DNA of 64,000 bases. Source: Hydrangea macrophylla (lineage: Eukaryota; Streptophyta; Magnoliopsida; Cornales; Hydrangeaceae). The DNA lies in contig CM066995.1 of the NCBI GenBank assembly GCA_033977485.1, forward strand, positions 47,615,162-47,679,161, given 5' to 3'. The notes below the pieces were generated by a model, which made no database searches, was not told the origin of the DNA, and was given only the letters and a program-made list of their open reading frames with translations. Positions 1-64,000 of this stretch are shown here, in pieces (the stretch's first letter is position 1; every line of letters starts with the position of its first letter). The translations under genes and the position numbers were made by a program.

Positions 1-2460
1 GAGGAGGAGTTCTTAGAGGGCCCGTAATAGATAATAAGAGAGGAAAACTTTACCTTAGATATGGTAGGCGAGTACCATAGTAAGCAGTCATATCCTTTCT
101 ACTCATTCCACTCCCTTTGAGTAAATCGATACCTTCTATTCTAATGATCATTTATTCTGGAAAAAGGATCTATATATTTTGTAAAGTGGCTCTGATTACC
201 ATCAATAATTATTGTGATACACTCCTTGATAAATAATTCATTTCCTTGAATTTTTAGAAATTCCCTAGTCAACAATTCTTGAGTATGTACCTTGATCATC
301 CAATTTTTGACAAATTCTTTTGAGAACAAGTTCGATCACTAGTACTGTAAAGTCATTCTTTTTGACTTATTATTCCTTGAACAAATTCTTACAAGTTCAT
401 TTCATTTGAAATAATTTTAAATGAGTTTCTCTGTCCTTGTTCTCGCCATGAACTCAAAAACATTGTACTCTCTGTACATCTTGACCTCTTATTGTCTCTC
501 TCAGTTACTACCATATTCTTTATCAGTGGGGTTTCGTTTGGACTATTTCACTTATGAAATACCTAATTCTTATTTCATTCGTTGAAGGCCTTATGTCAGT
601 TACTTTCATTTCCTACAAATCTTGAGATACTACGATTAATTCCATAGTAAACAGTCATTCAATCCTTGTTAGATTTATATCTTATTCTTGAATGGATCAC
701 GTCATTCTACTATTGTACTTCTATCTGTGAGAATTCATATACCTTTTCGGATTCGGCTTAATTTTGGATCAATCTATTCAATCGTTTCAATCATCGTATT
801 CAAGTTACTGGGATTATGATGATAACTATAATGTGAGATGTAATAGGCTATGATTGCTTTGCATAAGGTATGATAGAAACCTTATAGACACGAACTCATA
901 CGTAGGAACAGAAGAATCTTCTCGATCTCTGCAATGGATGAATCATCTCAAACAACTGAGGACCAGTCCAGAAGGCTAAGCAACATAATACCTAAGGAGA
1001 TCAATCCCACCATTGTATTTGGAAGACTGATACAAGTCCGCTGACGGCACTAGCGCAAGTGACTATGGAAACGAGTTAATTAGACACCTCCATATCGTCC
1101 ATTCAGAATCGCTTTTTAGACCACTCAAGCCACAACCTGCTACACTACCAAGGTCAACCCTACTACAAGGAGCACATGAGATATTGACTTAACCCGAGGC
1201 GATGGAAGATGCAAGAATAGAACATACCTTCAACAGATCGAACGACCTCATAGACTGCTGACATCGACCACGTTTAATCACAACGAACGACTCGCACCGC
1301 GAGCATTAGTGAAGATGAGTACTGCATTCCACCTTCAAGCCAATGATCAGATCGCATAGGGCCTACCAAGAGAAGACACGTTTCGGGTTTACAACATCAA
1401 TGTTCCATCAACACGCTAAAGAAATGCATCTCTGACCCTGCGCACATTATAAATTAAAACCATGTAAGGCTGATCTTTCTAATTTAACTCCTTTTGAGTA
1501 AACCTACTATTTTCTACCATTGGTTGCGTTAGATCAATTATCCTTATGATGAACCTTGGGATGTCCTTTATTGTTTCACTAATTGACAGTTATTCGTTGT
1601 CCTCTCTGATTTCACTTAACAAGATTTTGGATCATTCTGATCATTGATAAATCCAATAGTGAATTCATTTGATTTCTAATGCTATAAGTCACCTCTTTGG
1701 ACTTATCACCATGAAAATCGATTCCAATAATTCATTTATAAACCAATCATTGTAAGTTATTTGGACTTATGATCTGTTAAATTAATCTTTGTAAATCGTT
1801 TGGACTGTCAACCGTTTGACCAACTTTCGCAAGTGCGTATCCCTTGACATTATTGCAAAGGATCTCTTTGTATTTGTTCACCTAAGGAACTCAAGTATAT
1901 TGCACCCCTTTGTAAATTAGTCTTCATTTCCTTTCATTTCACAAATTCTTCTTATTAGTAACCTTGACTTTTATCATTAAGGCTTCACCTAAATTATTGG
2001 CTCATGAGATAAGGAATTCTTATGTCCTACTTGGGAGGCCTTGCGCCTATAGTCATTGCATTACTATGATTGTCCTATAGTAATCTTCTAATGGTTATTC
2101 TTAGATACTCATTCTATACATTGTGATCCTACAAGTGACTGATCACGTACCTCTTCGTTTCTAACTCAGTACATAATGAATATTCATTTTGTTATGAATT
2201 CAACTCCTTACAAGTGAATTTAATCCTACTCCAATTACTAGTAACAACTTATATGCTTGGTATTAATTAATGCATAGAAAAATTGCTTAACGACTTGTGT
2301 CATCACCTACGATGCCGAAACTCCATGACAATTTCATGTCGACACGCAAAGGAACTCAATCACAATAACACGCTTAAAAGGACGTCATGAACCCTACAAG
2401 TTATAGAAGATAATTGTGAGACCAACTAGACTTCTCAACCCTCGTATCAAGAAGCTGAGA
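1..2460. other. Unassigned AT-rich retroelement relic
   Basis: No open frame of useful length and no recognisable protein motif was found in this stretch. It is AT-rich and pyrimidine-rich, with recurring short words such as cttgacttatt and attcttac. It lies immediately upstream, on the same strand, of gag zinc-knuckle scraps (2650-2768), so it is most likely the decayed leader or gag region of the chromovirus-like element that ends at 6470. This assignment rests on position only. Confidence 0.35.
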
Positions 2461-2470
2461 GGTAAGAATC

Positions 2471-2776
2471 TTGCCTGATCAAAGACGCAGAAGAAATAAA
2501 CCAGTATCACGAACAACTACTCAAATACAATCCACAATCATTGAGGAAAACTCTAGATACATCAAGAATCATCACAAGAGGCAAAGAAATGATGAAAGCA
2601 AAGTTAATCAGACTGCCGTTGAGACAAATCCAAAGCAACGTGATATCTGCGACGGCTGCGGAATATATGGACATCACTCTAAAGAATGCAAAGCACTGAA
2701 ACAGCTCACAAGTTGATAGGCGCAGTGCTTTAATTGTGGAAAGACTGGACGTGTGCGCAAAGATTGTCTGGAATGA
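2471..2776 (+). pseudogene. Ty3-type gag C-terminal fragment with zinc knuckles (broken)
   Basis: The translated fragment is basic and ends in two nucleocapsid-type zinc knuckles. The first reads CDGCGIYGHHSKECK (CX2CX4HX4C, complete) near 2650-2694. An in-frame TAG at about 2714-2716 interrupts the frame, and the same frame then continues into CFNCGKTGRVRKDC (about 2727-2768), in which the His position is Arg. There is no ATG at the 5' end of the open stretch. Paired CCHC knuckles are typical of plant chromovirus gag. It is a relic; the protease and RT that should follow are absent, with the chromodomain tail only about 360 bp downstream. Confidence 0.6.
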
Positions 2777-3039
2777 GAAACTCAAAACAAGGTTTCACCA
2801 CAAAGAAGATCCCGAAAGAGAACTTGTAGATCACCAAATCAATCCCAACATTGAACAAGACGAAAGACCGAAGGTGCCATATTCAATGTCAGAACTATGA
2901 ATTTCACTTGGCATTGTTTTAGCAAAGAAGTTTGGATGTTTGAAAGAATTTAGGAGAAGGTCTGATTAGTTAGCTAGTGGGAACCTCACAACCTTAAAAT
3001 CTGAGATATGATTAGTACCTTGTACTTTCTAAGACCTAG

Positions 3040-3136
3040 CAAACCCTCGATTTCGAGGATGAAATCCTCTGATAAGGTGGGTAGAGATGTAGCACCTGAA
3101 TTTCTCCGAAAATTCCACGTAGGATATTAGAAATTA
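3040..3136 (+). repeat. Short PPT plus LTR-start stub of a second chromovirus
   Basis: The sequence ending at 3087 (gatttcgaggatgaaatcc...aaggtgggtagaga) is the usual 3' end of a Tekay/chromovirus pol followed by a polypurine tract. It is followed directly by TGTAGCACCTG at 3088, a canonical LTR start for this group. Only about 50 bp of LTR remain before the sequence switches back to pol coding sequence. It is a junction scar of deletion or recombination between related elements. Confidence 0.5.
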
Positions 3137-3431
3137 GTGATGTTGCCACCAAGGTTGTTAGGTATTCACAATGTTTTTCACATTAGTATGTTGAAGGAGT
3201 ATCATCAGGGAACGACGCAACATGTAATCGACTTCAAGGACATTGAGGCGAATAACAACATGTTTTACACAGAGAGACCTATCAAGATTTTTGGGTCGAG
3301 AAACCAAGAAGCTGAGGAACAAGGAGATCCCATTGGTGAAAGTTCAATGGAATCATTATGATGAAAGAGACGCTTCGTGGGAAATGGAGTCAGAGATGCG
3401 AGAGAAATATCCTTTTCTATTTTGTTACTAG
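3137..3431 (+). pseudogene. Chromovirus integrase C-terminus/chromodomain remnant
   Basis: Two overlapping frames together read like the C-terminal tail of chromovirus pol. LGIHNVFHISMLKEY is the near-invariant segment before the chromodomain, followed by IDFKDIEAN. After a frameshift near 3290 comes LRNKEIPLVKVQWNHYD and SWEMESEMREKYPFLF, which is the chromodomain core. The same protein segment occurs on the minus strand at 25906-26247. It ends at a stop codon just before a polypurine stretch and the LTR at 3479. Frameshift and missing upstream domains make it non-functional. Confidence 0.75.
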
Positions 3432-4219
3432 ATAAGCTCTGATTTCAAGGACGAAATCCTTTAATAGGTGGTGGAAGATGTAACACCTGTAATTTTCTGT
3501 CATTATAATATCAGCTTTTTCTAATTTCTGTATTGGACCCACTATATTATTATATTTTTATTTTAATTACGTGACAGTATGGACGTGTTGTAGTATTACC
3601 ATATAGACTGTAGTAACCATACCGACTCGACCATAATAAGATTTAACTTAGTCCCATACCCAGACCCGGACATTAGAAATAACACTGGTTGCACGTAAAT
3701 CGAGACCGACACGTATACCGAGGAACTTATGCACATAAACCGAGAAAGTTGCACACAACCCGAGGTGGGCCCCATATGGCCGGCCACATGGCAGCCCCAT
3801 ATGCCACTTCTTACACTTGTCATCTCCTCCCATGACATTTGTCCACATAGTGGACATGTGTCTTTACATGAACTCATGCAAATGACACCTAGCCATGCCA
3901 ATCTCCTATATATCATGCACATACACACAATTGAGACATTTTTGTCTCTACAATCTGCATATAATTGAAAGGGAGAGAGAACTAGAGTTATAGCTCCATG
4001 GAAGAATAGAAGAAGAAGAAGTTCATCCTTGAAGTTTGAAGATTCAAGCTTCACTAAGCATCAACCAATATCAAGCTTAAATTTCAAGCTTTGGTGAGTA
4101 AATTGTGAGTAGTTGTGAGTAATCTAACTTAATTTAGAACACATATAATATGTAGTAATGTTTAGTAGAAGTTTGATGTTGTTGTGTTGAAGTTTTCATG
4201 ACATGCAAGACAAATCCAT

Positions 4220-4690
4220 AAATCTGAGAAATTGAAACTCTCAGCAGGACATAGTTTAGTAAAATGAATGTTTTGTGCAGTTCCGAAATCCGAATTAAGC
4301 TAAGTTTTTTATGGTAAAATCTAACTCATATATCTACAAATAACTCTTCTATAGCTCAGTCTAGAAATCACTCCTTCATGGGTGAAATGCATGTACAACG
4401 CAGTGTTATAAATCTGAGAAACTGAAACTCTCAGGAGAACATAGTTTAGTAAAATGTATGTTTTGTGCAGCTCCAAAATCCGAATTAAGCTAGGTTTTTT
4501 TGTGCTAAAAGCTAACTCATATATCTTCAAATAACCCTTTTATAGCTCAGTCTAAATACCCATCCTTCATAGGTGAAATTCACGTACAATGTAGTACTAT
4601 AAATCTGGGACAGAACAGTCTGAGATATAAGAAATGTCTTGTAAAATAAATAGTTTGAGTAGCTCAAAAATGTAATTGAAGCTAGATTTT
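4220..4690 (+). repeat. Tandem array, about 190 bp unit, 2.5 copies, inside LTR
   Basis: Units begin with aatctgagaa at 4221, aatctgagaa at 4411 and a diverged aatctggga at about 4602, giving a period of 190-191 bp. Shared blocks include cagctccaaaatccgaattaa and gctaactcatatatct-like segments. The third unit is partial. It probably arose by slippage within the LTR. Confidence 0.8.
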
Positions 4691-5413
4691 TTTATGTACA
4701 TGAGGATATTCCTATTATCTATAATGTTTTAGTTTTGAGATTGATCTACAAAGTAATTTATCATGCCCAAATAAATCATGTTAATTCAGTCAACACAGTG
4801 AAAATGTATCTTGGCAGATTGTACAACTTTTTGTATAATGTTTTGTTTATGCATGGTGTTGATTGTTGATGCTAGTTTTCCGGTACATGTGCTGTTATGA
4901 AAATCTCGTGCTATGGTAGTGCTGTCGCGTAGATGAGTATGTTAAGGGTTTCGTCTATGTGTTTATTGATATTAAATTCACGTTATAAATCCATGAGCTA
5001 CGTGCTATGCTTTCTATTGTTATGAATATAGTCTAATGACCTTTGAAAATTCATACCCAAACTATAAGTATATTGTATGGCACAATTATTGCGATGATTA
5101 ATGATCGGGAAAGTTTCCATCGTAAGTATATTGAGAGGAAAATGGAATGTCGGACGTATAGCAAAATATTAACGGTTATAAATGGATGATATTAATGAAC
5201 TAAACTACAAAACGTGCGAACGCGTAAAATAATGATAAAACCTTCGATAATAGATTTAATGCGAATAAGGGACAGTGGGCCTCGTTTCTAGTCGTGTGAC
5301 TACCGGTCAAAGTTGATTCGTGAACTTTCGTGTCGTGTTTGGATATTTCTTGCAAAATTGGTCTTTCGGTAATTCCATGGTGTCGATTGGTGAGTTATGT
5401 TTTGTTCCTTGAT

Positions 5414-5700
5414 CTGAGGATCGACATGACGTGTTCGGTCAAGTGCGGATGACCTGAGGATCGTCGTGACGTGTTCGATCAAGTGGTTGATTATCTTTCC
5501 GCACCCTTGGACTGAGGATCGGCATGACGTGTTCGGTTATGTACGGGTGACCTGAGGATCGGTATGACGTGTTCGTCCAAGTGATTATTAATTTCCCGTA
5601 CCCTTGGTCTGAGGATCGGCATGACGTGTTTGGTAACGTGCGGGACCTGAGGATCGGCATGATGTGTTCGACCAAGAGATTGTTAATGTCCCGCACACTT
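5414..5700 (+). repeat. Dimeric minisatellite in LTR (ctgaggatcg units)
   Basis: The word ctgaggatcg starts at 5414, 5454, 5512, 5552, 5609 and 5647. The spacing alternates 40/58/40/57/38 bp, so the array is three copies of a roughly 97 bp dimer. Most units continue with catgacgtgttcg. No coding function is evident. Confidence 0.8.
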
Positions 5701-7968
5701 ATGCCATTTGGGCGACAGTTTGAGTGCCAGTTGGGCGACAGTTAACTATTCATTATTGAGTGTTGTTCTTTCTTGACCAGTAAATGCGTTTGGAGTTAAG
5801 TCTTCTTTCAGTCAATGTCATTGGTCAGTTCAGTTCTGGGTTAAGTTTCAAAGGGATTGATTGGGTTTAAATAAGACATGGTTTTGAGAATGAGAAAAGA
5901 CGAACAAGGCATAGTATCGAGAATAAGAAATGATGAACGAGATATGGTTTCGAGAAATAAGAAGAGATGAAGAATAAATTACCTTAAGTGGTGGTAACCT
6001 TAAGGGGACCCTCACTTAGCTTAACCGCTAACGGCTTTTCATGCCGCTGGACCTTCCATGTCCAGCCTTTACAGGTCCAGACGGAGTCGACTGCTATCAA
6101 GATGCTGACTTTACTACTGAAGAATATGCTAGTGAAGATTACTACGAGGAAGGCTACGGTTTCGCCAGCTGAAGACTTTGGAGCTTTTCTTTTGATATAG
6201 TTCTGTTATTATTATTATGTTAGTGATGTAATAGTTTAGCTGGTCTTGTAATATGTATCTTTTGGATATCTTTTTGGCCTGTAATATACTATTGATGTAA
6301 GACTTGGATGTTTTAAATTTCTACTTCCGCTGAACTTAGTCACTTTCCCATATCGCATTATTGTTATAAGCATGTTTGGACAATCAGGTGACACTCACAA
6401 CCAGTCACGTGTCTACGAACCCATAAAGGAAATTTATTTTTCCCTATTTTTGGTACTTCGGGGCGTGACAATTTTGGAAGCTTAGGTTTTTGACATATAT
6501 GGAGTTTTCTAAGAAATTCTAGATATTGTTGAATAATATGTTTGTTTTGTCATGGAAAGCGATACATAGATTTAATTCGTATATGCTTGAAACTTCATAA
6601 TTCTAAAATATACATATTTATGATTGCCGCATGTTTTATTTGAAGAAAATTTCATATGTGGGTGTGTTTGCTATACATATTGTGTGCATGTCAACTAACC
6701 TCTTAAGCAAGTAGCCTACTCTCTCATGGCAAGATTATATGATTGTTTTGATTGGTTTAAATATCATTTAATATGATTTGTGGCATTGTAAAGGGTATTA
6801 CAGTTTCATTGTTGTGCAAAGGAGAACTGTGATGGTTTCCCTAGCCATTTATGCAATTTACTTTTTTCTAGATCTTTTTGTAAGCTTCTTCAGAGGTATA
6901 GGATCATTGTAAATTAGTATAATTAGAAGACCACAAGTCCCAGCCGCAAGATGGAGCCATGAAGCATGGAACCATGAAGATGGAGCCTTACAGTTTGGAG
7001 TCTTGAGATGGACTATGGAGATAGTGACATGAGAGAAATGGCCTTGTTTTTATTCATGCATGATTACTTATTTAATTTTGTGCAAATGACTACTTGTGCA
7101 TGTTTATGTATATATTGATATATATGCATGGGCATAAACCATTAGTTTAGTTAAATTAGTTTTTTGTAATTGATAAATGGATAATTGGATTTTCTAAATT
7201 TATCATGGCTAAATAAAATGGGTATTTTTGACACATTGATAAATATTGGATCTTTATGGGTAATGAATAAACAATGGTTTTATTTTTTCAAAAATAAAAA
7301 TTCTTATTAGTTCATTGTAAGTATAAGAGCTACTCTGTGTCACTCATTTATGAGTGATCATTCCATACGAAGGGTATTTCTTATTGATTACTAGTTATGA
7401 GCTTCTTATAAAAATCTAGTGGGAGAGGGACTTATATTTATAACTTCCACAATCTTCCATAAATGGTTCATTGTAAGGTGAGTAGAATATTCTGTGTAAC
7501 TCATTTATGGGTAATCATTCCATACGAAGGGTAGACTATTGATTACTAGTTATGAACTTCCTGTGGATAGAATCAATGAGACGTGTTAGAGGGTGACCAC
7601 TGCACTGAGGCACTACTTGAGGCGGTTGTCATTGGATTCTAGTTATTAGTGAACACTAGCTAAGCTATGGGTAAGGGAATTCACATGAAGTATTATCCAG
7701 AAACTTAGAGACCAAAAGTTCAGGAGTCATGAGTTGTTTTGTAAGAATTGCACCACACTCATGATGGGTTTCCCAATCAAGCTATGAGATTATGATCGCC
7801 ACACAGAGACTTAATTTCACAGGCTTGACATCCTGAAGACAATTAATAAGTTGGTTAAGAGAATTCCAATGTATCATATAAATTATCATGTTTGTGTTTT
7901 CTATGTTGTGATTCTGTTATGTTATTTTACATTTCTGATTCATTACATCTAGCTCACTTGCTATAACC

Positions 7969-8815
7969 ATGATTCAGAATAAGCTGATTGGAAATAACTA
8001 CATTAAATAGAAACTAGACCTTGATGAATTACTAACTGCTAATAGATCTAAATACATTCTTACCATTTCCTGTCCACCTATTCCAAGCTGTGATACCCCA
8101 ACAGATCTTACGGATCAATATTGGCAGTGGATAAAAGTTGATGGTATGGTTCGCTCTTACATACTGAACTCTTTGTCTGCTATGTTGAAGTAGCAACATC
8201 AACCTTTTTATATTGTCCGTGCTATAATATTGAACCTCGATGAGATGTTTGGGGAACTGAGACAAGCTGCAAAGGCTTAGAGCCTAAGAGCTAATCATGG
8301 ACACTAGAATGTTGGAAGGAACTTCAATAAGAGAGCATGTTGTTAAAATAGTTACTTAATTCAAAATACTAGAAGTTCTGGGTTCTAACATCAATGGTGA
8401 GACTTAAGTTGACATAATCTTGCATTTGTTGCCTTTGGCATTCACTCAATTTAAAAGGATTTTTAAAATGAGTAAAATAGATTTTTCAATAAGTGAATTG
8501 ATGAGCACTCTTGAGGGAATGAATGATATAGTCAAAGAAAAGTCAAATGGTTAGAACATTAGAATGGCTGCATCTTCTGGAACAAGCCTAAGGGCTCAAG
8601 TTTAGAGATGAAGAAGCAAGGCTCAAGGGTAGTGAGCCTATCCCAACTATTAGGAAAGAGGCAAGACTTGGAAAGAGAAAGGCTAATACTGTGCCAAAAG
8701 AAAAGTGTTTCCATTATGGTGTGAGAGGGCATTGGAAAAGGAGCTGTGTGGAATACTTGACTGCCAAAAAGAAAGGTATGATCCAATCACTAGTTTTTGA
8801 AGTAAGTTGAAAAAC
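7969..8815 (+). pseudogene. Ty1/copia gag pseudogene (copy A)
   Basis: From the ATG at 7969 the frame reads IQNKLIGNNYIK then TAG where family members have Trp, then KLDLDELLTANRSKYIL and later NLDEMFGELRQAAKA. This is the recognisable N-terminus of a copia gag (UBN2/DUF4219 type). In another frame it continues with MDTRMLEGTSIREHVVKIV and MSKIDFSISELMSTLEGM. The zinc knuckle near 8697-8760 reads CFHYGVRGHWKRSC, in which the second Cys has become Tyr. Stops at Trp and Gln positions and at least one frameshift make it non-coding. Copy B (32884-33700) shares the same defects, so they predate the duplication. Confidence 0.75.
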
Positions 8816-10019
8816 TGATACTTCAACTACTTGGGGCACTGATTCTAAATTTTCTGATTATATCTATAATTGTTGCAGGGGATTGGAGAAATAAGAACGT
8901 GTAGTGATTAGAAGGTCTTGATTGCTTTTTGGAATCTGATGCAAGAGTTGCTATTAGATTAGTAGTTTTTTATTGTAATAAAACTTATAGAGTTGTTAGA
9001 TGAATTTCAGTTTTGAATTAATGAATAATAATTATTCTTTTAATTTTGGTACTGAAATTGTTATTAAAAGTAGTTCTTTCAATGTGATCTAATAACTTGT
9101 GAAGAAAGTATGGTGTATGTTTAATCTTGTTTCTTGTATATTATCTAACGTAGTATTTAACTAACTCATGGGTATTTTACCATCTAAAAGATAGAACCTT
9201 CAACTAATTCTGTAAACCTTTGATTTTAGAGGCTAGATCATATTAATCTAAATAGGATAAATAGGGAGTGAGGGATTAGATCCTAAACTTTTTAGGTTGT
9301 TGAGACCACTGCCTATTTGTCAATCCTATTTAGAGGGTACTATGTTCATGTGACCTTTCTTTTGAAACATCACACAACCAAAGGCTTATTAGAATTAGAG
9401 CATACTCACGTATGCGGGCCAATAAACATTAGAGTTACAAAGTAGCCTTGGCTACTCTAGATACTGATATAGATTTACATATTGTACCTTCATACTCAAT
9501 CTTTTGAAGAAATTCAAAAGGTTTCGAATGAGGAGCTATTGGTAAAAGAAAATCATTGCTTTTGATTTGATCAAAATGGTATCTGTCTAATGCGTTTATT
9601 ACCTATATCAGATAAGAATGAGATTCTTTCTCAGTCGTCTACACTTAGTGCGCCTTCATGGGATGGTATAGCAAGTAGAAGGAACTATTTTCTTTTAGAT
9701 ATGACTAGGTCATGAGATGAGGTATTTAGAGTTACTATTTTCTTAAGTTTTCTTGATGGATACAAACAAATTTTAGATATGATTGGGTCATGAGATGAGG
9801 TATTTAGAGTTACTAATATTCCTTGTGTCTAGATCATGTTTCGAAAGGCTCAAAAAGGCCACAAACAAATTTTGAGAGCTGACATACACGTTGTGAAATT
9901 ACTAAATTATGATTGGAAGATCTTACAAGAATCAACTACATGAAAAGCAAAATTGACTGGCTAGGTGAAAGTGAACATGATCGATCCTCATAACAAAACA
10001 AAAAAAAGAAAAGAAAAAG
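8816..10019 (+). pseudogene. Copia protease/integrase relic (copy A)
   Basis: Scraps of copia pol can be read across frames: LDTDIDLHIVPSYS near 9460-9500, then SQSSTLSAPSWDGIASRRNY at about 9635-9700, which aligns in pattern to the integrase segment ending in RRNRTLLDMVRSM. A segment of about 76 bp (tttagatatga...gagttact) is duplicated at 9697-9746 and 9772-9813. No frame is open and no RT motif was seen. The relic ends in an A/G-rich tract near 10000. Confidence 0.5.
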
Positions 10020-10286
10020 AAAAGAAAGGGAGAATGAAATTGAATTCTCTTATTCAAAGCTACCACAAGTGGCTCAAGTTTGAACTTCTTTGATGATTAG
10101 TTTGAGAAACCCTCATACCTCAACCTTTCCATAACCATTGGCTTGAACTATGCTCGACCTGATTCCCGCTCGAGGATACTGTGGACACGCAGCCTTTGGG
10201 AGCCCACCCCCGTTTTTCAGGGTTTTGGAATTGATCCTTTTGAAATTGCTTTGAAATAGAAATTGATTTGTAAAAAGGTCTGTTGA
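10020..10286 (+). repeat. 3' untranslated fragment of a Tat-type element
   Basis: The block contains gaactatgctcgacctgatt then cccgctcgaggatac, a diverged copy of the stem motif found three times in the 3' part of the 21 kb Tat element (46391, 46504, 51768). It therefore looks like a stranded 3'-region fragment of a related element between the copia relic and the next LTR. The same block occurs in copy B at about 55980-56217. Confidence 0.5.
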
Positions 10287-12295
10287 TGTAATACCCGTAC
10301 CCGAAAAAAAGGTAGTAATGTCTATTTTGCATGCATTAATTAGTATAATTAATTGCATGTGATGATTTGGGTAAATTTTAGTTGCCCATGTGATAAGTGC
10401 TTCATAAAGGGCACAGTTGGACAAATGTGAAGTGGGACCCACGAGAGGTCCAGATTGGATAAATTGCATTTAGTTGCATTTATGTGATTAAATGGTAGAC
10501 ATGTAAATATAAATGTGTACATTATAATACATGTTGATACCATATGATTATTTAATTGATGAAATGTTAAGTGTTTTAATATTCTTTTACTGTTCATGTT
10601 TATTTATGGGACCAATTTGGATACCCTTGTGTGGGCGTAATTGGACACGTGGTATAATTAGTAGGCTAATTAGTGCTTTCATATAATATTTGAGACCCAT
10701 ACGTGCCATAGACTAGACCACTTAGATAGTGGATAGTAATATAATTAGTTTGGATGTTATAATAGAACTTTAAATATGTGGGGGTGTAAAAGAGAATAGA
10801 CCAAAGCTGGAGATTATTCTTTAGAATATTCCATTATCTCTTAAGTCAAAAAAAAAAAAAAAAAAAAAAGGAAGACACATCGTGAGGGGTGTGTGTTAGT
10901 GTGAGTCGGCGGCGGGCCGTCTATATATATATATTATATTATCATTATTATTATAATATATATATATATATAAAAGTTTAGCTAATCATAAGTTAAAAAA
11001 AAATAACAATGAGAAAGAGCACTGAAAAAACAGTGAGTGAGAGAGCTGCGAGAGAAGAAAGAAAGGGTGGGTTTCGGCCTTTCCAATGTCATAGCTTCGC
11101 CATACGTTGTCTAAATTGCGATACGAAGTCATATTTGGACTCGTGGGGGTAAGCCTAACCTTATGGTGTAATTTAATTTCAGTTTAATCGATAGGTTTTT
11201 CGTGACCCAAATGGGTTGGTAATATTTAGTTTACCAAAATTGTGTAGGGAAATATTTGGGGTTTCTAAGCTTATTTGGTAATTCGTAGAGGTGAGTGTCC
11301 TAATCCCAAAATTGGATATTTAATGTTATTTATTTATTAGTAAATGCTTAAATTGCTTAATTGTAATTAAGTAGAAAAGCATGTGATTAATCTTTATTTA
11401 ATATGTCCAAAAATGTTGAATTTGCCATGTTGACATGTTGAGTTGCTTATGTGCCTGTTTGGGTCAAAGGGTGTCAATTGATAATCACCATTATTTAGCG
11501 TGTATATAAGGGACGCCCATTCCTCAGAGAAAAGGGGGATGGTGATGAAGTCCTCAGAGAAAAGGGGACGGTGGTGACGACCACCAGCGAATTGACTACG
11601 ATCACGAGTGAATGAGAGTGATTTCGCTATATGCGACGGAAAAAGTGAGAATGGCCCAAAATCAAGGGTCCAGAACGATGGTGGTTGATTACTTGACACG
11701 CCGGCGACCATTTATTGTTGTGAATGTTTAATTGGTGTTATGAATCATTAAATACTCCAATTGCATGATTAGCACCACGTACTCACTAAGCGAAATCTTA
11801 TTCGATTTTTGTGGCTAATGACCACGCAGGTTCAGATGAATACCACAGTGAGAAATGATCGAGACTACGGGGCTGGGTCTAGCTTGCTTATATGTTTATA
11901 TGTGAGGATTTGAATAAGGTTGTAATAAATTTAAAGTTTATACTTTTAAATATGTTTAGAAATAAATGTTAAAATGAGTTTGTAATATCTATATATTTAG
12001 TTGGATTTTGATATATTTTGGAATATTTAAATAAATGAGTGTAGCAGGGGTTAAAAACGTTTTAGTTATGAAAATAGGATGAAAGGTGCTATAATGGGGG
12101 AAACTTTGCCCAAGTACCATTTGACGGTTTTAAAACTTTATTTTTTTCCTCTTTATTAATTTATTTGATAAAATGATATTTTACCCCTGGTATTTCAGTC
12201 AAAATGTAATTTTTGGAACGTGAAAAAAAAATGATTGTTTGGTCATTGGCTTTGTTACACGTGTCCTAGCCCGCGGGACGGGTTAGGGTGTGACA
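10287..12295 (+). repeat. Ty3-type LTR, copy A (2009 bp)
   Basis: The LTR starts TGTAATACCCGTACC at 10287 and ends GGTGTGACA at 12295. A PBS of the tRNA-Met type follows immediately. A TATA box (TATATAAG, 11503-11510) lies about 790 bp before the end, and a small direct repeat cctcagagaaaagggg follows it near 11522 and 11552. The U3 region contains an A-run near 10848-10869 and a (TA)n tract at 10923-10972. It is nearly identical to 56218-58221. Because both copies share the same upstream and downstream neighbours, they are duplicates of one 5' LTR rather than the two LTRs of one element. Confidence 0.85.
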
Positions 12296-12711
12296 AATTT
12301 TGGTATCAGAGCAATAGGTTAGAGTCTTTTGGGACGAGAGACGAATACGACACATAAAAAAAAATGCATGTATAATCATGACACGTAGCTATATGTAGAG
12401 ACATACATGTTTATTGCACGTGATTTAAATGTTTTTGAACATGCATAACATGTTGCATGCATTCTACATATTATAATATGTGGAGGGATGGTTGAAAGAT
12501 TCATTGTGATAAAATGGAGTATGAAAGGGAATTGTTTTTCCAAATGTTGACTTAATTGAGTTGGAAAGGGGACTTGAGAATTTAGTAAGAAAATTCGAGT
12601 TTGGGAATATTTGTAGAATTTGGGTTCAGAAATCAAGAAGTTGAGTTAGTAATCCTGAAATGATTTGACTGGTATTATATTATCATGGGTATTGACTTGA
12701 TGAAAGGTTAT
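12296..12711 (+). other. PBS and leader of the Ty3 element, copy A
   Basis: The sequence aattttggtatcagagc (12296-12312) directly after the LTR end is the standard PBS complementary to initiator tRNA-Met. The following 400 bp hold no open frame and match 58222-58637. The match stops at ggttatt (12705-12711), where the truncated minus-strand Tat element begins. Confidence 0.8.
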
Positions 12712-12886
12712 TCTATATTTGGAAGGTCGTCTGCAGGAGGTGGAAAAGCAAAACGCTCTCCTGCAGACGGACTCGGTTATGCGGGAGGTGGATTTTCATG
12801 CACTGGAGCTCACCGTCAAAGAGCTGGTGGCCAAAGTAGCTGCCCTGGAGGAGGAGATTCAGGCTCTGAAGGGCAAGGATGCCTAA
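12712..12886 (+). pseudogene. C-terminal coiled-coil fragment of an antisense accessory gene
   Basis: An open frame runs from the junction at 12712 to TAA at 12884-12886. It encodes a heptad-rich stretch (LQEVEKQNALLQ, LELTVKELVAKVAALEEEI, LKGKDA). It is followed by a 3' untranslated segment (12895-12985, ggggaggctacta...actgcccccc) that resembles the one after the second accessory gene (16003-16075). It is therefore probably the 3' end of a paralogous antisense gene whose 5' part was lost at 12711. Confidence 0.5.
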
Positions 12887-13420
12887 AGATTTTTTTTTTG
12901 TTTTGTCGGGGAGGCTACTAAAACTGCCCCCCGTTGTACAAAATATTGCAATCAATAAGAAGGTCCTCTGAGGCCACCTTTTTCCCTCAACTGTGTCGTT
13001 TGTGATTGCCAATGCCCGACCCATGATGGCCTGTTTCCCCGAGCCGGTCCGATACTTCGTCCGATGCAGATTTCAAAATTAAGACCACCTCCGACGAACC
13101 GTTCGGTAATAGGTTGGAACCTTGGTCGGATGGTATTGGTCGAGATCAACAGTCGGGGTACTGACCGAGCGGTTACCGGGTGAGCCCGGGCCCTTGTTAT
13201 GCCACGTGTCAGCCGGTCATTGGTCTCGTCAGGATCCAACAGGACTAGCTTGAGAGTAACCGAACCATCTATGTGGTAACCAAAACGTCTTCGTCGTGCA
13301 TTTAATGCACGCGCCTTTTGAGGCAGCGTTTCACGTGCCCGAGGTGACATCTGTCTGCCATTTTGGGCGGGAAAACGTATAGGCCATTGGATTTGCTTTG
13401 ATTCAGGCCGTCCCTGGTTT

Positions 13421-13430
13421 CTATATAAAG
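13421..13430 (+). promoter_or_regulatory. TATA box of the antisense accessory gene
   Basis: CTATATAAAG lies about 450 bp upstream of the accessory gene's ATG (13881), on the same strand and opposite to the retrotransposon's own transcription. The interval to the ATG is pyrimidine-rich, as in plant 5' untranslated regions. No experimental support is available. Confidence 0.5.
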
Positions 13431-13880
13431 GACTTCTGCCCATTTCTTCAACTCTTTACTGCAGTGTTTAGACTACCGAACGCCTTAAGAGCGAGAGCAA
13501 TCCCGAGAAAGAGCCCCGAGCCCCTTTTCTACGCCAAACTTTGTAAGTTCCTCTTTTTCTTCTTTCTCTGTCCCCTTCTTTTCTCTTTTCTGAGTGAGAC
13601 TGGAGAAAGCGAACCTCCTTAAGTTAGAAAAAGAGCGGGACTTTTTCTTTCTCATGTTCTGTTTCTTCTTCCGGGCAGGGGGTACTTTAGGGTTGTTAGA
13701 GCGATCGAGTGTCTCCCGAGTAGTCTTGAAAGAGTGCCACTTGGTGTTAAGGACTCTTTAATCTAGGCCCCTTAGGCTAGTGGTCCTTTCCCCCCCCCCC
13801 CTCTATACGTCTGGCTCGGAGTCCCTGACTCGTACTCAGGCCGTGTCCTTCTTCTCCCCCCTCCCGCGGGAATACGAGAG

Positions 13881-15962
13881 ATGGAACATTCCGATTTCAA
13901 CTCAGCTTCCCGGTCAGAGAGTGAGATGTTCCGGTCGGGCTCGCCCGATACCAGCTTAGACCCACCTTCAGGTTCCCCCTCTGATCATCACAGCGAGGGC
14001 CGGATCCCAGCCCGAGTATTCAGCGACGAATCTGACCAGGAGGCCCCCGTTGCCTCTGTGTCACGGGGTTCTGGTGACGAGGCGCCCAGGGAGTCTGCTC
14101 CCGAGGTAGCATTTGCCTGTGAACTTATCCCCTCGGCCTTGCATGCCAGGGACTTTGATCGGATCAGGGATAGGTACGCCATTCCTGATAACAGTTCTTT
14201 GTCCGTCCACCCCGACGGGGCTCATATTTACCATAGGGGTTTTGTTACCTTATACGAGGATACCTTCATGGTCGGCCTTCGTGTTCCCCTCCATCCGGTC
14301 ATTTGGGATGTTTTGATCTTCCTGGGGATAGCTCCCGGGCAGTTGGCCCCGAACGGGTGGAGGTATCTTATGGGGTCCATCTCATTATGGCCCCAAATCT
14401 TCGGGTATGAACTCACCCTTCAAGAGTTCTTCTGGATCCACCGACCGTTCCCAGTTCACGGGGAGGCCGGATTCTTTTCCCTAGGGGCTCGGCAGGAGAA
14501 GAAGATTATCGTCAACTGCCCGAGCGACAACAAAGGGTGGAAGAAAAAGTTCTTCCAAGTGTCCACCCCTGGGAGTCAACTGAGGACCTCCTGGGCAGAG
14601 GAGTTGAGGGATAAGCCCGTCCCCTATCTTCTCTAGCCTCTTTTTAGGCTTTGTTGTATGGTTCTGAACTAATCGTCTTGGCTTGCTTTGCAGCGGGATC
14701 CGTCGATCTCCCAAGTGTTTCGGAGGATTGTGAGGAGAGGATCAGGGGTTTGATTGAGTGGCCTGTCAACGTCTAGGACATGCTGACCCGCACAGGAGAC
14801 CAGAAAGGCAACCGCCGACCCTGTCATCCTAACATAGCACCAACTTTCCCAAACATCCCGGGTATGAATTTTATCACTTGCTTTAGCTTCGGCTACTCTT
14901 TGTCGCCTTGTCATCCCGGTTGCTGAAATCATGGCTGTTTTCCTTTTGCAGACATGGCCCCCAGAAGAGATCCTGAGCGGCTGAGGACTCTATAGGCTGC
15001 TGCTACCGAGCGAATGGCGGCGACGGGAAAGAGGCCGGCCTTTGAGGCCTCGGGCAGCGTGCTCCCATTCAGGCGACTCAGACATGGTCCATCGCAGGCC
15101 CAAGCTCCCGGGGAGACAGCAACCCCCCGGGTGGTGGTAGTGGGGGAAACATCTGTCGCACAAGCCGAGACTCTCGCCGGGACGCCCCCGGACGAATCTA
15201 GGGAGACCCGGGAGAGGGTCAGACTATGCCTACTCCCTAGTCAGGTGGAGAGGTGTGCCGGCATGTCTCCCCAAGTTTTTCAGGCTTGGCTATACAGCAT
15301 CTCCCATCTGGTAAGTAACTTTTCTGCATTTTTTGCATTCTTCTGCTTTGCTGGTAATAGTGACCGACCATTTTCCTTTTTACTTTGATTGCAGGTCGGC
15401 TGCATGGCTTCCGGAGCTGAATCCTTCATGCCGGCCCTTGCCGGGAGGGCCATCGCTGTCGAGACCACCTTGGCCGAGAAAGAAGTTGCCCTGGAGACCA
15501 AAGAGAGGGCCTTGACCATGGAGAAAAACAGGGTTAAGGGCCTGGCTTTGAGCCTCGGGGCAGCCCAGGAAGAACTAGCGGTGGCTCTGTCGGAGCTGGA
15601 GGCCGAGCGGGCTTGCCGCGCGGCAGCGGAAGCTCGGGAGAGGGCACTCTTGGAGGCGGCAGCGACCGGTCCCCCGGGGGAAACTTTCGATGACGGCTTC
15701 TTCCTCGGGTACGAAGACTTGAAGAGGAGGCTGGCCCGGGATCACCCAGAGTTGGACACCACTCCCTACCAGGGGGTGGATTCAGACTACTGAGACATGG
15801 TACCCGAGGCCACTGAGGATGTTGCTGCCGAGGCCCATGGGGCCGCTACCACGGCTGAGGGTGCCATTGCCTCGGCTAGCCAAGAGGGAGATGTTGCACC
15901 GGAGGGCAGGCTGGGGGAGAGGTCGATGAGAATGTGGACATTGTTGATGTAGACGACCCCTA
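13881..15962 (+). pseudogene. Antisense accessory gene, Transposase_28-like (broken, 4 exons)
   Basis: Exon 1 starts at ATG 13881 and encodes an acidic Ser/Pro-rich N-terminus, then the domain known as 'putative gypsy type transposon' (Transposase_28): FVTLYEDTFMVGLRVPLHP, IAPGQLAPNGWRYLMG, LTLQEFFWIH. Exon 2 (14694-14861), exon 3 (14952-15310) and exon 4 (from 15395) join in frame through GT-AG introns of 90 and 84 bp. The donor of intron 1 could not be identified. Exon 4 encodes a long coiled coil (about 15475-15660). Nonsense codons sit at 14774-14776 (TAG), 14993-14995 (TAG) and 15791-15793 (TGA). A frameshift near 15900 separates the frame from the likely original stop, TAG at about 15960-15962. 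It runs opposite to the host element's pol. The family's molecular function is unknown. Confidence 0.7.
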
Positions 15963-16002
15963 GGCTCCCGTCTCAAGGACTCTTCTTCTTGTTTTTTTTC
16001 TT

Positions 16003-16075
16003 TTTTGGGGAGGCTACTACAACTGCCCCCCAGGCTTTGTACATTTTGTTTCAATTAATGAAAAGGCCCCCGAGG
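16003..16075 (+). other. Probable 3' untranslated segment of the accessory gene
   Basis: The segment ggggaggctactacaactgc followed by cccc...tgtaca...tttcaattaatgaaaaggcc matches in pattern the sequence 12907-12985 that follows the first coiled-coil fragment. This supports two related plus-strand transcription units ending in the same kind of 3' sequence. Confidence 0.4.
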
Positions 16076-16079
16076 TCAG

Positions 16080-17059
16080 ATTTCCCTTCCATAACTGTCT
16101 TTTTTTTTTCTGCACAATGCCTCTGTAATTGCTAGTATCCGTTTGGTTTTGGCCGACCTAACACATGCCTTAGAAAATGTTTTAGGACCATAACCAACAG
16201 AGCACCTAGTCATACTGACCTCTCTAAAAGGTAATTGCCCGGAGTACTGTAGGGACTAGCCCTACTTAGCATCCAGGATCGCCGGTGTACTATAGGAATA
16301 CCCTGTATTACCGTCCGGGCTGTCCCGGCGTATCATAGGTATATCCTGTTTTACAATCCGGGATACATCTCTGATCACTGTAAGTGCTTAGGAATATTTC
16401 CCAAGCTCTTGTAGCGACCGGTGTGATTCCCTATTTTGGCCTAATATTCCCCTGCCCCCCAAGCATTTGCTAAGGCGGGAGTACGGGAGTAAGTGGCCAT
16501 AGAAAACCGACCTGGAACATGGGTGGTTGCAGGGGCATTTGAAGCTCGCCATCGTCGGCCACCTAGGGGTTTAGCCCCATCGTCGGTTGGGCCTAATCGA
16601 AGCTTTAAGTAATTTCCTGTTTAGGTCTAGAATCCCCTTGCCCCCGGGCGTCCTGTAAAGGTGAGGGCATGTTGGGGAGCGGCCATAGGAAACCGACCTG
16701 GAACATGGGTGGTTGCAGGGTCCTTTTGTGCCTGGGTTCAGAGCCCGAGGTCTTTTTTTTTCTTTTTTGCCTTGGGGTTAGGCCCAAGGTCTTTGCTGCC
16801 TCAAGGTTAGGCCCGAGGTCTTTTTTCTTGCATTGCACGGGGTACTGGCAGGAATAAATTTTCCAAAGCAAACTACTTGATTTTATTTGAAAAATAATAA
16901 TCTATAATGGTTGCCCAATCAGAGCTACAATGAAGAAATTTCCCTATACTACTAAATTCCCATGGTCAGATGCTATTGATAGTACTTGCGGAGGTGTTGT
17001 ACGTTCCAAGGATGAGTGAGATCATGCCCGTCTATGCTCTGTAGCCAGTAGGTTCTTGG
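16080..17059. repeat. Pol/accessory-gene spacer with direct repeats
   Basis: There is no coding frame here. A block of about 90 bp ending gaccgacctggaacatgggt then ggttgcaggg occurs twice, at 16441-16534 and about 16625-16718. A short repeat (gnttaggcccgaggtcttt) recurs three times at 16733-16825. This is the equivalent of the hypervariable 3' region described for Ogre/Tat elements, here located between the ends of two convergent genes. Confidence 0.6.
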
Positions 17060-17938
17060 TCAGTTGACCCGGGTTACTTTATATAGGCCTTCCCAGTTTG
17101 CTCCCAGCTTCTCGTGGCTCGGGACTCGGGTAGACTGGTTCACTGCCTTGAGGACGAGGTCTCCCACTTGAAAACTTCGGTGCTCTGCCTTGCTATTGTA
17201 ATACCACGAGACCCTTTGCTTGTAGGCCGCCACCTTCAGATAGGCCTGGTCTCTTTTTTCCTCCACTAGGTCCAGTTCTGTTCTGAGGGCTTCTTCGTTG
17301 TCCTGATTGCTGAAGTTGGCCACCCGGTATGTTGGCAGCCCGAGCTCTGTGGGGACCACTGCCTCAAAACCGTAGGTTAAGGAGAATGGAGTCTCGCCTG
17401 TATCCGCTCGGGGTGTAGTGCGGTAAGCCCATAGGAGGGTTGGTAACTCTTCAGCCCACAGCCCTTTGGCACCTTCAACTCTTGTCTTGATTGATTGCAA
17501 GATTGTCCGGTTGGTTACCTCAGCTTGACCGTTGGCTTGTGGGTGCTCGGGAGAAGAGTAATGATTAAGTATCCCGTACCCCGAGCAGAGCTGTCTGAAG
17601 ATGGGTGTGTCAAATTGTCTGCCATTATCGCTGATCAGGACTCGGGGGATACCGAACCGGCTGCGGATATTTCTTTCCACAAAGCTCTCCATTTTTCGCT
17701 CGGTGATCATTGCCAAGGGTTCGGCCTCCGCCCATTTGGTGAAGTAGTCGACAGTTATCACAGCAAATTTGACTTGTCCTTTCCCTGTCAGCAAAGGACC
17801 AACAATGTCAATTCCCCACTGGGCAAATGGCCAAGGGCTGTGGATAGGTGTCTGGAGTTCTCCCGGTCGGTTGATCATGGGAGAGTACTTTTGGCACTTG
17901 TCACACCTTCGAACATACTTTTGCGAATCTCGGGCCAT
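17060..17938 (-). pseudogene. Tat integrase domain
   Basis: The fragment encodes 292 aa. After the second half of the zinc finger (CDKCQ) comes the catalytic core: WGIDIVGPL (first Asp), LISDNGRQF (second Asp) and PQANGQAEVTNR (Glu). A C-terminal tail follows with FQVGDLVLKAV and GANWEGLYKV. The DDE residues are intact, but the open stretch is separated from RNase H by a TAG in the segment TLL-stop-GYYW (about 17956-17958). The frame reads on past 17060 towards the accessory-gene spacer without the usual final Tyr-rich end being clear. Confidence 0.85.
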
Positions 17939-17956
17939 TGTCAGCCAATAGTATCC

Positions 17957-19045
17957 CTATAGTAGGGTCTTTCTGGAGAGGGCCCGACCTCCGATGTGGT
18001 TCCTGTACACACCTTCATAAATTTCAAACAGTATTGCCGGCACTTGCGCAGGGTGAACGCAGCGGAGGTACGGAATAGTGAATCCCCTCTTGTAGAGGAT
18101 GCCGTCGAGAAGGTGATATCGCGCTGCCCGATAATTGACCCGGCATGCCTCATCTTTGTCATCTGGCAGCCTCCCTGTTGTTAAGAATGTGACGAGCGAG
18201 TCCATCCAGCTAGGTCCCAGAGTGACTGGGTCGACCTCCATGCCCTCTGAGTTGATCACACTATGCTCGGGTAGGAATTGTATCCTTATCCCAGGCAAGT
18301 CTGACTCAGAAGACGAAGCGAGGCGAGCCAACCAGTCGGCTCTGGTGTTTTCTTCTCTGGGTATTTGAGTGATGGAGAATCCTCGGAGCTGTTTGGAAAT
18401 CGTTCGGACGAGGGCCAAGTAGGCTACCATGCTGTCTTCCCACGCCTCGTACTCTTGGTTAACCTGATTAACCACGAGCTGGGAGTCACTGTAGCCCTGA
18501 ACCTGTTGCGCGCTCATTGAGATGGCTAACTGTAATCCGACCAAGAGGGCTTCGTATTCGGCTTCATTGTTGGAGACCCAGAACCCGAACCTTAGCGCAT
18601 ATTCGAGTTGAATACCGTCAGTGGTAGTCAGGATGATTCCTACCCCACTACCTTGCTGATTGGAGGAGCCATCCACATGTAGTACCCAGGTCGGGATGTC
18701 GGAGTGTAGTCTGGGTGGTAAGGACGGAGGCTCAGACTCTTCGATCGGGTCCTTGGGATATGTAAACTCGACTAAAAAATCTGCTACTGCTTGTCCCTTG
18801 ATGGCTGTCCGGGGTTGATAGATTACGTCAAACTCTTCCAGTTCCAATGCCCATTTGACGAGCCTCCTGGAAGTGTCCGGGCAACTGAGGATTCTGCGGA
18901 GAGGTTGATCGGTCAGGACTACAATGGCATGGGCCTGAAAGTATGGGCGAAGCCTTCGAGTCGAGGTAATAAGGGCGAATGCTAGTTTCTCGACACAGGA
19001 GTATCTGCTCTCCGCGCTCTGTAATGCCCAGATAGTGTAGTACAC
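17957..19045 (-). pseudogene. Tat connection RNase H plus archaeal-type RNase H
   Basis: The 362 aa fragment starts in the degenerate first RNase H (YYTIWALQSAESRY, LTDQPLRRIL) and continues into a second RNase H with all four acidic positions visible: VDGSSNQQGSG (Asp), NNEAEYEAL (Glu), YSDSQLVV (Asp) and ENTRADWLARLAS (Asp). Acquisition of an archaeal-type RNase H is a known synapomorphy of the Tat lineage. Two in-frame stops (near 19050 and 19103) separate it from RT. Its 3' end encodes the first part of the integrase zinc finger region (NHIGGR). Confidence 0.85.
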
Positions 19046-19099
19046 TGGGAACTATATCCCGTGCTCTTCCTGAATAAGTGCCGAGCTAACCGCCGATGG

Positions 19100-20140
19100 T
19101 TATACTGCCAAGTACAGGAATAATTCTTCCCCGGGTATGGGTGTCGAGAGTAGAGGAGGGGATGCTAGGTACTTCTTGAGTTCCTGGAATGCCTCCTCAC
19201 ACTCTTCTGACCACTGAAATGCTTTGCGGAGGATTTTGAAGAATGGCAAGCACCGGTCGGTAGCTCGGGATACAAATCTATTCAGTACGGCCACCCGTCC
19301 GGCTAGGCTTTGAACCTCCTTCATTAATTTGGGCGACCGCATGTTGATGATAGCTTTGATCTTCTCGGGGTTTGCTTCGATTCCCCGTCTGCTAACTAGA
19401 TGGCCAAGGAATTTCCCGGATGAGACACCAAAGGTGCATTTGGCCGGGTTCAACCTCATCTTGAACTTTCTCAAAATGCTGAAGGCCTCGGCCAGATGCT
19501 CAAGGTGGTTGGGCTCATCCCGGCTCTTGACCAGAAGATCGTCCACGTATACCTCCATAGACTTCCTAATAAAGTCTTTGAACATGTAGTTGACCAGGCG
19601 CTGGTAGGTAGCCCCGACATTCTTGAGGCCGAATGGCATGACCTTGTAACAGTACGTGCCTTGGTCAGTGATGAACGCAGTCTTCTCTTCGTCCCCGGGG
19701 TACATGCTGATCTGGTTGTACCCCGAGTAAGCGTCCATGAATGATAGGAGCGAATGGCCTACCGTTGAATCCACAAGGAGGTATATCCTTGGCAGCGGAT
19801 AGCAATCCTTGGGGCAGGCCTTGTTGAGGTTGGTGAAGTCCACGCACATTTTCCACTTCCCGTTGCTCTTCTTGACGAGAACAACGTTAGCCAACCAATC
19901 GGGATAGTGGACCTCTCGGATGGACTTCGCCTTCAGGAGCTTCTCGATCTCCAGGAGCTTCTCGACCTTCTCGCCCACTGCCTTCTGCCTTTCGGGGGCC
20001 ATGCCCCTTCTCTTCTGCTTGATTGGGCGGCACTCCGACCTGACATTAAGACGATGAGACATTACCCGGGGGTCAATCCCGGGCATATCCTCATGACTCC
20101 AAGCAAAAACATCTTGATTTTGCCGCAGAAATTGAGTCAT
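19100..20140 (-). pseudogene. Tat reverse transcriptase
   Basis: This 346 aa stretch contains DVFAWSHEDMPGIDP at the start, then the RT core VVLVKKSNGKWKMCVDFTNL, FMDAYSGYNQI, VMPFGLKNVGATYQRLVN and the catalytic YVDDLLVKS, then the thumb/connection KFLGHLVSRRGIEANPEKI. All RT motifs look intact. It overlaps the protease frame by a few bases; the equivalent residues in an unbroken family member would be continuous, so a one-base indel upstream of 20140 is inferred. It ends at a TAA in the LYLAV segment. Confidence 0.88.
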
Positions 20141-20682
20141 TTTTCCTTCAAGGCGGGCTCCAGTAGGGCACCTATGCTGACTGTATGGTCTGGGTACTCG
20201 GGATCCAGCATTATTTGCTCCAGTTCTTCCATTGGTCCTATCATGTCGCTCTGGTCCTGGGGGTCCATCTCTTGGACGTTCAATGTTTCTGTGATTACCT
20301 CCTGGCGCAATGAGCTAACATAACAACTCCGAGCGGTAACCTGGTCTCCTCGCAAGCATCCAGGTCCCTGGGGAGTTGGGAACTTCACTATTAAGCTATA
20401 GGTGGAGACAACCGCTTTGGCCCTGTTGAGAGTCGGCCTGCCGAGGATGACATTGTAGGCCGACGGGGCTTCTACTATCACTAAGTTGGTCAGCACGGAA
20501 ACCTGCTGTGGGTAGGCCCTCATGAGAACTGGGAGCTCGATTGTACCGAGCGGTTGTGTGCTAGAGCCGTTAAAGCCAACTAGGGGAGTGGCAACCGGCC
20601 GGAGCTGATCCCTGGAGATCCCAAGTTGATCGAATGCCGTCATAAACATAATGTCGGACGAGCTGCCAGTGTCCACTAGCAC
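20137..20682 (-). pseudogene. Tat aspartic protease
   Basis: The 181 aa frame begins with LVDTGSSSDIMFMTAFDQLG, the retropepsin active site (DTG), and includes NVILGRPTLNRAKAVVS, the conserved ILGRP segment. It is out of frame with gag by one base at about 20685-20690, where the gag frame ends QGC-stop. It runs into the RT frame through another one-base shift. Catalytic residues are present but the reading frame is lost on both sides. Confidence 0.85.
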
Positions 20683-22532
20683 CCCTGGACCATATAGTTG
20701 GCTATAGAAAGTGTCACTACTAGCGGGTCATCATGGGGGCAGTGGATGCCCTGCAAGTCGTCGGACGTGAACGTTAGAACATCGGTTGGGGAGGAGCCGG
20801 TGGATTGGACCTGCCAGACATCCGCTCGGGATGCCCGGGCATGCCTCTTCCGTGCCGATTGTGAATCACCTCCGCCTGACGTTTCTCCGGAGATCACGTG
20901 GATGAGGCCAAGTGTTGGTGGTCGCTGATCGGGAGCTCGGGTGTCCTGTCGAGGTCGTCTGTAAGCTGTGACGAACTCGGCGAGGTGTCCCTGCTCGATC
21001 AGCTTCTCTATGGCTATCTTCAATTTGAAGCAATCCTCCGTTTCATGGCCGTGATCCCTGTGGTAGTGGCAGAACTTGTCCCGGTTTCTCTTCCCGGGTG
21101 GGGCTCTGAGTTTAGCTGGCTGCGGAAGCAGCCTTTGCGCCTCAGTGGCGGCCATAACTTCGTGTATAGGTCGGGAAAGGGGTGTGAAAGCAATTGATTG
21201 TTGACCCCTTGTATCTCTCTGATCTTGCTTCGGCTTCTTTCCCGACCCCTTTTCAAATCCTTCACGCTTGCGTTTGACCTTTGGGGATTCGTCTCCCGCT
21301 TGGCCAGCACGCTTCGCCTTCAAGAACTCCTCGGTGTCTATATATTTTCCGACTCTCTCCGAGAGCTCCACCAGGGTGGCCGGTCGGTCACAATGGAACG
21401 ACGTGGTAACCTTGGTGTGTTGAACTCCCGAACAGAAGGCCATGATTGCGGCCGTTTTATTAAGGTTGCAGATTAGGAGCCTTTGCTGATTGAAATGGTC
21501 CACATACTCCCTCAAGGATTCCCCTTTGCGCTGCTTAATGGTCAGCAGCTGGGTGTCCGGTTGCGACCGGTCAAGCATCCCGACAAACTGGCAGATGAAC
21601 AGCTTGCCAAGGGCTTGGAAGTTGTCAACCGTCCAGGGCTTCAAAGCGTGGAACCACTGTGTGGCTGGCCCCTTGAGGATACTGGGGAAGGCCAGGCATA
21701 GCAGTTCGTTTGTCGTCGTGACTAGCGCCATTTGCACCTTGTAGGTGCAGATGTGGTCCACCGGGCTCCCTGTGCCATCATAGGAGCTAAGGTGAGGGGG
21801 TTTGAACTTCCGCGGTATAGGGAATTGTGTCACCCTAGCGGTATAGGGCGATTCTGTCTCTATGTTCGTGAGGTTGTGACCGGACTTGCGGTTCAGCCTC
21901 TCGATCTGCTGCTGCAGCTCCTCAACCTGGGCTTTGACGTCAATCCGCCCTATTCTTCTATCTGTGTCTGAGCGGTAGGTCAGGTCGGATGACGAGGCCT
22001 CCTCCTCAAAGCGTGTCGACCTCAGGGATAGAACTCGGCTCTGGGTCCGGGAAAGTCTGTGCCTAAGATCCCCCCGATTCAAGGCCGGAGGGTCATCGGC
22101 CGATTCCCGGGCTCTCCGTCCAGACTCCTCCCCTCTGGCTGCGCGCCGCCGATCGATGATAGTCCTGGCGTCTTCCACTCGGGGAGGATCGGGCCGAGGT
22201 CGTCTTTGCGAGCACCTGGTGGCCTGGCTGCGCTCTCCATCCGCAGGATGCTCCCGGTCCGGTGGGGACACCGGGGCGGAACGGGCTTGCCTGCATGTCC
22301 GAAAGGGCCTTCGAACGGGGACACTCTTCTCAGGCTGGCTCTCCGACGCGGGGCGCTTCTCATGCTGGGCCATAAGCGCCTCTATCTGCTCCTGCGTTCG
22401 GCGCTGGCCCTCCAAGAGTTGCTCCAGTGCTGCCGTGATCTGTTCAGTGGTCATGGAGGCAGCCCGCTGCTCAATCTGCAGGTTCTCCTGACCAGCTGAA
22501 TTAGCGGCTTTCTTACTCCCCTTTGGAGGCAT
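20676..22532 (-). pseudogene. Tat gag
   Basis: The ATG at 22530-22532 opens a 618 aa frame. Its N-terminus is a coiled coil (EQITAALEQLLEGQRRTQEQ) followed by a long Arg/Pro-rich disordered region. The retrotransposon gag domain is recognisable at about residues 250-410 (SYDGTGSPVDHICTYKVQ, GPATQWFHAL, LLTIKQRKGESLREYVDHFN). A CX2HX4HX4C knuckle variant, CHYHRDHGHETEDC, sits near residue 495. The frame itself is uninterrupted, but it fuses to protease only through a frameshift, and the rest of the polyprotein is broken. Confidence 0.8.
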
Positions 22533-22577
22533 GTTGATCAGTCAAAGATTTTTGTTGATGAGAAGACTATGTCGTTT

Positions 22578-22594
22578 CCCACAGACGGCGCCAA
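22578..22594 (-). other. Primer binding site of the minus-strand Tat element
   Basis: On the minus strand the sequence TGGCGCCGTCTGTGGGA lies three bases inside the 5' LTR and upstream of gag. This is the PBS type commonly seen in Tat/Retand-like elements. I do not assign the tRNA. Confidence 0.7.
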
Positions 22595-22596
22595 AC

Positions 22597-23231
22597 TGAT
22601 GATGCCGGAAATTGGTAAGAAAGATTTGGACAAGAATAAAAGCAAGAAAGGGTTTGTATGTGGTTCGGTCCCATTAACAAGGTGACCTACGTCCACGGTT
22701 GCGTCTGTGCGCTTCTCACTAGCAGATCACCGCGTGGGCCTGGTGAGCCAACAAGGATGGGCGGCACTACCAGTAATACCAGCCGGGTATATGCGTGCAG
22801 ATGGTGAGTTCTCTAGTAAACGCTTGTATGCTTAGAGAAGTGATTTTCCCATCCCCCTAGAGAGGGTAGGTGGGCTTTTTTATAGATGCAAGAGTCCACC
22901 CTTACATGGTAAGTGTATTGATATGGTATGTAAATCAATTACAATTGACTTACACGAATTAAGGAAAGTCATCCAAACAGTTTAGGAATCTACTCATTCT
23001 TCCTTAATAGAGTTCTGACCACACAAGGAAACTGCCTGGAAAGTCCGGCCCGAGCTACACCTCCTGGAAAGTCGCCGCGCCTCGTGCCCGGGGCGTTTGA
23101 TCATCCCGAGCGGTAATGTCCGACAACCTCTGACCTGTGGGCCCCAAGCTCTCGTCCCGGACAGTCCGGGTCTTTCTGCTGACGTGGCGGTTGGTCTTTA
23201 ACAGGATATTTCTGGACGTATCACCTATTGA
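22597..23231 (-). repeat. 5' LTR of the minus-strand Tat element (about 635 bp)
   Basis: Read on the minus strand it runs TGTCAATAGGTGATACG ... CCGGCATCATCA, directly followed by the PBS. A TATA-like TATAAAAA lies on the minus strand at 22877-22884. No partner LTR exists at the left end (12712), so no age can be derived from it. Confidence 0.75.
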
Positions 23232-23661
23232 CACCTAAATGCTGTCATCGTCAATAAGAACTCAAACTTATATAGGGATACATGTTCTTAATCCTAAGAC
23301 AATTATGGACACTAGTTGTATGCTTGGTTGCTTTTACTTACCAATCAGTGAGGTCTTACAAGATCAACACTTGGGTATCTTGGGTAATCAGGTATGCAAT
23401 GTTGGGAACATAAATTGTCAAGATAGAATTCTACCCTCTTCTATAAAATAAAGAGGAAGCATTCCCTCGAGAATGTCACTAGGAGTGATTACCGAGAGCT
23501 GGCCAGCCTTGTCAATAAAGTGTTTATCGACATGTTTGGTAATCCAAGCATAGTGAATGAATATCGAGGAATATAAGATGTATTTATCTATTGGGTCAAC
23601 AGTATCTTAAAATGCACATCCCAATGACAAATGCGAATACTGCCTTGTAGAGGGACATTAG
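23232..23661. other. Unassigned spacer between two elements
   Basis: No recognisable gene, LTR end or repeat was found in these 430 bp. The 70-codon frame at 23239-23451 has no family features. It does not match the sequence following copy B at 58638, so it is not simply the other half of the interrupted unit A. Confidence 0.4.
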
Positions 23662-25775
23662 TGTCATGCCCCAGAGTGGCAAAGTAGGAAAAAATAAATT
23701 CCTGCCTTTAGACCTATGGACACGTGGCTGGTAGGAATTGCTCCTGATTTTCCTTGACAGAAGATATTAACAAGAAGCATAATAATATTGGGAATGTATC
23801 TAATTCAAACACAACATAGTGATATTAAATAGTACTGAGTCATACATCAACATTACATTACAGACCTGAAGATTCAAGAGAAAACAAAATAAAAGAAAAC
23901 AGTTTGTGACATGTGGTGTCATAAGGTTAGACAACAGTTAAATTATTACATCATAATATAAAAGATGACAAACGACTAAGAAGTTTCCATCTTTAACTAG
24001 CAAATCCCTAGAGATCCCTGTAGTAGTCCTCTCCCGAATACCCAGAGTATAGTTGCCCTCATCTGCATTCTCGTCATTTCTGTTGGTGCCTCCGGGCTGG
24101 GCATCACCTGCTAATCTTGGTATCACTGGACGTGGAAGGTCTAGCGGCATAAAATACTATCAGCGTGCATACAAGCTAAGTGAACTATAGTGCCTTAACG
24201 ACCGAAGAGCGTAGTAAAAGTGCTTTAACAGCTGACTCAACCAAGAGATCCAAGGTCCATGACCTATACACATGTGAATATGAAAGTGCCTTAACGGCCG
24301 CTTAGTAAGTAAACTACAGTGCCTTAACGGCCGAAAAGCGTAGTGAAAGTGCTTTAACAGCTGACTCAACCAAGAGATATTCATTCCCAGATTCCATCAT
24401 TATCATCAATCATCATCCTTATCATCACCACTAGTACCATTAATTATAATCAACTGAAACTCCCATGACTCAAGGATCTTCAAAATACTCTCAATGAATA
24501 TATGCATCCAACTCACGAAAATTAACCAAAGTACAATGATCCGTTAAGCACGACACGACCTAAATTAATTTATAAGTTTCGATCTTACTATGTGTACATT
24601 ATTCCAATTATCATAGTCATCGCGTTACGGAAGTCATCATCGATACAAAGTTCAAGACCAATGCTCAAATCAACACATAGGCATAATTAATAGTTGAACA
24701 AATGTCCTAAGGGCATGTGTGTCCAAGTGAACATGTTGAGTCTACTGATGATGTCATCACATATATATATAACAACAATCTTTTGCTCAACTTAATAGAA
24801 CAAGAAACATAACAAACTGACAAGCTCGAGCGCTCAGGGAGCTTGAGCACTCCCACTGAGCGCGAGTGATCGGGTTCAGTAGTAAAATAGATTCAAAGTT
24901 TAGTTCACATGCATGTACGAAAACTAAGTTCGATCTTCTTGCATGTACATAAAAAATGTTGTAAAAACAATTTCTAAAGATATCTAAGTGAGAAACCATA
25001 CTCACACATGCATAGGCTATGTTTGGATGATCATTATAACTACTAATTCAATAATAAAAAAAGTACTCGATCATGGTTTCAATGCACATGAAGGAGTTAT
25101 AATTCCATATAGAACAAATGCAAGAAGGTAAAGCCATGTTAGGACTGATCCTAAAGGTCCCTAAGTGAGAAGTTATCTCACAAGTGCTTAGATGATGTTT
25201 GGATGATGAAAATATGCAAGTATGTGTTGAGAATGCTTGTGATTGTGAAGATAAGCTTCAATGGCACTTCAAGTAAGTTCCAAGAGTATGATCTTCCAAA
25301 ATCCTTCTATATCCTTTGAATCTCAGCTCCAACACTTCATTGTGGAAGTAATATGTATGTGTAAATGTGTAGATGAAGCCATGTAAGTGGGTTTGTGTAT
25401 GAAAGTATATGATCACTCAAGGATTCTCTCTCAAAGGCTCTCAGGAATTTACAGTTGTAAATGAAGTAAATGCACAGAAATGCTATGTATTTATAGGCTT
25501 TTGAGTCCTAAGGGCAAAATAGTCATTTCACCCATTTAAGGGCTCGAACGCTCGCGTGGCTCGATCACTCGTGGCTCAAGCAGTCAGGATGTTCGAGCGC
25601 TCAGGGTTACTTTTCATACAAAGCTACCCCAAGGACAAAACATATACCCAAATATACCTAGATCATATAGAACAAACAAAGAATAATAAAGCAAATCTTA
25701 TTATATATAGTAGAAAGCATTACAAAGAGAAATATAGAAATTTGAAGAAATACATCGGAAAATACAGGTGCTACA
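23662..25775 (-). repeat. 3' LTR of the minus-strand chromovirus (2114 bp)
   Basis: On the minus strand it starts TGTAGCACCTG at 25775 and ends GGGGCATGACA at 23662. A minus-strand TATAAATA box sits at 25488-25495. It contains a direct repeat of roughly 115-120 bp (gtgccttaacggccg..., 24190-24265 and 24282-24378) and clusters of gctcgagc-type motifs (24830-24870, 25543-25605). Relative to the other LTR it lacks about 265 bp after 24176. Confidence 0.8.
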
Positions 25776-25819
25776 TCTCTCCACCACATATCAAAAGATT
25801 TCATACTAAAATATGAGTA

Positions 25820-27704
25820 AGCTAATCCTAGAATAACTCTGGATACTTCTCTCGTATTTATGATTCCATCTCCCAGGAAGCTTCTTTCTCTTCATGATGG
25901 CCCCACTATACTTTCACCAGGGAAATCTCTTTGTTTCTCAACTTCTTGATCTCTCTCCCCAAGTTACGCATGAGCCTCTCGTGATAAGGTACGTTGTCAT
26001 TAACTTCGATATCCTTGAAGTCAATCACTAGTACTGAACCATGAATGTACTTCTTTAACATACTTATGTGAAAGACATTGTGAGCTTTGGACATTCTCGG
26101 CGGTAGTACGAGTCGATAAGCAACCTTACCCACACAATCAAGAATCTCAAAAGGTTCAATGTAGCGAAGTGATAGCTTTTCCTTCTTCCTTCCAAATCTG
26201 ACCACACCTCGAACTGAGGATACCTTGAGAAACACGTGGTCTCCCATACTGAACTCTAAATCCTTCTAGCGTTTGTCTGCATAACTCTTTTGCCTGCTCT
26301 AGGTGGCTTTCATCTTATCTCTGACAATATTGATCTTCTCCCTTGTCTCTCAACCATGTCAGATCCAAGAAGTTTACCGTCTCTGACTCTGACCTAACAT
26401 AGTGGCGAATGTCACAGTCTCCCATATAATGCTTCAAATGGTGCCATCCATATGCTCAAGTGATAACTTTTGTTATAAGCAAACTCGATTAAGGGCAAGT
26501 GGGTCTCCCACGATCTCTCAAAATCAATGATGTATGCTCTGAGCATATCTTCCATAACTTGATTGGTCCGCTCAGTCTGCCCATCAGTCTATGGATGAAA
26601 AGTGAAACTCTGCTTCAACAAAGTCCCCAAGGCTACTTACAGACTCTCCCAAAATCTTAAGGTGAACCTTAAGTCACGATTCGACACTATCGAGACTAGA
26701 ACATCATGAAGTCAAACTACTTGCTGAACATACATCTGACTTAACTTTCCTATTAGATAAGTCATGTTGTAGGCAATGCAATGAGCAGACTTCATCAACT
26801 ATTCTACTATCACCCAAATGGCATCGTGACCTTGCTGTGACCTCAGTAATCCAACCATGAAGTTTATACTAATATGCTCCCACTTCCAATCTAGAATTGA
26901 TAATGGTTGTAGGAGTCCAGACAATTTTTGGTGCTCTGCCTTGACTTGCTGACACGTGAAGCACTTGGATACATGTTCAACAACCTCTTGCTTCATGCCT
27001 TCCCACCAAAAGTTCCTTTTCAGATCCTTGTACATCTTCGTTGGTGGACGGTCAGTCTAGACTTGTGTGCTTCATCCAATATGTCTGTTCTGAGCTTTCC
27101 CACATTGGGTACCATAAGTTAACTTCTGCATCTGAATCCTCCATCTGATCCAATACTCTATTCTTCCAGTTCCTTTATTGAAACTTCAGCAAACCACTTC
27201 TTCAATTCTTCATCCTTCTTTTGAGCCCCCAAGACACGACCAATGAGTGTTGATTGCACCATAAGACACCCAAAGTGTCATCCTTTCTCTGATTATATGG
27301 GTTAAAGATAAAATTTTGCTACGGTCTCCAACACTTTCCATTCCCAAATCATAAGTGAAGCAACCATCCCACGAGGCTTCCGACTCAATACATCTACAAC
27401 TACATTTGGCTTACCAAGATGATACTACAAAGTGAAGTCATAATCCTTTAATAATTCCATCCACCTTCTCAGTCTCATGTTCAATTCCTTTTATGAAAAT
27501 AGATACCTCAAGCTTTTATGGTCCAAAAATAAATCGAACTGCTCTCCAAAGAGGTAGTGTCTCCATTTTTTCGATCGTCGCATTGGCTTTTTCAATTCCA
27601 CCTACTAGAGCTTCGAGTAGTCTTGTAGGATCTATCTCTAGAGGAATAGGATTCGACGGTCCTACTCCATTATGGTTCTTCACTCCTCTAGTATCGGGTG
27701 CCAT
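25820..27704 (-). pseudogene. Chromovirus gag-start/pol relic
   Basis: Reading down the minus strand, MAPDTRGVKNHNGVGPSNP (27704) is a gag N-terminus. It is fused after about 48 residues to a broken RNase H segment (FGPKSLRYLF). The integrase zinc-finger and core start follow at 27035-26799 (YKDLKRNFWWEGMKQEV, CFTCQQVKAEHQ, WKWEHISINFMV). From 26247 comes the pol tail (GDHVFLKVSSVRGVVRFG, HNVFHISMLKKY, LRNKEISLVKVQW). Many stops and frameshifts are present and no catalytic RT motif remains. Confidence 0.75.
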
Positions 27705-28039
27705 TATGACCTGAATACTAGTGCATTAATATGAGCACTTCCAGTCAATACAAAATATTTTAGTAGGTGGATAGCATAATAAAATACTTAAGAGGATGCC
27801 ACACAAATTCAATAAGAAATAACTACGAACTGAAAATATCGATAAATCTACCGATCTCCAAAACAGAAGTAAAAATAGTATACTAACAATCAAAAGCATA
27901 TATAATGTTGCCTTATCTAGAACCACAAGCGACCTATAAATAAGACTATCTTATAGTCTACACTAGCATATAGTCTATACTAGCATGTGGTATCTTATGT
28001 TCAAGAAGTGTAGGACAATCGACGAACTCGTCTAAACCT

Positions 28040-28060
28040 AGAGCTCTGATACTAAAAGAA
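28040..28060 (-). other. Primer binding site (tRNA-Met type) of the minus-strand chromovirus
   Basis: The plus-strand word gctctgatactaaaa is the reverse complement of TTTTAGTATCAGAGC, a one-base variant of the usual TTTTGGTATCAGAGC PBS. It sits about 20 bp inside the LTR end at 28076. Confidence 0.7.
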
Positions 28061-28075
28061 AAACTTGTCAATCTC

Positions 28076-30120
28076 TGAAGTGGCAAAGTAGGGGAAATAA
28101 ATTTCCTGCCTTTGGACCCGTGGACACACGACTGGTAAGAATTGCTCCTGATTGTCCTTGACATAAGATATTAACAAGAAAGCATAATAATATTGGGAGC
28201 ATATCTAATTCAAACACATTATACTAATATTAAATAGTACCGAGTCATACATTAATATTATATTACAGACCTAAAGATTCAAGAGAAAACAAAATAAAAG
28301 AAAACAGTTGGTGATATACAGTGTCACAAGGTCCGACAACAGTTAAATTATTACATGATAATATAAAAGATAACAGAGGACTAAGAAGGTTCATCTTTAA
28401 CTAACGAATCCATAAATATTCCCGTAGTAGTCCTCTCCCGACTACCCATCAGCACAGTGGTCCTCATTTGTATTCTTACCATTTTCGTTGGTGCCTCTGG
28501 GGTAGACCTTACCTGCTAATCTTGGCATTCCTGGACGTGGAAGGTCCACCGGCATAAACGCCATCAGCTTGCATACAATCTGAGTGAGCATAATTTCTTA
28601 TAAAGCACTGTTAATAGTTAAGAAAAACACTTAGGTCCATTATTCCCATGGACGGCTTATAATTGTATTTAGAAGTTATCAAAGAATTAGACAAACTAGA
28701 CCACAGTATGAAAATCCAACTCAAAATGTTTCATGCCATACAATCGAAAAGACCGATCGATAACCATTTCACCAAAATCCAAATTCATCTACAACAACTC
28801 CTTCCTCATATCCGACATAAGCCATTGGTTTAGGATTAAAGTGCCTTAACGACCGCTTAGTGAGTAAACTATAGTGTCTTAATGGCCGAAGAACGTAGTA
28901 AAAGTACTTTAACAGCTGACTCAACCAAGAGATTCAAGGTCCAGGACCTATACACATATGAATATGAAAGTTCCTTAACGGCCATTTAGTGAGTAAACTA
29001 CAGTGTCTTAACGGCGAAAGAGCGTAGTGAAAGTGCTTTAACAGTTGACTCAACCAAGAGATATTCATTCCTGGATTCCATCATTATCATCAATCATCAT
29101 CCTTATCATTGCCCACTAGTACCATTAATTACAATCAACTGAAACTCTCATGACTCAGGATCTTCGGAAGACTCTCAAAGAAAATAAGCATCCAACTCAC
29201 AAAAATTGACCAAAGTACAATGATACTTTAAGCATGGTACGACATAAATTAATTTATGAGTTTTGATCTTATTACGTGTACATTATTCCAGTTATCAGAG
29301 ACGTCGCATTATGTAAGTTGTCGTCAATATAAAGCTCAAGACCAATGCTGAAATCAACACATAGGCATAATTATTAGTTTAGCAAATGTCAAAAGTGTGT
29401 GTGTGTCCAAGTGAACATACCAAGTCTACTGATGAGGTCATCATGTACATATATAACAACAATCTTCTGCTCAAAATATCAGAACAAGAAACATACCAAA
29501 CTGATAAGCTTGAGTGCTCATGGAGCTCGAGCACTCCCACTGAGCGCGAGCACTCGAGTTTAGTAGTAAAATAGATTCTAAGTTTAGTTCACATACATGT
29601 ACAAAAACCAAGCTAGATCTTCTTCCATGTACATAAAAATGTGGTAAGAATAGTTTCTAAAGATATCTAAGTGAGAATCTATACTCACACATGTTTAAGT
29701 TATGTTTGGATGATCATTATAACTACTAATTCAATAAAAAAAGTACTTGATCATGGTTTTAATGCATATATAGGAGTTATAATTCCATATGGAACACATC
29801 CAAGAAGGTAAAGTCATGTTAGGACTGATCTTAAAGGTCTCTAAGCAAGAAGTTATACTCACAAGTGCTTAGATGATGTTTGGATGATGAAAATATGCAA
29901 GTATGTGTTGAGAATACTTATGATTGTGAAGATGAGCTTCAATGGCACTTCAAGTAAGTTCCAAGAGTATGATCTTCCAAAATCCTTCTATATCCTTTGA
30001 ATCTCATCTCTAGAACTTCATTGTAAAAGTAATATGTGTGTATAGATATGTAGATGAAGCCATGCAAGTGGGTTTGTGTATGAAAGTATATGATCACTCA
30101 AGGATTCTCTCTCAAAGGCT
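28076..30120 (-). repeat. 5' LTR of the minus-strand chromovirus, U3-truncated
   Basis: It matches 23662-25441 of the partner LTR, with an extra block of about 265 bp at 28575-28840. The match ends at 30120 in ctctctcaaaggct, so the last 335 bp of the LTR, including the TATA box present in the partner, are missing. The adjacent sequence at 30121 is a copia LTR fragment, so the break is a recombination or deletion junction. Confidence 0.75.
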
Positions 30121-30842
30121 CCAATCGAATGGTGCTCCAATCGAATGGTGCAACAATCGATTGCATCACTTATAATTGATTGAATGAGCAATTGATTACC
30201 CTCTAAGGCAATCGATTGTTAAGGCAATCAATTGCCACTTTTGGCAATGGATTGGTACTTAGGTTAGTTCGAAAGTTTACAAATATAGAAACTGTGAGCA
30301 AAACATAGTATGTACATCTTTTATTCTCCTAGAAGTTTCAGTATTGTTTATAGACTTCCCAAACCCTTCCTAAGCCTCCCAAGTTTATTCTAGAGGGGTT
30401 TCCACCAAGCCCTAGCATCCAAGCACATCCAAGAGTCATAGGAGTAAAGATCTCTAGCACTGAAAGATCAAAAACATTATCGGAGCGAACATCACTAGGG
30501 TCGGGCAATGCTCACATAAAGAAGATCGAACTACACAATACTTATCGCAACCTAGTGAAGTTTGGACACGACAAAGCTGGCATCGAGATGTAACTGCCGT
30601 TAAAATTTGAGGTCAACCGGAGATCGTTTAGTCCCTCTATTGAACACATCGTTTGTCGGATCAAAGTGATCAGGATTGAAGAGTTCTCGAAACGATTCCA
30701 TAAATTGCAAAGGTATATCTATATCTATGTTTTTGTATGTATATTGATTGCATGTAATACAAACAAGAAGTAGATCTAGTTTAATTAAAGTTTTAAACTA
30801 TATCCGTATACTTTTGCGCACTAAGATCCAATTTTTCCTTCA
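30121..30842 (+). repeat. 3' part of a copia LTR with CAATCGATTG palindromes
   Basis: The sequence ends at 30842 (...tttttccttca) right before attggtatcagagcc, the standard copia PBS, so it is the right-hand part of a 5' LTR. Its left end is cut at 30121. It carries repeated CAATCGATTG words (perfect at 30154 and 30209) plus several one-base variants. It belongs to the copia element whose decayed gag follows at 32884. Confidence 0.65.
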
Positions 30843-31383
30843 ATTGGTATCAGAGCCATCTCTTTTATACTACTTGGAATCGGATTATGAAGTATGATGA
30901 ACTAGGATTAATCAAAGTTAAATCTTTGTTAAAAAGGATTCTTTGATTGTTAAGATCATCTAGTTTTGATCTTATTTTAATTCGATTAGTTTAGAATTGA
31001 TTAGATTAATTAGAAATTTTTTTGGTGTATTTAAAATACGTTATCTAGTTTTTTTCACGATCTGATCTGAAAAATTGCCTCTCTAGTATAGTCTAATCGA
31101 TTGGTTCTGTTTCCAATCAATTGGATGGGCAATCGATTGCGCCTCCTTTTGGCAATCGATTGGTGCATACTAGAATATGGCAATCTATTGGTTTAGCATC
31201 ATCAATTGGCTTTAATCAGCAATCGATTGGCTTTACCAGCAATCAATTGCCTTTGGGCAGAATGTGTATTTAGATTTAAATTTGTTTTAAAAATTTAATA
31301 TTAGTATATGAAGTATTTGGAATATTTATAAATACAATTTTTTTTTTGAAAGTTTTGTTTTAAAATAGTTTATTTAAAAATAT
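30843..31383 (+). other. PBS and leader of the decayed copia element
   Basis: attggtatcagagcc (30843-30857) is the tRNA-Met PBS. The leader holds three more perfect CAATCGATTG palindromes (31130, 31153, 31220) and several near-copies. No open frame. The part up to 31383 is not present next to copy A. Confidence 0.65.
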
Positions 31384-34300
31384 TTTGGAAGCTTAGGTTT
31401 TTTGACATATATGGAGTTTCTAAGAAATTTTAGATATTGTTGAACAATATGTTTGTTTCGTCATGGAAAGCGATACATAAATTTAATTCGTATATGCTTG
31501 AAACTTCATAATTCTAAAAATATACATATTTATGATTGCCGCATGTTTTATTTGAAGAAAATTTCATATGTGGATGTGTTTGCTATACATATTGTGTGCA
31601 TGTCAACTAACCTCTTAAGCAGGTAGCCTACTCTCTCATGGCAAGATTAGATGATTGTTTTAATTGGTTTAAATATCATTTAATATGATTTGTGGCATTG
31701 TAAAGGGTATTACGGTTTCATTCTTGTGCAAAGTAGAACTGTGATGGTTTCCCTAGCCATTTATGCAATTTACTTTTTTCTAGATCTTTTTGTAAGCTTC
31801 TTCAGAGGTATAGGATCATTGTAAATTAGTTTAATTAGAAGACCACAAGTCCCAGCCGCAAGATGGAGCCATGAAGCATGGAACCATGAAGATGGAGCCT
31901 TACAGTTTGGAGTCTTGAGATGGACTATGGAGATAGTGACATGAGAGAAATGGCCTTGTTTTTATTCATGCATGATTATTTATTTAATTTTGTGCAAATG
32001 ACTACTTGTGCATGTTTATGTATATGTTGATATATATATGCATGGGCATAAACCATTAGTTTAGTTAAATTAGTTTTTTGTAATTGATAAATGGATAATT
32101 GGATTTTCTAAATTTATCATGGCTAAATAAAATGGGTATTTTTGACACATTGATAAATATTGGATCTTTATGGGTAATGAATAAACAATGGTTTTATTTT
32201 TTCAAAATTAAAAATTCTTATTAGTTCATTGTAAGTATAAGAGCTACTCTGTGTCACTCATTTATGAGTGATCATTCTATACGGAGGGTATTTCTTATTG
32301 ATTACTAGTTATGAGCTTCTTATAAAAATCTAGTGGGAGAGGGACTTATATTTATAACTTCCACAATCTTCCATAAATGGTTCATTGTAAGGTGAGTAGA
32401 ATATTCTGTGTAACTCATTTATGGGTAATCATTCCATACGAAGGGTAGACTATTGATTACTAGTTATGAACTTCCTGTGGATAGAATCAATGAGACGTGT
32501 TAGAGGGTGACCACTGCACTGAGGCACTACTTGAGGCGGTTGTCATTGGATTCTAGTTATTAGTGAACACTAGCTAAGCTATGAGTAAGGGAATTCACAT
32601 GAAGTATTATCCAGAAACTTAGAGACCAAAAGTTCAGGAGTCATGAGTTGTTTTGTAAGAATTGCACCACACTCATGATGGGTTTCCCAATCAAGCTATG
32701 AGATTATGATCGCCACACAGAGACTTAATTTCACAGGCTTGACATCCTGAAGACAATTAATAAGTTGGTTAAGAAAATTCCAATGTATCATATAAATTAT
32801 CATGTTTGTGTTTTCTATGTTGTGATTCTGTTATGTTATTTTACATTTCTAATTCATTACATCTAGCTCACTTGCTATAACCATGATTCAGAATAAGCTG
32901 ATTGGAAATAACTACATTAAATAGAAACTAGACCTTGATGAATTATTAACTGCTAATAGATCTAAATACATTCTTACCATTTCCTGTCCACCTATTCCAA
33001 GCTGTGATACCCTAACAGATCTTACGGATCAATATTGGAAGTGAATAAAAGTTGATGGCATGGTTCGCTCTTACATACTGAACTCTTTGTCTGCTATGTT
33101 GAAGTAGCAACATCAACCTTTTTATATTGCCCGTGCTATAATATTGAACCTCGATGAGATGTTTGGGGAATTGAGACAAGCTGCAAAGGCTTAGAGCCTA
33201 GGAGCTTGTCATGGACACTAGAATGTTGGAAGGAACTTCAATAAGAGAGCATGTTGTTAAAATAGTTATTTTCTAACATCAATGGTGAGACTTAAGTTGA
33301 CATAATCTTGCATTTGTTGCCTTTGGCATTCACTCAATTTAAAAGGGTTTTTAAAATGAGTAAAATAGATTTTTCAATAAGTGAATTGATGAGCACTCTT
33401 GAGGGAATGAATGATATAGTCAAAGAAGAGTCAAATGGTTAGAACATTAGAATGGCTGCATCTTCTGGAACAAGCCTAAGGGCTCAAGTTTAGAGATGAA
33501 GAAGCAAGGCTCAAGGGTAGTGAGCCTATCCCAACTATTAGGAAAGAGGCAAGACTTGGAAAGAGAAAGGCTAATACTGTGCCAAAAGAAAAGTGTTTCC
33601 ATTATGGTGTGAGAGGGCATTGGAAAAGGAGCTATGTGGAATACTTGACTGCCAAAAAGAAAGGTATGATCCAATCACTAGTTTTTGAAGTAAGTTGAAA
33701 AATTGATACTTCAACTACTTGGGGCACTGATTCTAAATTTTCTGATTATATCTATAATTGTTGCAGGGGATTGGAGAAATAAGAACGTGTAGTGATTAGA
33801 AGGTCTTGATTGCTTTTTGGAATCTGATCCAAGAGTTGCTATTAGATTAGTAGTTTTTTATTGTAATAAAACTTATAGAGTTGTTAGATGAATTTCAGTT
33901 TTAAATTAATGAATAATAATTATTCTTTTAATTTTGGTACTGAAATTGTTATTAAAAGTAGTTCTTTCAATGTGATCTAATAACTTGTGAAGAAAGTATG
34001 GTGTATGTTTAATCTTGTTTCTTGTATATTATCTAACGTAGTATTTAACTAACTCATGGGTATTTTACCATCTAAAAGATAGAACCTTCAACTAATTCTG
34101 TAAACCTTTGATTTTAGAGGCTAGATCATATTAATCTAAATAGGATAAATAGGGAGTGAGGGATTAGATCCTAAACTTTTTAGGTTGTTGAGACCACTGC
34201 CTATTTGTCAATCCTATTTAGAGGGTACTATGTTCATGTGACCTTTCTTTTGAAACATCACACAACCAAAGGCTTATTAGAATTAGAGCATACTCACGTA

Positions 34301-34487
34301 TGCGGGCCAATAAACATTAAAGTTACAAAGTAGCCTTGGCTACTCTAGATACTGATATAGATTTACATATTGTACCTTCATACTCAATCTTTTGAAGAAA
34401 TTCAAAAGGTTTCGAATGAGGAGCTATTGGTAAAAGAATATCATTGCTTTTTGATTTGATCAAAATGGTATCTGTCTAATGCGTTTA
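31384..34487 (+). mobile_element. Decayed copia internal region (repeat unit B, left part)
   Basis: It is nearly identical to 6472-9597 and carries the same broken gag (ATG at about 32882, same Trp-to-stop and Gln-to-stop changes, zinc knuckle near 33592-33650). One private change is a deletion of about 29 bp near 33268 within the gag segment. The unit is split at 34487 by the insertion of the 21 kb Tat element and resumes at 55538. The five bases gttta at 34483-34487 are the left target-site duplicate. Confidence 0.8.
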
Positions 34488-37400
34488 TGTAGACACCCAA
34501 TTTTGACCACACTGATAGGATTTAGGGTGGACAACGTCTTGGAGGATTCGATGATGAAAAGTACCCCGTGGAAGGTACTGGATTCCACACAATCAGAAGA
34601 TCGGACTTCGGAAAGTGACTTCAAGCTCAGAAAAGCCCTTTTCCATGGATAAATCCCGGTTTTGTCAAAATCATCTCTCAGAATTCATATTCTCTCAGGG
34701 TTATATGAACATTAAGTGTTCTAAACGCAGTATTCTAGGTATCCAGAGATTCAATTTTAAAGAAAAGTTCGAAATCGACGCACATTTGAAAGCAATTTTG
34801 GAAAAGACGTCATTTGATTTCAAAAAGACGACGAAAGTTCCGGAGGACTTCCGGACTTCAATTGGACTTCAATTCTCATTATAAAACCTCTGGAAATATT
34901 TTTATATTGAAATTCAACCTGACAGCTTTCCAACGGTACGTAAACGGACGATTTCGGACACCAAAAAGCATTTTTACAGAAATCTGGAAAAGCAGTGCAC
35001 GTGATTTTTGAAACAGGGTTTGTGGGTGACCAGAGGAGCAAGAATAGTAAGTGGCGGTTTTGGGTATGGGGGTGGCGGGTCCCACCATAACCGCCACTTC
35101 CATTTGTGTCCTCCACGGAGCTTTTTGAGTTCCACACCCTTCTAGAAGCTTCCCACTGCGAGGAAATTGCCTGGAAATTGCGTTTAGGCTCCGAAATGGC
35201 CATTTTAACCCTCTTTTAAGCTCTAAAAATCCTGTTTTAACCCTGAAACTTAAGAGCTAAGTCTTCAAAACTCTATATAAGATCTCATACATCTCATATG
35301 AGATCACATCTTAACACACTAGACACTTGGAAGAGATACACTTGAATATACTTGGAGATACAAACACACATAGAAGCACATACAAGAGAGATAAGTATAC
35401 TTTGAATATACTTTCAATTTAGGTGAATTCTAGAGAGAGAAAATTATGAATTGAATTTAGATTAACTTAGGCTAATTAGACCACAATTTGAACATCAATT
35501 GCCTCCCTCAACTTCCATGGATGAGTGCTTGAAGAACACTTGAATAACACTTGAAGAAGAAGATCTTCAAATCAATTTTGGTCTTGTAATTGAGAATCCT
35601 CCAAGAGGTAAACACTATAGTTCATCTCTAATTCCTACTTTGTATATATAGATCTATAAGATTTGGATCTAACTTAGTTCTATTTCTACTTATTAGAACA
35701 CTCATCTTCTTCCTCTCATGTTCTTCACACACTCACATAGTTAGATCCAAATCTCTTTGATTTTTATTGATAATTTACAATTAGAGATTGTTTTTCACTT
35801 TGATTTTCAATTTTGGTTTCATTCTTCAATTTTAGTTTAGATTCATGCATACATGATTATATATATATACATATATCTATTTTGAATTCCATGATGGTTT
35901 GGAAATATGATCTATGAGAAGGATGATTTCTATGTTCATACCTATCTCTTGATTATTACTATTACCTAGAATTCCTATTGAATTTCATCTCCAACATGAT
36001 ATTTATAAGTCCCTTTGATCCTTGATCTAAAAGTTCTTCATAGAACTTGAGGGCTAAATTGATTGGGAATCATGATAATTAAGTTGATCTATGAGTTTGA
36101 TCTCTCTAATAAGCTTCAACTATCACTAAAATGTTTTCCTCACACTTTAAAATGAACTAGATAAAAATTCAGCAAAGCAGATTGGTTTTGTCCATTAGAT
36201 TTGGTCCATCAAAACCCATAGTTTGATGGATTTCAAATTTTCTGGGTAAACTTTGATGAATTAGCTTTCATCCGGTCCGTTTTGAGAGCTTTTAGGATTC
36301 ATATACTATTTTTAGAAATTGTTGAGAAATCGGTTGACAGATTTGAACATCGTCTCTTTGTGCTTGAATTTCAGAAAATCTATAATAGTTATCGACGTTC
36401 CGCTTTTTGGGGATGATTCCTAACTCATATATCTATATGCTGATGTAAAATCGTGAGCATACGATCGAGTTAGGATCGTTTTCTAAGCGTTTAAAGTTGA
36501 TACAACTATTCTGGAATTTTCTAAGTTTAATTACAAATATGATTATGTATACAAAATGGTCATACCTTGATCACTCAACAACAATTGATGAATAAAACTT
36601 GGTTTAGAAATCACCTAGGATAAATGGATGAGAGATCAAAAGCTTAAATCAACTTGGTTAACATGATTCATGAACTTCTATTATACTTCTATTATGTTTT
36701 GCATTCATTTGTCAAATGATACCAAATTTCCAGAATAACAGAGTCTGTTTAAAACACTTTTTTAGAAACCTTGTGATTACAGAATGTCCATGGGTTTATT
36801 TGTATCATATACTACAATGAAATAGCTTTCTTTTGACACCAAATAGAGCTTCATATGATTTTTGTAGATTTAATTATGATTTTTTCAAGAACAGTGGACA
36901 GTCCTGATCCACTGTTCCCAAAACATTTATTTCTCAAACAATAAAATTGATATTGAGGTCCCACTTTTTGGAGAAGTTCCCTAAGACATGTATCTAACTT
37001 TCTGTAAAAGGGTTTTTATCCAGCTCATGTTTAAGACCTCTTTTGATAGGATTCATTAGAGGTTGCTGAATCTGGAAATTTGATTGATGACATGTTTTCT
37101 TTGTTTATCATGCATATCATTTGTTTGCTTGTATTTTTGCAATGCTTTGGGTATTCTTTGGTGTCTTAGTGCAGAGAATTAAGTGCCTCGGACCCAGACT
37201 TCGATTTGTGGTTTGCCTCGTCTACATGTGGCTTAGTGCCCATGTATCATGTACTATCTTTATCCTTTCTCTTAGAATTTTTCTAGGTTTACAACTTTGA
37301 TTTCAACGACACATTTCCTTTAGGATAAGTCTCCGTTTATATGATTATTTGTTAGAGACATCTTATCTAGGATTGTTGCATGATTGCATTGCACGTTTAC

Positions 37401-37978
37401 ATTCTTTTTGCTTTCGCGACTCCGCTTGAGTCAACCAATGTAAGTCTTCTCGTTCCCTTTGCATATCATGACATGTTTACTTTATTTGCATCGGTCCCGG
37501 GCGGGACTAGCCACTGTGAGTATACTTCTCCCTTGTATTGCATGAGCATCCGCTTTCTACTTGATTTAGTCTCTTGAAATGATTTTCATTAGATGTTTCT
37601 TTTTGCCATGTACATATCTATCTAGTATGTTTGAGGAAACAACATCTATTATGAATTAATAACAAGGATATTTGAATCAAGGCCTACCATTCGGTAGGGC
37701 GAGGAGGGGGTGCTTTAGTCCTGCTTGGGCTCCTTCCCCTCTCGTACCAAGACCCCCGAACCTTGTTTCTGGTAATGAAGGGCGAGTAACCTTATTCAAT
37801 TTTGGGCGAGTCAAACTTGGGTTTCCTAATTCCCGATAAAAATTAGGTGGCGACTCTTTGTCTCTAGGATCGCGTGAGGAAGTCCTAGTTTTTCCTGAAG
37901 TGTGCTCCTTGGGATCCGTCCCGGGACACTATCGAGGGAGAGCGCCAGGACCTCCTCCTCCATTCGCGACGGTCCACA
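34488..37978 (+). repeat. 5' LTR of the 21 kb element (3491 bp)
   Basis: It begins TGTAGACACCCAATTTTG and ends CGACGGTCCACA. A TATA box (TATATAAG) lies at 35274-35281, so U3 is about 0.8 kb and R/U5 about 2.7 kb. A perfect 11 bp inverted repeat aagtggcggtt/aaccgccactt (35049-35059 and 35089-35099) lies about 175 bp upstream of the TATA box. A second copy of the first ten PBS bases occurs at 37848-37857. Short frames inside it are repeated in the 3' LTR and are not genes. Confidence 0.93.
35274..35281 (+). promoter_or_regulatory. LTR TATA box
   Basis: TATATAAG in the context ctctatataagatctc, followed by a leader-like region. It is the only well-formed TATA box in the first kilobase of the LTR and is the likely promoter for the full-length genomic RNA. 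The same box is at 52828-52835 in the 3' LTR. Confidence 0.6.
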
Positions 37979-37981
37979 ATC

Positions 37982-37999
37982 TGGCGACTCTGCTGGGGA
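37982..37999 (+). other. Primer binding site of the 21 kb element
   Basis: TGGCGACTCTGCTGGGGA begins three bases after the LTR end, where a PBS is expected. Ogre-type elements are reported to use a tRNA-Arg-type PBS of this general form; I infer the same here but could not check a tRNA sequence. Confidence 0.7.
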
Positions 38000-39505
38000 T
38001 TTGAACATGAAACCGATGGTTTCTTGTTCTTCGAGGGTTTGACTTGAGCCAAAGAATATCCTTGTTATTAATTCAATAATCATGTTGTTTCTGCCTGCAT
38101 TTGCACTTGCATTGTTCTTTCACCGCGACTGCTTGAGATCATTACCTTGAAGATAGAGGGCCCTCTTTCCTCTATTTGTCAAGAGTTTTGGTAGCATGTA
38201 GTCACCGTTAGCCTTGTACCGCGTGCGGTATATAGAGCCTATGTGTGAACGGCACGCCCTCGGGGAGGCGGTCAACCACACCGCTGAGCTTGCTAATGGA
38301 CCCTTTATGAGACTAAAACCCGGCCTTTGCATATAGTTTCTATAGAACCCTTCAATTAGGATCTTGATTATCATCTTTGATTAGGACAATGTGATGAATT
38401 ATTTGCGCTTGCCCGTAAGGGATTATGTGGATGATGAGGACGTGTATGCGAAGGCATCATCAAACCTTGTATGGTGGATTCCTCTAGGATAGTATGGTCT
38501 TTATCCGAACATCCAATCACTATTTGAGGACAATTTTGAAATTTTTTGAAATTATAAGCACTTCTTTGAAAAACCCCAAGTCTTTCGAAAATTCCAAGAA
38601 TATCCCTTTTGAAAATTTGCTTTGAGATTCACTTTCACAAAATCTTTCCAAAATTCTCCTTAGATTTTAGAGAATTTCAAAATTCCTATTTCCAGAAATC
38701 ATGATCACACTTTGATGATTCAATTTCAAATTCTCCTAGATTTTAGAGAATTTCAAAAAAAAAAAAATTTTACTTTGGTCTTCAAGAAATCATGATGATT
38801 CAATTTCAAAATCTTCCTCTCAGATCTTAGAATTTCAAAATTCCCACCTCAATTTTTAAGAATCATGATTTCTCACCACAAGCATTGATGGTTCAAAAAT
38901 TCTTTTGAAAATTACAAATCTCCCCATCTCTTTCAAAGATTTTCATGAAAAATTTCAATTTTGAAAACATGAACCATCAAGAATTTCAAAACTCAAAATC
39001 CTTGGATAATGATTGGATTAGTAGGGTGATTAGCATACTCAAGGAATCCTATGTGCTTATGTGTTGATATGCTAGGTCTAAGCTAGATTAAGGTGCATTG
39101 CATTTAGATTAGATTGCATTTCATCTGCATTGTATGCACTACACGAGCATTGCATATACGACTCACGAGTGCGACGCCTCTAATATACTTTCAAAAGAAA
39201 AGATTTGTTTTCCTCAGAATTTTGAAAGCTTGAAAAGATTTCTTTTGATTTTAAGAAAAATGTTTTTGAAAAAGGAATGATTTTCCATTTATGATTTCCA
39301 TCTTTGTAAATCCACCTTCTTATATCATTCTTTGAAAAATTCTTTTGCAATAAAGATACCTGATTATTTGAAAATCCCTAAATAAACCAGATAAGAAAAG
39401 ATAGGACCGAAAAGTTGTACTCCTTTCTGGGTCAGAGCTCCGAACAGCCGTTTGATCAGATCAGGGTTAGAAGAAGGAACAGCCGAGTCGACTAAGGTTG
39501 AAGAT
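38000..39505 (+). other. Leader of the 21 kb element
   Basis: About 1.5 kb between the PBS and the first in-frame ATG. It is AT-rich with recurring ttttgaaaattc-like words (38520-39340) and holds no substantial open frame. The additional upstream ORF1 described for legume Ogre elements is therefore absent or lost. Confidence 0.7.
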
Positions 39506-42500
39506 ATGACATACGAAGCGGATATGGAAGCCAGATTGGCCGCAATGCAAGCTGCCTTGGATCAGAGCAGGGAGCAGAATCGAGAACAACTTGCCACTAT
39601 GATGAGAATGATTGAGCAGCTAACTAATCCACCACCACCACCTCCAGAGCATCATGAAGAAGAAGATTTTGGGGAGACAGTTCAACCAAAGGTTCAGCTA
39701 GATCAGGAAATTCAGGACAAGTTGGCCAAGATCGACAAACTAGAGAGTGTGATCAGAAAGAGCAAAGGGGTGGATGAGTATTTGTTCGATGTTGAAGGGT
39801 TGTGTGACGCTCCAAAAACCAAACTCCTAGAGAAGTTTAAGATGCCGCATATTGAATTTTTCAATGGAACTGGAAATCCGAAGAGCTATCTGAGGCTTTA
39901 TGTAGGAACTTTGCAGCCTATGGGCATTGAATCTGACCTCTTCGCTCTATTGTTTCCAAGAGTTTTGAGTGGAGCAGCACTTTCATGGTACTTGACGTTG
40001 GAACCAGCCATAACCAGAGATTGGGAGGCATTGGCCAAAGCTTTCGTGGCTCAATATTCATATAACCAGTTGTTTGATGTAACTGCAAGAGATCTAGAAA
40101 CCACCCGACAAGAGTATAGGGAATCCTTCGCAGGTTTCCTTACTCGTTGGAGAGCTAAAGCTGCTCAAATGACTAGCAGGCCAGCGGAAAAAGATCAGGT
40201 CCGAATGATCATCAAGAATCTACAGCCCGAATACTTGGAAAGGCTAGAATTTCAGTCCATTGTGAGTTTCGAACAGCTGTTTGATGTGGGAACTTTGATA
40301 GAAGATGCCATTAGAGATGGAAAGATCAAGAAAGAAAACACGAGCAATCGATACAGAAAGACAGAAAGGCCAGTCTATCATCAGTCTGCTGACGTCAACA
40401 CACTATCTCCTCAGCCTTTTCAGAAAGAGCGTCGAAGTATGGCTAATGCAAGAGGAAGTCAAAATCAGAAACAGTCGAGAGAGAAAAGAGAATTTTCCGA
40501 CTTGGGGATGCCACTAAGCACCGCACTTGAAAGAATGATAGAAAAAGGGTACTTGCAGAAATTGGAACCTAAACCAGAGCCAAATCCACTTCCACCGGGT
40601 TTCAAAACAGAGTTCTTTTGTGACTTTCATCAAGGCCGTGGACATAGCACAGATAGATGCTGGAGACTTCGCCATGAAATTGAAGACTTGATTGAAAAAG
40701 GGGTCATCTCCCCTCCTCCCTCTCAGCCAAATGTTCAGAAGAATCCTCTCCCTAATCATAAAGGGAACATGCCAAATGTTAACTTTGTAGAAGAAGGATC
40801 TCAGATTTATAACCCAAAGATCTACATCACATCCTCGAATCAACCAGCTATGGATGTTCAACTTCCGGAAGACGCTGCAATTTGCATCTTGAGGAATATG
40901 GAAGAGGAAGAATGGGTCGAAGAAGCACTGGCTTTTGAAGAAGAAATAGCCAACGGAAATCTTACGATTGAATGGTGGGATCCCAATGCCATCACCGACG
41001 ACTCGATCTGGTATGAGGAAGAAAAGCCCATAGAAGCAGTCACCGAGAAACAAAGCACTGAGCCGATAGAAGAATTGCTAAAGCCTGTCGAGAACCTTGA
41101 AATCAAAGATGACGATCTTATTGCAATGATGGAAGAAGAAGAAGATTGGTGGTATGATGATGAGGATGATTCCGTTAATAATACCATAATCCCCGATGAT
41201 TCTGTTTGGAAAATCACTGTTGGCACCGAAAAGTTAGCCAAAGAACTTGAGTCTATCTGGATCACCAATGAAGCAAACCACTTGACCCGTTCCGGACGTC
41301 ATTTCAAGCCTCATGAGTTAGAAAATCGTAATGAGAAAGAAGTCGTCAAAACAAAAGAGGCTGGTAAAGGAGCCGTGAGCGAAGAAGAAGATGAAATCTT
41401 AAAGCAATTGAAGAAAACACAAGCTTGGATCTCAGTATGGGGATTACTTATGACCTCTCACAAACACAGGCAGGCCATGCTCGATACTCTCAATCGTTTG
41501 GATGTTTCTGTCAATACTACTCCCGAAGATCTAGTAAACATGATCTCTTCAAAGCCTTGTAAGCCTGTAATCACATTCACAGATGAAGATTTACCGCCGG
41601 AAGGAGCACACCACAACAGAGCTCTCTACATCACTGTACATTGCCTGGGGAATAGAGTACCGGTCTGCTTGGTAGATAATGGGTCAGCCTTGAATGTATG
41701 TCCTCTCCAAACAGCTCTCAGAATGGGGTTGTCTATTTCAGAACTCTTGCCATCAACACAAACTGTGAGGGCCTATGATAACACCAAAAGGGCCATTGTG
41801 GGAATGATTAAGTTGAAAATTGAAGTCGGGCCATTAAACAAAGAAGCTGATTTCCAAGTGATTGATATTCCGGCTAGCTTTAATCTGCTATTGGGACGTC
41901 CGTGGTTACATGTGAATGATGCAGTCGCCTCCACTCTCCACCAGAAAGTCAAGTTCATCTGGAAAGAGGATGTGGTAACAATCTTTGGGGATAGCTGGAT
42001 CAAAGAAGAAGGGACAAGCCATGGTCCTGTGCTAGAAGTCCAAACACCGGAAGAAGAAAATGAATTAGGAGGATTCAACTTTGTGGGAATGATAAATGAA
42101 GGAGCTAAGAAAAAGAAATCCGTTTGGGATCGACTCAGCTATGAGAAGAAACTTCCTGATGCATCTGTCTGGGGCGAAGAAATCACTCCGATCAAGAAAA
42201 AGAAGCCGTTCATCACCGGACGCGAATATAGAAAGATGTTCGAGAAGGGAAACCCGGTTGCCAAAGATCTACAAGAAGAAGTGGGACAGAATTGGATCCC
42301 TGAAGTCATGCCATTGTACTTTGACCAGTATGCCAATCCTAAAGTGGCTCATATGGTGCGGAAGATGAACTATTTTCCTGGAATGGGACTAGGTCGTCGT
42401 CAACAAGGAATAACTGAACCACCGAACTTCCACGAACAGAAAGATAAATCTGGGCTTGGGTATCAATTGACTGAAGAAGATAAAAAGAAGATGACAAAAG

Positions 42501-45500
42501 GAAAAGGGCCGATGGTTGTTTCTGGGCCAAGAATCCTGAATGGATACTTCGTGAAAGAAGGCGATGACTTTCCCTTCTGTGGGTTCCCTGAACCATGGTA
42601 TGATCCGGCTACCAAGAACATTAAGCCTGGATTTGAGATTTTCTTCAAACATGAGTTCTCCGACTATGAGGATCCGTTCTTGTATACTCCGCCTATCAAG
42701 AAAGAAAGGAAGGACTGGGCTGAGCTGATGACAAGTGATGATTTGAACATGCTAATGGATGAAGAGCTGAACATGCTGATGGATGCCGAAGAAGCACTGG
42801 GAAATGTGAAAGAAATCAAGCCAATAGAGGGAGCTCTGAACAATTGGGTGATAGAATCGGAAGTCAACAAATCCCCTCCCCCATTTCCCCGGAAGTCTGT
42901 AAAGGCCAATATGAGCCATGATGTTGAGTCTGCTTTTGCTTTTGATGTACCCAAAAATGTTAATGAAATGAACGAGGATTTTGCTTACTCTTCTGTGTCT
43001 GATGATCTTGATTTTGAAATTTCTGAGGATTTGCAAAGATTAATTGAAAATGAAAATGAATCTGCATGCAAGATTATTGAAGAAACTTTGCTAATAAACT
43101 TGGATAATGAAGATAATCCACAAAATGTTCATATTGGCACCACGCTCACTTCACAAGAAAGCAATGAACTAATCAACTTATTAAAAGAATTTAAAGATGT
43201 TTTCGCTTGGTCCTACCAAGATATGCCAGGCATCGATCCAGAGATTGTCCAACACCACATCCCTCTCTTTCCAAATTCAAAACCTGTTAAGCAAAAGTTG
43301 AGACGCATGAGACCCGAATGGACTTTGAAGATCAAAGAAGAAGTTGAGAAACAATTGAAAGCTGGATTCCTGATGGTAACCCAATATCCGGAATGGATAG
43401 CCAATATAGTTCCTGTGCCAAAGAAGGATGGAAGGATCCGTGTATGTGTTGACTTCAGAGATCTAAACAAGGCTAGTCCTAAGGATGATTTTCCGCTTCC
43501 ACACATAGATGTTCTGGTAGATAGCACCGCGGGGCATGAGTTGTTATCATTCATGGATGGTTTCTCAGGGTACAATCAGATTTTAATGGCACCCGAAGAC
43601 AGAGAAAAGACTACATTCACAACTCACTGGGGGACGTATTGCTACCGAGTAATGCCATTTGGGTTAAAGAATGCCGGAGCGACCTATCAGAGAGCTGCTA
43701 CTACTTTGTTACATGACATGATCCATAAAGAGGTAGAAGTTTATGTGGATGATATGATTGTTAAGTCCAAAGAAAGAAGTGGGCATTTAACAGCACTCGC
43801 CAAGTTCTTTGAAAGATTAAGGAAATACAGAATGAGATTGAATCCACAGAAGTGTACTTTTGGAGTTACCACCGGAAAGCTGCTGGGATTTCTCATCACA
43901 CAGAGAGGAATTGAGGTTGACCCCACAAAGATCAAGGCTATTATGGATATGCCGCCTCCGACAAATGAAAAGGAAGTAAGAGGATTTCTGGGAAGAATCC
44001 AATTCATCAGCCGCTTCATATCTAAGCTCACTGCTACTTGCGATCCGCTTTTCAGCTTGTTGAGAAAAGGGAAGAAATTCGAATGGGACAATCAATGTCA
44101 AGAAGCTTTTGACAAGATCAAGGCTTATTTATCAAACCCACCGGTTCTTTCACCCCCGAAATCAGGGAAGCCTTTGCTGTTGTACTTATCCGTGTCAGAG
44201 AATGCTATGGGATGCATGTTAGCCCAAGAAGGAGATGAAGGGCGTACAGAGAAAGCCATTTACTACTTAAGTAAAAGGATGACTGGATACGAATTGAAGT
44301 ATTCTCCGTTAGAAAAGACATGTTGGGCTTTGGTTTGGGCCACTCGTCGTCTGAGGCATTATATGTTGGCCTTCCCTGTTGTTTTAATCTCCCGAATGGA
44401 TCCTTTGAAGTACCTATTTGAAAAACCAGCATTGACCGGAAGAATCTCCCGATGGACATTGATGCTATCTGAGTTTGACTTGATACATGCTACGAGTAAA
44501 TCTGTTAAAGGAAGGGCTGTCACAGAACATTTAGCAGAACATCCGATAAATCTGGAAAACGAAGGAGAGTTCATGTTCCCTGACGAAGGATTGATGGAAT
44601 TAAAAGAAGATGTGTGGAAAATGTATTTTGATGGAGCTGCAAACCAGAAAGGATATGGAGTGGGGATCATCCTTGTATCCCCTGAAGGAGCACATACCCC
44701 GTTCTCTATTAAGCTGAAGTACACTTCCACCAACAACACTGCTGAGTATGAAGCTTGTATCTTGGGGCTAGAAGCCGCATTGACTTTGGAGGTAAGGAAA
44801 CTTGATGTATTCGGGGATTCCAATTTGATCATATCCCAAGTTCGAGGAGATTGGAAAGTCAAGGAAGAGAAGTTAAAACCCTATCATGAGTATCTTGATT
44901 CTTTACGAACTCGTTTCTTGCATATCACGTTCTTCTACCTGCCTCGAGAAGAAAATCAGCTAGCAGACTCTTTGGCTACTTTAGCGTCAATGATTGAGAT
45001 TCCTGTGGGGATAAAGCTAACTCCTTTGATGATTGAACAAAGGGAAAAGCCGTCTTATGAGATGATTGGGGAAATAGAAGAAGCAGAAGAACTTCCGTGG
45101 TACACCGACGTGTGGAACTTCATTGAAAATGGGGAATATCCGGAAAGCGCCTCCGAGAAAGACAAGAGAGCCATAAGAAGATTCTCGGCTCAGTTCATGA
45201 TTTGTGGTGGAAGTCTATTGAAGAGATCTTACAATGGATTCAACTTGACATGTCTATATGGAAACAGTGCGAGAAAGATGATGGAGCAAATTCACGAAGG
45301 GGTGTGTGGTCCTCATATGAGTGGACACATGTTAGCTAAGAAGATCATCCGACGAGGATATTATTGGACTACTATGGACAAGGACTGCTATGAATATGTC
45401 AGAAAATGTCACAAATGTCAGATCCATGCCAATATGAAGTATGTGCCGCCGTCACTGCTATACAACATGACTACCCCTTGGCCATTCTCAGTTTGGGGAA

Positions 45501-46342
45501 TAGATGTTATTGGAGAAGTAACCCCGAAGGTGTCTAATGGGCATCAATACATCCTGGTAGCAATTGATTATTTCACAAAATGGGTGGAAGCAGAGTCTTA
45601 TGCGACATTGAAGGCTAAAGATGTGGCCAGATTTATCAGAAGAAATATAATCTGCCGATACGGGGTCCCTCATGAGTTGATATCCGATCATGGCAGTCAC
45701 TTCCAGAAAGAGGTTTTGGATCTACTAGAAGAATACAAGATCATGCACCACATGTCAGCGCCGTATAGGCCACAAACAAATGGGGCAGTTGAAGCAGCTA
45801 ATAAGAATTTGAAGACGATCCTAAGAAAGATGACTGATACATACCGAGATTGGCATGAGAAGTTACTGTATGCACTGTGGGGATACAGAACATCTATCCG
45901 AACATCTACAGGAGCCACTCCTTATTCATTGGCTTACGGAATGGAAGCAGTACTCCCAGTTGAAATAGAACTACCATCTTTGAGAGTTGTGGCAGAATCC
46001 GAGATTCCAGAATTTGATTGGCTAAGAGATAGATATGAGGAGCTAATGTTACTTGATGAGAAAAGGTTGGCCGCAATTGATCATGTGCATGTGTATCAGA
46101 GAAGAATAGCTCGAGCATTCAACAAGAAGGTCCGTCCAAGAAAACTTGAGGAAGGCGACCTTGTGCTTAAAGCCTTAAAAGCACCCGTTTTCGATCCTAG
46201 AGGGAAATTCAAGCCAAATTGGGTTGGCCCATACGTCATCAAGAAGCTTCTCTCTGGAGGAGCGGCATACCTGATGGATCTAGATGGAGTTGAGTTCAAT
46301 CAGCCAATCAACATTGACCGTCTCAAGAGATACTATGCTTAA
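39506..46342 (+). CDS. Gag-pro-RT-RNase H-integrase polyprotein (2278 aa)
   Basis: The frame is open from 39452, but that position is TTG; the first ATG is 39506 (MTYEADMEARLAAMQ). Domains, numbered from that Met: gag about 115-290 (FFNGTGNPKSYLRLYV, SGAALSWYLTLEP); knuckle variant CDFHQGRGHSTDRC at about 372; acidic linker; protease active site DNGSALNVCP at 724; G-patch-like segment 950-990 (MNYFPGMGLGRRQQG ... SGLGYQ); RT with YVDD at 1413-1416; a first RNase H lacking its Asp (LYLSVSENAMG, about 1560); archaeal-type RNase H from FDGAAN (Asp 1709) to ENQLADSLA; integrase HHCC from His 1930; catalytic Asp 2000, Asp 2061, Glu 2096 (D,D35E). The tail ends FNQPINIDRLKRYYA. No stop or frameshift. 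It directs replication and integration of the element. gag and pol are fused without a frameshift, as in many Tat elements. Confidence 0.95.
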   Translation: MTYEADMEARLAAMQAALDQSREQNREQLATMMRMIEQLTNPPPPPPEHHEEEDFGETVQPKVQLDQEIQDKLAKIDKLESVIRKSKGVDEYLFDVEGLCDAPKTKLLEKFKMPHIEFFNGTGNPKSYLRLYVGTLQPMGIESDLFALLFPRVLSGAALSWYLTLEPAITRDWEALAKAFVAQYSYNQLFDVTARDLETTRQEYRESFAGFLTRWRAKAAQMTSRPAEKDQVRMIIKNLQPEYLERLEFQSIVSFEQLFDVGTLIEDAIRDGKIKKENTSNRYRKTERPVYHQSADVNTLSPQPFQKERRSMANARGSQNQKQSREKREFSDLGMPLSTALERMIEKGYLQKLEPKPEPNPLPPGFKTEFFCDFHQGRGHSTDRCWRLRHEIEDLIEKGVISPPPSQPNVQKNPLPNHKGNMPNVNFVEEGSQIYNPKIYITSSNQPAMDVQLPEDAAICILRNMEEEEWVEEALAFEEEIANGNLTIEWWDPNAITDDSIWYEEEKPIEAVTEKQSTEPIEELLKPVENLEIKDDDLIAMMEEEEDWWYDDEDDSVNNTIIPDDSVWKITVGTEKLAKELESIWITNEANHLTRSGRHFKPHELENRNEKEVVKTKEAGKGAVSEEEDEILKQLKKTQAWISVWGLLMTSHKHRQAMLDTLNRLDVSVNTTPEDLVNMISSKPCKPVITFTDEDLPPEGAHHNRALYITVHCLGNRVPVCLVDNGSALNVCPLQTALRMGLSISELLPSTQTVRAYDNTKRAIVGMIKLKIEVGPLNKEADFQVIDIPASFNLLLGRPWLHVNDAVASTLHQKVKFIWKEDVVTIFGDSWIKEEGTSHGPVLEVQTPEEENELGGFNFVGMINEGAKKKKSVWDRLSYEKKLPDASVWGEEITPIKKKKPFITGREYRKMFEKGNPVAKDLQEEVGQNWIPEVMPLYFDQYANPKVAHMVRKMNYFPGMGLGRRQQGITEPPNFHEQKDKSGLGYQLTEEDKKKMTKGKGPMVVSGPRILNGYFVKEGDDFPFCGFPEPWYDPATKNIKPGFEIFFKHEFSDYEDPFLYTPPIKKERKDWAELMTSDDLNMLMDEELNMLMDAEEALGNVKEIKPIEGALNNWVIESEVNKSPPPFPRKSVKANMSHDVESAFAFDVPKNVNEMNEDFAYSSVSDDLDFEISEDLQRLIENENESACKIIEETLLINLDNEDNPQNVHIGTTLTSQESNELINLLKEFKDVFAWSYQDMPGIDPEIVQHHIPLFPNSKPVKQKLRRMRPEWTLKIKEEVEKQLKAGFLMVTQYPEWIANIVPVPKKDGRIRVCVDFRDLNKASPKDDFPLPHIDVLVDSTAGHELLSFMDGFSGYNQILMAPEDREKTTFTTHWGTYCYRVMPFGLKNAGATYQRAATTLLHDMIHKEVEVYVDDMIVKSKERSGHLTALAKFFERLRKYRMRLNPQKCTFGVTTGKLLGFLITQRGIEVDPTKIKAIMDMPPPTNEKEVRGFLGRIQFISRFISKLTATCDPLFSLLRKGKKFEWDNQCQEAFDKIKAYLSNPPVLSPPKSGKPLLLYLSVSENAMGCMLAQEGDEGRTEKAIYYLSKRMTGYELKYSPLEKTCWALVWATRRLRHYMLAFPVVLISRMDPLKYLFEKPALTGRISRWTLMLSEFDLIHATSKSVKGRAVTEHLAEHPINLENEGEFMFPDEGLMELKEDVWKMYFDGAANQKGYGVGIILVSPEGAHTPFSIKLKYTSTNNTAEYEACILGLEAALTLEVRKLDVFGDSNLIISQVRGDWKVKEEKLKPYHEYLDSLRTRFLHITFFYLPREENQLADSLATLASMIEIPVGIKLTPLMIEQREKPSYEMIGEIEEAEELPWYTDVWNFIENGEYPESASEKDKRAIRRFSAQFMICGGSLLKRSYNGFNLTCLYGNSARKMMEQIHEGVCGPHMSGHMLAKKIIRRGYYWTTMDKDCYEYVRKCHKCQIHANMKYVPPSLLYNMTTPWPFSVWGIDVIGEVTPKVSNGHQYILVAIDYFTKWVEAESYATLKAKDVARFIRRNIICRYGVPHELISDHGSHFQKEVLDLLEEYKIMHHMSAPYRPQTNGAVEAANKNLKTILRKMTDTYRDWHEKLLYALWGYRTSIRTSTGATPYSLAYGMEAVLPVEIELPSLRVVAESEIPEFDWLRDRYEELMLLDEKRLAAIDHVHVYQRRIARAFNKKVRPRKLEEGDLVLKALKAPVFDPRGKFKPNWVGPYVIKKLLSGGAAYLMDLDGVEFNQPINIDRLKRYYA

Positions 46343-46390
46343 AAGCCTTTTCTTTCAAAACCTGTTCTTTCAAAACCTCCAGCATTCGAG

Positions 46391-46434
46391 GAACTACGCT
46401 TGACCTGATTCCCACTTGGGGATACGTAGGCAAC
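46391..46434 (+). other. Conserved stem motif, copy 1
   Basis: The motif is gaactacgcttgacctgatt, then cccacttggg and gatacgtaggcaac. CTACG (46394-46398) can pair with CGTAG (46425-46429) around an inner CCC/GGG pair. The same architecture occurs at 46504 and 51768, with a matched base-pair change at 46504. It lies 50 bp after the polyprotein stop. Confidence 0.6.
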
Positions 46435-46503
46435 CTACTCGGTTCGGTCACTGCTCCTGAAACACTCAGCCACATCTCAAATACCTTCTTTCAAGACTTG
46501 GCC

Positions 46504-46546
46504 GAACTACTTTGGATCTGATTCCCACTTGGGGATAAGTAGGCGA
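46504..46546 (+). other. Conserved stem motif, copy 2
   Basis: The motif is gaactactttggatctgatt, then cccacttgggg and ataagtaggcga. Here the outer stem is CTACTT (46507-46512) with AAGTAG (46537-46542). Relative to copy 1 a G-C pair has become T-A, which keeps the pairing. Confidence 0.6.
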
Positions 46547-46584
46547 GCTTTCCTGGCTCTCGATCCCTGAACCTTGCAAACTAG

Positions 46585-46701
46585 GGGCAAACTTTCAAGT
46601 TTGCCCAAAGCCTCAAGATATCACTGCCACACTAGGGGCAAACTGCGTTTGCCCAAACTTCCATTTATCTCTATCAACTAGGGGCAAACTGTCGTTTGCC
46701 C
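46585..46701 (+). repeat. Three hairpins carrying the PPT motif
   Basis: Three near-perfect inverted repeats: GGGCAAACTT/AAGTTTGCCC with a 2-base loop (46585-46606), GGGCAAAC/GTTTGCCC with a 3-base loop (46636-46654), and the same arms with a 4-base loop (46682-46701). Each is preceded by ctagg or actagg, so each contains aggggcaaac, the same ten bases as the polypurine tract abutting the 3' LTR (52032-52041). They lie between the 3' ends of the convergent pol and PMD genes. Confidence 0.75.
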
Positions 46702-47215
46702 ATACCTCGCTACCTGTCCTCTCTGGATCACTTGGCTATCAGAATTAAAGCACCTAAGTGAAAAATCTGGTAATTCTTGATATTAAGTTGAAAAGTTTTT
46801 TAGCAATCTAAAGATGTGAATCTAATGTCAAGACTGAAACATTATGTGGAAAATTTTCAAAAGCTTCAAGATTACATGCAAAGCCAACACAATATCCTGC
46901 TACAAGATAAAATCTCATTTTCAAAACATGCAAATCCTTAGAAAATTCAAATATCCAAGTCAAAAGACATTGTCGAGAAAGAGGAATCGTCAGAAATTTC
47001 CTTTCCCTGTAAAATCGAGTCCTGTGTGTCAGTGTGCAAAGTGTCAATCAAATCAGTCTCGTGATAAGGGATGCAAAGCGAAACAGAAGGATAGCATAAA
47101 GCAGCATCAAGCAAAGTCAAGAGTACAAGCCCATCAAGACAGAATACATCAACATCAGTCTCAGCACAGAAAGCAAGAAAAACAGAAAGATAGTCATGGG
47201 TGCATATGATCATCA
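46702..47215. other. Convergent intergenic spacer
   Basis: About 500 bp between the hairpins and the stop codon of the antisense PMD gene. It is A-rich with repeated aaagcagcatcaa-like words. No coding frame of note. It would form the 3' untranslated region of the antisense mRNA and part of the genomic RNA. Confidence 0.5.
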
Positions 47216-49344
47216 TCAGCGACGACGAGTAGCCCGTGGGTACCGAGCAGGCATATCTGAGGCCGTAGAGCTATCATCATCTTCAATTTGGCGCCTTCGC
47301 CTAGACCCACCAGCCCCACCAGAAGGGCCTGCATTCATCCGCTCCAACTGTGATTGAAGCTGCCTAACTTGAGCCACCTGTGGAAGAAAAGAATCAGTAT
47401 AGGGGTTTGAAAAAGCAATGAGATAAGAAGAAAAGGTCAAGAAATTTACCAGGGCCGCATCACGGTCTATGTAAGTCTGGCACATGCCATCCCACTGCAA
47501 AGAGAAGGAAGATATGGTCAGAAAGATCAGAAGAATCAGAGGTAATGAGTTCAGAAATTACTTACATGTCCCTCACGAGCAAGGCTCCAAGCCCTCAGAT
47601 TCTGTGCATAAGCTCGCTCTTCATTGAAAACGGCTCGGGGAACGGACTCATGTTGTTCTGAAACTAGCTGAGGCTCTACAAGATCACGGGGGATCTCTAC
47701 AGAAGATATAACTCCGCGCAGCATGGTCGAGGCTCGCCAATCACAAGGAGGAATGAGAGGTAGAGGTCGACCAGGGCCATCCACAAAAGAACTCCCCTGC
47801 AAATGATGATGAGAAATAAGATAAAGCAAGCATTCGATCAGAAATGAAGAAGTCGTGAAATACCTGCGGGTCATCCGAGAGCGGGAAATCAGGCATCAGA
47901 TGAGTAACCCTGAAGACGTCATAGTTCTCCTCAAACAGAGTAAAAGAGGCTGAAAGAATTCCGTTCAAAGCATTAATAAGATCTTCATCTTCCAAATTCT
48001 GCGCCGACCTCATACAAGAAGGCGGATCCTGTGGCACTAAGAGACGATCCTCCAAATCAGTCTGAGGAGCTACTCTCTCTCCAAGATACCACTCAAGAAC
48101 AGAGGGACCCTCAAGAAGAATCCTCTCTCCAGTCATCTGTCTAGCTAAGCCAATCTCAGTCACATCTCCATTTGTCACCCAAGGATGCCAGTTAACTTGG
48201 GTGAATCTGAGACGGGTAAGAAAATCCCGGCAAGAAATAACATTATGAGCATCATTCTTGGTACCTACGGCTTGGCGACGCCACTTCAGAGCCCGTGGAA
48301 AAATATGAATCTCTTCCTCCCGGAATGATGGAGCCGTCATGGAGAAATACTCAAAGGCCCACACCTACAAGAGAAAATAAAGCAGTGGTCAAAACAGCAG
48401 AACATCAAATGATAAAAACTGGAAATGAAAATATTTTCAGTACCTCCCAAGCTCTCCAGAATCCGCCGAATCCAGGGGATTTGCCTCGAGAATGCTCCCC
48501 CATATGACTATACAGAATGGCTAAACCAGCAGAGCCCCAATCAAAATCTGCAATCTCCTCAAGATTTCGAAGACTATCAAGCATATTCAATGTAATCCGC
48601 TCAGCTCGAGTAGAAAGAAGAGAGCAACCAAGCAAATACAAGATGAAAGCACGGGTAAGCTGCATATCGGTAAATTGAGCCGCTCTTTCAGAAGGCCTGA
48701 AGTTGTTGATGAACCATGTGATGCCTACGCTCGATCCGTGAAGATCTCTCTGGGATGGGATGATGCCTAGGAGACGCTCAATGATAGTAGGATGTCTATG
48801 GATGTTCTTTGCAAAGGCAAGACGATGCCCGCCAAATGAGATGCCGGTTATCATTGCAAAATCAAGAGGGGTCATGGTTATCTCCCCAAAAGGCATGTGA
48901 AAAGTATTTGTGGAATCCCACCACCTTTCAGCAAGAGCTTGAATCATGGCCAAATCATTAGTCGATCTCTCCAATAAGGTTACAAACGACCCAAAGCCCG
49001 CTTGCTTGATATTGGCTACTACTTGGGGACGCGACTCCGACAATTCATTAAACCATTCAAGGCATTTTCCATGGCTACCATGACCTCTAAGATGACCAAC
49101 CACATTCTAAAAAGAAAAAAGGATGATTTCTAAGGAATCGCAAGAATAAAGAGACACGTATGAAGATGTGAAACAAAGGAGTAATTAAAGAATGGGTTAC
49201 CTCTTGACGAAAGGCCCTCCTAGAGATATGATTTAGTGGATTTTTCATGGTTGCATACTCCATGGTTTGAGTTGATGAAGCTCCACTAGCTTGAAATTGG
49301 CTTCTACGTGTTCTAGAACTTTCACCTTGTCCATGGGAACTCAT
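47216..49344 (-). CDS. Antisense six-exon gene for a plant mobile domain (PMD) protein, 581 aa
   Basis: Exons on the minus strand: 49344-49201, 49106-48444, 48364-47864, 47796-47566, 47494-47450, 47377-47216. They join with five GT-AG introns of 94, 79, 67, 71 and 72 bp, all phase 0, giving one uninterrupted frame (1746 nt) ending TGA. The N-terminus is Ser/Arg-rich. The PMD core is in exons 2-3: ALAERWWDSTNTFHMPFGEI, TPLDFAMITGISFGG, RAFILYLLGCSLL, LEEIADFDWGSAGLAILYSH, GFGGFWRAWE joined to VWAFEYF, then WVTNGDVTEIGLARQ. The C-terminus has a short coiled coil (VRQLQSQLERM) and an Arg-rich end. PMD occurs in the Arabidopsis MAIN/MAIL1 proteins, which affect TE silencing and meristem function, and in TE-encoded versions. 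The gene lies within the retrotransposon, opposite to pol; its role there is unknown. Every splice junction restores the frame, so decay is not evident. Confidence 0.88.
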
Positions 49345-50260
49345 GGTTGTTGATGCTTGAAGCTTGAAGATAAGAGGTTGAAGATGATGAATAGTAAAAA
49401 CCTTGGTACTTGAATCCCCTAGAATAGGGAGGAGTTGATGAAATCAACAAAGTTTTTGGAGGATTTAATGCAAGAAATCACTCAAAACATCAAGAAATTG
49501 CAAGATTTGAGCACCTTAGAAGGAAGAGGTGATGCATTGAAGAAGAAATGAATGAAGAACAAAGAAGAAAATGGGTTTAAAACCCCAAAGTTGCGGCTGG
49601 CGGTTCCCAAGGGGGTGTGGGGAACCGCCATTTACTATTCACTTCCTGCCATTTCCCCATTTTGCTCTATATTCGCGTTTTGACCCCCGGAACTCTTGAT
49701 TTGATCCCGGATTGGTCCATTTTTGATATATAAGCCTTGAGAGTGCTTAAAACTTGTTGGAATTGGTCTAGAGGACCTCTGGAGATTTGAATCTTGGTAA
49801 AAATCCATTCAAGAATTGAAAAAAAGTCCCCCAGATGAGAAGAATCAAAGGCACCGCAGCCTGAAAGTGGCCGAGAAACGGCAAACTCCCGTCGTTTTGG
49901 GATTAATTATGAGTTGTCTTAGAAAATGGACATTTGAGTCTACTGTCGCTTGAGAATTACATCCAGAAAGGACTTTCAGAAGATGGGTCAGAATGCGAGA
50001 TGTTCAGAAAGGGTTAGAGTAAGCCTGACGTGTTGCAAGAATGATTGCGTTGGTCGAAGCACCAATATGAGTCTCAGAAAGAATCAGCAGGGCCTCCAGA
50101 ATATGTGCTCGCATCCCAGAAACCTCAGATATCTCCTCAAGCAGAGAATTTCCAGATATTGTCAAGGTATAACAGAATTCGTGCATCTCTCAGAATCATA
50201 GGATCTCCCCAGTAGAGAACTTTCAGAATTAAGTTTCTCGCAAGCATCATGTATCCACGG
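49345..50260. other. Upstream region of the PMD gene
   Basis: No protein-coding frame is convincing here. It contains the inverted repeat at 49598-49630 and candidate TATA-like sequences on the minus strand, so it probably holds the antisense promoter. From about 49960 the sequence grades into diverged cagaat-rich repeats. Confidence 0.45.
49598..49642 (-). promoter_or_regulatory. Inverted repeat upstream of the PMD gene, related to LTR U3
   Basis: tggcggttccc (49598-49608) and gggaaccgcca (49620-49630) form a perfect 11 bp inverted repeat with an 11-base loop. On the minus strand the flank plus arm reads gaatagtaaatggcggtt, which matches the LTR U3 sequence gaatagtaagtggcggtt (35042-35059) at 17 of 18 bases in the same orientation relative to transcription. 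A TTTTAAA (minus strand, about 49577-49583) and a TATATA (minus strand, about 49719-49725) are candidate TATA elements for the antisense gene. Confidence 0.5.
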
Positions 50261-50261
50261 G

Positions 50262-51029
50262 TTGCCTCCAGATAAAGGGTATCTCTCAGAATTTGAGCAT
50301 CAAAATCGCCTCCAGAATACAAGGTTTATGCCAAGCATCATGTATCCAGGGTTGCCTCCAGAATGTAGGGTTTCTCTCAGAATCGTGGGTTGCCTCCAGA
50401 ATGTAGGGTTTCTCTCAGAATCAGAATCGTGGGTCGCCTCCAGAATACAAGGTTTATGCCAAGAATCGTGTATCCGTGGGTTGCTCTCAGAATGTGGGGT
50501 TTCTCTCAGAATCGTGGGTTGCCTCCAGAATGTAGGGTTTCTCTCAGAATCAGAATCGTGTATCCAGGGTTGCCTCCAGAATGTAGGGTTTCTCTCAGAA
50601 TCATGTATTTCTCAGCATCGCATATCAGGGTTGCCTCCAGAATGTAGGGTTTCTCTCAAAATCAGAATCGTGTATCCGTGGGTTGCTCTCAGAAGAAGGG
50701 TCATCTCTCAGAATTTGTGTATCTCTCAGAATCCGTGCATCAGAACAGAAGATTTGTCCTCAGAAGAAGGGCCTGTTTCAGAAGAACAGAGGATTTGTCT
50801 CCGGCAGAGAGACCTGTTTCAGAAGATTTGTTTCTAGACCTGCCACAGAAGATTTGTCCTCGGAAAAAGGGCCTGTTTCAGAAGAACAGAAGATTTGTCT
50901 CCGGCAGAGAGACCTGTTTCAGAAGACTTGTTTCCAGACCTGTTACAGAAGATTTGTCTAGAAGAAAGACCTGTTTCAGAAGAGCAGAAGATTTGTCTCC
51001 GGCAGAGAGACCTGTTTCAGAAGATTTGT
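50262..51029 (+). repeat. Degenerate minisatellites of the 3' region
   Basis: Two successive arrays. At 50262-50700, units of roughly 35-45 bp are built from gttgcctccagaatgtaggg and tttctctcagaatc. At 50740-51029, units of 60-70 bp contain gaagatttgtc, cggcagagagacctgtttca and gaagaacag. Long frames across them are an artefact of the repeat having no stops. Hypervariable tandem repeats in this position are established for Ogre/Tat elements. Confidence 0.8.
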
Positions 51030-51443
51030 CCCCAGCAAAAGGACTCTACATCAGCAATCGTCCCCAGCAAAAGGACTCTACATCAGCAATCGTCCCCAGC
51101 AGAAGGACTCTACATCAGCAATCGTCCCCAGCAAAAGGACTCTACATCAGCAATCGTCCACAGAAGAAGGACCTGTTTCAGCAATCGTCCCCAGCAGAAG
51201 GACTCTACATCAGCAATCGTCCCCAGCAGAAGGACTCTACACCAGCAATCGTCCCCAGCAAAAGGACTCTACATCAGCAATCGTCCCCAGCAGAAGGACT
51301 CTACATCAGCAATCGTCCACAGAAGAAGGACCTATTTCAGCAATCGTCCCCAGCAGAAGGACTCTACATCAACAATCGTCCCCAGCAGAAGGACTCTACA
51401 TCAGTAATCGTCCCCAGCAGAAGGACTCTACACCAGCAATCGT
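51030..51443 (+). repeat. 32 bp tandem array, 13 units
   Basis: Units read ccccagcagaaggactctac then atcagcaatcgt, with few changes. Units 5 and 10 are 31 bp variants (ccacagaagaaggacct...), so the array contains a five-unit higher-order period. It has no spacers and lies about 600 bp before the PPT. Confidence 0.88.
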
Positions 51444-51767
51444 CCAGTTGTTTGACATGACTCAGAATTCATCCAAGATACTTCGCTATTTCAAGAGTCG
51501 TCCAGGATACAGATGACGCCTACGAGCCTTAAGATCAGAAGAATAACTTTGACAAAAACCTCGAGAATCATCCAAGATACCTTTAGCATATTCGACTGTG
51601 AGAGAGAGTCGTTGCATCCTTTGCATTAGATTTTGCATCTAGGGAACCCTTGAGGATGATTCCTCCAGCACTTTCACATTTCATGTTTTCATATTGCACC
51701 AGCATCCTAGGATAGGAGCATTTCATCCGCATTGTTGTTGTTTGTTTTCCGTTTTCCCGCGCGCTTG

Positions 51768-51810
51768 AACTACGCCCTGGTCTGATTCCTGGAAAGGATA
51801 CGTAGGCAGC
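51768..51810 (+). other. Conserved stem motif, copy 3
   Basis: The motif is gaactacgccctggtctgat, then tcctggaaaggatacgtagg. CTACG (51770-51774) can pair with CGTAG (51801-51805) and the inner pair is CC/GG. This copy lies near the 3' LTR, about 5.4 kb from copies 1 and 2. Confidence 0.55.
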
Positions 51811-52028
51811 TCCAGCGGAGCACGACCAGCATCAGCTTCAACTTAGCCGCCTCTACCCAGCATTGCATTGCATTCTTGCATTCGTAATTTCTTGATTTTC
51901 TCTGATTTTGAATTTCTTGATTTTGCGAATTTTTTGTTTTTCCTAAAACCTCTCAGTATGGTTATTTGGGTGCCTTCAAGGCTTTGGCACTCACTTGCAG
52001 TTCACGTTGTTCACAACAAGCTCTGCCA
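51811..52028 (+). other. Pre-PPT spacer
   Basis: About 220 bp with no gene, CT-rich then T-rich, between the third stem motif and the polypurine tract. Confidence 0.4.
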
Positions 52029-52041
52029 AAGAGGGGCAAAC
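52029..52041 (+). other. Polypurine tract of the 21 kb element
   Basis: aagaggggcaaac directly abuts the 3' LTR start (TGTAGACACC at 52042). It would prime plus-strand DNA synthesis. Its core aggggcaaac is repeated in the three hairpins at 46584-46701. Confidence 0.8.
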
Positions 52042-55000
52042 TGTAGACACCCAATTTTGACCACACTGATAGGATTTAGGGTGGACAACGTCTTGGAGGA
52101 TTCGATGATGAAAAGTACCCCGTGGAAGGTACTGGATTCCACACAATCAGAAGATCGGACTTCGGAAAGTGACTTCAAGCTCAGAAAAGCCCTTTTCCAT
52201 GGATAAATCCCGGTTTTGTCAAAATCATCTCTCAGAATTCATATTCTCTCAGGGTTATATGAACATTAAGTGTTCTAAACGCAGTATTCTAGGTATCCAG
52301 AGATTCAATTTTAAAGAAAAGTTCGAAATCGACGCACATTTGAAAGCAATTTTGGAAAAGACGTCATTTGATTTCAAAAAGACGACGAAAGTTCCGGAGG
52401 ACTTCCGGACTTCAATTGGACTTCAATTCTCATTATAAAACCTCTGGAAATATTTTTATATTGAAATTCAACCTGACAGCTTTCCAACGGTACGTAAACG
52501 GACGATTTCGGACACCAAAAAGCATTTTTACAGAAATCTGGAAAAGCAGTGCACGTGATTTTTGAAACAGGGTTTGTGGGTGACCAGAGGAGCAAGAATA
52601 GTAAGTGGCGGTTTTGGGTATGGGGGTGGCGGGTCCCACCATAACCGCCACTTCCATTTGTGTCCTCCACGGAGCTTTTTGAGTTCCAGACCCTTCTAGA
52701 AGCTTCCCACTGCGAGGAAATTGCCTGGAAATTGCGTTTAGGCTCCGAAATGGCCATTTTAACCCTCTTTTAAGCTCTAAAAATCCTGTTTTAACCCTGA
52801 AACTTAAGAGCTAAGTCTTCAAAACTCTATATAAGATCTCATACATCTCATATGAGATCACATCTTAACACACTAGACACTTGGAAGAGATACACTTGAA
52901 TATACTTGGAGATACAAACACACATAGAAGCACATACAAGAGAGATAAGTATACTTTGAATATACTTTCAATTTAGGTGAATTCTAGAGAGAGAAAATTA
53001 TGAATTGAATTTAGATTAACTTAGGCTAATTAGACCACAATTTGAACATCAATTGCCTCCCTCAACTTCCATGGATGAGTGCTTGAAGAACACTTGAATA
53101 ACACTTGAAGAAGAAGATCTTCAAATCAATTTTGGTCTTGTAATTGAGAATCCTCCAAGAGGTAAACACTATAGTTCATCTCTAATTCCTACTTTGTATA
53201 TATAGATCTATAAGATTTGGATCTAACTTAGTTCTATTTCTACTTATTAGAACACTCATCTTCTTCCTCTCATGTTCTTCACACACTCACATAGTTAGAT
53301 CCAAATCTCTTTGATTTTTATTGATAATTTACAATTAGAGATTGTTTTTCACTTTGATTTTCAATTTTGGTTTCATTCTTCAATTTTAGTTTAGATTCAT
53401 GCATACATGATTATATATATATACATATATCTATTTTGAATTCCATGATGGTTTGGAAATATGATCTATGAGAAGGATGATTTCTATGTTCATACCTATC
53501 TCTTGATTATTCCTATTACCTAGAATTCCTATTGAATTTCATCTCCAACATGATATTTATAAGTCCCTTTGATCCTTGATCTAAAAGTTCTTCATAGAAC
53601 TTGAGGGCTAAATTGATTGGGAATCATGATAATTAAGTTGATCTATGAGTTTGATCTCTCTAATAAGCTTCAACTATCACTAAAATGTTTTCCTCACACT
53701 TTAAAATGAACTAGATAAAAATTCAGCAAAGCAGATTGGTTTTGTCCATTAGATTTGGTCCATCAAAACCCATAGTTTGATGGATTTCAAATTTTCTGGG
53801 TAAACTTTGATGAATTAGCTTTCATCCGGTCCGTTTTGAGAGCTTTTAGGATTCATATACTATTTTTAGAAATTGTTGAGAAATCGGTTGACAGATTTGA
53901 ACATCGTCTCTTTGTGCTTGAATTTCAGAAAATCTATAATAGTTATCGACGTTCCGCTTTTTGGGGATGATTCCTAACTCATATATCTATATGCTGATGT
54001 AAAATCGTGAGCATACGATCGAGTTAGGATCGTTTTCTAAGCGTTTAAAGTTGATACAACTATTCTGGAATTTTCTAAGTTTAATTACAAATATGATTAT
54101 GTATACAAAATGGTCATACCTTGATCACTCAACAACAATTGATGAATAAAACTTGGTTTAGAAATCACCTAGGATAAATGGATGAGAGATCAAAAGCTTA
54201 AATCAACTTGGTTAACATGATTCATGAACTTCTATTATACTTCTATTATGTTTTGCATTCATTTGTCAAATGATACCAAATTTCCAGAATAACAGAGTCT
54301 GTTTAAAACACTTTTTCAGAAACCTTGTGATTACAGAATGTCCATGGGTTTATTTTTATCATATACTACAATGAAATAGCTTTCTTTTGACACCAAATAG
54401 AGCTTCATATGATTTTTGTAGATTTAATTATGATTTTTTCAAGAACAGTGGACAGTCCTGATCCACTGTTCCCAAAACATTTATTTCTCAAACAATAAAA
54501 TTGATATTGAGGTCCCACTTTTTGGAGAAGTTCCCTAAGACATGTATCTAACTTTCTGTAAAAGGGTTTTTATCCAGCTCATGTTTAAGACCTCTTTTGA
54601 TAGGATTCATTAGAGGTTGCTGAATCTGGAAATTTGATTGATGACATGTTTTCTTTGTTTATCATGCATATCATTTGTTTGCTTGTATTTTTGCAATGCT
54701 TTGGGTATTCTTTGGTGTCTTAGTGCAGAGAATTAAGTGCCTCGGACCCGGACTTCGATTTGTGGTTTGCCTCGTCTACATGTGGCTTAGTGCCCATGTA
54801 TCATGTACTATCTTTATCCTTTCTCTTAGAATTTTTCTAGGTTTACAACTTTGATTTCAACGACACATTTCCTTTAGGATAAGTCTCCGTTTATATGATT
54901 ATTTGTTAGAGACATCTTATCTAGGATTGTTGCATGATTGCATTGCACGTTTACATTCTTTTTGCTTTCGCGACTCCGCTTGAGTCAACCAATGTAAGTC

Positions 55001-55532
55001 TTCTCGTTCCCTTTGCATATCATGACATGTTTACTTTATTTGCATCGGTCCCGGGCGGGACTAGCCACTGTGAGTATACTTCTCCCTTGTATTGCATGAG
55101 CATCCGCTTTCTACTTGATTTAGTCTCTTGAAATGATTTTCATTAGATGTTTCTTTTTGCCATGTATATATCTATCTAGTATGTTTGAGGAAACAACATC
55201 TATTATGAATTAATAACAAGGATATTTGAATCAAGGCCTACCATTCGGTAGGGCGAGGAGGGGGTGCTTTAGTCCTGCTTGGGCTCCTTCCCCTCTCGTA
55301 CCAAGACCCCCGAACCTTGTTTCTGGTAATGAAGGGCGAGTAACCTTATTCAATTTTGGGCGAGTCAAACTTGGGTTTCCTAATTCCCGATAAAAATTAG
55401 GTGGCGACTCTTTGTCTCTAGGATCGCGTGAGGAAGTCCTAGTTTTTCCTGAAGTGTGCTCCTTGGGATCCGTCCCGGGACACTATCGAGGGAGAGCGTC
55501 AGGACCTCCTCCTCCATTCGCGACGGTCCACA
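52042..55532 (+). repeat. 3' LTR of the 21 kb element (3491 bp)
   Basis: It has the same length as the 5' LTR with about seven single-base differences and no indels noticed by eye. It ends GGTCCACA at 55532, followed by the right target duplicate gttta (55533-55537). Confidence 0.93.
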
Positions 55533-56217
55533 GTTTATTACCTATATCAGATAAGAATGAGATTCTTTCTCAGTCGTCTACACTTAGTGCGCCTTCATGG
55601 GATGGTATAGCAAGTAGAAGGAACTATTTTCTTTTAGATATGACTGGGTCATGAGATGAGGTATTTAGAGTTACTAATTCCTTATGTTTTCTTGATGGCT
55701 ACAAACAAATTTTAGATATGATTGGGTCATGAGATGAGGTATTTAGAGTTACTACTATTCCTTGTGTCTAGATCATGTTTCGAAAGGCTCAAAAAGGCCA
55801 CAAACAAATTTTGAGAGCTGACATACACGTTGTGAAATTATTAAATTATGATTGGAAGATCTTATAGGAATCAACTACATGAAAAGCAAAATTGATTGGC
55901 TAGGTAAAAGTGAACATGATCGATCCTCATAACAAAACAAAAAAAAAAAGAAAAAGAAAAGAAAGGGAGAATGAAATTGAATTCTCTTATTCAAAGCTAC
56001 CACAAGTGGCTCAAGTTTGAACTTCTTTGATGATTAGTTTGAGAAACCCTCATACCTCAACCTTTCCATAACCATTGGCTTGAACTATGCTCGACCTGAT
56101 TCCCGCTCGAGGATACTGTGGACACGCAGCCTTTAGGAGCCCACCCCCGTTTTTCGGGAAATTGATCCTTTTGAAATTGCTTTGAAATAGAAATTGATTT
56201 GTAAAAAGGTCTGTTGA
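55533..56217 (+). mobile_element. Repeat unit B, right part (copia integrase relic and Tat scrap)
   Basis: It resumes the copia relic exactly where 34487 left off, with SQSSTLSAPSWDGIASRRNY readable at about 55570-55630 and the same internal duplication as in copy A. At about 55990-56217 it carries the Tat 3' scrap (gaactatgctcgacctgatt near 56082). A 12-15 bp deletion relative to copy A is visible near 56157. Confidence 0.75.
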
Positions 56218-58221
56218 TGTAATACCCATACCCGAAAAAAAGGTAGTAATGTCTATTTTGCATGCATTAATTAGTATAATTAATTGCATGTGATGATTTG
56301 GGTAAATTTCAGTTACCCATGTGATAAGTGTTTCATAAAGGGCACAGTTGGACAAATGTGAAGTGGGACCCACGAGAGGTCCAGATTGGATAAATTGCAT
56401 GTAGTTGCATTTATGTGATTAAATGGAAGACATGTAAATATAAATGTGTACATTATAATACGTGTTGATACCATATGATTATTTAATTGATGAAATGTTA
56501 AGTGTTTTAATATTCTTTTATTGTTCATGTTTATTTATGGGACCAATTTGGTTACCCTTGTGAGGGCGTAATTGGACACGTGGTATAATTAGTAGGCTAA
56601 TTAGTGCTTTCATATAATATTTGAGACCCATACGTGCCATAGACTAGACCACTTAGGTATTGGATAGTAATATAATTAGTTTGGATGTTATAATAGAACT
56701 TTAAATATGTGGGGGTGTAAAAGAGAATAGACCAAAGCTGGAGATTATTCTTTAGAATATTCCATTAGCTCTTAAGTCAAAAAAAATAAAAAAAAGGAAG
56801 ACAAATCGTGAGGGGTGTGTGTTAGTGTGAGTCGGCGGCGGGCCGTCTATATATGTATATATTATATTATCATTATTATTATAATATATATATATATAAA
56901 AGTTTAGCTAATCATAAGTTAAAAAAAAATAAAAACAAGAAAGAACATTGAAAAAACAGTGAGTGAGAGAGCTGCGAGAGAAGAAAGAAAGGGTGGGTTT
57001 TGGCCTTTCCAATGTCATAGCTTCGCCATACGTTGTCTAAATTGCGATACAAAGTCATATTTGGACTCGTGGGGGTAAGCCTAACCTTATGGTGTAATTT
57101 AATTTAAGTTTAATCGATAGGTTTTTCGTGACCCAAATGGGTTGGTAATATTTAGTTTACCAAAATTGTGTAGGGAAATATTTGGGGTTTCTAAGCTTAT
57201 TTGGCAATTCGTAGAGGTGAGTGTCCTAATCCCAAAATTGGATATTTAATGTTATTTATTTATTAGTAAATGGTTAAATTGCTTAATTGTAATTAAGCAG
57301 AAAAGCATGTGATTAATCTTTATTTAATATGTCCAAAAATGTTGAAATTGCCATGTTGACATGTTGAGTTGCTTATGTGCCTATTTGGGTCAAAGGGTGT
57401 CAATTGATAATCACCATTATTTAGCCCGTATATAAGGGACGCCCATTCCTCAGAGAAAAGGGGGATGGTGATGAAGTCCTCAGAGAAAAGGGGACGGTGG
57501 TGACGACCACCAGCGAATTGACTACGGTCACGAGTGAATGAGAGTGATTTCGCTATATGCGACGGAAAAAGTGAGAATGGCCCAAAATCAAGGGTCCAGA
57601 ACGATGGTGGTTGATTACTTGACACGCCGGCGACCATTTATTGCTGTGAATGTTTAATTGGTGTTATGAATCATTAAATACTCCAATTGCATGATTAGCA
57701 CCACGTACTCACTAAGTGAAATCTTATTCGATTTTTGTGGCTAATGACCACGCAAGTTCAGATGAATACCACAGTGAGAAATGATCGAGACTACGGGGCT
57801 GGGTCTAGCTTGCTTATATGTTTATATGTGAGGATTTGAATAAGGTTGTAATAAATTTAAAGTTTATACTTTTAAATATGTTTAGAAATAAATGTTAAAA
57901 TGAGTTTGTAATATCTATATATTTAGTTGGATTTTGATATGTTTTGGAATATTTAAATAAATGAGTGTAGCAGGGGTTAAAAATGTTTTAGTTATGAAAA
58001 CAGGATGAAATGTGCTATAATGGGGGAAACTTTGCCCAAGTACCATTTGACGGTTTTAAAACTTTATTTTATTCCTCTTTATTAATTTATTTGATAAAAT
58101 GATATTTTACCCCTGGTATTTAAGTCAAAATTTAATTTTTGGAACGTAAAAAAAAAATGATTGTTTGGTCATTGGCTTTGTTACACGTGTCCTAGCCCGC
58201 GGGACGGGTTGGGGTGTGACA
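56218..58221 (+). repeat. Ty3-type LTR, copy B (2004 bp)
   Basis: TGTAATACCCATACCC to GGTGTGACA, nearly identical to 10287-12295 but with clearly more differences than the LTR pair of the 21 kb element. A TATA box TATATAAG is retained near 57430. A tRNA-Met PBS follows at 58222-58238. Confidence 0.85.
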
Positions 58222-60330
58222 AATTTTGGTATCAGAGCAATATGTTAGAGTCTTTTGGGACGAGAGACGAATACGACGCGTAAAAAAAAATGCATGTATA
58301 ATCATGACACGTAGCTATATGTAGAGACATACATGTTTACTGCACGTGATTTAAATGTTGTTGAACATGCATATCATGTTGCATGCATTCTACATATTAT
58401 AATATGTGGAGGGATGGTTGAAAGATTCATTGTGATAAAATGGAGTATGAAAGGGAATTGTTTTTCCAAATGTTGACTTAATTGAGTTGGAAAGGGGACT
58501 TGAGAATTTAGTAAGAAAATCCGAGTTTGGGAATATTTGTAGAATTTGGGTTCAGAAATCAAGAAGTTGAGTTAGTAATCCTGAAATGATTTGACTGGTA
58601 TTATATTATCATGGGTATTGACTTGATGAAAGGTTATTGAGTATTGGGTTATCATTTTGGGTATGGATTTCTTTTCGAATATTATTGGGTATTATTATTA
58701 TTTGTGAAGATTATTTCTTTTTTTTCTGTCAAGAAAATGGATATCTGGATTTCTTTATTTACGGTGGGTCTTCTGGTATTCAAATATTATAGTTTGGGAA
58801 ATTCTGGATTTCTTATGATTTTTATGGGCTTCATGAGCCGATATGGTATTATTGTTATCTCTTATTTCTTCATTTATTCGGTAATGATCTTTAGGAGTAT
58901 TTCTTTTTTTTCTGTCAAGAAAATGGATATCTGGATTTCTTTATTTACGGTGGGTCTTCTGGTATTCAAATATTATAGTTTGGGAAATTCTGGATTTCTT
59001 ATGATTTTTATGGGCTTCATGAGCCGATATGGTATTATTGTTATCTCTTATTTCTTCATTTATTCGGTAATGATCTTTAGGAGTATTTATCGAGCTCCTT
59101 ATATATTTTCTTGGGATTGAGGGTAAAATATTGAGTTTGTCGAAGTGATAAAATATTTGGGGATTCATCCAGTCGCTTGAGTTATATTGGGTTGTTGAGA
59201 AATATCTCACCTCTATTTGGGTTATATCAGCTTGTTGAGGAATCTCTCAACACAAATTTATTTATTGTTATTTATCGGGATGTCTCTCTTATTATCGAAT
59301 GATGATTGGTTCTCCAACGTGTCAGTATAAATAGCGGATTTGGGGTTAACTAAAAGTATCAGACTTTTCGATTATGTTTCCATCGATTGGGTATCACTAC
59401 GGTTATGAATTATTCTCTTACTGGTTAAGGATATGGTTGATTGTGATCAAGACTAAGTATCTGTGTTGTACGAATAACCAATTGGGTTGACTGGCTATCG
59501 GGGTATCAGAATTTCTACCAGAGATCTGAATTTGAAAATGGGTTTACCAGTTTAATAGGTAGTAATCTCTTTGATATCCAAACCACTCCAAGATCCGTTC
59601 CACCACCATGTGCCTCAGGTAATAATATTTTTATTATTTCTTTGTACTTTATATGTAAGCAAATAGATCTGACTATTGCACTGCACTGTAGCAATTGTCA
59701 AGTATCCTAATATATCACTGGAAACTTTCAGATTTTGGAATTCTTCGTATGTCACGTTAAGTGAGGTTATATATATTTAAATGAGTAGAAAATATTTTGA
59801 ATTATCTTTTGTGGAAAAAAAAAACCCACCGATTTATTGTGAATCAGGAAGTGTTTAAAAATATTTTGATAAAAGGAAGTAGTTGGATTTGACTCAAATT
59901 GGGTAGAAAGGGAAAATTAGTGAAAAGAGTTTTAATCAAATGTGGATATTTCAATTGTTGTATAAAGGAGTTATTAATAGAAAATGTTTTGATTATATGA
60001 TAATTGTGTAAACATTTTATTTTATGGAGAAAGATTTCAAATGAATATTATTGAGCTAGGAAGCTCAGATGAATACCTTACTTCTACTTGGCTTTAAATT
60101 GGAATATTATATTTTAAAATGAATTCCAAATGACTTTGGTAAGAAAATGGTTTGAAAGTAGCTTGTGATATTCTACATATTATTCTTAATATTGTTTGTT
60201 GTGGTTGTAAAAAAGTATCAATTTATTTCTTGGGAACTGAGTTGGGATATTCTTGGTTACAAGATGAGTATGACAGGGTAATGAAGCACTTCATTTTAAA
60301 GACACGTTCTAGATATCTTTAGGTTATCGC
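58222..60330 (+). other. PBS and leader of the Ty3 element, copy B
   Basis: aattttggtatcagagc at 58222 is the PBS. Homology to copy A stops at 58637. Beyond it is an AT-rich leader with an exact tandem duplication (58712-59083). The hydrophobic frame at 58644-59120 is produced by that duplication and has no family features. No gene is recognised. Confidence 0.6.
58712..59083 (+). repeat. Perfect 186 bp tandem duplication
   Basis: Units 58712-58897 and 58898-59083 appear identical, including the run of eight T. The period is a multiple of three, so a chance open frame is doubled (62 codons per unit). Exact identity indicates a recent event. Confidence 0.9.
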
Positions 60331-61440
60331 TTGTTGCTCGGGATTACAATCGGAGATCAACGAGTAATCTTGTTATATACAAGTGATGCATTTAAAAGGG
60401 CACTGCATACTTGGGGAAACAGGAGAAATTTTGAGATTAAAGAGTATTGGATCATATTTAAGTTGTATCGCGACAAAAAAAAAATCAGTTGTTCATTGAT
60501 TGTAAGTGCTTCAAGGAGGGGATAAATGTATATATCGATATCTATATATTGGGGTTTAGACAGCGTAAACTGAAAAACAAGTAAGTTCTACAATCTGTGT
60601 AGTTTGAGAATTGTGAAGCTTTGCCTTATGTTGAATATCTAGTGGAACAGTTATATTTCTAGAATATGTGATTTAAAGGAATAAAGATTTCGTGGGTGTC
60701 TTTGAAAATTAATCAATTAGGAATTATGAAGGTGACATAAATTTGAAGTTAAGGGATTGACTAAGTATTATTGAAAATTTGTTGAAGATTTCTTTCTGTA
60801 GAAGGACACATGTGAAATTTATATTGGTTACAGTGAAGTTTTCAATAATCAAAGAAAATCGATCTATGATGATACTAATATTATTATTGCAAATGTTTGT
60901 GTTGGGATTGGATTATGTTGACGCAACATTAATTCATGCTGCATATGGTTGAAATCTCATGAAATGAATTATTTGGTACAAGATCTAGAGTTCATGGTAT
61001 TCGTTCTATATTGAGCATTTGGTAGTAATGTTTTTATGAGGTGGAAGTTTATATTAATTGTCGTGCTTTGGATATTTAGTTATGCAACGACAATTGAGTA
61101 CATGATATGGAGGACAGTTGGAACTCATGATGGCTACAGTTGGATATGATATATTAATCAGGTAAAGACTAAATGGTTGTTAGTGCCTGTATTTGAGACC
61201 AGCGAGGGTTTGATATGCGCGTTGACTATTCAGAAATGATTTGGGTCAAGATTCAAAAGTTACTAGAAATTGCATTTGTTCCGAAAATTGGGGAAGGAAC
61301 GATGATAATAAATTGAGATCAACAATCACTACTATAACAAATGAGCGAAAATTGACTTAAAGTTCGGTTTTGAGTTTCTGTTTTAGAAATTTGTAATAAA
61401 GCACTAAAAGGAAAGTGATTGGGCTCTGCTTTACAGTAAA
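60331..61440 (+). pseudogene. Possible heavily decayed Ty3 RNase H region
   Basis: LLYTSDAFKRALHTWGN near 60370-60420 faintly resembles the start of a Ty3 RNase H (LYTDASKKALG pattern). Later scraps could be its continuation, but frames are broken everywhere. This is weak pattern recognition only. Confidence 0.2.
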
Positions 61441-61827
61441 ATGTGCGAGAATCTCAAGATCAAGCTTGTACTTCGAATGAAGGTAGCTCAAGGGAATGAG
61501 TTCAGAAGAAATATTGAAGTATATATGGTAAAACCAGTCATCCCATTATTAGTCTTGATAAAATGCTTGAGAGATTTAATAAACCCAAAAGAAGCTACAG
61601 TTCAAGATTTACAAATTGAAATCAAACAAGTTAAAGTTGATATAAAAAACTTACAAGAGCAAGTTGCCAAATTTGACCAAGACCACAGTAGTGAAGATGC
61701 TTCCCTTAGTGAAGATTCCAGTAGTGAAGAGACTTCCCCTAGTGACCAAAATAAAGAAATAGGACAACCTAGTTTGCTTCAAGTTATGAATAAAAATACA
61801 CTGACAAAAATGGCATTGCAATGTTAA
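61441..61827 (+). CDS. Hypothetical 128 aa acidic coiled-coil protein
   Basis: ATG at 61441 and stop at 61825-61827. The N-terminal half is basic/hydrophobic; residues about 58-80 form heptads (VQDLQIEIKQVKVDIKNLQE); the C-terminal part is Ser/Glu/Asp-rich with three short SEDxS/SEETS-type repeats. I do not recognise the family. A coiled coil plus acidic Ser-rich segment is seen in capsid-like proteins of several retroelements and pararetroviruses, but there is no decisive motif. It lies directly before the copia LTR at 61861, which may have cut off its continuation. It may be a chance or relic frame. Confidence 0.3.
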   Translation: MCENLKIKLVLRMKVAQGNEFRRNIEVYMVKPVIPLLVLIKCLRDLINPKEATVQDLQIEIKQVKVDIKNLQEQVAKFDQDHSSEDASLSEDSSSEETSPSDQNKEIGQPSLLQVMNKNTLTKMALQC

Positions 61828-61860
61828 AATAATAGTAAATAAAGAATTATAAATAGAGAC

Positions 61861-63200
61861 TGTTAGCCTTAAGGTATATTAAGGCATATTTAATTATGTT
61901 TTGATGATGTCAAATATGCTATGATAATTACATGATTCATATTGATTCATTCTTTGTTATTATCATAGTCATTTTTATGCTCCTATATAATCTCATGTAT
62001 TAATTTTGTATCAATGTTTTAACATCTTTGTGTGCATGAGATTTAATTGATGTAGATCAAGATTACAAGGAGCTCAACAAGGATCAAGCTTAAAGATTTG
62101 AAGATATTTAATCCTTGGTTGAAGTCTAGGACCTTCATTGTAAGGCATCTTGATCTCACACTCATAGGGGCTCAAACAAACTCTAAACGTTATAGTTTTG
62201 GAAATAAATTTTAAGTGGGTCATCTTTAAAGCAATGCCCCAACCAATTGGGAAATAATTAAATGTTGAATCTTATATGGTTGGAAAGGTATTTGAATCTA
62301 GTTTTCAAAATATCAAACGGATCGCAAATCCGATTTTTGTAGAGGGAGTTATGACCGTTTTAGTGGAGATGTGTCTGGTTGTCAAACAGGGAGGGGCAGT
62401 CGACTGAGGGCCCGATGCAGTCGACTGAAGTGAGCAGAATGCAAACACAACCCTCTGTAAACACATCTCAGTCGACTGCTTCAAGGTCCAGTCGAATGCT
62501 TCAAGTCCCAGTCGACTGAAGCGACCTGGAAGGCAATAACGGCTAGTTTTTAGAGGGGTTTTTAATTACCAAACTTGCCACCAATGGCTATAATCTTCCA
62601 AGGCCTATAAATACATGTTTTCCCAAGCTATTTGGGGTTAAGATTTTGATTGGAAAACATAGTATTGAATCACACAACTTGTTGATTTTTAATCAATCAC
62701 ATTTGAACCCTAGTTGTGTGAGTTTATCAAGTTGCTCAAATCTTTCATTTGTATTTCTTGAGAGAGCAAAATTGTAATGAGCTTTAATTGTATTATCCAC
62801 TCTAGAGAGAGAGAGTTATCACTTTGTATTCAATTCAATTTGTAAAGGTTGAGGGTTAGTAACCCTTGTGGGCAAAGAAGAGGTGTTCTTCTTTGGGAGA
62901 GATTGAAGGCTCTTGTAACGGTTTGGTGCACACCCGTAAGTGCTCCGGGAACGGTTTGGTCTACACCCGTGAAGTAGATCGGATTAAAGGAATCCTCAAG
63001 AGGTGTTGTTGAGGGGTGGACGTAGGCCGCGGGGTGCGATTGCCGAACCACTTGAAAAATTGGTTTGCAAGTATCTCTTCCCTTATCTCTTTAGATAATT
63101 GTTTGTGATTGTGTTTAATTTGCTATTAAGTTTTTAAAAGGTTAATTTCCGCTAAAACCTTATTCACCCCCCCTCTAAGGTTTCCACATTTGGGCCAACA
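61861..63200 (+). repeat. Copia 5' LTR (1340 bp) with CAGTCGACTG palindromes
   Basis: It starts TGTTAGCCTTAAGG and ends GGGCCAACA. A TATA box TATAAATA is at 62606-62613. Four perfect CAGTCGACTG words (62397, 62418, 62469, 62509) and one variant (62489) cluster 100-200 bp upstream of it. Confidence 0.8.
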
Positions 63201-63219
63201 ATTGGTATCATAGCTTCGG
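63201..63219 (+). other. Copia primer binding site
   Basis: attggtatcatagcttcgg follows the LTR end; it differs from the usual tggtatcagagc by one base (g to t). Confidence 0.7.
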
Positions 63220-63263
63220 CTCTTCTATTTTCAAAAGATTTTGAAAAATTTGAGTTAAGATCC

Positions 63264-64000
63264 ATGGAAACTACATTCTTTGAAAATGGATATTGTATTT
63301 GTACTCCTCCATCATTGAGTGATCATAAGTATGATCATTGGAAGAGGAGAATAGAAATTTATTTTCTTTCACTTAACTACAATCTTTGGAGTATTGTCAA
63401 AAATGGTTTTTCTCATAAACCAAAGGTTGAATGGAATGAAAGTGATCAAAATAACTTTCTATTGAATCTTAGAGCTATGAAAATTCTATATGAAGCTTTA
63501 GATAATACCACATATAATAGAATTCGTTCATGCTCTAATGCTAATGAAATTTGGTTATGTTTAGAAAATATTTATAATGCTACTAACCAAATCCTTGAGT
63601 TGCAAATAGGAGTTGATGATGTTGTAGGAAATGTTGAAAACCTAACCCATCAACAAGAAGTGCAAAAAGAGGATTTTGTACAAGAGAAAGAAGAAAGTTA
63701 TATATGCCTATTTGCAAATGAAAAAGAAGAGGAGAATGAGAAAATGACAAAAGGGGGAACTTGGAGCGATTCGGATAATGATGCTTCCGAGGACGAGTCA
63801 AGCGACCAAGAAGCCGCCCATGAAAATAAGGTAAAAGAGGAAAACTCCAACTCATCCGCTAATTATGATGAACTTCAATGTGCATTTGAAGAATTACATG
63901 AGGAGTTGGAAAATTTGGGAATCAAATATATAACTCTTAAAAAGAATTTTTCCAAACTTTCAAATGAGTTAAATATTTTGAAATCCCAAAATGAATCTTT
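63264..64000 (+). CDS. Copia gag, internally deleted, partial (at least 245 aa)
   Basis: From ATG 63264 the protein begins METTFFENGYCICTPPSLSD, then YDHWKRRIEIYFLSLNYNLW and NEIWLCLENIYNATNQ, which is the N-terminal gag pattern (DUF4219/UBN2) of Maximus/SIRE copia. At about residue 113 it jumps to QIGVDDVVGNVENL and then to the C-terminal part typical of the lineage (GGTWSDSDNDASEDESSDQE, then a coiled coil YDELQCAFEELHEEL). The central helical region and the CCHC zinc knuckle normally in between are missing, yet the frame is open to 64000. Confidence 0.7.
   Translation, partial: METTFFENGYCICTPPSLSDHKYDHWKRRIEIYFLSLNYNLWSIVKNGFSHKPKVEWNESDQNNFLLNLRAMKILYEALDNTTYNRIRSCSNANEIWLCLENIYNATNQILELQIGVDDVVGNVENLTHQQEVQKEDFVQEKEESYICLFANEKEEENEKMTKGGTWSDSDNDASEDESSDQEAAHENKVKEENSNSSANYDELQCAFEELHEELENLGIKYITLKKNFSKLSNELNILKSQNES

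Follow-up and report, generated by a model that had tools for sequence, protein, structure and literature searches.

An intron-containing PMD gene antisense to gag-pol in a young Ogre-type retrotransposon of Hydrangea macrophylla

Nested retrotransposons and the antisense PMD gene

The window analyzed here is a stretch of 64,000 nucleotides of Hydrangea macrophylla DNA (contig CM066995.1), and all positions refer to it. It contains a 21,045-bp retrotransposon of the Ogre type (34488-55532). A gene for a PMD protein follows pol in this element and precedes its 3′ LTR, lying on the minus strand and hence antisense to pol. The element comprises the following features:

34488-37978, plus strand: 5′ LTR (TGTAGACACC...CCACA), 3491 bp, from BLAST self-comparison
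37982-37998, plus strand: likely (putative) primer binding site TGGCGACTCTGCTGGGG, directly behind the 5′ LTR
39452-46342, plus strand: gag-pol in one frame, 2296 aa, from the ORF list and a Pfam scan in two pieces
52028-52041, plus strand: likely polypurine tract AAAGAGGGGCAAAC, directly before the 3′ LTR
52042-55532, plus strand: 3′ LTR, 3491 bp, from BLAST self-comparison

Both LTRs were aligned without a gap and with 7 mismatches in 3491 bp. GTTTA is duplicated at the target site and stands only once in that copy of the surrounding LTR which was not invaded. Divergence amounts to 0.2% between the LTRs (~0.1% per copy), so the PMD frame of 1746 nt should have gained fewer than two substitutions since insertion. 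Common plant substitution rates would give the insertion an age on the order of 0.1 million years. A sequence-only reading of the locus had already described a young element of 21 kb, but it had also taken the open PMD frame as a sign of selection. That argument fails: with so few substitutions expected since insertion, the intact frame of this copy says nothing about selection.

Pfam domains in the gag-pol frame are arranged in the order gag, G-patch, reverse transcriptase, RNase H, second RNase H, and integrase. The second RNase H (RVT_3, residues 626-744 of the second Pfam piece) lies between RT_RNaseH (472-575) and the integrase (from 840), an arrangement that is common to Ogre and Retand according to the REXdb description. 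Because of the PMD gene and the putative primer binding site, we favour an assignment to the Ogre lineage (Ty3/gypsy, Tat) rather than to Retand; Ogre elements are reported to use tRNA-Arg as primer. Polyprotein order and PMD domain together resemble the published PMD-bearing Ogre elements. In most Ogre elements the polyprotein is divided into two frames with an intron between them, whereas a single frame with a G-patch was found here; in the REXdb account the split is typical of Ogre but carries little weight for classification.

The G-patch (~42341-42463, E = 1.4 × 10−7), placed before the reverse transcriptase, co-occurs with PMD in one element; G-patch domains have been reported in Gypsy elements before. 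We also noted three internal copies of AGGGGCAAACT (46583, 46634, and 46680), identical to the polypurine-tract word at 52032 and placed in hairpin-like repeats just behind pol. Allowing one mismatch, this word had 4 matches compared with 0.93 expected, and none of 100 shuffles contained 4.

The Ogre-type element is itself nested in one LTR of an older element, whose LTRs (6471-12712 paired with 31382-34488 plus 55533-58638) are 97-98% identical in BLAST self-comparison. This outer element (6471-58638) is Retand-like, with LTRs of ~6.2 kb and gag-pol on the minus strand (22532-17060). It also bears an antisense gene, with frames at 13881-15793 on the plus strand and a match to Transposase_28 (E = 6.1 × 10−9). 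The gene looks spliced: a clear phase-0 intron (15311-15394, GTAAGTAA...TTTGATTGCAG) joins one piece to a coiled-coil-like piece. A survey of Retand counted such antisense ORFs apart. Two further repeats were detected, namely a diverged direct duplication (23675-25440 and 28079-30121, 85-89% identical) in the 5′ part of the outer element, and a 186-bp unit present twice in tandem (58709-59088), which directly follows the outer LTR. The two copies of this unit are 99-100% identical, so that they either arose very recently or reflect an artefact of assembly.

The PMD gene occupies 49344-47216 on the minus strand, where six exons join into 581 codons and a stop. The position and the spliced structure are those of the sequence-only reading, and our analysis reproduced both. 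The parts of the gene are:

49727-49732, minus strand: TATA-like sequence, a candidate antisense promoter from a pattern match, 388 nt upstream of the start codon
49201-49344, minus strand: exon 1 with the start codon, 144 nt, drawn from splice consensus and open frame only
48444-49106, minus strand: exon 2, bulk of the PMD core, 663 nt, based on Pfam match, joined frame, and alignment with relatives
48365-48443, minus strand: intron 2, within the PMD core, 79 nt, phase 0, joint WRAWE|VWAFEY
47864-48364, minus strand: exon 3, in which the PMD core ends, 501 nt, based on Pfam match, joined frame, and alignment with relatives
47566-47796, minus strand: exon 4, 231 nt, drawn from splice consensus and open frame only
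47450-47494, minus strand: exon 5, 45 nt, the least certain exon, since the exon chainer took another end
47216-47377, minus strand: exon 6 with the stop codon, 162 nt, encoding a heptad-like stretch, an acidic stretch, and a basic tail

All six exon lengths are multiples of 3, and introns 1-5 (94, 79, 67, 71, and 72 nt) are all GT-AG and in phase 0. The AT content is 63-70% in the introns versus 52% in the exons. A Pfam scan of the joined protein matched PF10536 (PMD) with E = 1 × 10−40 and 140.5 bits (profile positions 13-290 of 347), well over the gathering score of 34.9 bits; the three motifs quoted for the domain in the earlier reading are present, and its identification as PMD thus stands. 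Single open frames gave E = 2.2 × 10−27 for the exon 2 region and 5.7 × 10−8, under the Pfam cut-off, for the exon 3 region, so that joining across intron 2 raises the score above that of either piece. The exon-chaining score, a crude measure, was 240.8 for the real stretch and lower in all 100 dinucleotide-preserving shuffles (mean 83.4, maximum 166.4). The same chainer favoured a longer end with altered exons 5 and 6 (662 aa). Exons 2 and 3 are certain; exons 1 and 4-6 as drawn are plausible, based on splice consensus, open frame, and the composition of the C-terminus. The succession of an acidic stretch and a basic tail at the C-terminus is similar in 7 of the 13 relatives of alignment A1.

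A single PMD copy was found within the window by tblastn, and an Rfam search gave no match. Among viral contigs, 36 pattern matches to relatives were obtained, none of which was confirmed.

Relatives of the protein and the age of intron 2

A search of 5.8 billion proteins retrieved 23 relatives in Rhododendron, Prunus, and Camellia, with a best identity of 38%. All 16 hits of a second, profile-based protein search were already among them. For comparison, a later search with a partly approximate query yielded 1987 hits, of which 120 rows were used. We refer to these rows as MAIN-type as some are named MAIN-LIKE or PP7-long-form; the Arabidopsis MAIN and MAIL1 sequences themselves lie outside the set, and some rows are probably transposon copies (one has a MULE domain, and several represent many members).

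In an unrooted tree of 41 rows, the window protein and 14 of the 23 relatives were split from 26 of the 120 MAIN-type rows at 100/100, a separation that follows in part from the two groups having come from two separate searches. The window row has a long branch (1.76) and was placed beside Prunus at 91/93. Identity reaches at least 90% at 59 columns of the 120 MAIN-type PMDs (near-invariant columns), and the window protein retains 41 of these. Lost columns include sites at which no Gypsy-type row shows the MAIN-type letter, i.e. the R in RWR, the L in TL, and the Q before LW. The gene itself lies inside an LTR pair together with gag-pol, as a Gypsy-type PMD does, and PMD-A clades (PMD-A1/A2) are described as exclusively Gypsy-encoded (Ikeda et al. 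2017, PMC5418596). MAIN, MAIL1, MAIL2, and the long form of PP7 (PMD-C) share the PMD domain but fall on the other side of the tree, with MAIN and MAIL1 having a role in silencing.

Most of the 23 relatives run through the joint WRAWE|VWAFEY without a gap. Gene models of two of them have an insert exactly at the intron-2 site: (i) Camellia P0013, with 42 aa whose first residue is V and whose last is Q, the pattern expected from translation of a phase-0 GT...CAG intron; and (ii) Prunus P0022, with 13 aa, which is too short for a whole intron. In addition, P0023 skips into the site and P0018 shows an ambiguous 3-residue difference there. Only three sites are broken in at least three of the 23 rows, namely 186 (nine rows, by an insert common to the Camellia rows), 157 (three rows), and 269, the intron-2 site (three rows). 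No break at the intron-2 site was seen among the 120 MAIN-type rows, 119 being gap-free and one without letters. Conservation of intron 1 was not counted; two Camellia models, P0012 and P0018, start or pick up again close to the corresponding position, at an offset that depends on the alignment.

Judged from the protein gene models of the relatives, intron 2 is probably common to those from Prunus and Camellia. These two genera stand on opposite sides of the rosid-asterid split. If the relatives are antisense Gypsy genes, the simplest reading would be that intron 2 is old in the Gypsy-type lineage and predates this split. A PMD core common to relatives in other plants, together with a probably common intron 2, is better evidence of long-term constraint than the open frame. 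Since the genomic RNA is unable to splice them, introns in antisense orientation can outlast retrotransposition; we infer from the anatomy that a retrotransposon retains an intron only where the template of reverse transcription leaves it unspliced, a condition that antisense placement provides.

The gene is real, well preserved, and of a known kind, an Ogre antisense PMD. PMD is present in 57% of the Ogre elements surveyed (PMC6317226). Published Ogre PMDs were counted as single open frames of at least 250 codons, and introns are not mentioned in the portion of that work available, whereas six exons and five introns were found here; the literature search, covering its sources in part, returned no report of introns in an antisense PMD gene. 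Antisense accessory genes in the Tat group are likewise in print (review, PMC7264820). Grande (gene23) and Retand (Transposase_28) have an antisense gene in the same place, between pol and the 3′ LTR, but these genes are without PMD, and the Retand domain is PF04195. For the Grande gene, that review reports an own promoter and a nuclear protein.

Predicted fold and the 3′ repeat zone

Published descriptions list PMD as a domain of unknown function (among them PMC8616336). The predicted fold of a MAIN-type PMD matches the DNA-bound crystal structure of VANC21 (9lnj). The models compared were those of a MAIN-type PMD and of a Gypsy-type relative; the latter, the first to be modelled (P0002), was poor and of low confidence (48.6), and VANC21 was not listed for it by Foldseek alone. 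Searches of solved structures by sequence (alignments A2 and A4, and exon 2) found no PMD relative and did not find VANC21, so that the link to VANC is structural, with weak DUF1985 scores besides. The window protein scored 16 bits against DUF1985, under the Pfam cut-off of 35.1, and is for this reason not filed as a VANC. A library of viral folds gave no match at E ≤ 0.001. We also noted a protein of Senna tora (P0024) that combines a MULE transposase, PMD, and a DUF1985 match overlying the PMD core (E = 3.9 × 10−8, 33.8 bits, just under the cut-off); no other sequence seen connects PMD with the VANC domain as well as this one. The literature search, in the sources partly available to it, returned no report of a common PMD-VANC21 fold, although the paper on the VANC21 structure may contain one.

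VANC21 of VANDAL21 is also element-encoded, and VANDAL21 likewise has repeats in its non-coding parts. It differs in belonging to a MULE DNA transposon (Arabidopsis), in having DUF1985/DUF287 and no PMD by the Pfam cut-off, and in that DNA binding and loss of methylation have been shown for VANC21 only, the role of PMD being predicted. As far as the models go, the fold points to a VANC-like DNA-binding role at least as much as to a competing PMD protein. A common fold is no proof of a common function: the MAIN-type fold is the same, yet MAIN and MAIL1 are reported to promote silencing.

A zone of repeats follows the PMD gene within the element:

49950-51445, plus strand: repeat zone between the PMD gene and the 3′ LTR, with tandem arrays from 50306; candidate target array

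The word CAGAA occurs 52 times on one strand of this zone and never on the other, compared with 5.6 expected, and none of 500 shuffles had as many; the word was chosen after inspection, and tandem repeats inflate the count of any word contained in them. Eleven of the 52 copies precede the tandem arrays, where 1.5 are expected. By analogy with the arrays targeted by VANC proteins, we regard the CAGAA-rich zone as a lead, i.e. a candidate array of that kind. Tandem repeats are described as common in Retand and other non-chromovirus elements. Plus-strand ORFs at 50262-51460 are located in the tandem repeats and were rejected as genes.

Possible roles of the antisense PMD gene

The model that we consider best, with about an even chance of being right, is that the gene is transcribed antisense and spliced, and that its product is a nuclear DNA-binding protein which counters the silencing of its own family. 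From a promoter on the minus strand near 49.7 kb would come an mRNA spliced by the host, while the genomic RNA, running the opposite way, would lack splice sites there, so that the introns would be copied unchanged in each round of retrotransposition. The PMD protein would enter the nucleus, bind a short motif repeated in the 3′ repeat zone of its own element, and protect the family from being silenced by the host, in the manner of VANC21 and VANDAL21. The model starts from what is shown, namely the intact, spliceable PMD frame, its position in a young element, the Gypsy-type signature, and the predicted fold common to MAIN-type PMD and VANC21.

A nuclear accessory protein that serves the element's own replication or integration (in the pre-integration complex or in RNA transport) instead of acting on silencing is an unlikely alternative. 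Such a function has been suggested for other Tat-group antisense genes, for which the nuclear Grande protein is an example (PMC7264820), and the basic C-terminal tail would suit it. What the fold matches, though, is an anti-silencing protein that binds DNA, and no link between PMD and replication was seen.

Slightly less probable still is a model along the lines of the sequence-only reading, which had suggested a dominant or competing PMD protein. The element's PMD would mimic those of the host, which control silencing and meristems, disturb the MAIN/MAIL1/PP7L complex, lower MORC1, and thereby weaken silencing widely. The domain is the same as in MAIN and MAIL1, with most near-invariant columns kept. 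MAIN, MAIL1, and PP7L are reported to interact, MORC1 being lower in their mutants, and a review has proposed TE-encoded PMDs as counter-silencing (PMC8616336). Against mimicry stand the deep split from MAIN-type PMDs and the Gypsy-wide differences at sites that are otherwise near-invariant; moreover, if silencing were lost in general, rival elements would be freed as well and the host harmed.

Improbable, too, is a role of the antisense transcript as RNA, which would form a duplex with the genomic RNA and give rise to small RNAs, leaving the protein secondary. In tea, PMD genes yield 21-nt phased small RNAs, with 175 PHAS loci and very limited PMD expression (PMC10673657), and double-stranded RNA is named as a possible role in the review of antisense genes (PMC7264820); a conserved protein core and an open frame of 581 codons need not persist, though, if the RNA alone counts. 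A functionless passenger gene, open only owing to the youth of this copy, is the least likely. The LTR divergence would indeed leave the frame open without selection since insertion, but PMD recurs in more than half of the surveyed Ogre elements, the core is conserved across relatives, and intron 2 is probably common.

Returning to the anti-silencing model, a wider and more doubtful proposal is that PMD and VANC form one superfamily of TE-encoded, sequence-specific anti-silencing proteins. The intron-containing antisense version in Ogre would then predate the rosid-asterid split, and the fast-changing 3′ tandem repeats would be its coevolving binding arrays, as in VANDALs. If this were true, the host's MAIN and MAIL1 would belong to an anti-silencing family while acting in the opposite direction.

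A fold held in common with a DNA-bound anti-silencing protein offers a concrete biochemical hypothesis for PMD, and a candidate target array can be named within the same element as the PMD gene. The antisense placement may have its reason in that an intron-containing gene would survive retrotransposition unspliced only there. The idea that such elements fight silencing by means of PMD thereby becomes testable.
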